Shown: one piece after another, positions 1 through 25,745 of the stretch | How the letters are laid out: every line of letters starts with the position of its first letter | How positions within the stretch are numbered: position 1 is the stretch's first letter | Virus record (IMG/VR): IMGVR_UViG_3300009152_000184 | Location: 1-25,745 of that record | Direction: 5' to 3' (one strand) | DNA length: 25,745 nucleotides | DNA from: a virus | The notes under the pieces: generated by a model | What the model was told of the DNA's origin: nothing | The model's database searches: none | The model's input: only the letters and a program-made list of their open reading frames with translations | Made by a program: the position numbers and the translations under genes

Positions 1-112
1 ATGGTCGCTCAGTTTGTATTACAAGGTTGCTCCGATAACTTTCCGTAGGTTGGTAAGATCAGGCAAGGTGTTTCACATTGAACCGAGCGATTTGTTGAGG
101 AGCGTGGCATGA
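1..112 (+). CDS. C-terminal fragment of an excisionase/MerR-like HTH protein (5' end outside window)
   Basis: An open frame enters from the left edge (first full codon at base 2) and stops at TGA 110-112, giving about 36 residues. It contains VAPITFRRLVRSGK followed by IEPSDLL. This matches the end of the short winged-HTH proteins of the excisionase/helix-turn-helix type-17 group, where the recognition helix is followed by a basic wing and a 'xxPxDLxxF' tail. Such proteins bind DNA in phage recombination directionality or repression. The stop overlaps the next start (ATGA at 109-112), indicating translational coupling. The family call rests on a short pattern, and the N-terminal half cannot be seen. 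Confidence 0.5.
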   Translation, partial: WSLSLYYKVAPITFRRLVRSGKVFHIEPSDLLRSVA

Positions 113-240
113 AGTTGGTAGCAGGTTTATTTTTAAGTTTGTATGTTGGGCTTCACTGGCATGTCAAAAGGTCTGTTGATAACCACGACCATGTTGGGCA
201 AAACAATCGTCACGATCACAAACATTGGGGAGAAGGGTGA
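109..240 (+). CDS. Small His-rich single-pass membrane peptide (43 aa)
   Basis: The ATG at 109 follows a good ribosome site (TTGAGGAG, 94-101) and overlaps the preceding stop. Residues 2-17 are hydrophobic (KLVAGLFLSLYVGLHW), enough for one membrane helix. The remaining tail has eight histidines plus Asp and Asn (for example DHVGQNNRHDHKHW). The layout suggests a tiny membrane-anchored peptide with a polar, possibly metal-binding tail. Small proteins of this shape are frequent in actinophages, usually without known function. I do not recognise a named family. The ribosome site and coupling make it likely to be real. Confidence 0.5.
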   Translation: MKLVAGLFLSLYVGLHWHVKRSVDNHDHVGQNNRHDHKHWGEG

Positions 241-299
241 TGCCGTGGGGCAGGAAAGCCTTACTGGTACTGGAAAAGAAAGACTTGACTAGGGGTTAG
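240..299 (+). CDS. Possible 19-aa peptide overlapping the amidoligase promoter
   Basis: ATG at 240 overlaps the preceding TGA and opens 19 codons (MPWGRKALLVLEKKDLTRG) before TAG at 297-299. Only the coupling to the upstream stop supports it. The reading frame runs through the -35 box of the promoter at 285-313, so it may be incidental. Confidence 0.15.
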   Translation: MPWGRKALLVLEKKDLTRG

Positions 300-313
300 T
301 TTTCGGTTACAAT
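285..313 (+). promoter_or_regulatory. Sigma70-type promoter of the amidoligase operon
   Basis: TTGACT (285-290), a 17-nt spacer, then TACAAT (308-313). This is close to consensus with ideal spacing. The expected start point near 320 gives a leader of about 35 nt that carries the ribosome site AAGGGAG (about 342-348) before ATG 355. Confidence 0.7.
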
Positions 314-354
314 TTTAGTAGAGGGGCAGGGAGCCTTTCGGGAAGGGAGTTCAA

Positions 355-1452
355 ATGCCAGTTTCGGTTCTTGAGCGTGAGATTCAACAGACACGCGAGC
401 AACTTGAAGAACGCGCTTACAATCTTCGCTTCTTTGAGAATCGTCCGTGGGGTGAGATCGCTACAGCCTGCGGTTACAGCGGTGAATCGGTAGCCCGCGC
501 AAGTGCAACAAGATTTCAACGCAGGGCGAACCTACCACCATTGACAGCGCCCAACCCAAGGCGAAGCGCGGCGGCACGAGTCGCGGTCGCGGCACGATTC
601 GGTATTCCTGTTCCACCCGCACCGATCGCAACACGAACCTTTGGTTGTGAGATTGAATATGTGGTCTTGAGGAATCACGCTCTGACCCGCCCAAAGGTCG
701 CTGAAGCGATCGCAGTGGCTCTCGGTGTTCCTCACATTCACACATTCGCCTACCACGACAACACTTGCCAAACTTGCCAAGTCCGTGTCACCGAACAATA
801 CCTTCAATGGAAAGTAGAGAGCGATGGCTCGGTTGATGGTGAAGTCGTTTCGCCAGTTCTTGCAGGCGCGGAAGGTTTCAAACAAATTAAAGTCGTGATG
901 AAAGCGATGAGAGATGTTGGTTGCAAGATTGATGACAGGTGTGGCGCTCACATTCACATCGGTGTCAAAGACCTTGACAAGAATCAGCGCGTGAACCTCA
1001 TCAAAAAGTGGTACGCAAATCAACCAATGGTTCGCCAGTTTGTTGCTCGTCAGCGTTGGACAAATCACTACTGTGTGAATCCGCGAGATGCGGAATTGCA
1101 AGAATGGTACCAATTGATCCTCGCGGGTCGCGACCCAAAGAAAGGTCAATACGGCATCACGAGGACAGCAACACTGAACATCACACCGTTCCCAAAGATC
1201 GGTACTTACGAGATCAGGTTTCACCAAGGTACGCTCAACGCAAAGAAACTTGGTTCGTGGATCAAGTTCCTCCTAGCCTTCGTAGAGTACGCAACGGAAG
1301 ATGGTGAGATTGAGAATCCAACTCAAGAAGAGTTCGGTATTCTTAAAACTCTGATCCAACCAATTCAAAACAAAAACAACCTGTTCACTCAGCGCGAAGC
1401 AGATTACCTGTTAGAGCGAGTAGCAGAACTAGCCCAAAGAAGGAGGCGCTAA
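355..1452 (+). CDS. Glutamine-synthetase-like amidoligase (Amidoligase_2 type)
   Basis: 365 residues. The N-terminal 60 residues look like a helical HTH-type module (about 25-55). From about residue 95 the protein follows the GS-like amidoligase pattern: GCEIE (98-101), WKVESDGSV with a following E (152-163), the metal-binding segment CGAHIHIG (196-203), and near the C-terminus TYEIRFHQGTLN. The family uses ATP to activate a carboxylate and join it to an amine, making isopeptide or amide bonds on proteins, peptides or small molecules. The next gene is a class II glutamine amidotransferase, the partner repeatedly described for this family, which could supply ammonia. The true substrate is unknown. 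Start chosen at ATG 355, with ribosome site AAGGGAG and the promoter at 285-313. Confidence 0.8.
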   Translation: MPVSVLEREIQQTREQLEERAYNLRFFENRPWGEIATACGYSGESVARASATRFQRRANLPPLTAPNPRRSAAARVAVAARFGIPVPPAPIATRTFGCEIEYVVLRNHALTRPKVAEAIAVALGVPHIHTFAYHDNTCQTCQVRVTEQYLQWKVESDGSVDGEVVSPVLAGAEGFKQIKVVMKAMRDVGCKIDDRCGAHIHIGVKDLDKNQRVNLIKKWYANQPMVRQFVARQRWTNHYCVNPRDAELQEWYQLILAGRDPKKGQYGITRTATLNITPFPKIGTYEIRFHQGTLNAKKLGSWIKFLLAFVEYATEDGEIENPTQEEFGILKTLIQPIQNKNNLFTQREADYLLERVAELAQRRRR

Positions 1453-1454
1453 CT

Positions 1455-2345
1455 ATGTGCGGTATCGCAGGATTCAGCATTTCGGACAAGGATCACAAAG
1501 TCATTAGGACACGACTTCTATCGGAAGCAATGCTCCGACAGATTCAAGTTCGTGGCACTGACGCGACAGGCGCAGTGTGGTCGGAGAACACCGAAGATGG
1601 TGTGGAGTTGTACTTCGCCAAGGATGCGGTTGATGCAGAGACATTCATTGATCTCAACATTGACCTGATCCCCAAGTACACGCGAACAGCGTTGCTACAC
1701 ACCCGTTACGCAACCAAGGGTGAGCCAAGCAACAACAACAACAACCATCCGATTATGACCAACAAAGTTATCGGTGTTCACAATGGTGTCATCACCAATG
1801 ACGATGATCTGTTTGAAGAGTTGGATGTGAAGAGGATCGCCGAGGTTGATTCGGAAGCGATCTTTCAACTGCTCTCGGTCAGCAAAGATCGTCTAGTTGA
1901 TCTCAAGAAGTTGCGCGGTCGTGCGGCAATCGCATGGTACGACACGCTTGATCCATTCACGATGCACTTGGCAAGGCTTGAGGGTTCGCCACTATGGGTT
2001 GGTCACACTGAGGGCGGTTCCACACTGTTCGCTTCCACCGAGAGTCTGTTACGCAAATCGGCGGAAGATGCAGGTGTCACCATTCAAACACTTTGGGAAG
2101 TACCTGAGTACCTTTACCTGAAAGTTGTTAAAGGCAAGATCGTGGAGCGACGAGCATTACCAAAACCTCATGTGGTTACAGCACGACCAAATTACTACAA
2201 ACCAAACAAGTCGTTCACGAACCTTCCCGCGCCGTATTACACACAACCAAGGCGTGTTGATCCGTTCGCATTTAACGAATCGCAACGCCGAGCGGCGATG
2301 TCATTGCGTGACAGAATGGACTTTGATTACTTCAACCGCCGATAG
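1455..2345 (+). CDS. Class II glutamine amidotransferase
   Basis: 296 residues starting MCGIAGFS, so after Met removal Cys2 is the N-terminal nucleophile of the Ntn-hydrolase fold. Other family signatures follow: RGTDATGAVW, HTRYATKGEPS, NNNNHP and HNGVITN. Later come DSEAIFQLL and a beta-strand-rich segment ending in LFASTESLL, as in GlmS, PurF and AsnB glutaminase domains. No synthetase or isomerase domain is attached, so this is a stand-alone glutaminase. It sits 2 nt after the amidoligase stop, with a perfect ribosome site (AAGGAGG, 1440-1446) inside the end of that gene. The likely role is to release ammonia from glutamine for the amidoligase. The C-terminal 50 residues are basic and proline/tyrosine-rich. 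Confidence 0.85.
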   Translation: MCGIAGFSISDKDHKVIRTRLLSEAMLRQIQVRGTDATGAVWSENTEDGVELYFAKDAVDAETFIDLNIDLIPKYTRTALLHTRYATKGEPSNNNNNHPIMTNKVIGVHNGVITNDDDLFEELDVKRIAEVDSEAIFQLLSVSKDRLVDLKKLRGRAAIAWYDTLDPFTMHLARLEGSPLWVGHTEGGSTLFASTESLLRKSAEDAGVTIQTLWEVPEYLYLKVVKGKIVERRALPKPHVVTARPNYYKPNKSFTNLPAPYYTQPRRVDPFAFNESQRRAAMSLRDRMDFDYFNRR

Positions 2346-2361
2346 AGCGACAACTTTGATC

Positions 2362-2374
2362 TAACATCTGTTCA
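2362..2374 (+). promoter_or_regulatory. Candidate -10 box for leaderless whiB transcript
   Basis: TAACAT (2362-2367) ends exactly 7 nt before the WhiB ATG at 2375, which has no ribosome site. The same geometry occurs at 14048 and 17980. No convincing -35 box is visible. Confidence 0.35.
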
Positions 2375-2809
2375 ATGAAGTGGACAGACCGAGCAGCATG
2401 CCGTGGCATGGACACGATGTTGTTTTTTCCCGCAGAGGATGAGCGATCACCCGATCGCAAGAAACGCGAAGTCTTAGCCAAAGCAATTTGCGCTACCTGC
2501 AATGTTCGTCCCGCATGTCTGATCGCAGGCAAAGGCGAAGATGGTATTTGGGGCGGGCAAACAGAATCGGAACGCCTCGGCAAAGTTGTCAAACGAAAAC
2601 TATCCCGACCTGTAGTAAAACGCTCTGAATCTGATGCGAACCCTTGGGTCGCGATTGACGAAGAAGGTGGATGTCAGATTTGGCAGAGAGAATCAGATGA
2701 TTCTTGGCACGGAGTTGAGTGGGCTGTTGTTCGCCATGACGAAATCATTTATCTTTCGCACAACCTTGATGACACCTATGCCAAGTATGGCAACCTGATA
2801 CACTCCTGA
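2375..2809 (+). CDS. WhiB-family iron-sulphur transcription factor
   Basis: 144 residues. The WhiB core is complete: Cys9 in AACRGMD, FFP at 17-19, the C-x2-C-x5-C cluster (Cys39, Cys42, Cys48), then GIWGG at 57-61 and TESER. The four cysteines ligate a [4Fe-4S] cluster, and GIWGG with the basic tail contacts sigma factor and DNA. WhiB proteins are essentially confined to Actinobacteria and their phages, where they can redirect host transcription or mediate superinfection exclusion. After a basic stretch (about 80-95), there is an extra acidic C-terminal segment of about 50 residues that I do not recognise. This is longer than many phage WhiB proteins. It is probably transcribed from its own leaderless promoter. 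Confidence 0.9.
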   Translation: MKWTDRAACRGMDTMLFFPAEDERSPDRKKREVLAKAICATCNVRPACLIAGKGEDGIWGGQTESERLGKVVKRKLSRPVVKRSESDANPWVAIDEEGGCQIWQRESDDSWHGVEWAVVRHDEIIYLSHNLDDTYAKYGNLIHS

Positions 2810-2825
2810 GCGTCATATATGGCAG

Positions 2826-2882
2826 GTGGACTCCCTCTCCCTGCGGGTCGCGTTTCTCCTTCCCGCACCCGTGGGGAGCCAC
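2826..2882 (+). other. Imperfect long stem-loop in the leader of the ParB-like gene
   Basis: CTCCCTGCGGGT (2837-2848) pairs with ACCCGTGGGGAG (2867-2878) at 10 of 12 positions, and GTGG (2826-2829) with CCAC (2879-2882) closes the base. The right arm ends 1 nt before the ribosome site AAAGGAG (2884-2890). No T-run follows, so this looks more like an RNA leader structure or operator than a terminator. Confidence 0.4.
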
Positions 2883-2899
2883 CAAAGGAGAAGCAAACA

Positions 2900-3457
2900 A
2901 TGACACCAACTGAGCAGACCGATCTACCGATTGACAGCGTTCGTCCACACCCATCCAATCCGCGCAAAGGCAATGTCGCGAAGATAGTTGAATCAATCAA
3001 AGCCAACGGATTTTATGGTGCCATCGTTGTACAGAAATCTACGATGACAATCTTGGCAGGCAATCATCGTTGGCAAGCGGCAAAAGAATGTGGCATGACA
3101 ACCATCCCCGCGATGTTGTTAGACATTGATGATCTTTCAGCAAAGAAGATTTTGCTTGCCGATAACCGCACCTCAGACTTCGCGGTGTATGACAGCAACG
3201 AACTCACCGCGTTACTCAGGGATGTGATGTCGGACGACTCGCTATTCGGCACAGGATTTGATGCGAACGACTTAGACAAACTTATCTCTGAGGTAACTGA
3301 TGAACCAAACAGCAAACGCAAACGATCCCTTGAACCATTTGAATACTGCTATTGGCTCATCAAAGCACCAACAACCAATCAGGGCAAGATCACAGAGGCG
3401 GTGGAGAAGGTTCTCGCCAAGTATGATGGAGTGGAGATTGTCTCCGCAACAAACTAA
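2900..3457 (+). CDS. ParB-like nuclease-domain protein
   Basis: 185 residues when begun at ATG 2900, which has the ribosome site AAAGGAG 9 nt upstream. An in-frame extension to 2819 crosses the stem-loop and has no such site. The N-terminal half has the ParB/Srx fold signature: LPIDSVRPHPSNPRKGN, then GFYGAIVVQK and GNHRWQAAKECG. This is the 'GxHRxxAA' nucleotide-binding motif. The segment LLADNRTSDFAVYDSNEL is also typical of phage ParB-like proteins. Such proteins pair with DNA methyltransferases in phages and may act as nucleases or DNA-binding regulators rather than in partition. The stop overlaps the following methyltransferase start (TAATGA), so the two are probably co-translated. Confidence 0.75.
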   Translation: MTPTEQTDLPIDSVRPHPSNPRKGNVAKIVESIKANGFYGAIVVQKSTMTILAGNHRWQAAKECGMTTIPAMLLDIDDLSAKKILLADNRTSDFAVYDSNELTALLRDVMSDDSLFGTGFDANDLDKLISEVTDEPNSKRKRSLEPFEYCYWLIKAPTTNQGKITEAVEKVLAKYDGVEIVSATN

Positions 3458-4038
3458 TGACAAAGGTAGAGACTGAGAACTCTCATCTTCGCGCAAAGGT
3501 CAGACTTCGGATTGAGTGCTTAGACAGATTATCCCTTGACACCTATTATGTGTTGGACGCTTACGCGGGCAAAGGTTTAGTGTGGAAAGAGATCAAGCGT
3601 CAACGACCTGATCTAAACATAACGGTGCTTGGTATTGAGAAGAAGAAGTACAGCGACCCAAGTGTCATCATGGGTGACAATCGTAAGGCGATGAAGGGGA
3701 TGGACTTAACACAGTTTGATCTCATAGATTTAGATGCGTTCGGTGTTCCGTGGGAGCAACTGGCTATTTGCGCGAAGCAGGCACCATTCGTTCCTGTCGT
3801 TTTGACCCACATTTCTATAACACTCGGTCAGGTGCCTAAAGGGATTCTCAAACAGGTTGGGCTACCTGATTCATGGTACGAGTCAATGGGCGTTCCTAGG
3901 GCGCTCTACGCTCGTCTGAGGTGGCATTGGTGGGATGTGTACTGCACCAAACTTGGCTACACCGAGTCAGTCTCAGAACTGCACTTAGACAAATCGGCAG
4001 TCAAACTGTACGAAGTTCTGTACCGAACCCCGCGTTAG
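3457..4038 (+). CDS. Putative SAM-dependent methyltransferase
   Basis: 193 residues. A Rossmann methyltransferase pattern is visible: LDAYAGKG (33-40) as motif I, VLGIEKKK (57-64) with an acidic residue ending strand 2, GDNRKAM (73-79), and DLIDLDAFGVPWEQL (88-102) as the motif IV region. The DxDxFGxP form recalls Trm1-like N2-guanine RNA methyltransferases more than DNA methylases, so the substrate may be a base in RNA or DNA. Its start overlaps the ParB-like stop. The C-terminal part has a tryptophan/tyrosine-rich segment (RWHWWDVYCTKLGY). The assignment is by pattern only. Confidence 0.55.
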   Translation: MTKVETENSHLRAKVRLRIECLDRLSLDTYYVLDAYAGKGLVWKEIKRQRPDLNITVLGIEKKKYSDPSVIMGDNRKAMKGMDLTQFDLIDLDAFGVPWEQLAICAKQAPFVPVVLTHISITLGQVPKGILKQVGLPDSWYESMGVPRALYARLRWHWWDVYCTKLGYTESVSELHLDKSAVKLYEVLYRTPR

Positions 4039-4042
4039 TTAG

Positions 4043-4067
4043 CATCCTTGATCTTTGCCAAAGGATG
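4043..4067 (+). other. Inverted repeat between methyltransferase and next gene
   Basis: Perfect 7-bp arms CATCCTT (4043-4049) and AAGGATG (4061-4067) with an 11-nt spacer, in the 50-nt gap before ATG 4089. No T-run follows, so an operator or mRNA structure is more likely than a terminator. TTGATC (4048-4053) with TATGGT (4071-4076) could be a weak overlapping promoter. Confidence 0.3.
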
Positions 4068-4088
4068 GTATATGGTGAGGAACACTTT

Positions 4089-4307
4089 ATGACTACGACC
4101 ACAGACAACCTTCCTCAAGCATTGCTCAAACAGTACGAGCAGATGGCATTGAAGTACGCGACCGTATGTGAAGAGCGCGAACATTTAAGGAACATCAACA
4201 AAGCATTAGAAGAAGAACTTCAACAAGCAGAAGAATTGCTTATGCGTTACGAATCAGTATCAGACGAGTTTGCGCTACCCCACCACATCAATCACGAGCA
4301 AGAGTGA
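4089..4307 (+). CDS. Small coiled-coil protein (72 aa)
   Basis: ATG 4089 follows GTGAGGAA (4075-4082), a reasonable ribosome site. Residues about 10-55 are charged and helical with heptad-like leucines (LLKQYEQMALKYATVCEERE, then LEEELQQAEELLMR), predicting a coiled coil. I do not recognise a family. The stop overlaps the next GTG start (GTGA at 4304-4307), so it belongs to a run of coupled small genes. Confidence 0.55.
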   Translation: MTTTTDNLPQALLKQYEQMALKYATVCEEREHLRNINKALEEELQQAEELLMRYESVSDEFALPHHINHEQE

Positions 4308-4456
4308 AAAAGGTTATGCAATGGATGTGGGAATATCCAGTAGAAGAAACAGACGAAAAGGGGAAGATAGTGAAGAAAACAGAATGGCGTTTAGAACCAC
4401 GGGAAGATTCAAAGAGAGTTCGTGTCGCATATTACCGCGAAACGGAAAATGACTAG
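4304..4456 (+). CDS. Small hypothetical protein (50 aa)
   Basis: GTG 4304 overlaps the preceding stop; ATG 4316 is an in-frame alternative. The product is dense in charged and aromatic residues (MQWMWEYPVEETDEKGKIVK, then EWRLEPREDSKRVRVAYYR). It reads like a folded beta protein, whereas the other frame here gives an implausible Arg/Ser-rich product. No family recognised. Its end overlaps the following HTH gene by 8 nt. Confidence 0.45.
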   Translation: MKKVMQWMWEYPVEETDEKGKIVKKTEWRLEPREDSKRVRVAYYRETEND

Positions 4457-4724
4457 GCGGGTATCAGAGTTCAAAGTCTTTCTATCCGCAAAACCTTTGA
4501 TGGACTTGTGGAAAAACAACAAAGATTTGAACAGCATTGCAAGGGAGTTGGGGATAAATGTGTTGACAGCACGAAAATATATGAACGATGAAGTTCTCAT
4601 TCATTACGAAAGAGCAGATCAGTACGCAGTAAAGTTGGGGATGCACCCGTTCAACATTTGGGGTGATGAGTGGATTGAACCTTCTTTACCATCATTGAAA
4701 AGAGGCAACATAAAAAAAGGCTAG
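4449..4724 (+). CDS. Small helix-turn-helix protein (91 aa)
   Basis: Residues about 30-50 read LNSIARELGINVLTARKYMN, a clear HTH with AxxLGI turn and recognition helix. A second element follows, ADQYAVKLGMHPFNIWGDEW; I associate the 'LGxHPxxIWxxW' ending with small actinophage DNA-binding proteins. It probably binds DNA as a small regulator. Two starts are possible: ATG 4449 (used here, coupled to the upstream stop) and GTG 4422 nine codons earlier, which has a weak GAGAG ribosome site. The C-terminus is basic (LKRGNIKKG). Confidence 0.65.
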   Translation: MTRRVSEFKVFLSAKPLMDLWKNNKDLNSIARELGINVLTARKYMNDEVLIHYERADQYAVKLGMHPFNIWGDEWIEPSLPSLKRGNIKKG

Positions 4725-4755
4725 TGTCGTCATCCCTCTACTTTTAGGAATTACC

Positions 4756-4902
4756 ATGACACTGCAAGACATACAAAACGCAATCAGACTTCTTTCCAAA
4801 ATCTATGTGGGACTCGGAGATCAAGAAACTTTAATGCGAACAATAAACGCTCTACAGGTTGAAGAGCAAAAGAGAATGAGAAAGAAAGCCGAAACAAGTT
4901 AG
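4756..4902 (+). CDS. Small helical hypothetical protein (48 aa)
   Basis: ATG 4756 follows TAGGAA (4745-4750). The product starts MTLQDIQNAIRLLSKIYVGL, is predicted all-helical and ends in a basic segment (KRMRKKAETS). It lies between the HTH gene and the cytosine methylase, 9 nt upstream of the latter. No family recognised; support is the ribosome site and plausible composition. Confidence 0.45.
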   Translation: MTLQDIQNAIRLLSKIYVGLGDQETLMRTINALQVEEQKRMRKKAETS

Positions 4903-4911
4903 GGAGAACAA

Positions 4912-6099
4912 ATGAAGTTCATAGAACTTTTTGCGGGGATAGGTGGATTCAGATTAGGGCTGGAACGCACTGGACACGAATGTGTTTGGGCAAATGAATG
5001 GTTAGACAAACCAAGGAGCATTTATGCACGAAACTTCGGAGAACAACCCGATGGAAGAGATATTAAACTTATTTCCGAACGAGACATTCCTAACGCCGAT
5101 CTCTTGGTTGGAGGATTTCCTTGCGCCACTTTTAGCACTGCTGGAAAGCGAACAGGTTTCTCCTTGGAGGACACTAGAGGCACACTCGCTTTTGAAATGT
5201 TTAGACTTGCTAGGGATAAACGAATACCATACATCCTCTTTGAGAATGTCAAAGGACTCCTCAACCACGACCAAGGACGAACCTTCGGAGTTATCCTCAG
5301 CGTCTTGGATGACATGGGGTATGACTGTCAATGGGAGTTGCTTGACAGCCAAAACTTTGGAGTCCCGCAACACAGAGAGCGGATATTCGTTGTCGCAAAT
5401 CTTAGAGGACAACCCCGACCAAAAGTATTTCCTATCGGACAAACAAGTGGAAGCGATGATGGCGCGGACAAGAGCGAACGAAAAGGCAGGGAGGGGTTTT
5501 TCTCCGACATTTCTCCGACCCTAGATGCCCACTATCAAAAAGGTGGCAACGCACGACAATATGTTGTTGCTTCCTACGGGGCGCGTGGACACTTCAGAGA
5601 GTTCCACGGTGAAGGCGTACCAACACTGTTAGCAAACATGGGTACAGGCGGTCACAATGTTCCATTTATTCAACCTGTCGTTGAAACTTGGAGTCGTAGA
5701 GATCAAGCAATGCGCGTTTACGAGGATGGAATCGTTCCAACCTTGCTCGCTCAAATGGGTACAGGTGGAGGCAATGTTCCGTTTGTTAAACCGATGCTTG
5801 ATGTGGCTCGCGCAAACAAAAGCCCGAACGGACGAATGATTAAAGATGATGGTGATCCGATGTACACAATCACCGCACAAGACCGCCATGGTGTTCAAAT
5901 AGGTGACGAAGAAGGTTTCGGTATCCGCAAACTTACACCAACCGAATGTGAACGCCTACAGGGATTCCCTGACGGATGGACAGAGTTCTATGAGGATGGC
6001 ACTAAGGTTTCAGACAACCAACGCTATGAGCGGATGGGAAGAACAGTTACAGTTTCAGTGATAGAAGCAATAGGGAGAAAACTACATGCGTTCCACTAA
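4912..6099 (+). CDS. C5-cytosine DNA methyltransferase
   Basis: 395 residues with the ordered motifs of the Dcm/HhaI family. Motif I is FIELFAGIGGFRLGLE (3-18). Motif IV is GGFPCATFSTAG with catalytic Cys71. Motif VI is FENVKGLL, motif VIII is QHRERIFVVA, and motifs IX-X are KLTPTECERLQGFPDGWT and RMGRTVTVSVIEAIG. The enzyme transfers a methyl group from SAM to C5 of cytosine in a defined DNA site. No restriction enzyme is encoded nearby, so it is probably a solitary phage methylase that protects against host restriction. The region between motifs VIII and IX carries several related repeats of a PTLxAxxxxGGxNxxxV unit (see findings). Ribosome site AGGGAGA before ATG 4912. Confidence 0.95.
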   Translation: MKFIELFAGIGGFRLGLERTGHECVWANEWLDKPRSIYARNFGEQPDGRDIKLISERDIPNADLLVGGFPCATFSTAGKRTGFSLEDTRGTLAFEMFRLARDKRIPYILFENVKGLLNHDQGRTFGVILSVLDDMGYDCQWELLDSQNFGVPQHRERIFVVANLRGQPRPKVFPIGQTSGSDDGADKSERKGREGFFSDISPTLDAHYQKGGNARQYVVASYGARGHFREFHGEGVPTLLANMGTGGHNVPFIQPVVETWSRRDQAMRVYEDGIVPTLLAQMGTGGGNVPFVKPMLDVARANKSPNGRMIKDDGDPMYTITAQDRHGVQIGDEEGFGIRKLTPTECERLQGFPDGWTEFYEDGTKVSDNQRYERMGRTVTVSVIEAIGRKLHAFH

Positions 6100-6805
6100 A
6101 CCATTTGCCTTTGACACAATCAAAGACTTTGACGATCACATATCAAGATCAATACCGAACTACGACTTGTTGTGTGAGGCAATCATCTCAATCGCACCAT
6201 ATTTTCTTTTGGAGAACACACCGATAGTTGATTTGGGTTGTTCAACGGGGAACATCATGGAGCAAATTGAACACGAAGGAACCAAATATGGTTACGACAT
6301 TTCGCGCAACTTGCTACCTAAAAACCACGACAACTGTGTGTACAAATTGGAGGACATCGCGGACAACAACTTTCAGATGCCTGACCAATGTTCGTTGGTG
6401 CTATCAATCTTTACAATGCAGTTTTTACCTCGCTCTCAACGCCCACAGTTAATGCGTAAGATACACGAAAGCCTCGTTGAAGGCGGAGCGTTTATTTGGG
6501 CAGAGAAAGTTCATGGAGATTCACCGTTTTGGGAACACACCCTGAACTCATCTCATTATGATTTCAAACACAAATGGTTTACTTCTGAGGAGATTCTTGA
6601 CAAGGAACGCGATTTGCGGGGGATGATGAGATTGCAAACTTCCAACCAAAATGTTTCTATGGCAAGAGAAGCAGGATTCTTTGACTCAACTTTGTTGTGG
6701 AAGTTTTACAACTTTGAATGTCACATCATGGTTAAAGAACGAACCAATGATCCAACCTTGTTATGGAATATATTTGGGGAGGAGATAAGACATGAACATT
6801 CCTGA
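6086..6805 (+). CDS. SAM-dependent methyltransferase, CmoA-like
   Basis: 239 residues. The N-terminal FDDHISRSIPNYDLLCEAI resembles the opening of CmoA-type enzymes ('FDxHIRxSIPxYxxL'). Motif I is IVDLGCSTGNI (47-57). Later landmarks are LVLSIFTMQFLP (motif IV region), SLVEGGAFIWAEKV and an aromatic C-terminus. CmoA makes carboxy-SAM for wobble-uridine modification of tRNA. Whether this enzyme does that or is an ordinary small-molecule or tRNA methylase cannot be told from sequence. The start overlaps the cytosine methylase by 14 nt, with ribosome site AGGGAG just upstream. The stop overlaps the RING gene by 14 nt. Confidence 0.65.
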   Translation: MRSTKPFAFDTIKDFDDHISRSIPNYDLLCEAIISIAPYFLLENTPIVDLGCSTGNIMEQIEHEGTKYGYDISRNLLPKNHDNCVYKLEDIADNNFQMPDQCSLVLSIFTMQFLPRSQRPQLMRKIHESLVEGGAFIWAEKVHGDSPFWEHTLNSSHYDFKHKWFTSEEILDKERDLRGMMRLQTSNQNVSMAREAGFFDSTLLWKFYNFECHIMVKERTNDPTLLWNIFGEEIRHEHS

Positions 6806-7211
6806 TCCTTGGAAAGAAGCAAACGACCCAAAACTGCGGGAAGCATGGATTGAATACAAGAAATGGCGAGAGGAACAAACACCGTTTGTTGAAACAGAAC
6901 CCGAAAAGATTTGCGTCTGTTGCTCGCTTGGCTCACATAGTTTTGATCTTTTTGCGCCATGTGGTCACGCTTTTTGCTATATTTGTACGGGCAGGGGACA
7001 CGATGAAGAGTGCATTAAATGTGAAACAAACAACGAAGGAGGGGAAATGGATTTGTCAGAAAAAATTGAGGACACAATGGAGTACATTACGAAGGAGCAG
7101 TGGGAAACTGTTACTACTGATGAGATGATTCGCCTTGTGGTGAACAGATTAGGTTCTATAGCGGATTCGCTATGGGTATTGGTACTCAAAAAGAATGGAG
7201 AACAGCAATGA
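6792..7211 (+). CDS. RING-finger (C3HC4) protein
   Basis: 139 residues. Residues 41-77 fit the C3HC4 RING consensus exactly: Cys41-x2-Cys44-x12-Cys57-x-His59-x2-Cys62-x2-Cys65-x8-Cys74-x2-Cys77, including the typical 'PCGHAFCYIC' centre. Such cross-brace zinc domains usually recruit E2 ubiquitin-conjugating enzymes or mediate protein-protein contacts, and are uncommon in phages. An N-terminal helix (1-35) and a C-terminal helical part (86-139) flank it. Inside the gene AAGGAGG (7036-7042) precedes ATG 7047, so a separate 54-aa C-terminal product is possible. It overlaps both neighbouring genes. Whether it has any ligase activity is unknown. Confidence 0.75.
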   Translation: MNIPDPWKEANDPKLREAWIEYKKWREEQTPFVETEPEKICVCCSLGSHSFDLFAPCGHAFCYICTGRGHDEECIKCETNNEGGEMDLSEKIEDTMEYITKEQWETVTTDEMIRLVVNRLGSIADSLWVLVLKKNGEQQ

Positions 7212-7444
7212 GCGAGATGAAACGGCTTTGGTTAGAAAAAAATGAGCGTGATTTCCAAGAGAGAGAGATGAAGCGTTACGAGGAATACACGATTGAAATA
7301 CTGGACAAAATCCATCAACTACAACAGGAGAGAGCCTCTTTGGGAGAGTTGGTTGAAAGCCTGTATGCACAGATCAGGTCAATGGAGTCAAATGCTAATG
7401 CGGCGAAAGGCGAAGTTATTGCAGGACTTAGGGACTCTGTATGA
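7208..7444 (+). CDS. Coiled-coil protein (78 aa)
   Basis: ATG 7208 overlaps the RING gene stop (ATGA) with GGAG 7-10 nt upstream. The product is almost entirely charged helix (KNERDFQEREMKRYEEY, then ILDKIHQLQQERASLGELVE) with heptad-spaced hydrophobic residues, a predicted coiled coil. No family recognised. Stop and next start overlap at 7441-7444 (ATGA). Confidence 0.55.
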   Translation: MSEMKRLWLEKNERDFQEREMKRYEEYTIEILDKIHQLQQERASLGELVESLYAQIRSMESNANAAKGEVIAGLRDSV

Positions 7445-7635
7445 ACGCCCCAAAGTTCCCTTCAGGCACAAAGGTAAGGATTGACGATCAGGCAGGCACC
7501 GTTATCGCGGTGAAGTCCGATGATCTAATGGTTTTCTTTTACGATGTCAGATATAACGAGATGGATATGCTCATCGCGGACGGTGTACCCGAAGATGACT
7601 TGGAAGAGTGGACTGACAATGATGGCGATGAATGA
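7441..7635 (+). CDS. Small SH3-like beta-barrel hypothetical protein (64 aa)
   Basis: Coupled to the upstream gene by ATGA. The product begins MNAPKFPSGTKVRIDDQAGT and continues VIAVKSDDLMVFFYDVRY, alternating strands with a 'G..V.I.....G.V..V' pattern like small KOW/SH3-type barrels. The tail is very acidic (PEDDLEEWTDNDGDE). Function unknown. Confidence 0.55.
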   Translation: MNAPKFPSGTKVRIDDQAGTVIAVKSDDLMVFFYDVRYNEMDMLIADGVPEDDLEEWTDNDGDE

Positions 7636-7861
7636 TGAAGCAAAAAAGATGGTGGAGCAACAGATCAGGTTCTCTGAGCGTTTAGCAGAAGAACTTTACG
7701 ATGTTTCAGCAAACGAATATCTGACAGTTCACGACATCTTGGATGCGTTAGCCTCAAGCGGACTACAACTAACGACCGCTAAAGCAGTTCGTCAAGGAAC
7801 TAATTGGGTTGACTTACCCGCGCTTGCCTACATTGTGCAACTGCACAAAAACCCCGCATGA
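7619..7861 (+). CDS. Small helical hypothetical protein (about 80 aa)
   Basis: Several in-frame ATGs occur (7619, 7622, 7628). I chose 7619 because GGAAGAG (7602-7608) is best spaced for it. The start overlaps the preceding gene. The product has an acidic helix (DEAKKMVEQQIRFSERLAEE) followed by LTVHDILDALASSGLQLT and a TAKAVRQGTNWVDLPALAYI segment, which resembles a helical DNA- or protein-binding fold. Not recognised. Its stop overlaps the next ATG by 4 nt. Confidence 0.5.
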   Translation: MMAMNDEAKKMVEQQIRFSERLAEELYDVSANEYLTVHDILDALASSGLQLTTAKAVRQGTNWVDLPALAYIVQLHKNPA

Positions 7862-8031
7862 TAGAAGTCAAATGCAACAAATGCTTGTACACAGTCATCC
7901 ATGACCCGATGAGGTTGAAAGGCTGTAACTGTGATCCTGACGCTCCCCAATGGATCGCGATAGCCCGCGACACACGATTTATGCACGGATCAGACGCACA
8001 TTTCACGGTGATCCACGAAACCAATGCCTGA
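7858..8031 (+). CDS. Small zinc-ribbon-like protein (57 aa)
   Basis: ATG 7858 overlaps the previous stop (ATGA). The product has C-x2-C near its start (MIEVKCNKCLYTVIHDP) and C-x-C around residues 23-25 (KGCNCDPDAPQWIAI), a plausible four-cysteine zinc site. A His-rich C-terminal half follows. Function unknown. It overlaps the next gene by 8 nt. Confidence 0.5.
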   Translation: MIEVKCNKCLYTVIHDPMRLKGCNCDPDAPQWIAIARDTRFMHGSDAHFTVIHETNA

Positions 8032-8674
8032 GTTAAATGCCAACATCCCACCCATAGAGTGCTTCGTTAGAGGGAACTTTTTGCGGGATCAAATAGATTC
8101 ACATGACAAGTATTTCCCATGCGTTGTCTTTGGTGTCGCAACTCTCCCTGATCGCGCACCAGTGTTTCACTTTCTTATGGAGGACGGCGGAGTGTGGTGG
8201 AGGATGCCGATCAGCGCGTTCTGCGTGGAGCCAAAAGTCCCCGAAGTAGATATCTATGATCTCGTGTTGTGGAACTCGTTCAGCCCGTTCATCACGGTCA
8301 CACAGTTTGACCAAATGACGGGAATGAGGATGCGTTACCAAACGCGGCGGAAAGAAACAGTTTCAGGCGCATACCTGTTCACTTTGGATTGGCACACACC
8401 TGAAAGCAACCTGATGGACAGCGGATACTCAGAGGTCGCAGGTCAACATAAGTGTGGTCATGTCATTCAACGAGATGACGGCAACTACGCGATACAGCCA
8501 AACAACCGAATCAAACTGTTAGACCCGTCTTTCACAACAAAAGTAGATGCGAACCTCATTGAACGCCAGATCGGTACCAGAAAATATGGGGTTGAGAACG
8601 CAGACAAATGGATGACTGAGGACAACAACAATTTCAATTACACAATAGATTTCTCTCCGCCTCCGCGACACTAA
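8024..8674 (+). CDS. Conserved-looking hypothetical protein (216 aa)
   Basis: Starts at ATG 8024, overlapping the zinc-ribbon gene. The sequence looks globular with many aromatics: FPCVVFGVATLPDRAPVFHF, MEDGGVWWRMPISAFC, and later LFTLDWHTPESNLMDSGYSE and GHVIQRDDGNYAIQPNNRI. The last two suggest a barrel or jelly-roll with a ligand pocket. There is no signal peptide or membrane helix. I do not recognise the family. It is the last gene before the 330-nt gap leading to the terminase. Confidence 0.6.
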   Translation: MPELNANIPPIECFVRGNFLRDQIDSHDKYFPCVVFGVATLPDRAPVFHFLMEDGGVWWRMPISAFCVEPKVPEVDIYDLVLWNSFSPFITVTQFDQMTGMRMRYQTRRKETVSGAYLFTLDWHTPESNLMDSGYSEVAGQHKCGHVIQRDDGNYAIQPNNRIKLLDPSFTTKVDANLIERQIGTRKYGVENADKWMTEDNNNFNYTIDFSPPPRH

Positions 8675-8789
8675 TTTTTTTGGCGGGGAAAAGAACCGTT
8701 CCAAAACTCTGCCCGATTACTGTCATTACAGAGAGGGAGAGAACAATATGTGGAGTAGTAGAGAAACAAACACATCCAAAACATGTATG

Positions 8790-8920
8790 TCAAAACACAC
8801 CACAAAAACCCTTTTCACCACCACCACATTTCTCTCAAACCCAACACCCACAACACAAACACACACTAAACCCCACTCAACACACCACACAAACACACAC
8901 AAAACAACACCAAAAACCCC
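8790..8920 (+). other. 131-nt G-free, A/C-rich tract upstream of terminase (candidate packaging site)
   Basis: From 8790 to 8920 there is no G on the + strand, and the tract is dominated by CA, CAC and CAAAAC repeats. It fills most of the 330-nt gap (8675-9004) between the structural-module genes and the small terminase. An ATG at 8748 with a good ribosome site (AGGGAGAG) opens a frame across it, but the product is Thr/Pro/His low complexity and I doubt it. Phage pac or cos sites often lie directly upstream of or within the small terminase gene, so a packaging signal is a reasonable guess. Upstream of the tract, CTCTG/CAGAG arms (about 8707-8735) form a weak inverted repeat. Confidence 0.5.
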
Positions 8921-9004
8921 GCCACCGTGCGCGAAAGCAAACCCCGCGTTTTTCGGCACTACTTGTTGAATCAAGAGTCGGAGTGCAGTAAAGTTTCAGA
9001 AATT

Positions 9005-9418
9005 ATGGGCAGACCAACAAAACTCACTCCCGAAAAACACGACAAGATCGTTGAACTTGTTCGCGCAGGCAACTATGTGGATACAGCATCCGCTGTTGCA
9101 GGTGTGGCTGAACAAACCTTTTATGTGTGGATGTCTAAGGGCGAAGGTGAGAAGGCTCGTAGCCCTTACAAGGAGTTTCGTGAGGCGATAACGGCTGCAA
9201 GGGCAGAAGCGGAAGCCCGAATGGTTTTGGTCGTTCAGAGAGCCGCTAATGACGGCTCATGGCAGGCTGCATCGTGGTATTTGGAGCGTACTAAGCAAGC
9301 GAAGTTTGGTAAACAGAATCGTGTTGAGTTAACGGGTGCTGAGGGTGGCGCGGTGAAGGTAGATGTTTCCGTGGACGAGTTGGAGCAACGAATTGCCAAC
9401 CTCCTTGATAAAGCCTGA
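9005..9418 (+). CDS. terS: Terminase small subunit
   Basis: 137 residues from ATG 9005. The N-terminus MGRPTKLTPEKHDKIVELVR, followed by AGNYVDTASAVAGVAEQTFY and VWMSKGEGE, is the homeodomain-like HTH typical of small terminases. A helical oligomerisation segment follows (EAITAARAEAEARMVLVVQR) and then WQAASWYLERTKQAKFGKQN. It recognises phage DNA ends and hands them to the large subunit. An in-frame GTG at 8927 would add 26 residues, but that extension crosses the low-complexity tract and lacks a ribosome site. The ATG also lacks a strong one. Directly precedes and overlaps the large subunit. Confidence 0.85.
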   Translation: MGRPTKLTPEKHDKIVELVRAGNYVDTASAVAGVAEQTFYVWMSKGEGEKARSPYKEFREAITAARAEAEARMVLVVQRAANDGSWQAASWYLERTKQAKFGKQNRVELTGAEGGAVKVDVSVDELEQRIANLLDKA

Positions 9419-11294
9419 CGGTAAAAGTTCTAAAGACTTAATCTTCTTCTTTCGCAATGCGAAGGTGGCGGACAGAAAGATTTGGTTGGCAGGCTTAACC
9501 GCGTCTGAGCGTCAGACTGTGATGTCTCTTATTGAGTTGATCGCCGATAATCCGTGGTCGCAATACATGACCGATCCCGCAGGTTTCATTGAGCAAGGTT
9601 TAGGTGAAACGATTTGGTCTAAGCAACGCGAAATACTTGAATCGGTACGCGACAACAAAAGAACAGCGGTACCTGCATGTCACGCACCAGGGAAATCACA
9701 TTTGGCTGCACGAATTGTTGCTTGGTGGGCGATGTGCCAACCTGTCGGAACATCACAAATAGTCACTACAGCAACATCGTTTCGTCAAGTACGCAACATC
9801 CTGTGGTCACACATCAGAAAACTGCATGCGACCCACAACCTCGGCGGAGAGTGCCTTACTGTGGAATGGAAAATGGATAAGAGCGTTGTCGCGTTCGGTT
9901 TCGCCCCTGCACAGTACAACGAAACAGCGTTACAGGGAATCCACGCACCTAACCTGCTCGTAGTAGTAGATGAAGCGGGCGGTATTAGCGACACAATTGG
10001 CAATGCGTTAGAAGCGTTGATGACGGGAGGCAATACACGATTATTGTTGCTAGGAAACCCGCCCACAGATCAAGAAAATAGTTGGTTTGAACGCGCATGC
10101 AACAGCGATTTATACAACACAATCCCAATATCGGCGTATGACACGCCTAATTACACAGGTGAAGAGGTAGGAAACTGCACTACATGCCCGAAATCAGTGC
10201 CTACACACTCAGTAGCAACACACTTAGTAGATCAAACTTGGGTAAATGATGTCATTAGTGAGTTAGGTGAGAACAGTTCGTTCGTAACAGCCCGCGTGAG
10301 AGCAGAGTTTCCTAAAGGCGCAGGTAACAGAGTGATTCCTTCTACTTGGATAGAAGAAGCAAGCAACAACCTGAACCCTGCACACGACACACGCATACGC
10401 TTAGGCATAGACATCGCAGCAGACGGCGGTGACGAGTTCGTAATCGCAAGAGCAGACGGATACACAGTAAGAATCGTGCATGCAAGTAGCGGTGCAGACA
10501 ACGCGAACGCTGTACAGGTAGCAAACATCTGTCTGAGGTATATTCAGGAAGCCGAAGCCGATGCCCTGCAACAAGCAAATGCACACATGCACACACATTC
10601 AGACGAAACCCTTACAGCACAAGGGAATCCTGAATTGCCAGTGGAAGAGTCAACTTTACATAAGAGGTATTATGGGCGAACCCAAAGCGAACACCTGTTC
10701 GCCCCGCAAACCCTTACACCACAAGGGTTTCCCGCCACACAACACTTATCCACACCCCCGCAAACCCTTACACAACAAGGGTTTCAGAGCATCAACAGAG
10801 GGGTGGGGGGTCGGATCAACGAAAATCAGACGGGGGCTACTGCTCACACTGTCTCTGTGAAGGTTGATGCTATTGGTTTGGGTTGGGGTGTAGTGGGGTT
10901 GTTGGAGGCGTGGGGTCGTGAGGGGTTGCATGGTGCGAGGGTTGTTGGGGTGAATGTGGCGGAGCGGGCTTTTGATTCGGGGAAGTTTAAGAATCAGCGG
11001 GCGGAGATGTGGTGGAATGGTCGGGTGTTGGTTCAGCCTGATGTGGATGGTTTTCAGGTGGTTCGGTTGGATGTGGATCGGAAGGTGTTGGGTCAGTTGG
11101 GTTCTCCTGATTTTGTGTCGGATTCTTCGGGTCGTATTCAGGTGGTTGGTAAGGGTGAGTTGAGGAAGAAGGGTGCTGGTTCTCCTGATCGTGCTGAGGC
11201 GGTGTTGTTGGCGTTGTATGAGCCGAAGGGTTGGTTGATGCCTGAGTTGGTTTCGCCTGTTGCTTTGACGCAACGGAATCAGTGGCGCATGTAG
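9363..11294 (+). CDS. terL: Terminase large subunit with an insertion in the nuclease domain
   Basis: 643 residues. ATPase domain: atypical Walker A CHAPGKS (106-112), Walker B LLVVVDE (198-204), coupling motif LLLLGNPP (227-234). RNase H-like nuclease: D350 in RLGIDIAADGGDEF, D502 in KVDAIGLGWGV, and the C-terminal DRAEAVLLALYE. It translocates DNA into proheads and cuts it. Residues about 400-495 are a low-complexity Gln/Thr/His segment absent from the expected flow of the domain (LRYIQEAEAD directly to VKVDAIGLGWGV) and carry the DNA repeats at 10606-10784. From about base 10800 codon choice flips from A/C-rich to strongly G/T-rich. The listed ATG overlaps terS by 56 nt; TTG 9405 is a more compact alternative start. 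Confidence 0.9.
   Translation: MFPWTSWSNELPTSLIKPDGKSSKDLIFFFRNAKVADRKIWLAGLTASERQTVMSLIELIADNPWSQYMTDPAGFIEQGLGETIWSKQREILESVRDNKRTAVPACHAPGKSHLAARIVAWWAMCQPVGTSQIVTTATSFRQVRNILWSHIRKLHATHNLGGECLTVEWKMDKSVVAFGFAPAQYNETALQGIHAPNLLVVVDEAGGISDTIGNALEALMTGGNTRLLLLGNPPTDQENSWFERACNSDLYNTIPISAYDTPNYTGEEVGNCTTCPKSVPTHSVATHLVDQTWVNDVISELGENSSFVTARVRAEFPKGAGNRVIPSTWIEEASNNLNPAHDTRIRLGIDIAADGGDEFVIARADGYTVRIVHASSGADNANAVQVANICLRYIQEAEADALQQANAHMHTHSDETLTAQGNPELPVEESTLHKRYYGRTQSEHLFAPQTLTPQGFPATQHLSTPPQTLTQQGFQSINRGVGGRINENQTGATAHTVSVKVDAIGLGWGVVGLLEAWGREGLHGARVVGVNVAERAFDSGKFKNQRAEMWWNGRVLVQPDVDGFQVVRLDVDRKVLGQLGSPDFVSDSSGRIQVVGKGELRKKGAGSPDRAEAVLLALYEPKGWLMPELVSPVALTQRNQWRM
10606..10784 (+). repeat. 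Three palindromic repeats inside terL
   Basis: AAACCCTT-7 nt-AAGGGTTT occurs at 10708-10730 and 10762-10784, and a decayed copy (right arm AAGGGAAT) at 10606-10628. The spacers are ACACCAC, ACACAAC and ACAGCAC. Arms of 8 bp around a 7-bp spacer give strong hairpins. Each is read in frame as [E/PQ]TLTxQG[F/N], so the coding frame survives. Confidence 0.85.
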
Positions 11295-11305
11295 GTGGGG
11301 CATTG

Positions 11306-11329
11306 TTGGTTTGCCCGACCAATTTTTTT
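11306..11329 (+). terminator. Rho-independent terminator after terL
   Basis: TTGGT (11306-11310), 7-nt loop, ACCAA (11318-11322), then seven Ts (11323-11329). The stem is short but the T-run is strong. A second small hairpin TTGCC-TTC-GGCAA (11332-11344) follows at once. It lies 12 nt after the terL stop and ends the packaging transcript before the Dps gene. Confidence 0.6.
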
Positions 11330-11391
11330 GTTTGCCTTCGGCAAGGGTGGTGTAGTGGGGTTGGGGTCGCGGGCGCGTGTAGGTTGTTTCA

Positions 11392-11886
11392 ATGGAAAAT
11401 CTTGATGTGGTGCGCGTAAAATCTTTGATGCGTAAAGAGGTTTATGGTTCTGTTGTTGACGCTTTAAAAGTGTTGTTGGCGGATACGGATTCGGTGTATC
11501 ACGAGGCTCACATGTTTCATTGGAATGTAAAGGGTCAAGATTTCGCTCAATATCATGCTTTGTTTGAGGCGATTTATACGGATTTGCGGGAATCTATTGA
11601 TCCGATTGCGGAAAACATTTTGAAGATGGGTTCGGATGCGCCGTTTACTTTGTTGGATGTGATTTCTTTGCGCCGTGTGTCGGATGCTCGTCCTGCTTCT
11701 ACCCCGCAGGAGATGGGTGTGTCGTTGTTGGGGTTGTTGATTGATTTGTTGGTGTGTTTGAACAACGCTTTTAAGGTTGCTTCTGACGCAAATCAGCAGG
11801 GTGTAGCCAATTTTGTTGCGGAGCGTATTGACGCTACACAAAAGTGGATTTGGCAGTTGAAAGTTTCTACAGGAATCCAAAAGTAG
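11392..11886 (+). CDS. Dps-like ferritin
   Basis: 164 residues with the Dps ferroxidase set at the classical spacing: His43, His55 (+12), Asp70 (+15), Glu74 (+4), in HEAHMFHWNVKGQDFAQYH and ESIDPIAENIL. The family forms 12-mers that oxidise and store iron and shield DNA from oxidative damage; some members bind DNA. Length is typical except for an N-terminal extension with VVRVKSLMRK (6-15), shared with the next two genes. The gene sits between terminase and portal, far from any metabolic genes, suggesting the protein may enter the capsid or act during packaging. No clear ribosome site precedes ATG 11392. TAGGTT (11380-11385) could be a leaderless -10 box. Confidence 0.8.
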   Translation: MENLDVVRVKSLMRKEVYGSVVDALKVLLADTDSVYHEAHMFHWNVKGQDFAQYHALFEAIYTDLRESIDPIAENILKMGSDAPFTLLDVISLRRVSDARPASTPQEMGVSLLGLLIDLLVCLNNAFKVASDANQQGVANFVAERIDATQKWIWQLKVSTGIQK

Positions 11887-11894
11887 GTTTCAGC

Positions 11895-12776
11895 GTGGAC
11901 AGTTTAGAGTTGCGGGCTGGTCGTGAGATTGTTCGGATAAAAACTTTGATGCGTTTGCGTAAAGATTCACCGACTGTTTCGGCGGTTCATGTGGATTCTG
12001 TTATGGGGTCTAAAGGAAAGAAAAAGAAAAAGAAAAAGAAACAAGAAGAACTTGAATACATTGAAATTGACAAGTCTTTGACTCAATGGTTTCAAGAAAA
12101 ATGGGTTGATTTGTCGCGACCTAAAGAGGGTGGCGGGTTTGAACCGTGTGGACGGTCGGATGCTAAGAGTGGTAAATATCCGAAGTGTGTTCCTGCGTCT
12201 AAAGCGTCACGGATGACAGCGGAGGAAATCAGTTCGGCGGTTCAAAGGAAGCGTAAGGCTGAGTCAACTCAAACAAGGGTAGATAAGAAGCCGATCAATG
12301 TTTCTACGAAGGTGAAGAAGGCTTCCAAGAATGTTCCTACGAACCCTGAACTGTATGCGCGGGTGAAAGCGGAAGCAAAACAAAAGTTTGATGTTTACCC
12401 TTCGGCTTACGCGAACGCTTGGCTCGTCCGCGAATATAAGAGTCGTGGCGGGAAGTACAAGGTGACGAAAGCGGACTCTCCTGCATGGCAACGAGAAGCA
12501 GGAAAGAACCCGAAAGGTGGTTTGAACGCGAAGGGTCGCGCTTCGTATAAGCGTGAAACTGGCGGGACACTGAAACCTCCTGTGAAAGCGGGGGATAATC
12601 CTCGGAGGGCTTCATTTCTTGCGCGTATGGGCAACATGGCTGGTCCTGAGCGTGATGAGAATGGTGAGCCGACACGGTTGTTGTTGAGTTTGCAGGCTTG
12701 GGGCGCAAAGTCTAAAGCCGATGCCCGTAAGAAGGCGAAAGCAATCTCTGCACGGAATAACAGCGAAACAAAGTAA
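11895..12776 (+). CDS. Basic DUF5872-type protein
   Basis: 293 residues from GTG 11895, 8 nt after the Dps stop. The in-frame GTG at 11844 would overlap Dps by 43 nt and is less likely. The N-terminal REIVRIKTLMR is the motif shared with Dps and the next gene. A lysine run (bases about 12012-12045) follows, then the DUF5872 signature KWVDLSRPKEGGGFEPCGR and YPKCVPASKASRMT. Next come NPELYARVKAEAKQKFDVYP with AYANAWLVREYKSRGG, and a C-terminal NPRRASFLARMGNMAGPERD with LLLSLQAWGAKSKADARKKA. The protein is very basic and probably binds nucleic acid. DUF5872 function is unknown. Position and charge fit a DNA-condensing or virion-internal protein. Confidence 0.7.
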   Translation: MDSLELRAGREIVRIKTLMRLRKDSPTVSAVHVDSVMGSKGKKKKKKKKQEELEYIEIDKSLTQWFQEKWVDLSRPKEGGGFEPCGRSDAKSGKYPKCVPASKASRMTAEEISSAVQRKRKAESTQTRVDKKPINVSTKVKKASKNVPTNPELYARVKAEAKQKFDVYPSAYANAWLVREYKSRGGKYKVTKADSPAWQREAGKNPKGGLNAKGRASYKRETGGTLKPPVKAGDNPRRASFLARMGNMAGPERDENGEPTRLLLSLQAWGAKSKADARKKAKAISARNNSETK

Positions 12777-12778
12777 TC

Positions 12779-14020
12779 ATGTTTGATGTCAGGGCTGTTG
12801 TTCGGATAAAGACCGAGATGCGTAAGGTTTCGTTCGGCGGTGACAGGTCGGAGGCTGGTCGGTTTGCGGCGAATCAGCGTTGGAAGGATCATGTGAAAGT
12901 CGTTGACACAACCGTTGGAATTGGGTACACTGATGGTATGACAAGTGGGATGACAGATCAGGAACGACAATTGCACGAACTGGCAGTCAAAACTGACACC
13001 GAGATTGCCCGCCTTCTAGGAATCCATGCAGGGTTGCGCGGAAAGCAAGACCGAATCTTGGACAACATTCTTCGCAATTACAAATATGTCTTGCGTCCGA
13101 AAGAAGAAAACGAAAGCGCTTGGGCGTACAGAGATTATGTTGAACGCGCAATGTTTGAGCAAAAAAGGGCTTTGTCGTTTGGCTTGCGGAATCCTGAAAC
13201 CAACGCGGAGACTGTCGCGAAACTGATTGCAAACTTTCAAGACCAACCCGTAAGAGCAAACGGGACAATCCCGAATGTTGAGTATTTCATTGAGGACATG
13301 AAAGAAGGCTTGGTCAAACTTGGTGAAGTTGGTCAAGAGATAAACGCAAACAATGCACTGTTAAATCCGTTGAACAAAACTTTTGCCGAAAACGGATGGT
13401 CGCGTTTCTTCCTTGTGACAAACACAAACGGTCACATTCACTCTTCAAGAGATTGCTCTACATGCAACGACACAACACAGTTTGCGTGGATTACAACTTT
13501 GAGCGGGTTAAAAGAAAAAGATGCTGTTGAACAAGAGGGAGAAATCCTTTGCACAGTTTGCTATCCGACAGCGCCTTCGGAGTACACATCGGGTGAAAGC
13601 AAGCCGAAGCGGATCGCGCGTGAGGCTCGTGAAGCGGAAAAGAAGATTCGTGATGAAAAGAAACTTGCTAAACTGCTCACACCAACGGGCGAGGATTTGG
13701 TTGTTCGCGGGGACACTTACGAGATGCAGGATCGCCGAACAGGTTTGATGGTTCCACAAACAAAGCAGGAGCGCCTGACCACAGTGTTTGGTGGCAAAGA
13801 GTTTTTGAAGGACTACCACGATTTCGTAAATGCTGCAAAAAAGCAAACTGATCCTGCTCGCAAGGCATGGTTGACAGATGGAACGGATGGTTTGCACACA
13901 AAGGCGAACGCTGATTTGGTTGCCGAGTTGGTGGCGCAGAAAACAGGTAAAACGGTTGCTGAGGTTATGGCTAATGCGAAGAGGTTGGCTGACAAAAGCC
14001 CTACTTACGCAAATTATTAG
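12779..14020 (+). CDS. Tagged protein with phage zinc-binding motif (413 aa)
   Basis: Residues 7-15 carry VVRIKTEMR and 16-35 the shared tag KVSFGGDRSEAGRFAANQRW. A long helical region follows from about residue 58 (MTDQERQLHELAVKTDTEIA). Then comes a cysteine/histidine module, HIHSSRDCSTCNDTTQFAWI (219-238) with LCTVCYPTAP (257-266): His219, His221, Cys226, Cys229, Cys258 and Cys261. I recognise this module from many actinophage hypothetical proteins; it looks like a zinc-bound treble-clef or ribbon. The C-terminal 130 residues are charged helix. Untagged relatives, as I recall them, begin near the MTDQERQ segment. There is a candidate promoter at 12903-12931 just before it. No ribosome site precedes ATG 12779. 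Confidence 0.7.
   Translation: MFDVRAVVRIKTEMRKVSFGGDRSEAGRFAANQRWKDHVKVVDTTVGIGYTDGMTSGMTDQERQLHELAVKTDTEIARLLGIHAGLRGKQDRILDNILRNYKYVLRPKEENESAWAYRDYVERAMFEQKRALSFGLRNPETNAETVAKLIANFQDQPVRANGTIPNVEYFIEDMKEGLVKLGEVGQEINANNALLNPLNKTFAENGWSRFFLVTNTNGHIHSSRDCSTCNDTTQFAWITTLSGLKEKDAVEQEGEILCTVCYPTAPSEYTSGESKPKRIAREAREAEKKIRDEKKLAKLLTPTGEDLVVRGDTYEMQDRRTGLMVPQTKQERLTTVFGGKEFLKDYHDFVNAAKKQTDPARKAWLTDGTDGLHTKANADLVAELVAQKTGKTVAEVMANAKRLADKSPTYANY
12824..12883 (+). other. Shared tag, copy 1 (in 413-aa protein)
   Basis: Encodes KVSFGGDRSEAGRFAANQRW, residues 16-35. The peptide matches the copy in the GNAT protein at all 20 positions although the codons differ at many third positions. Confidence 0.9.
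12903..12931 (+). promoter_or_regulatory. Candidate intragenic leaderless promoter in the 413-aa gene
   Basis: TTGACA (12903-12908), 17-nt spacer, TACACT (12926-12931). Seven nt later is an in-frame ATG (12938, residue 54). The order -35, 17 nt, -10, 3 nt, GGTATGACAA is the same as at the promoter at 14025-14053. Confidence 0.45.
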
Positions 14021-14024
14021 ATAG

Positions 14025-14053
14025 TTGACACGGGGGCATTGTTGGGCTATGCT
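14025..14053 (+). promoter_or_regulatory. Promoter of the small-gene island
   Basis: TTGACA (14025-14030), 17-nt spacer, TATGCT (14048-14053). It opens the island after the 413-aa gene. An ATG at 14060 lies 7 nt past the -10 box, so a leaderless start is possible, while AAAGGAGGT (14065-14073) serves the ATG at 14078 in the same frame. Confidence 0.7.
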
Positions 14054-14077
14054 TCAGGTATGACAAAGGAGGTCATC

Positions 14078-14194
14078 ATGGAAAAGCCAGTTGAGGGAAT
14101 TGACCGTTGTTACTGCGGTTCAAAGTATTGGGACGAAAATGTTTGCCATTCGTGCGGTGAAAAGTTTGTGAAACGAGAAGAGGAGGATCAATAA
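14078..14194 (+). CDS. Small zinc-ribbon protein (38 aa)
   Basis: ATG 14078 has a near-perfect ribosome site (AAAGGAGGT) 4 nt upstream. ATG 14060, in frame, would give six more residues on a leaderless transcript. The peptide has C-x-C and C-x2-C pairs (DRCYCGSKYWDENVCHSCGE), a compact zinc-ribbon knuckle, then a charged tail. The stop overlaps the next start (TAATG). Function unknown. Confidence 0.6.
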   Translation: MEKPVEGIDRCYCGSKYWDENVCHSCGEKFVKREEEDQ

Positions 14195-14415
14195 TGGCTA
14201 ATGCTTATTGGCGAGGAATGGTTAAGGATGCAATTGGGTGTGATGATGATTACGCAGATGTTCTTTTAGAGTTTCAGTACGAGGTGTCAAACGGTTGCGA
14301 TACTTCCGAAGCAACAATAGAAGAGTTAAAAGATTTTTGGGAAATGATTGATGCTGAGTACAAAGACTTTTTGGTTGGTACGCCAATCTTCAGGAAGAAT
14401 GGAGAGGATCAATGA
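14194..14415 (+). CDS. Small acidic hypothetical protein (73 aa)
   Basis: ATG 14194 follows AGGAGG and overlaps the previous stop. The product is acidic and mostly helical (DDDYADVLLEFQYEV, then TIEELKDFWEMIDAEYKDFL). It has no recognised domain. Its stop overlaps the next ATG (ATGA, 14412-14415). Confidence 0.5.
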   Translation: MANAYWRGMVKDAIGCDDDYADVLLEFQYEVSNGCDTSEATIEELKDFWEMIDAEYKDFLVGTPIFRKNGEDQ

Positions 14416-14798
14416 GAAAGCCAATACATTATTACGAGGTGCTTCCCGATTGTCAGGACTGTCGCAAAGAAAAAGCAACCGTGTTCGCTGGTTGGGAAGG
14501 AGCAGGAGCATTACGCAGTTTTTTTTGCAAACCTTGTGCTAAAGCAGAGAGGCTTGATATCTTTTTTTATTTAAAAGAGCCAAACGAACAAAGGAGAAAA
14601 ACAATGTTGCCAAGTGAAATAGTTGATGACATCATCGCATACGAGAGTGGCGATCTGAACTTTGAGGAGGTCGTGAACCTGTTTCAAAATCTTGTTGACA
14701 CTGGTATGGCATGGTCGTTGCAGGGCGCTTACGGGCGGATGGCTACAGACTTATTGGAGGAAGGTTTGATTCAGCCGTTTCCGCGGGTGGAAAAATAA
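14412..14798 (+). CDS. Composite protein: zinc-ribbon head plus conserved phage helical domain
   Basis: 128 residues with two parts. Residues 1-64 carry CQDC (14-17) and CKPC (39-42), a zinc-ribbon. Residues 65-128 begin MLPSEIVDDIIAYESGDLNF and include WSLQGAYGRMATDLLEEGLI; I know the 'LQGxYGRxAxxLIxxG' pattern as a free-standing small phage protein. Directly before Met65 (base 14604) lies AAAGGAG (14590-14596), a full ribosome site, so the second half may also be made alone. This looks like two adjacent genes joined by loss of the first stop. Functions are unknown. Confidence 0.6.
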   Translation: MRKPIHYYEVLPDCQDCRKEKATVFAGWEGAGALRSFFCKPCAKAERLDIFFYLKEPNEQRRKTMLPSEIVDDIIAYESGDLNFEEVVNLFQNLVDTGMAWSLQGAYGRMATDLLEEGLIQPFPRVEK

Positions 14799-14801
14799 TG
14801 C

Positions 14802-14830
14802 TTGACACAGGGCTAGAAAAGGGATATGCT
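14802..14830 (+). promoter_or_regulatory. Second island promoter
   Basis: TTGACA (14802-14807), 17-nt spacer, TATGCT (14825-14830): both boxes are identical to those at 14025-14053. AAGGAGG (14838-14844) and ATG 14849 follow, so this transcript has a short leader. Confidence 0.7.
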
Positions 14831-14848
14831 CAAACCAAGGAGGTAGGG

Positions 14849-15049
14849 ATGAAAACAAAAGTAGAAATGTTAAGTCAAGAAGCATTGAGTCTTGCGGTGG
14901 CAATGCTCAAGAACGAATACAGCCAAACGCAATCATATTTTGCGGTTGATCGTATTCAAGAGATCATTAAGGAAATTGGTGGAAGCCGAACAGAGTTAGT
15001 AATGAACGCCGAAAAGTTTATCAAAGCAGAATTGGAGGGAGCAAAATGA
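14849..15049 (+). CDS. Small helical hypothetical protein (66 aa)
   Basis: ATG 14849 follows the promoter at 14802-14830 and a perfect ribosome site (AAGGAGG). The product is helical and begins MKTKVEMLSQEALSLAVAML, with the segment YFAVDRIQEIIKEIGG. No family recognised. It is coupled to the next gene by ATGA (15046-15049). Confidence 0.55.
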   Translation: MKTKVEMLSQEALSLAVAMLKNEYSQTQSYFAVDRIQEIIKEIGGSRTELVMNAEKFIKAELEGAK

Positions 15050-15513
15050 CAGTTTTAGCGGGATACCAAAAACGGGAGTACGGTTCCGAATACGAATCGG
15101 TTAAAGGCAAAACCAAAAAAGAGATTGCCAAAATCATGCGCGGGCGTTTGAAAGTGTTCGCGGGTGTTGGTGCAATACCTGAACATTGGCAGTATTCGGT
15201 TCGTGTCAACCATGGCTCATCAATTGACATCAAGATTGTGATCCCTGATGAACTGAACGCACTGTTGAATCAGTACGAGGAAAGCAAATATGCGGAGTTC
15301 GGTTCGGTGTGGTCAACCTTCGCGGTTGAACACGGGCTGGTCGGAGAATATCTTCCGTTGAAAGAAGTTGTCTTGGTACGCAACTTTGTGCAGTCGGTTC
15401 ACGACAGTTTCAACTACAACAATTCGGATTACCAAACCGATTACTTTGATGTCAACTTTTATGGTGGTGTGAGCGTCATCAGCAAAAAAAATTACGAAGC
15501 CTATTACAAATAA
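15046..15513 (+). CDS. LPD29-like domain protein (155 aa)
   Basis: The segments KKEIAKIMRGRLKVFAGVG, YSVRVNHGSSIDIKIVIPDE and FNYNNSDYQTDYFDVNFYGG resemble the large-polyvalent-protein-associated domain 29. That domain typically has 'SVRxxxGSSIxVxW' followed by a 'FNYDNSDxxTDYFxxxFY' stretch. It is common as a free-standing small protein in phages and mobile elements, with unknown function; a role in counter-defence has been suggested for polyvalent proteins in general. The start overlaps the preceding gene. Family call by remembered pattern. Confidence 0.5.
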   Translation: MTVLAGYQKREYGSEYESVKGKTKKEIAKIMRGRLKVFAGVGAIPEHWQYSVRVNHGSSIDIKIVIPDELNALLNQYEESKYAEFGSVWSTFAVEHGLVGEYLPLKEVVLVRNFVQSVHDSFNYNNSDYQTDYFDVNFYGGVSVISKKNYEAYYK

Positions 15514-15529
15514 GCCTGAAAGGGGCAAA

Positions 15530-15895
15530 ATGAAAAAAGCAATACGAATCACTACACAGGGAGACATGGTTGCCATTGATCTTTCGGTCGGGTCATTAGA
15601 AAAACTGCAAAGCGCAGTTGGCGGTTGGGTGCAAGCAATTGACCTATCCGAAACTATGTCAATGTGGTGCAACGAAGAAGGCAAAATGATGAGCCTTCCA
15701 CATAACCCGTTTGGGCAAGCATTTTGGGAGAGGCACTTTGGTCGCACCGATTACATCGTTGGTGACATTGTTATTACTGGCGGAACTGATGACGAAGGCG
15801 ACACCATTTCTTTGATGGATCAACAAATTGCTTTTATCACCGAACTCGTAGAAGAAGTAAAAGATTTTATCTCGCCTCGCATCGTAGTGATGTAA
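15530..15895 (+). CDS. DUF3846-type protein
   Basis: 121 residues; ribosome site GAAAGGGG before ATG 15530. SLEKLQSAVGGWVQAIDL, then MWCNEEGKMMSLPHNPFGQA, then YIVGDIVITGGTDDEGDTIS follow the DUF3846 pattern ('LQxxVGGxIExVxL ... MWxNEEGKxxxLPxN ... DxIVGxVVITGxxDDEG'). The domain is widespread in phages and plasmids with unknown function. The C-terminus is an acidic helix (ITELVEEVKDF). Confidence 0.75.
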   Translation: MKKAIRITTQGDMVAIDLSVGSLEKLQSAVGGWVQAIDLSETMSMWCNEEGKMMSLPHNPFGQAFWERHFGRTDYIVGDIVITGGTDDEGDTISLMDQQIAFITELVEEVKDFISPRIVVM

Positions 15896-15923
15896 TTAAG
15901 CAACCAACAAACAAGGAGAAAAC

Positions 15924-16154
15924 ATGAGTAAGCAGTTAGAAAAACAGATTCAGGAACAGCGGGAAAGTTTGTCAGCAAACATTTTGAAACTGAGATCAAA
16001 AAATCAGTTATCTCAACAGGCACTTGCAAACCTCGCGGGCGTGGATCGCAAAACGGTGAACCGTATTGAGTGCGGACATTTCAGTCCGTCTTTGGATACC
16101 CTCGTGCGATTGGGTGAGGCGTTCAAAATCACAACAGCAAAGTTGTTGGGCTAA
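15924..16154 (+). CDS. XRE-family HTH repressor-like protein
   Basis: 76 residues with ribosome site AAGGAG before ATG 15924. The XRE/Cro HTH is clear: LRSKNQLSQQALANLAGVDR, then KTVNRIECGHFSPSLDTLVR and LGEAFKITTAKLLG. It has a short charged N-terminal helix but no C-terminal oligomerisation or peptidase domain, so it is Cro-like in size. It could regulate the two TTGACA-N17-TATGCT promoters upstream, although I see no obvious repeated operator. The stop overlaps the next ATG (TAATG). Confidence 0.8.
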   Translation: MSKQLEKQIQEQRESLSANILKLRSKNQLSQQALANLAGVDRKTVNRIECGHFSPSLDTLVRLGEAFKITTAKLLG

Positions 16155-16246
16155 TGCAAGAACAGACACGGTTCCAAAAAGCAAAAAGTCGTATTCGTTG
16201 GTGGTGGTTTTTTAATGTCTCAACACGCTTTAGGAGGGGAACATGA
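16154..16246 (+). CDS. Possible small basic peptide (30 aa)
   Basis: ATG 16154 overlaps the repressor stop (TAATG) and its own stop overlaps the next ATG (ATGA). The product is basic with a Trp/Phe cluster (KAKSRIRWWWFFNVSTRFRR). The double coupling supports translation, but composition is unusual and there is no independent evidence. Confidence 0.3.
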   Translation: MQEQTRFQKAKSRIRWWWFFNVSTRFRRGT

Positions 16247-16401
16247 AAGAAACATATTCGTTTATGGTTACGGTCGCTAAACGCGATGATCTTGAGCATC
16301 CCGCAACAGCAAAAGATGCTGCCTCGTTGATTGGCTATCTGTTGGAGAAGGATGCCTATCTTGATGTGATTGATGTTCGGGGGGTTGTCAATGCCTACTA
16401 A
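16243..16401 (+). CDS. Small hypothetical protein (52 aa)
   Basis: ATG 16243 has a perfect ribosome site (AGGAGGGG). The product (MKETYSFMVTVAKRDDLEHP, then KDAASLIGYLLEKDAYLDVI) has a beta-helix-beta pattern. Not recognised. It overlaps the following ATG at 16391 by 11 nt. Confidence 0.55.
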   Translation: MKETYSFMVTVAKRDDLEHPATAKDAASLIGYLLEKDAYLDVIDVRGVVNAY

Positions 16402-16675
16402 TCCGACAGTGGACGAGGTTGAGTTCGGTGCGTGTGTTTGTGTTGTTCACATGCCGAACGCAAACATTGATCGTTTCTACGGTCCTTTTGCATGCGAATC
16501 TGATGCACGGGATTGGGCGCGTTCGCAGAGTGGTCATCCTCATGTGACGATTGGTGTGATGCCTTTGCGGAGGACGGACATTGACCGAACTTATGACGAT
16601 TTTTTTAATCCTTTGTTGGATTGGGATTCTAAGGACTTTTGGGAAGTCAAGGTCAGAGATGTACCAAATGACTGA
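16391..16675 (+). CDS. Small hypothetical protein (94 aa)
   Basis: Starts at ATG 16391 within the end of the preceding gene. An in-frame GTG-region extension to 16370 would give seven more residues. Segments VCVVHMPNANIDRFYGPFAC, then ESDARDWARSQSG and VTIGVMPLRR, resemble small phage proteins of alternating strands and helices that act in unknown ways. Its stop overlaps the next ATG by 8 nt. Confidence 0.5.
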   Translation: MPTNPTVDEVEFGACVCVVHMPNANIDRFYGPFACESDARDWARSQSGHPHVTIGVMPLRRTDIDRTYDDFFNPLLDWDSKDFWEVKVRDVPND

Positions 16676-16775
16676 TCCAGCGCGTCCTAGAGGCTCCTGT
16701 GGCTGTCTCACGCCTGTTTTGGCGCGTAGGTTGAATCCGCCTATTTGCGGGGATCGCGGGGAAGAGGAAGATTAA
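16668..16775 (+). CDS. Possible small Cys-containing peptide (35 aa)
   Basis: ATG 16668 overlaps the preceding stop by 8 nt. The peptide contains C-x-C (RPRGSCGCLTP), a later Cys (PPICGD) and an acidic tail. No ribosome site of note. Supported by coupling only. Confidence 0.35.
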   Translation: MTDPARPRGSCGCLTPVLARRLNPPICGDRGEEED

Positions 16776-16779
16776 AGAC

Positions 16780-17025
16780 TTGCATTGGGGCGTTTCTTGC
16801 CCTACGATGTGGGTGGAGGGACGAGGAGAAGCCCTCCAGTTAGAAGGGTCAGTGAAAAAAGAGTTCTTCAAATTGGGTGTTCAGGAGGGTGCGAAAGCGC
16901 TCCCCAAAGCCCAACTCAAAAAGGAAATCAAAGCCATCTTCCAATACCAGCAACTTGCTTGGTTTACGAAGCCTGAAGTTTTGGCTTGGAGGTTGGAGGC
17001 GTTGGAAGAACTACTAGTCGCTTAA
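16780..17025 (+). CDS. Small hypothetical protein (81 aa)
   Basis: The best start is TTG 16780, with GAGGAAG about 9 nt upstream. ATG 16807 is an alternative without a ribosome site. The product is a helical, Lys/Ala/Glu-rich protein (VKKEFFKLGVQEGAKALPKA, then LKKEIKAIFQYQQLAWFTK). No family recognised. Confidence 0.45.
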   Translation: MHWGVSCPTMWVEGRGEALQLEGSVKKEFFKLGVQEGAKALPKAQLKKEIKAIFQYQQLAWFTKPEVLAWRLEALEELLVA

Positions 17026-17040
17026 CGGGAAAGGAACGGG

Positions 17041-17178
17041 ATGAAAAAAGTGTTCGTGTTGCTTTTAGGGGTTCTGATGGTCGGGATAATCCCCGTGAAG
17101 TTTCCTCAGACCCGTGGCAACCTGAAGCCAGTCGCAGTTTTAGCCGAAATCCAACAAGAGAAAGGTGAACAGAAATGA
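17041..17178 (+). CDS. Small membrane-anchored or secreted peptide (45 aa)
   Basis: ATG 17041 with AAAGGAA upstream. The N-terminus MKKVFVLLLGVLMVGIIPVK is a classic basic-plus-hydrophobic signal or anchor segment. The remaining 25 residues are polar. No lipobox or clear cleavage site. The stop overlaps the next ATG (ATGA). Confidence 0.5.
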   Translation: MKKVFVLLLGVLMVGIIPVKFPQTRGNLKPVAVLAEIQQEKGEQK

Positions 17179-17450
17179 CACAGACAGTTCAATCAAAATA
17201 TCCAAATATCAACATTGAGTTAGTCGGACAAGACGGTAACGCATATTCAATCCTTGCAAGATGTACCACCGCGTTAAAGCGGGAAGGTCTGCGCGATCAG
17301 ATAGAAGCGTTTCGTGAAGAAGCAACAAGGAGTGACTACGACAACCTTCTTCGGACGGTCATAAGGTGGTTTTCGGTTGACGAAAAAATTGATGAAAACG
17401 AAGCCGAGTGTTCGTGGTGTTACGAAGCCCACGAAGATTGCGAGTGTTAA
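17175..17450 (+). CDS. Conserved small phage protein with C-terminal cysteine cluster (91 aa)
   Basis: The N-terminal part, YPNINIELVGQDGNAYSILA then ALKREGLRDQIEAFREEATR and SDYDNLLRTVIRWF, matches a small protein I remember from many actinobacterial phages and plasmids ('VELVGxDGNAFxILGxVxxALRxAG ... ATxGDYDxLLxxxxxW'). Its function is unknown. The tail ECSWCYEAHEDCEC adds C-x2-C and C-x-C pairs, which could bind zinc. Coupled to the upstream gene by ATGA. Confidence 0.65.
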   Translation: MTQTVQSKYPNINIELVGQDGNAYSILARCTTALKREGLRDQIEAFREEATRSDYDNLLRTVIRWFSVDEKIDENEAECSWCYEAHEDCEC

Positions 17451-17452
17451 CA

Positions 17453-17722
17453 ATGGAGTTCGTTGATGAGTCAAAAATAGTTGGCTACTACCCGAAAAAT
17501 AAGGTGTTGGCTGAGTTCATTGCCGAAGTCAAATTGAACCCGAACCGATGGTGCGTTTTGCGACAAACCGAAGATTCAAGAGACTCGTATGTGCGGTTTT
17601 CAACTTCACGCCATCATTACCGAAAGCGCTTGCCTGAACTTGATTGGCAGATCGCCCGCGAAACAGAAAACGAAGTTGTGATTATCAAACTGGTAGCACG
17701 GTTCACACCATCAGAGTTCTGA
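17453..17722 (+). CDS. Small basic hypothetical protein (89 aa)
   Basis: ATG 17453 is 2 nt after the preceding stop, so translation is probably coupled. The product contains VLAEFIAEVKLNPNRWCVLR and later YVRFSTSRHHYRKRLPELDW. It is a compact basic alpha/beta protein of unknown family. Confidence 0.5.
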   Translation: MEFVDESKIVGYYPKNKVLAEFIAEVKLNPNRWCVLRQTEDSRDSYVRFSTSRHHYRKRLPELDWQIARETENEVVIIKLVARFTPSEF

Positions 17723-17758
17723 CGATTAACTAATCCCCTGTAACCGTCCGACAGGATG

Positions 17759-17783
17759 CGCCCTCACCGCTATGGTGGGGGCG
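17759..17783 (+). other. Strong 10-bp stem-loop overlapping a start region
   Basis: CGCCCTCACC (17759-17768), loop GCTAT, GGTGGGGGCG (17774-17783), with nine Watson-Crick pairs and one G-T pair. It has no T-run. It covers the G-rich region just before GTG 17783 and lies 3 nt after ATG 17756, so it may limit translation of the following small gene. Confidence 0.5.
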
Positions 17784-17944
17784 TGTCTGAATCTGAGGAA
17801 GCGTGGTCAGCGTTGAAGAGTGCATCAGTTGCGCTCAACGAAATGTTTGTGACCATGGTTGATTCGGGGTTCACCGAAGATCAAGCGTTGAAATTGGTGG
17901 CTCACCTCATTGAAGGCATGACATTTTCAAAAGAAGATGACTGA
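17783..17944 (+). CDS. Small acidic helical protein (53 aa)
   Basis: Start is uncertain: GTG 17783 (used) or ATG 17756, which adds nine residues read through the hairpin. The body is helical (SALKSASVALNEMFVTMVDS, then GFTEDQALKLVAHLIEGM) with an acidic end. Small proteins of this type often precede actinophage portal genes. Function unknown. Confidence 0.45.
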   Translation: MSESEEAWSALKSASVALNEMFVTMVDSGFTEDQALKLVAHLIEGMTFSKEDD

Positions 17945-17954
17945 ACCCCAATAG

Positions 17955-17980
17955 AGGGCATATAGACCGCCCTTTACTTT
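17955..17980 (+). terminator. Weak terminator before the portal gene
   Basis: AGGGC (17955-17959), 9-nt loop, GCCCT (17969-17973), then TTACTTT. Short stem and interrupted T-run. It falls between the island's last gene and the portal -10 box, a sensible place to stop island transcripts. Confidence 0.4.
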
Positions 17981-17992
17981 AGAATGGCGACA
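17980..17992 (+). promoter_or_regulatory. Leaderless promoter -10 box for the portal gene
   Basis: TAGAAT (17980-17985, 5 of 6 consensus) ends 7 nt before ATG 17993, and no ribosome site is present. No good -35 is visible. If real, it excludes ATG 17984 as the start on this transcript. Confidence 0.45.
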
Positions 17993-19423
17993 ATGGCACC
18001 TCAACCCGACTTTCAAGAAATTGGTTCGTCAGGACTTCAACGAACTTCAGGGTTCGTCATTGATGACTTCATTGCCAATCTCCGTGGCGTTCAGGGCGCT
18101 CGCGTTTGGCGCGAAATGTCCGACAATGATGCTGTTGTGGGCGCAATGCTGTTCGCTATTGAGCGACTGATTCTCGGTATTGACTGGAAAGTGGAGCCGT
18201 ACACCAAAAGCGACAAAGACAACATCAAAAAAGCGGATCAAAAGAACGCAGATTTTGTTCAAGAGTGCATGGATGACATGTCGGAAACTTGGTCGGCAAT
18301 GCTGTCACAAGTTCTTTCTTTCCTCGTGTTCGGATTTGCATACACCGAGATTGTGTATAAGAAACGCAAAACAAGCGACACGAAAGACCCTACGCGCCGT
18401 TCAAAGTTTTCGGACGGGAAGATTGGTTGGCGTAAAATTGCTTTGCGTTCACAGGAAACTTTGTGGGATTGGCAGTTTGACGAAAATGGTTCTATCACGG
18501 GCATGCGTCAATCCGATCCTTCGGTTCCTAAAGGTGTTGTCTTTATTCCGATTGAGAAATCGTTGCTGTTTCGCACGGTAACTGCGCGTAACAACCCTGA
18601 AGGTCGCTCAATTTTGCGTAACGCTTACCGCCCGTGGTTCTTCAAAAAGACGATTGAGGAAATTGAGGCTGTCGGTATTGAGCGTGACTTGGCAGGTTTG
18701 CCTGTCGCCTATGTGCCACCATCAATGCTTTCCTCCAACGCCACTACAGCCGAAGTGTCGGCTCGTAACGCTATGCAGGACTTGATCCGTGGCATTAAGC
18801 GAAACGAAAACGAAGGCATCTTGTTCCCGCTTGCTTATGACGAACAGGGTCGCGAACTGTACAAGTTGACTTTGCTTTCATCGGGTGGTACCCGCAACTT
18901 CAACACTGACGCGATCATTGCCCGTTACGATCAGCGGATCGCCATGGTGGTTTTGGCAGACTTCATTCTGTTAGGACATGAGAAGGTCGGCTCGTTCGCG
19001 TTGGGCGCTTCAAAGATTGACTTGTTTACTTCAGCGATTCAGCAGATCGCCGATTCCATTGCAGATGTGTTTAATACTCATGCGATTCCTCGCCTGTTCA
19101 AATTGAACGGTATGGACGCGACAACTTGCCCGAAGATTAAAGCAGGCGAAATCACTCATGTTGACTTGGGTGTCCTCGGCGACTTCATCTCCAAGATGTC
19201 TGCGGCAGGTGCGATGGCTCCTGACATTGACATGGACAACTATCTACGCGGTTTGGCTAACTTGCCGAAACGAAGCGAAGAGGCGGGCGTTCCACCGATG
19301 GGTATGGGGCAGATGCCTCCCACTGGCGCACCTGCACCTGCGGGCGCTCCTGCACCTGAACAACCTGCTCCTGCGCCGAACCTCTTTGAGTCAATCGGCG
19401 GCAAAACTAATGCGAAACCGTAA
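17993..19423 (+). CDS. Portal protein (Mu gp29 / DUF935-like)
   Basis: 476 residues from ATG 17993 (479 from ATG 17984). VWREMSDNDAVVGAMLFAIE, LILGIDWKVEPYTK and FLVFGFAYTEIVYKK follow the N-terminal wing of DUF935-type portals. WDWQFDENGSITGMRQ, PIEKSLLFRTVTARNNPEGR and SILRNAYRPWFFKK form the characteristic stem/clip region. The portal ring is the DNA channel at the head vertex and docks the terminase. The C-terminus is a Pro/Ala-rich tail (GAPAPAGAPAPEQPAPAP). It is followed 2 nt later by the head morphogenesis gene, as in Mu-like head modules. Confidence 0.85.
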   Translation: MAPQPDFQEIGSSGLQRTSGFVIDDFIANLRGVQGARVWREMSDNDAVVGAMLFAIERLILGIDWKVEPYTKSDKDNIKKADQKNADFVQECMDDMSETWSAMLSQVLSFLVFGFAYTEIVYKKRKTSDTKDPTRRSKFSDGKIGWRKIALRSQETLWDWQFDENGSITGMRQSDPSVPKGVVFIPIEKSLLFRTVTARNNPEGRSILRNAYRPWFFKKTIEEIEAVGIERDLAGLPVAYVPPSMLSSNATTAEVSARNAMQDLIRGIKRNENEGILFPLAYDEQGRELYKLTLLSSGGTRNFNTDAIIARYDQRIAMVVLADFILLGHEKVGSFALGASKIDLFTSAIQQIADSIADVFNTHAIPRLFKLNGMDATTCPKIKAGEITHVDLGVLGDFISKMSAAGAMAPDIDMDNYLRGLANLPKRSEEAGVPPMGMGQMPPTGAPAPAGAPAPEQPAPAPNLFESIGGKTNAKP

Positions 19424-19425
19424 TC

Positions 19426-20469
19426 ATGCCGTTTGTTACGCGCACGAGTTCGCCGAAGCATGTTCATTCGGGCGCTTCTAACCACGATATTGAACTTGAG
19501 GATTTAGAAAAAGCAAGCGGTGAGATCACTGATCCTGCGTTACTGGCGGACATTACCGCTTTGCAAGATTTGTATCAAAGCGCAATCACAGGTATGTCGG
19601 CAGCGGTCACGCGGGCGCAACAGTTATTGGCACAACAGAACCGAACTGGAACACTGGACTTGCGACTGTTTCAAGAAGTCTTTGCCACACAAGCGGTGGA
19701 GGCGCTACGGCAGTCTTTAAGAGATGTGAGCGATGGAACTGCGGAACAGGTGCTTTTGGAGGCTAGGAGAGCCATACAGAGGCTTCCTGCGGGCATTTAC
19801 GGCAAGATGTCCTTTGATGCTAAAGACCCTCGTGCTATCGCATGGGCTGAGGAACGAGCAGGGACAATGATTGCTCAGATTCAGGCTGAGGCGTTGACGG
19901 CTGTTCGCGGGATCATTTCGCGGGTGTTGTCTAGCGGTGGCGGTGTGCCTCGCGCTGCGAAAGAGATTCAGCGGGTGGTTGGTTTGCATGATCGTTGGCA
20001 ACGAGCGGTGGATAACTATTACAACAAAGAGGTGGGAAGGTTGAGTCGCACCATGAGTGTTGATTCGGCGATTCAGAAAGCGGAAGAAGCATCGTTGAAG
20101 TATCGGGATCAGTTGATTAGGGCGCGTTCGTTGAACATTGCTCGTACAGAGATTTTGGCTTCACAGAACATTGGGACTTTGTTGGGCTGGTATCAGGCTT
20201 CGGATCAAGGGTTTTTGGATTTAACTGACGCGAGGAAAGAGTGGGTTGTCGGTCCTGATGGTTGGAAGGGTGTTGAGGTTTGCGCGATTTGTATGGATTT
20301 GGCTGGTCAGCAGGTTCCTGTAACGGCGGTGTTTTCTAATGGTGAGATTTGTCCTCCAGCGCATCCGTCTTGCCGTTGTTCTATGTCGTTGTTGACTTTG
20401 GTTTCGTTTGAGGAGCAACAGGCTTCTCGTATTGCGGATGAAGCGTTGTTGAATGATGCTGGTTTCTGA
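19426..20469 (+). CDS. Head morphogenesis protein (Mu F / SPP1 gp7-like)
   Basis: 347 residues. The middle is long helices (AVTRAQQLLAQQNRTGTLDL and others). Near the C-terminus is the signature of the Mu F-like domain: VCAICMDLAGQQVPV followed by CPPAHPSCRCSMSLL, a Cys/His cluster typical of minor head proteins. Together with RSLNIARTEILASQNIGT ('ARTE' motif) it identifies the family, which assists capsid assembly and is a few copies per virion. It starts 2 nt after the portal stop, without a clear ribosome site. Its stop overlaps the next ATG. Codon use becomes strongly G/T-rich toward its end. Confidence 0.85.
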   Translation: MPFVTRTSSPKHVHSGASNHDIELEDLEKASGEITDPALLADITALQDLYQSAITGMSAAVTRAQQLLAQQNRTGTLDLRLFQEVFATQAVEALRQSLRDVSDGTAEQVLLEARRAIQRLPAGIYGKMSFDAKDPRAIAWAEERAGTMIAQIQAEALTAVRGIISRVLSSGGGVPRAAKEIQRVVGLHDRWQRAVDNYYNKEVGRLSRTMSVDSAIQKAEEASLKYRDQLIRARSLNIARTEILASQNIGTLLGWYQASDQGFLDLTDARKEWVVGPDGWKGVEVCAICMDLAGQQVPVTAVFSNGEICPPAHPSCRCSMSLLTLVSFEEQQASRIADEALLNDAGF

Positions 20470-21917
20470 TGATTGTTGATGCGAAGTGGGAAGCAACGAT
20501 TCGTAAGTCTGTTCGCGATCAAGTAGCGAAGTTCAATCCTTACCATGACGAGTTGGGAAGGTTCACCACAGGCGGTGTGTCATCCGCGGTAGCAGACTCA
20601 ATCATCGCCCGTGTCAAAGCAAACGGCGGGCTGTCAGTTAAGATTCTGACTGGCGAAGAACCAACTGACGGCTTTATGGTGGCTCAACAAGGTCAAAACT
20701 TAGAAGTCAAAGAAGAAGATTTCTTTGATGCGAAGAAGGGTAAAGCCGCGTTAAGCGCCTATTTGAAAGCAAAAAAATTGGTGTTCGGCAAAGATCAGTA
20801 TTTAGGACTTTGGTGGAACAAAGATAAAAAAGAAATCAGTTTGGATGTAGTTGATAGGATCAAAACTCGTAGTAAGGCGACCAAGGCTGGTCGGGAAAGA
20901 AACCAACAGGCTATTTGGGATGTCAAAAATCAGGAAGAAATCAACACAGGAGGAACAGGTGACAGAACAACCGAACCAACCCTTGCATCTAGCAAAACCT
21001 CCAAAGCCTTTGGCGGAGATGACAGATCAGGAGATAGAGGAGTTCGCATCCCAAGTTTGGGAAAGATTCGTACAGGAAAACAACGGGTAGTTCAGCAAAC
21101 TATTCGCGCAAAAGTTTTCAAAGTTTCGTTTGGTGGTGATCGGAGCGAAGCAGGTAGATACGCGGCAAACATGCGATGGCAGGGTCGTTCAGAGGCTATA
21201 AGTCCTAGAGCAAAAGACATTTCAAAAGAGTTAGGGCTTTTTTTTGGTAAAGACCCTAATGAATACTTGAAGTCGGAAGGTTACAAAGAAATACAGAAAA
21301 GAGAAGGTGAAAATCAAACCGACTATTTTTCTGACACTAGATTAGAAATAATTGCGGACAAACAAGGTTTTTCGGGTTTACCAAAGGTGGTTTCATCTGA
21401 GGAAATGACACGATTAGAAAAAGAAGGTTGGACTATTGCTTATCGGGGGATTAGCACCATATTTATTGCTACCCCAAACAGACAAACGACCTTGAACGCC
21501 GAAGATTTAGCGGAGGAGTTTAGAACAGGCAAGTATTTTGGGGGTCATGGGGTTCACGGCAACGGAACATATTTTGCGACAGACAAAGAAGTGGCTCAAA
21601 CTTTTGCCGAAAATGAGAGCGAAACAAACGGAACGGTAATCAAAGTGGCGATTCCGCCCAATGTGTTGATGGAACGAAACGAATTAAAAAATGAGGTAAT
21701 AAAACATCAGGATAGTTTCAAAAAACCTTCAAGAGCGTTTTTTGGTGACGATGACATAGGAAGAGTGTTAGCCGCTAAAGGAGTGAGGGGGGCAAGAATG
21801 AACTTGAGACTTTCGGGGTCATTTGTTGCCGATGTTGGGGCAGCGATTGAATCTAATGTAATTTTAATTTTTGATAGGTCTATGCTTGCTGTTGAAGAAA
21901 GCAAAAAAACAAAATGA
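20469..21917 (+). CDS. Composite protein: HDE-GRF domain + shared tag + ADP-ribosyltransferase
   Basis: 482 residues in three parts. Residues 1-165: KFNPYHDELGRFTTGG (21-36), then DGFMVAQQGQNLEV, and AGRERNQQAIWDVKNQEEIN with TGGTG; I know this as a complete small phage protein. Residues 218-237: shared tag KVSFGGDRSEAGRYAANMRW. C-terminal ADP-ribosyltransferase: WTIAYRGIST (Arg326), then GGHGVHGNGTYFATDKEVAQ, a pattern of phage head-associated ARTs. These enzymes move ADP-ribose from NAD+ onto host proteins. Residues 164-207 are oddly Ser/Thr/Gly/Arg-rich and overlap a plausible gene in another frame (20959-21090). This suggests two genes joined across an old junction. Coupled to the neighbours by overlaps. 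Confidence 0.7.
   Translation: MIVDAKWEATIRKSVRDQVAKFNPYHDELGRFTTGGVSSAVADSIIARVKANGGLSVKILTGEEPTDGFMVAQQGQNLEVKEEDFFDAKKGKAALSAYLKAKKLVFGKDQYLGLWWNKDKKEISLDVVDRIKTRSKATKAGRERNQQAIWDVKNQEEINTGGTGDRTTEPTLASSKTSKAFGGDDRSGDRGVRIPSLGKIRTGKQRVVQQTIRAKVFKVSFGGDRSEAGRYAANMRWQGRSEAISPRAKDISKELGLFFGKDPNEYLKSEGYKEIQKREGENQTDYFSDTRLEIIADKQGFSGLPKVVSSEEMTRLEKEGWTIAYRGISTIFIATPNRQTTLNAEDLAEEFRTGKYFGGHGVHGNGTYFATDKEVAQTFAENESETNGTVIKVAIPPNVLMERNELKNEVIKHQDSFKKPSRAFFGDDDIGRVLAAKGVRGARMNLRLSGSFVADVGAAIESNVILIFDRSMLAVEESKKTK
20959..21090 (+). CDS. Overlapping small acidic protein (43 aa) in another frame
   Basis: GTG 20959 has a perfect ribosome site (AGGAGG, 20948-20953) 5 nt upstream. The product reads naturally (LHLAKPPKPLAEMTDQEIEE, then FASQVWERFV), whereas the long frame through the same DNA is low in hydrophobic residues. 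It probably was, or is, a free-standing gene that follows the HDE-GRF domain. The 132-nt overlap with the composite ART frame is nearly complete. Confidence 0.5.
   Translation: MTEQPNQPLHLAKPPKPLAEMTDQEIEEFASQVWERFVQENNG
21120..21179 (+). other. Shared tag, copy 2 (in first ART)
   Basis: Encodes KVSFGGDRSEAGRYAANMRW at residues 218-237, directly after the joined region and about 90 residues ahead of the ART catalytic core. Confidence 0.9.
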
Positions 21918-23107
21918 CACCTACTCAGTCACGGCAATTAGCATCTCTTGTACAAACTTTTTCACCAAAACAAAAGGCTGATTTCTATTATTTCACGATG
22001 GTTTTAGACCAAGACCCGTTGGCTTATCTCTCTGACGATGTTCAAATGTTGAAAGTTTCTTTTGGTGGGGACAGATCAGAAGCAGGCAGATATGCCGCAA
22101 ATCAAAGATGGCAGGGTCAAAAAAAGTTGGAAACGAGTGTTGGTTTTACTGGCACCGATTTGGATTCAGACGGAGAAAAGTATTCAGAAGATGCTTCAAG
22201 TTCTGAACTTAACAAAATGTTTCAATCGGACATTTTTTTTGCCTTAGAGCAATCCTCTGAGTCTGAACCAGCGCAATTGTTAAAAAAAATTGCTGTTAAA
22301 GGAATTATTGATGGTATGACGGATGTTTCTGAAGAAGATGTTTCGGAGGCTTGTTTAGCGTTATTTGGTACCGCAAGCAATCTCCCAAATCATCTCGCTG
22401 TAATTGTGGATAAACAAAGATTTGTTCAACATTTTGTGGATCAATGGGCTGGTTCTTCAAACGATAGTCAACGAGACAGTCTTTTAGTTCAACGAGCAGT
22501 TGAAAAAGTTTTTGGGTTAGTTGGTGTTTTGGAAACACAAGAAATGGAATCCGAAGATAGTTTTGCCGCGGAAGAACCCGATTTAGAAGCAAAAGAATTA
22601 TTAAAAAATCCCGCTGTAGAAAAAGTTTTAACTAGTTTTCTTAGAGCGCAATATGCCAACACTCAATCATATTTCAAGAGTAAAGGAATTAAAACAGTAG
22701 AGGTTTTGCGAGGCGCGGCAATGTTATCCGTAAGGGAACAATTAAATAGTTACAATCAAGATCATCAAAGAAGCAAAACTTTAGATAATGATGTTCCAAA
22801 TGAAGGAAATATGGAGGTTTGGTCGCCGCTTCGTCCACTTTCATCTTGGTCAATTAGCGGTAGTGTCGCCGATGATTTTGCGGGTGTGCAATCTCATTAC
22901 ATTCAACCCGAAGGTGTAGTTTTTAGAACACGGGTTCCAGTTTCAAGGGTTTTTGCGACACCTTTTACGGGAATTGGCTGCGCTAATGAATATGAAATGG
23001 TTTTGTTGGGCGGAAGAATAGACGCTAAGGCGGGGACTTCTTCGGGTGCAACCGAAAGCGCTGTCAACTATACGGCTTTGTATGGCGAAAAGGATCAATA
23101 CTCGTGA
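21914..23107 (+). CDS. Tagged R-S-E ADP-ribosyltransferase
   Basis: 397 residues. The shared tag is at 47-66 (KVSFGGDRSEAGRYAANQRW). The C-terminal ART domain shows all three conserved elements: QSYFKSKGIKTVEVLRG (Arg266), the STS-like SSWSISGSVADDF (310-322) and the E-x-E motif NEYEMVLLGG (Glu359, Glu361). E-x-E with R and S marks the arginine-modifying (CT-like H-Y-E excluded) R-S-E group. The central part (about 80-235) is acidic. The enzyme would use NAD+ to modify host proteins, as T4 Alt and ModA do with RNA polymerase. It overlaps the first ART by 4 nt and the GNAT gene by 4 nt. It is visibly richer in A+T than the head genes, suggesting later acquisition. Confidence 0.75.
   Translation: MTPTQSRQLASLVQTFSPKQKADFYYFTMVLDQDPLAYLSDDVQMLKVSFGGDRSEAGRYAANQRWQGQKKLETSVGFTGTDLDSDGEKYSEDASSSELNKMFQSDIFFALEQSSESEPAQLLKKIAVKGIIDGMTDVSEEDVSEACLALFGTASNLPNHLAVIVDKQRFVQHFVDQWAGSSNDSQRDSLLVQRAVEKVFGLVGVLETQEMESEDSFAAEEPDLEAKELLKNPAVEKVLTSFLRAQYANTQSYFKSKGIKTVEVLRGAAMLSVREQLNSYNQDHQRSKTLDNDVPNEGNMEVWSPLRPLSSWSISGSVADDFAGVQSHYIQPEGVVFRTRVPVSRVFATPFTGIGCANEYEMVLLGGRIDAKAGTSSGATESAVNYTALYGEKDQYS
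22052..22111 (+). other. Shared tag, copy 3 (in second ART)
   Basis: Encodes KVSFGGDRSEAGRYAANQRW at residues 47-66, with A/T-rich codons unlike those of copy 1. Confidence 0.9.
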
Positions 23108-24162
23108 GACAAAGAATTGTTATGGATAACTCACTTCGCAATAGCGATTGGGTTAAGGCATCTAGTTTTGATTTTCCTTCGGTTAAGAATCTTGCCGATT
23201 TTGAACGGGCAATGTTGATTCCTTCTGAGCCCCTTGCTCGGCGCACGAAGTTGGCTTCGTATGCGGGGATGGCTTGGTTTCCTGTTGCTCCTGACGATAT
23301 TCGCCATGCGATTATAGAGGCTGCGCGTCAACAGGATTTGGTAAAAATGTTGAAATCTAAAGGTTTGTCTGCGCTTGAGAAGTCCAAGTTGAAAGATGAT
23401 GTGTTTATGTTGTTGGTTGCCGAAAAACTTTCTAAGGTTTCGTTTGGTGGTGACAGATCGGAAGCAGGTCGGTTCGCCGCTAATCAACGCTGGAAAAACC
23501 ATCAGAAAAAAGAAGATGACAAAAAGGGTCAAAGCAATAAAAGCCCTGTTGCTCAATCCATTCTTGAAGCCAACGAATCGCTCAAAAAAGCGGGTTTGAC
23601 TGTTCGTGTGATGGAGATAACAAAAAGAGATACAGAATTATCACAAAGATTAACAAACTCAATTGAAAAATCAGCCACAATAATACGCAAAAGCAAAAAC
23701 TTTGCCCCCTTTACCCAAGAGAGATGGTTTTCTGAGGCGGTCAACTTAATGAAGAGTAGCGTCTATTTTGAGGACACAGAATACAACTACCGTAATCCTG
23801 ATCCCGTTGGTCAGTTCATTATTTTGGTTGAAAAAGGCAAAGCCATAGTTGGTGCTATGAGATTTGCTCCTGATTCTTTCCTTGAAGGATTCAAACATTT
23901 ACAAGAAGGAGAAATACCTTCTGCTGGCTCATTGAGGGTTGTTAAGGGTGTTGGTACCGCAATGTTTGGTGAGGCACTAAAAATAGCGGCACGAACAGGA
24001 ACGGGAAAAATAAAAATAGAAGCACTAAACACCGCAGAATCATTTTGGAAATCTCAGGGTTTTAAGCGAGTCAAAAATGCTAAACTTAAAGAAAACTCTA
24101 CTTACGACATGATAATAGACGCAGATACCGTGCAAACACTTGTTAAGGAGATTTCATCGTGA
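23104..24162 (+). CDS. Tagged GNAT acetyltransferase
   Basis: 352 residues. The start is GTG 23104, coupled to the ART stop (GTGA) with AAAAGGA upstream; ATG 23122 is an alternative. Residues 1-110 are an unrecognised N-terminal region. The shared tag lies at 111-130. The C-terminal domain fits the GNAT fold: IILVEKGKAIVGAMRFAP (strands), SLRVVKGVGTAMFGEALKIA (275-295, acetyl-CoA binding), and NTAESFWKSQGFKRVKN near the end. GNATs acetylate amines on proteins or small molecules using acetyl-CoA; the substrate is unknown. Phage GNATs sometimes modify host proteins. It ends in a coupled start for a 31-aa peptide. Confidence 0.7.
   Translation: MRQRIVMDNSLRNSDWVKASSFDFPSVKNLADFERAMLIPSEPLARRTKLASYAGMAWFPVAPDDIRHAIIEAARQQDLVKMLKSKGLSALEKSKLKDDVFMLLVAEKLSKVSFGGDRSEAGRFAANQRWKNHQKKEDDKKGQSNKSPVAQSILEANESLKKAGLTVRVMEITKRDTELSQRLTNSIEKSATIIRKSKNFAPFTQERWFSEAVNLMKSSVYFEDTEYNYRNPDPVGQFIILVEKGKAIVGAMRFAPDSFLEGFKHLQEGEIPSAGSLRVVKGVGTAMFGEALKIAARTGTGKIKIEALNTAESFWKSQGFKRVKNAKLKENSTYDMIIDADTVQTLVKEISS
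23434..23493 (+). other. Shared tag, copy 4 (in GNAT protein)
   Basis: Encodes KVSFGGDRSEAGRFAANQRW at residues 111-130, in the middle of the protein rather than at its N-terminus. Confidence 0.9.
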
Positions 24163-24254
24163 CCATTCCTACTTTTGACGAAATGGATGATGCCATTGAA
24201 GGATTACTGGAACTTTTTGAGGAAGAAGATTCGGATTTGTTGACAAACGATTAA
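24159..24254 (+). CDS. Small very acidic peptide (31 aa)
   Basis: GTG 24159 has ribosome site AAGGAG (24145-24150) and overlaps the GNAT stop. The product (FDEMDDAIEGLLELFEEEDS) is acidic and helical. It might be an antitoxin-like or chaperone partner of the preceding enzyme, but that is only a guess. TTGACA at 24240-24245 near its end, with TAGTCT 17 nt on, is a weak promoter candidate. Confidence 0.5.
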   Translation: MTIPTFDEMDDAIEGLLELFEEEDSDLLTND

Positions 24255-24289
24255 GCACCGTCTAGTCTTTGGTGGTGGGGGTTTAGGGC

Positions 24290-24295
24290 TACCAT
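24290..24295 (+). promoter_or_regulatory. Candidate -10 box for a leaderless ParB-like gene
   Basis: TACCAT ends 6 nt before GTG 24302, and the start lacks a ribosome site. No clear -35 at the matching distance. Confidence 0.25.
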
Positions 24296-24301
24296 CGCAA
24301 T

Positions 24302-25264
24302 GTGCAAACAACAGCCTCAAAAGTACGATTGGATGTTTTGAAAAGGCTTAATACTGTACAAAAGTTTAATCCAAACCATGACGAATTGGGTAGATTCTCA
24401 ACTGGTTCAAGCGCTTCATCAAGGTATGTAGAAGGTTTCGGTCACATTCAGCGTTCCGCAAGCGGAGAATGGACGGACTCTCAGGGAGTCTCTCTTGCTC
24501 CTCGCGTCACCATGGCGATTAGGATGCGCGACCAACTTGCTTTGCGCGACAAAGCCATTGCCGAAGGAACTGCGCCTGAACCACCATCACCGTTCAAAGT
24601 TCAAGAGGTTGTTGACCGTACTGCTAAAGGTTTGAAGTCGGAGATTCCTGCACCATTGTTAAAAACGGTTTTAGACAACATGGCTGATCGGACAGATGAT
24701 CCAAACATTGCAAATATCAGGCTTGATGTGCCATGGGTAAAGTTGGGTCGTGAAAGTCTTGGCTTAACAAGGGATCAAGCACCGCAAGTACCAACGAACC
24801 TAAAACAAAAGTTTTTGTCTGACATGGAGACTCGTGGAGTAAAGATTTACCGTGAGGAACTTTCCGCGTCACCATTGACACCAACCCAAACACAGATTTC
24901 GGGTCGCGCTGCGGGGCAGATTATGCGCCGTATGGAAGCAGGAAAAGATCGTTTTGCAGACAATTTTGATGCTGGAGCGGTAATTGTTTCTGCTGACAAC
25001 TATGTGATTGATGGTCATCATAGGTGGGCTGGTCAGGTTGCTTCTGAGATGGCTGGTTCTACCTCGCGCATGAGGGCTTTGCGTGTTGGTTTGAACGCTA
25101 AAGAATTGATTGGTGTTATTAGGGCTTGGGATGTGGCAAACAATGTTGAAACTTTGGCTATGGGTGAGGATCGTGGTTATTCGCCTGCAACAAAGATGGC
25201 GATGTTGTACAAGGCGATTGATGTAGCAGTTTTTGATGCGAAAGATAAGGTTTGGTGTGCCTGA
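24302..25264 (+). CDS. ParB-like protein with N-terminal HDE-GRF motif
   Basis: 320 residues from GTG 24302. The N-terminus has KVRLDVLKRLNTVQ then KFNPNHDELGRFSTG, the same motif as in the first ART. The C-terminal half carries the ParB/Srx-like signature VIVSADNYVIDGHHRWAGQV, a form of the 'DGHHRWxA' nucleotide-binding motif often seen in phage head-module proteins. A nuclease or NTP-binding role is plausible but unproven. Upstream, GHIQRSASGEWTDSQG recalls small phage structural repeats. The stop lies just inside the next reading frame. It sits between effector-like genes and the prohead protease. Confidence 0.7.
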   Translation: MQTTASKVRLDVLKRLNTVQKFNPNHDELGRFSTGSSASSRYVEGFGHIQRSASGEWTDSQGVSLAPRVTMAIRMRDQLALRDKAIAEGTAPEPPSPFKVQEVVDRTAKGLKSEIPAPLLKTVLDNMADRTDDPNIANIRLDVPWVKLGRESLGLTRDQAPQVPTNLKQKFLSDMETRGVKIYREELSASPLTPTQTQISGRAAGQIMRRMEAGKDRFADNFDAGAVIVSADNYVIDGHHRWAGQVASEMAGSTSRMRALRVGLNAKELIGVIRAWDVANNVETLAMGEDRGYSPATKMAMLYKAIDVAVFDAKDKVWCA

Positions 25265-25745
25265 GCAAATGACCGAAGAAGCAACTTTGCAAAATGTTCA
25301 GGATTGGATGGACGGCAAGATCAGTTGGAATGATTTACCGCAACATTGCAAGGACGCAATTGATGAAGCAATTTTAGAGTTGTCTGAAAGCGAACCTGAA
25401 GAAGAACCTGTTGTCACTGAGGAGCCTTTCACCGCAGAAATTGTAAAGCAGGCTCAACCGATTGAAGAGATGTTACATAAGGCTGATAACGAGCATCGTT
25501 TCACGCTTGGACCTTGGTACATCCCGAATCAGTATGACGCTCATGGTGAGTGGACTGACGCTGATGAGTTGCAGAAGTCGTTGTGGGAATATGTGCGGAG
25601 CGGGGATCGTGGGATTCGGTTGCAACACAACAAAGATATTGTGGCTGGCGAATGGTTGGAAGCGATGTCGTTTCCTGTTCCTGTGACCATTGGTATGTCT
25701 AAGGACGCGACTTCTAAGCAGGTTTCTTATCCTGCTGGAACAGTG
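25257..25745 (+). CDS. XkdF-type prohead protease (3' end outside window)
   Basis: 163 residues seen. Start GTG 25257 (AAGG 6 nt upstream, overlapping the previous stop); ATG 25269 is an alternative. After an acidic N-terminal region (SESEPEEEPVVTEEPF), the segment RFTLGPWYIPNQYDAHGEWT, then DADELQKSLWEYVRSGDRGI and RLQHNKDIVAGEWLEAMSFP, follows the XkdF/putative phage serine protease family. These proteases trim scaffold and head proteins during capsid maturation. Its place downstream of portal and head morphogenesis genes is standard. The window ends before the catalytic domain is complete. Confidence 0.8.
   Translation, partial: MPEQMTEEATLQNVQDWMDGKISWNDLPQHCKDAIDEAILELSESEPEEEPVVTEEPFTAEIVKQAQPIEEMLHKADNEHRFTLGPWYIPNQYDAHGEWTDADELQKSLWEYVRSGDRGIRLQHNKDIVAGEWLEAMSFPVPVTIGMSKDATSKQVSYPAGTV

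Follow-up and report, generated by a model that had tools for sequence, protein, structure and literature searches.

One of the closest described counterparts of the element reported here is the capsid targeting sequence of phage T4, a peptide of 10 residues (PMC9026906, in excerpt); the same excerpt describes the packaging of the ADP-ribosyltransferase Alt by T4. For phage P1, the available part of PMC9024508 reports that the first 30 residues of DarB, a large injected protein, suffice as packaging signal. In the MuF polymorphic toxins and phage polyvalent proteins, effector domains are joined to head-block proteins, and the accessible parts of PMC5512222 and PMC5576092 contain the proposal that these are packaged and injected.

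As far as these excerpts describe the T4 system, the locus studied here resembles it in two points. The propeptides of IPI, IPII and IPIII likewise provide a short N-terminal peptide common to otherwise divergent proteins of one phage, and Alt-like ADP-ribosyltransferases are among the carriers of a conserved tag found here. Unlike the T4 sequence, our putative targeting leader has no L/I-x-E site, and a second conserved tag often comes after it; its sequence is different, and every lineage carries a leader of its own. With DarB, to judge from the same part of its source, the leader would share the position of the packaging information at the N-terminus, but DarB is a single protein whereas the leader stands on three unrelated neighbours. 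MuF toxins and polyvalent proteins are joined by whole domains, and a short shared leader or GDRS and HDE tags are not described in the accessible parts of the two papers.

A shared leader in three consecutive genes

The DNA analysed, called the window below, comprises positions 1-25,745 of the virus record IMGVR_UViG_3300009152_000184, and all features listed are located on the + strand. A large terminase gene (9363..11294; PHROG 2 terminase large subunit, 2.6e-26) lies immediately upstream of a Dps-type ferritin gene (11392..11886), which is followed by genes for a lysine-rich protein with DUF5872 and DUF6321 (11895..12776) and for a tagged protein with a Cys-rich motif, the zinc-motif protein (12779..14020). 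The same block encodes a portal protein (17984..19423; Pfam Portal_Mu, 2.5e-30) and a MuF-like head morphogenesis or head maturation protease protein (19426..20469; PHROG 16493, 2.9e-29; Phage_Mu_F, 5.6e-5, below the Pfam cut-off). Up to the end of the window, no major capsid gene was recognised.

The original prediction, that three consecutive genes start with nearly the same element, was reproduced at every position. The copies are VVRVKSLMR in Dps (11407..11433, residues 6-14), IVRIKTLMR in the DUF5872/DUF6321 protein (11928..11954, residues 12-20 counted from the GTG at 11895) and VVRIKTEMR in the zinc-motif protein (12797..12823, residues 7-15), where the element runs directly into the GDRS tag KVSFGGDRSEAGRFAANQRW (12824..12883). 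The remainder of the three proteins is indeed unrelated, with a Ferritin domain in the first, DUF5872 and DUF6321 in the second and no Pfam family above the cut-off in the third. When the best triple of 9-mers was sought over the first 40 residues of each protein, the leader scored 97, against a mean of 33.8 and a maximum of 68 in shuffled sequences (0 of 5000 reached 97), and it ranked first among 5984 triples from 34 window genes, the genes having been picked by eye. A degenerate DNA pattern for the leader has exactly three matches in the window and none in 100 dinucleotide shuffles. As DNA, the three copies are identical at 18-22 of 27 positions within the motif and at 7-12 of 30 on each flank. 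Most likely, the nine residues form the core of an N-terminal leader that is short (about 15 residues), basic and specific to the genome.

The carriers Dps and DUF5872

The Dps fold is clear from the sequence (Pfam Ferritin, E 1.2e-13; PHROG 3636, DNA binding protein), and the best PDB matches are Dps entries, down to 1.1e-15. H43, H55, D70 and E74, which we take to be the His, His, Asp and Glu of the ferroxidase centre, are invariant across six phage sequences. While the ferritin fold is shared with cellular Dps, residues 1-11 of the window protein, comprising most of the leader, remain outside all PDB alignments, the earliest of which begins at residue 12 among the matches listed. The refuting condition set at the outset, a segment that is standard in cellular Dps proteins, is not borne out by this comparison. 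For cellular proteins it rests on PDB chains and Pfam, because two scans of the genome collection, one using the tag alignment and the other Dps, turned up no confirmed relative. In the AlphaFold model, residues 1-15 have a pLDDT below 50 and the ferritin core behind them is confident. The nearest Dps relative (L001, 78%) is devoid of nine residues of the leader through a 27-nt in-frame difference right after the ATG, and five further Dps loci (L002-L006) have N-termini of other sequence.

For the second carrier, both domains exceed the curated cut-offs (DUF6321: E 1.8e-24, 86.6 bits versus 28.5; DUF5872: E 2.1e-16, 61 bits versus 27.5). We read this gene from the GTG at 11895; the longest open reading frame begins at the GTG at 11844. 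That the leader is no standard part of DUF5872 proteins is borne out by other phages: at up to three mismatches it was found in none of 46 ORFs, these being the ones, mostly short and stand-alone, with the searched DUF5872 motif in 80 loci.

GDRS and HDE tags

The zinc-motif protein (PHROG 15500, 3.9e-34; PHROG 2433, 9e-29) belongs to a family that occurs without the leader in actinophages, for example in mid-genome genes of mycobacteriophages; among the 40 relatives listed of 312, the matches begin at residue 159 or later and include neither leader nor tag. The GDRS tag recurs in the window inside the protein at 20469-21917 (21126..21179), which has a weak and non-significant ADP-ribosyltransferase-like match (ART-PolyVal, E 0.15), in the protein at 21914-23107 (22058..22111) and in a GNAT-like protein at 23104-24162 (23440..23493; Acetyltransf_10, E 0.0028, below the Pfam cut-off). 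A second type, the HDE tag, is present as KFNPYHDELGRF (20529..20564) and as KFNPNHDELGRF (24362..24397), the latter close to the beginning of the 24302-25264 protein.

In the sequences collected, the GDRS tag (SFGGDRSxAGRYAAxxRW) has 151 instances. Pfam assignment of 106 of the 121 non-redundant tag-carrying ORFs gave, among others, eight XkdF head proteases, seven minor head proteins, eight ADP-ribosyltransferases, six Alt-like ADP-ribosyltransferases, eight RNA ligases and eight DNA methyltransferases. The 15 ORFs outside this tally are six that exceed 1100 aa, a single ORF of 938 aa, those of L008, L117 and L156, and five short fragments; three long ones (L103, L106 and L133) were scanned separately. 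Tag peptides of 32 and 31 residues had no match in 50,697 phage records, the isolates with related portals (Kovu, Salgado, Ottawa and ValentiniPuff) have neither leader nor tags in the regions read, and the GDRS and HDE strings were not found in the literature searched for them. AlphaFold models the leader with its tag at low confidence (pLDDT 65).

The leader is a frequent partner of the GDRS tag and is not always joined to it: Dps and the DUF5872 protein of the window have the leader without the tag. In L262 and L263 about 50 residues separate the two, and since the leader stays N-terminal despite this gap, we regard it as a unit of its own.

Leaders in related phages

A DNA pattern for the leader has 16 matches in IMG/VR; eight of them, on six contigs, mark the beginning of a gene directly behind the large terminase. 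The leader follows the terminase in 9 of 64 terminase-related loci, and in all nine the C-terminal identity of the terminase is at least 72%. It is conserved among close relatives, contrary to the second refuting condition set at the outset. The residues of the second copy are the same in L008 and correspond to REIVRMR in L263; counterparts of the third copy are VVRIKTDMR in L008 and VVDIKTSMR in L009. The cargo behind the leader varies. In L008, the slot of Dps is occupied by a different protein that starts with VVRLKTLMR and continues with the HDE tag KFNPNHDEIGRF; leader plus tag begin other proteins in L001, there combined with DUF5872, and in L260. The sharing of one peptide by unrelated proteins of the same phage is likewise seen in L008, L107 and L263: a tagged protein and an untagged DUF5872 protein both carry a leader private to their lineage, EIKIEMRKA in L107 and MNNREIVRMR in L263. 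Leaders preceding GDRS tags resemble each other more within contigs than between them, with mean scores of -0.58 and -6.56, and the best of 2000 label permutations gave -3.31. Recent duplication of DNA as sole cause was ruled out for the window, given the 18-22 identical positions of 27, but did take place in L107 and L263.

Two of the three carrier types are tied to the head protease by fusions in relatives. Dps is fused to the XkdF protease in L002, and DUF5872 and/or DUF6321 are fused to XkdF in L103, L115, L120, L131 and L148.

Possible functions of the leader

Since related phages also put the leader on proteins linked to head building, it is probably an address label. Of the readings considered, a capsid-targeting signal which places cargo proteins of the head gene block into the virus particle fits best, and we give it about even chances. 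The leader would bind one shared partner in the growing procapsid, either the scaffold, the head protease or the portal/MuF complex; Dps, the lysine-rich protein and the tagged zinc-motif protein would be enclosed before DNA packaging and delivered together with the genome, and Dps would then protect or condense the incoming DNA. The original reading as an encapsulation signal thus survives in part. It is backed by the leader being non-standard in Dps and DUF5872 proteins, by its conservation in close relatives and by the link of its carriers to the head protease; the nine residues missing from the extension in Dps of L001, a helical amphipathicity no better than that of shuffles and a leader free of T4-type L/I-x-E sites do not fit. 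The other N-termini of the five further Dps loci, the low-confidence model of leader and tag, the leaderless zinc-motif proteins of actinophages and the four isolates free of leader and tags in the regions read also speak against capsid targeting.

It is conceivable, at rather low probability, that recombination left the leader behind as a remnant of copied gene starts; crossovers in the 5′ end would have exchanged the cargo, and the residues in common would be functionless. The window and L008 agree almost completely in the DNA leading up to the start, behind which the cargo differs, the copies of L107 also share the ribosome-binding region (22 of 30 nt upstream identical), and those of L263 are identical at 29 of 30 nt from the ATG. 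However, the common DNA of L263 begins at the ATG (9 of 30 identical upstream), and EIKIEMRKA is unchanged in L107 although five of nine codons differ, all synonymously. Across nine copies of the leader, pN/pS is 0.24; for the three in the window it is 0.37. These values are signs of selection acting on the peptide rather than on the DNA.

A little less probable still is a docking peptide that gathers these proteins, or recruits them to the terminase or portal, in the course of packaging or replication, with no enclosure in the head. A shared binding partner would explain the matching of leaders within a genome, and in the lineage of the window the carriers of this leader version are found within the first genes after the terminase. 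In L328, however, the EIKIEMRK leader also occurs after portal and MuF, head maturation protease and minor head proteins are among the partners with a tag, and the XkdF fusions of Dps and DUF5872 likewise speak against mere docking.

A propeptide removed by the phage head protease, combining targeting and removal as in the T4 internal proteins, appears quite improbable. Natural substrates would be at hand, as XkdF-type proteases and multi-tag polyproteins are found among the proteins with a tag. However, L/I-x-E, the T4-type prohead protease site, is found in none of ten leaders and is absent from the first 31-40 residues of nine of the ten leader proteins; the tenth (gene 1 of L263) has LFE at residue 35, outside the leader. 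S/A-x-E is only sporadic. Cleavage motifs of T4 type and of phiKZ type were both rejected for the leader proteins, as neither is consistently present. A translated DNA or RNA element (promoter, ribosome-binding or recombination site) would suit the location at gene starts and the copied unit of L107 with its ribosome-binding region, but is hardly credible given mostly synonymous codon changes and window copies of limited DNA identity with unrelated flanks.

Returning to the capsid-targeting signal, a more tentative extension is that each lineage possesses a private address code, with a leader matched to its own head receptor and copied between gene starts. Any acquired enzyme or nucleoid protein might then become virion cargo through a new 5′ end. 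Together, leader and both tags might amount to a modular system with exchangeable parts, by which uncultured aquatic phages load a whole set of proteins for injection. Should the leader be a loading signal, the sequence of uncultured phages, for which proteomics is impossible, would directly reveal what their virions carry; Dps would protect DNA from within the head, and programmable loading of phage heads could be tested with short peptides of natural origin. Otherwise, there remains the finding that small N-terminal modules, undescribed in the literature searched for the tag strings, are common to many unrelated effectors and head proteases of these phages.

The leader had also been described as a basic amphipathic peptide. 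It is basic: over 14 residues, the copies of the window have a charge of +2 to +4. An amphipathic helix was not supported, as the helical moment of 148 leaders did not exceed that of composition-preserving shuffles (10.8% at p<0.1). Strand-like periodicity was slightly better in a few copies (p 0.02-0.08, several tested without correction).

The shared leader and its genomic setting

In this virus record of 25,745 bases, the gene of the large terminase (TerL, 9363-11294) is followed on the same (+) strand by the genes of Dps (11392-11886), a DUF5872/DUF6321 protein (11895-12776) and a tagged Cys-rich protein (12779-14020), then by small genes ahead of the portal (from 17984) and a MuF-like head protein (from 19426). 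Behind the latter, also on the + strand, lie four tagged proteins: three bear the GDRS tag, one of them together with the HDE tag, and the fourth has the HDE tag only. Within the TerL frame, a near-palindrome (AACCCTTACANNACAAGGG) occurs three times at 10607-10781; one copy is present in locus L008 and three in locus L324.

The N-terminal motifs VVRVKSLMR (Dps), IVRIKTLMR (DUF5872) and VVRIKTEMR (tagged protein) were found exactly where the original prediction had placed them. When the first 40 residues of each protein are compared, no ungapped 9-residue triple scores higher than these motifs: their BLOSUM62 sum is 97, against a mean of 33.8 and a maximum of 68 in 5000 residue shuffles. This triple ranked first among the 5984 from 34 window genes, chosen by eye from the ORF list, and the next-ranked triples stem from the HDE tag. 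The DNA pattern of the peptide had three matches in the window and none in 100 dinucleotide shuffles. A pN/pS of 0.37 for the three window copies and of 0.24 for nine copies of the window-type leader (pS 0.47, pN 0.11) are an indication of selection on the peptide and not a test, since the pairs are not independent.

The possibility that the segment is standard in Dps or DUF5872 proteins did not hold. PDB alignments of Dps begin at residue 12 or later, mostly at 19-41 (60 listed of 67 matched sequences), and the leader is absent from all 46 ORFs bearing the DUF5872 motif in 80 other viral loci. AlphaFold models the Dps core confidently and residues 1-15 with pLDDT below 50, and Pfam matches DUF5872 from residue 146 on, counted in the version of the protein that was submitted with its start at 11901. 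As judged from these sequence comparisons, the leader is no family feature of its carriers. For the Cys-rich family, found in 312 actinophage records, none of the 40 listed matches reaches further forward than residue 159, so that leader and tag are additions to this family.

Distribution and exchange among related viruses

In IMG/VR, one degenerate DNA pattern for the peptide [VI]VR-x-K[ST]-x-MR occurred 16 times, spread over 14 stretches. Six contigs carry eight of these matches as N-terminal leaders of genes 3' of a related TerL; as two of these contigs share the same gene start, independent lineages number fewer than six. The remaining eight matches come from eight contigs and have an unrelated setting. 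The region that follows TerL could be surveyed in 64 TerL-related loci (five more lacked the TerL end or were too short). The window-type leader was detected in nine of the 64 and an EIKI-type leader in two; when every kind of tag or leader is counted, the number is 14. The nine with the window-type leader all have a TerL C-terminal identity of at least 72%, and the leader is conserved in close relatives.

Locus L008, which is close to the window (91% in the tagged protein), keeps the leader on its DUF5872 and tagged proteins. Its Dps slot holds a different 192-aa ORF that starts with MKSVDVVRLKTLMRLR and continues as the HDE tag KFNPNHDEIGRF, and the DNA upstream of this start is nearly identical to that of the window. 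In L001, Dps begins with MSVMRKEYG, 27 nt being missing in frame right after the ATG in comparison with the window, and the leader is found on a tag-DUF5872 fusion, not on Dps. A 786-aa protein of L260 begins with leader and tag; L262 and L263 have an N-terminal leader and a tag that starts at about residue 71. Because cargo and leader-tag spacing vary among these five loci, the leader is a separate unit on differing proteins and does not have to adjoin the tag. The DUF5872 protein of L008 (4365-5534) carries an HDE-like tag at its end (KFNQNHDEFGQF), so tags can be C-terminal too.

Sharing of a leader is repeated independently, with other leaders, in L107 and L263. In L107, 3' of TerL, MPLPRKAEIKIEMRKASFGGDRSEAGR stands on a tagged protein and MGLPREIEIKIEMRKAGLTQWFNEKW on an untagged one that is DUF5872-like; their nine common residues are identical, and five of the nine codons differ synonymously. 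In L263, MNNREIVRMRTALAKAEFSSRSEAGR (tagged protein) and MNNREIVRMRVAVAKESPTSSAVHVD (untagged DUF5872 protein) are identical at 29 of 30 bases from the ATG, whereas the upstream DNA is unrelated (9/30). A scan with EIKIEMRK matched 12 times, in 10 stretches. Five contigs hold seven leaders linked to a tag or DUF5872, and the remaining five matches come from two unrelated families of proteins. For 149 leaders before GDRS tags (53 contigs), mean similarity was -0.58 within and -6.56 between contigs, with at most -3.31 in 2000 label permutations, and pairs scoring at least 15 made up 43/252 within and 347/10,774 between contigs; since several tags of one polyprotein are included, the within-contig similarity partly reflects internal duplication.

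Possible function of the leader

N-terminal capsid targeting peptides are a known kind of signal: T4 has a capsid targeting sequence of 10 residues (PMC9026906), and the first 30 residues of P1 DarB are enough to send a reporter to the capsid, according to a passage in PMC9024508. The leader agrees with such precedents in position, size and sharing, but the T4 protease site is not matched. It had been described as basic and amphipathic; the window copies are indeed basic, whereas an amphipathic helix is not supported, and leader plus tag are predicted weakly as a two-helix form (pLDDT 65). Weighing these points, we favour a genome-specific leader for loading, to which we give an even chance. 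Its two main rivals are a docking peptide with a role other than packaging and a relic of a start cassette. In the open-licence PMC papers searched, neither GDRSAAGRYAA nor any of six further tag strings occurs, and a combined search on packaging signals and effectors gave no paper. We found no account of a lineage-specific leader that Dps, DUF5872 and tagged proteins share and that goes together with a second, exchangeable tag.

Tags and their link to the head

An alignment search with the tag retrieved 72 loci in IMG/VR. The GDRS tag (SFGGDRSxAGRYAAxxRW) lies at 12830, 21126, 22058 and 23440 of the window, and 151 distinct instances occur in all sequences collected. It is a widespread module of phage effectors and head proteases that is multi-copy in some ORFs (more than one copy in 23 of 121 non-redundant tag ORFs). 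Families were tallied for 106 of these 121, where one protein may count in several. Pfam assigned ADP-ribosyltransferase exoenzyme, zeta toxin and XkdF serine protease (eight each), GNAT (six), DUF5872 (five), DUF6321 and DRAT (three each) and others; PHROGs assigned RNA ligase, DNA methyltransferase and head maturation protease (eight each), minor head protein (seven) and Alt-like RNA polymerase ADP-ribosyltransferase (six).

In other phages, Dps and DUF5872, the window's two leader carriers without a tag, each occur as fusions with a head protease. A single ORF of L002 (4296-5432) combines an XkdF protease (1.1e-16), DUF6496 and a Dps ferritin (1.4e-17), a natural protease-Dps fusion, and single ORFs of L103, L115, L120, L131 and L148 comprise XkdF, DUF5872 and/or DUF6321, zeta toxin and tags.

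The HDE tag (KFNPxHDExGRFxTA; window 20529 and 24362), present in 96 non-redundant ORFs of all sequences collected, recurs in head-block proteins. It follows ends that we take to be MuF-like (HPQCRC) and what is presumably a portal C-terminus. A 1416-aa ORF of L106 (156-4403) has three GDRS tags and weak metallopeptidase-like matches (ATLF, M43, M90), all under the Pfam cut-offs.

What the first reader, a model, noticed from the sequence alone, without database searches (positions are those of the whole stretch)
12824..23493. A portable 20-residue tag on four unrelated proteins
KVSFGGDRSEAGR[FY]AAN[QM]RW occurs in the zinc-motif protein (residues 16-35), two ADP-ribosyltransferases (218-237 and 47-66) and a GNAT protein (111-130). 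The peptide is nearly invariant while third codon positions differ widely (for example CGTTCGGCGGTGAC versus CTTTTGGTGGGGAC), so selection acts on the peptide and the copies are not recent DNA duplications. The carriers have nothing else in common except their place in the packaging/head region. Inference: the tag sends cargo into the capsid or is a recognition/cleavage site for the prohead protease, so that enzymes are injected with the DNA. I know of capsid-targeting sequences on T4 internal proteins, but not of this one.
Basis: partly seen in the sequence, partly recalled or inferred. Interest (0 to 1): 0.85.

Follow-up and report, generated by a model that had tools for sequence, protein, structure and literature searches.

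The report
Shared junction tag on phage-head cargo
Uncultured viruses of bacteria (probably actinobacteria) mark many unrelated enzymes, and even their own capsid-maturation protease, with the same 25-residue peptide at the joint in front of each enzyme, probably to ship them inside the virus head and cut them loose for injection; the peptide appears not to have been described before.

Summary
In detail: four in-frame copies, all but identical as peptides, with 9-15 of 20 third codon positions differing in each pair. It is far larger than reported. A profile of the peptide hits all 50 related uncultured viral contigs searched; 180 carrier proteins from these and other related contigs hold 222 copies in front of about 38 unrelated domain families (ADP-ribosyltransferase, GNAT, zeta toxin, DRAT, HNH, DUF6321). 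It was not found as a full tag in GTDB genomes (main variant only), plasmids or cultured phages. Conservation ends sharply after about 25 residues. In the model of window ART2 the tag is one helix in an unstructured linker. The tag always lies between an upstream leader or domain and a downstream module. Decisive context: the gene after the head protein MuF is tagged in 29 of 29 maps, and the XkdF prohead protease carries the tag behind its catalytic domain in 24 of 27; cultured relatives lack both tag and cargo. A second peptide, KFNPxHDExGRF (two copies in the window), behaves alike. Best reading: a junction tag of virion cargo, most likely cut by the prohead protease. Head location is well supported by inference; cleavage versus address signal is unresolved. 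No virion proteomics was found.

The parts
12824..12883 (+). tag A copy 1, KVSFGGDRSEAGRFAANQRW, in the zinc-motif protein
21120..21179 (+). tag A copy 2, KVSFGGDRSEAGRYAANMRW, in ART1
22052..22111 (+). tag A copy 3, KVSFGGDRSEAGRYAANQRW, in ART2
   Evidence: AF2 model places it in a low-confidence linker with one helix
23434..23493 (+). tag A copy 4, KVSFGGDRSEAGRFAANQRW, in the GNAT protein
20523..20576 (+). tag B copy 1, KFNPYHDELGRFTTGG, in ART1 (upstream of tag A)
   Evidence: tag-B profile
24356..24415 (+). tag B copy 2, KFNPNHDELGRFSTG, in the ParB-like protein
   Evidence: tag-B profile
12779..14020 (+). carrier: leader MFDVRAVVRIKTEM + tag A + zinc-motif domain (phrog_15500/phrog_2433)
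   Evidence: cargo family of 8 members, all behind the tag
20469..21917 (+). carrier ART1: tag B, about 170-aa domain (phrog_17808), tag A, ART-like domain
21914..23107 (+). carrier ART2: helical leader (1-31), tag A, ADP-ribosyltransferase-like domain
23104..24162 (+). carrier: about 110-aa leader, tag A, GNAT acetyltransferase-like domain
   Evidence: sub-threshold Acetyltransf_10 E=0.0028; phrog_1758
24302..25264 (+). carrier of tag B only: ParB-nuclease-like protein (ParBc_2 weak; phrog_2859)
17984..19423 (+). portal protein (Mu type, phrog_113); nearest named relatives Arthrobacter phages at 54-56%
19426..20469 (+). MuF minor head protein
25233..25745 (+). XkdF-type prohead protease (Peptidase_S78_2), cut off by the contig end; in relatives a tag A follows the domain
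12797..12826 (+). leader peptide VVRIKTEMRK abutting tag A, shared with two untagged neighbours (11407-11436 VVRVKSLMRK, 11928-11957 IVRIKTLMRL)
   Evidence: translations; similar leaders in related phages

Best explanation
The peptide is a junction tag of phage-head cargo. A cargo gene is built as [leader or head domain]-[tag]-[effector module], singly or as a chain of such units. SHOWN BY SEQUENCE: the tag is phage-restricted in the collections searched, sits in front of many unrelated modules, is concentrated in the portal-MuF-XkdF head region, and is also carried by the XkdF prohead protease behind its catalytic domain. INFERRED: tagged proteins go into the prohead (held there by leader, MuF, portal or protease parts). 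A phage-encoded head factor, most likely the prohead protease, recognises the tag and cuts at or beside it. This frees the effector from its leader or from the chain (and the protease from its own tail), leaving loose ADP-ribosyltransferases, acetyltransferases, zeta-type kinases and nucleases in the capsid to be injected with the DNA. Likelihoods: head/virion cargo about 0.85; cut by the prohead protease about 0.45; mainly an address signal about 0.3.
For: (1) Context: in 29 of 29 mapped contigs that continue past MuF the next gene is tagged or, once, fused to MuF; the XkdF ORF carries a tag C-terminal to its domain in 24 of 27 contigs, 12 of them within about 10 residues. (2) Tag-free cultured relatives (Arthrobacter phages Kovu, Laroye, Ottawa; Microbacterium phage ValentiniPuff) have portal, MuF and the same protease, ending soon after its domain, without the tagged cargo. 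(3) Never terminal: at least 106 aa follow the last tag in complete ORFs and a leader or domain precedes it; it recurs at module boundaries within one polypeptide, e.g. XkdF-tag-x-tag-DUF6321/DUF5872-tag-zeta toxin and MuF followed by several tagged modules (G035; tag B: 2597-aa ORF with 6). (4) The same cargo family is found stand-alone or first or later in chains, always directly behind a tag. (5) Sharp about 25-aa conservation block; in ART2 a linker helix outside the cargo fold. (6) Tags within one phage on unrelated cargo (65% identity) resemble each other more than tags on homologous cargo in other phages (60%) or unrelated pairs (52%); 0 of 200 label permutations reach the within-phage excess: as if fitted to a phage-specific partner. 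(7) Precedent: SPN3US protease gp245 removes its own C-terminal propeptide and N-terminal propeptides of 20-254 aa from head proteins (PMC10052503); P1 DarA loses an N-terminal fragment to prohead protease Pro (PMC12810830).
Against: No virion proteomics and no cleavage data for any tagged phage; all tag-A phages found are uncultured. A 20-25 residue block with eight or more invariant positions is long for a protease site and looks as much like a docking helix. The alternating E/A in S[EA]AGR speaks against a T4/SPN3US-like x-x-E site. The within-phage similarity could partly come from copying inside a phage (codon identity within phages 0.41 against 0.33 expected). Two phages have tags about 20-28 kb from the portal (G030, G037). 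XkdF also occurs in phages without the tag, so it has other substrates. The core columns of the logo were fixed by the search pattern, and several contigs are near-identical.
Confidence: 0.5

Rival explanations
1. Address signal: the tag binds a scaffold, portal, MuF or capsid inner-surface site and carries the protein into the prohead, as the T4 capsid-targeting sequence does, without being cut.
For: Same context data; long, strongly conserved basic helix; the protease, which also has to enter the prohead, carries it; within-phage concertation.
Against: One tag per polypeptide should do, yet up to 3 tag A (5 by profile in one ORF of L062) or 6 tag B occur per chain and also in chains that already contain MuF; the tag is never N- or C-terminal.
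Confidence: 0.3
2. Structural or ejection linker: a conserved flexible-helix-flexible hinge that lets chained modules unfold or thread through the portal and tail, with no specific partner.
For: Low-confidence linker around one helix in the ART2 model; Gly/Ser/Pro/Lys-rich stretches follow the tag.
Against: Near invariance of S, A, G, R, A, A, R, W across unrelated contexts is far beyond what a linker needs; tags are more alike within a phage than between phages.
Confidence: 0.12
3. DNA- or genome-binding motif: the basic helix binds the packaged DNA and so retains the effectors in the head.
For: Net basic peptide; remembered resemblance to KGG/YciG-type and RSEIARKAAxARW motifs of bacterial proteins (from memory, not tested directly).
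Against: No Pfam match covers the tag region; only a chance-level PDB match; does not explain placement behind the protease domain or at every junction.
Confidence: 0.08
4. Recombination artefact: a DNA-level homology block used for module swapping, with no function as a peptide.
For: Modules are shuffled between contigs with the tag at the joint.
Against: Third codon positions differ widely in the window and codon identity is only slightly above codon-usage expectation, so it is the peptide that is conserved.
Confidence: 0.03

Closest known systems
T4 capsid-targeting sequence (CTS) on internal proteins (PMC9958956)
   Same: Short peptide shared by internal head proteins; routes cargo into the prohead; gp21 protease acts in the same compartment.
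   Different: CTS is about 10 aa and N-terminal; this is about 25 aa, always internal, repeated within polypeptides, present on the protease itself, and attached to dozens of effector types.
Propeptide processing by prohead proteases in SPN3US (gp245) and P1 (Pro on DarA) (PMC10052503, PMC12810830)
   Same: N-terminal propeptides of similar length on head and injected proteins, and a C-terminal propeptide on the protease, mirroring leader-tag-cargo and protease-tag-tail.
   Different: The known SPN3US cut site is a short A-X-E motif; here a long conserved block without an obligatory E, with an XkdF (S78_2) protease; cutting not shown.
Polyvalent proteins and MuF-effector fusions (PMC5512222, PMC5576092)
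   Same: Late-gene, head-linked multidomain proteins with ART, nuclease, ParB-like, zincin-like and other domains, predicted to be packaged and injected.
   Different: The Pfam polyvalent-domain families (ART-PolyVal, LPD) are matched only below cutoff; in the passages read these papers describe domains, and no junction peptide common to unrelated effectors; the tag peptides occur in none of 5.39 million open papers searched as text.

Membership tests
T4-type capsid-targeting sequence | N-terminal position on the cargo | tested here: not met
   Tag is internal, preceded by a leader of 8 to >100 aa or by whole domains
T4-type capsid-targeting sequence | shown to route a fused protein into heads | not testable with these tools
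   needs an experiment
Prohead-protease maturation site | encoded with a prohead protease in the same head operon | tested here: met
   XkdF domain in 28 of 50 tag records, including the window; MuF 33/50, portal 31/50; many records are fragments
Prohead-protease maturation site | located between a removable leader/propeptide and the mature domain | tested here: met
   position met; removal itself not tested
Prohead-protease maturation site | new protein termini at the site in virions | not testable with these tools
   no proteomics available
Polyvalent / virion-injected effector proteins | effector-type enzymatic domains in head-linked genes | tested here: met
   ADPrib_exo_Tox, DUF3626, GNAT, Zeta_toxin, DRAT, ART, HNH, Peptidase_M90 among tagged modules
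Polyvalent / virion-injected effector proteins | packaged in the virion | not testable with these tools
   inferred from context only
   ART2 model: tag block pLDDT 38-51, cargo mostly 80-96
KGG / YciG-type or SPEERSEIARKAAxARW motif | Pfam match over the tag | tested here: not met
   no Pfam match over the tag region in the window carriers

The most novel reading that the evidence does not exclude
Tailed phages use a general cut-and-ship code: short junction peptides (at least two families, KxSFGGDRSxAGRYAAxxRW and KFNPxHDExGRF, sharing an E-x-GR-[FY] centre) that turn the portal, MuF, prohead protease and stand-alone genes into polyprotein carriers. The prohead protease processes these inside the capsid into a cocktail of free host-modifying enzymes. 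The peptides then serve as a signature for finding virion-delivered effectors in sequence data.
Probability: 0.4. Interest if true: 0.92.

Novelty: new variant of a known kind. Interest (0 to 1): 0.82.

Why it matters
If true, a 25-residue string flags proteins that a phage carries in its head and injects. That turns hundreds of unannotated phage ORFs into testable early effectors (ADP-ribosyltransferases, kinases, acetyltransferases, nucleases). It also gives a simple handle for loading foreign proteins into phage heads and shows polyprotein-like logic in tailed phages. The question of which phage proteins are injected, and how they get into the capsid, becomes directly testable by a motif search plus virion mass spectrometry.

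Tried and rejected
Looked for the tag in cultured phages: none at E<=10 with the window 23-mer; one hit at E=8, taken as chance, with the consensus. Plasmids: none. PDB: one chance-level match. The seven GTDB pattern hits lack the RW end and are judged chance. Recombination-site idea rejected on codon data. T4/SPN3US-like x-x-E cleavage thought unlikely because E alternates with A. Common-domain idea rejected. The XkdF+tag structure model was too poor to use (mean pLDDT 51.7). Tag A versus tag B profile comparison gives only a weak shared E-x-GR-[FY] core (probability 16%), so homology of the two tags is not claimed. Three first attempts at record searches failed on a handle limit.
Full report
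WHAT IS THERE. The window is a whole IMG/VR record of 25,745 bases with a WhiB gene at 2375-2809, which points to an actinobacterial host. It has a terminase region, a Mu-type portal (17984-19423), MuF (19426-20469) and the start of an XkdF-type prohead protease (25233 to the contig end). The nearest named portals are those of Arthrobacter phages, at up to 56% identity. Four proteins carry the reported peptide at exactly the stated positions; chance expectation is zero. The peptides differ at 0-2 of 20 residues, third codon positions at 9-15 of 20, and flanks are unrelated.

HOW WIDE IT IS. Three degenerate pattern scans of IMG/VR gave over 100 stretches of DNA. After filtering for the core, 180 carrier proteins hold 222 tags. 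All 50 contigs then searched whole with a profile of the tag had hits, up to 14 per contig. The conserved block runs from about -8 to +16 around the serine of RS and ends sharply on both sides. The core columns 0, 2-4, 6-7 and 10-11 were wholly or largely fixed by my search pattern; the K, F, G/A, D/S, R, E/A, N/E/Q, K/Q, G/N, H columns were not. A whole-GTDB scan with the GGD-variant pattern gave seven hits, none with the complete tag; plasmids and cultured phages gave nothing convincing. The exact peptides occur in no paper of the open library.

WHAT IT IS ATTACHED TO. The segments downstream of tags fall into about 38 families by BLAST linkage, with Pfam matches to ADPrib_exo_Tox, DUF3626, GNAT, DUF6321, zeta toxin, DUF5872, DRAT, ART, HNH and Peptidase_M90. 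The four window cargoes belong to four different families, whose other members found here also lie behind tags; homology starts behind the tag. The same cargo family is found stand-alone or as first or later module of a chain. For window ART2 the family alignment shows RG, SSWS and ExE motifs typical of ADP-ribosyltransferases, and fold searches point the same way. In its model the leader (1-31) and the cargo (78-378) are folded, and the tag is a single helix in a low-confidence linker.

WHERE IT SITS. Maps of 40 regions (using coordinates) show one plan: portal, MuF, tagged ORFs, XkdF-tag, more tagged ORFs. The gene after MuF is tagged in all 29 maps that continue past it (counting one MuF fusion). 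The XkdF ORF has a tag behind its domain in 24 of 27; of the three exceptions one is cut by the contig end (G036), one ends in a tag-like remnant (G027) and one has none (G035). One XkdF polypeptide runs protease-tag-x-tag-DUF6321/DUF5872-tag-zeta toxin. Some of these contigs are near-identical pairs or trios, so the counts overstate independence. Cultured relatives without tags have portal, MuF and XkdF with no tagged cargo between them, and their protease ends soon after the domain. Exceptions exist: in G030 and G037 a second tagged cluster lies far from the portal.

A SECOND TAG. KFNPxHDExGRF[TA][TS] (tag B) occurs twice in the window and in at least 117 viral loci. It has the same habits: up to 6 per polypeptide, MuF fusions, and placement behind XkdF or S78 protease domains. 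It is on the prohead protease (twice, once directly behind the protease region) and on the portal C-terminal extension of MW202897, and on the portal of a Nitrososphaera provirus. Window ART1 has tag B and then tag A in front of successive domains, so the two look interchangeable. They share only a weak E-x-GR-[FY] centre.

HOW IT PROBABLY WORKS. Tags in one phage on unrelated cargo are more alike (65%) than tags on homologous cargo in other phages (60%) or on unrelated cargo in other phages (52%); no label permutation reproduced the within-phage excess. Codon identity is close to codon-usage expectation though slightly above it, so copying is at most part of the cause; a phage-encoded reader is the simpler cause. 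The tag is always at a joint, never at an end, and is kept at joints even when MuF or the protease is in the same chain. That is expected for a processing site and not for a simple address. Known systems supply the precedent: SPN3US gp245 trims N-terminal propeptides of head proteins and its own C-terminal tail (PMC10052503), and P1 Pro trims DarA (PMC12810830). Against it, the block is long for a protease site, and no cutting or virion content has been measured. I therefore put head cargo at about 0.85, protease processing at about 0.45 and address signal at about 0.3.

NOVELTY. The kind is known (targeting or processing peptides of head proteins; polyvalent effectors). This one differs in being long, internal, repeated, shared between the protease and dozens of effector types, and undescribed in the literature searched. 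I rate it a new variant of a known kind, with a route to something more if cutting is shown.

Noticed in passing
11392-11886: Ferritin-like (Dps-type) protein (Pfam Ferritin E=1e-13) directly after the terminase, with an N-terminal VVRVKSLMRK that matches the leader in front of tag A at 12797; possibly a second, untagged head-cargo leader (also IVRIKTLMRL at 11928-11957).
   Followed up: partly
20523-20576 and 24356-24415: Second portable peptide KFNPxHDELGRF (tag B), widespread in other phages on MuF, portal and prohead protease proteins.
   Followed up: yes
L006:6710-10324: Prohead protease XkdF fused in one 1204-aa ORF to DUF6321/DUF5872 and a zeta-toxin kinase domain, with a tag at each joint.
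   Followed up: partly
L086:5136-11960 (G035): 2276-aa ORF: MuF domain followed by four tag-like peptides, some degenerate (weak profile scores).
   Followed up: partly
leaders in L120-L159: Leaders upstream of the tag fall into a few recurring short families (PW..VVVR....VVG.H; TP.QSRQ....FSP...FYY; VRIK..MRK), suggesting a small set of head-address domains.
   Followed up: partly
9363-11294: Terminase ORF holds a low-complexity insert with repeated QTLTPQGF-like units; CA-rich repetitive stretch near 8680-8990.
   Followed up: no
FR725450.1 (L277) 5638-5697: Tag B near the C-terminus of the portal of a thaumarchaeal provirus, with the start of a Rel/Spo-like gene overlapping the portal's end.
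   Followed up: partly
G030 34.9-36.7 kb; G037 3.7-5.7 kb: Tagged genes far from the portal; one (L091:5521-6456) matches a head-morphogenesis PHROG (phrog_7625).
   Followed up: partly
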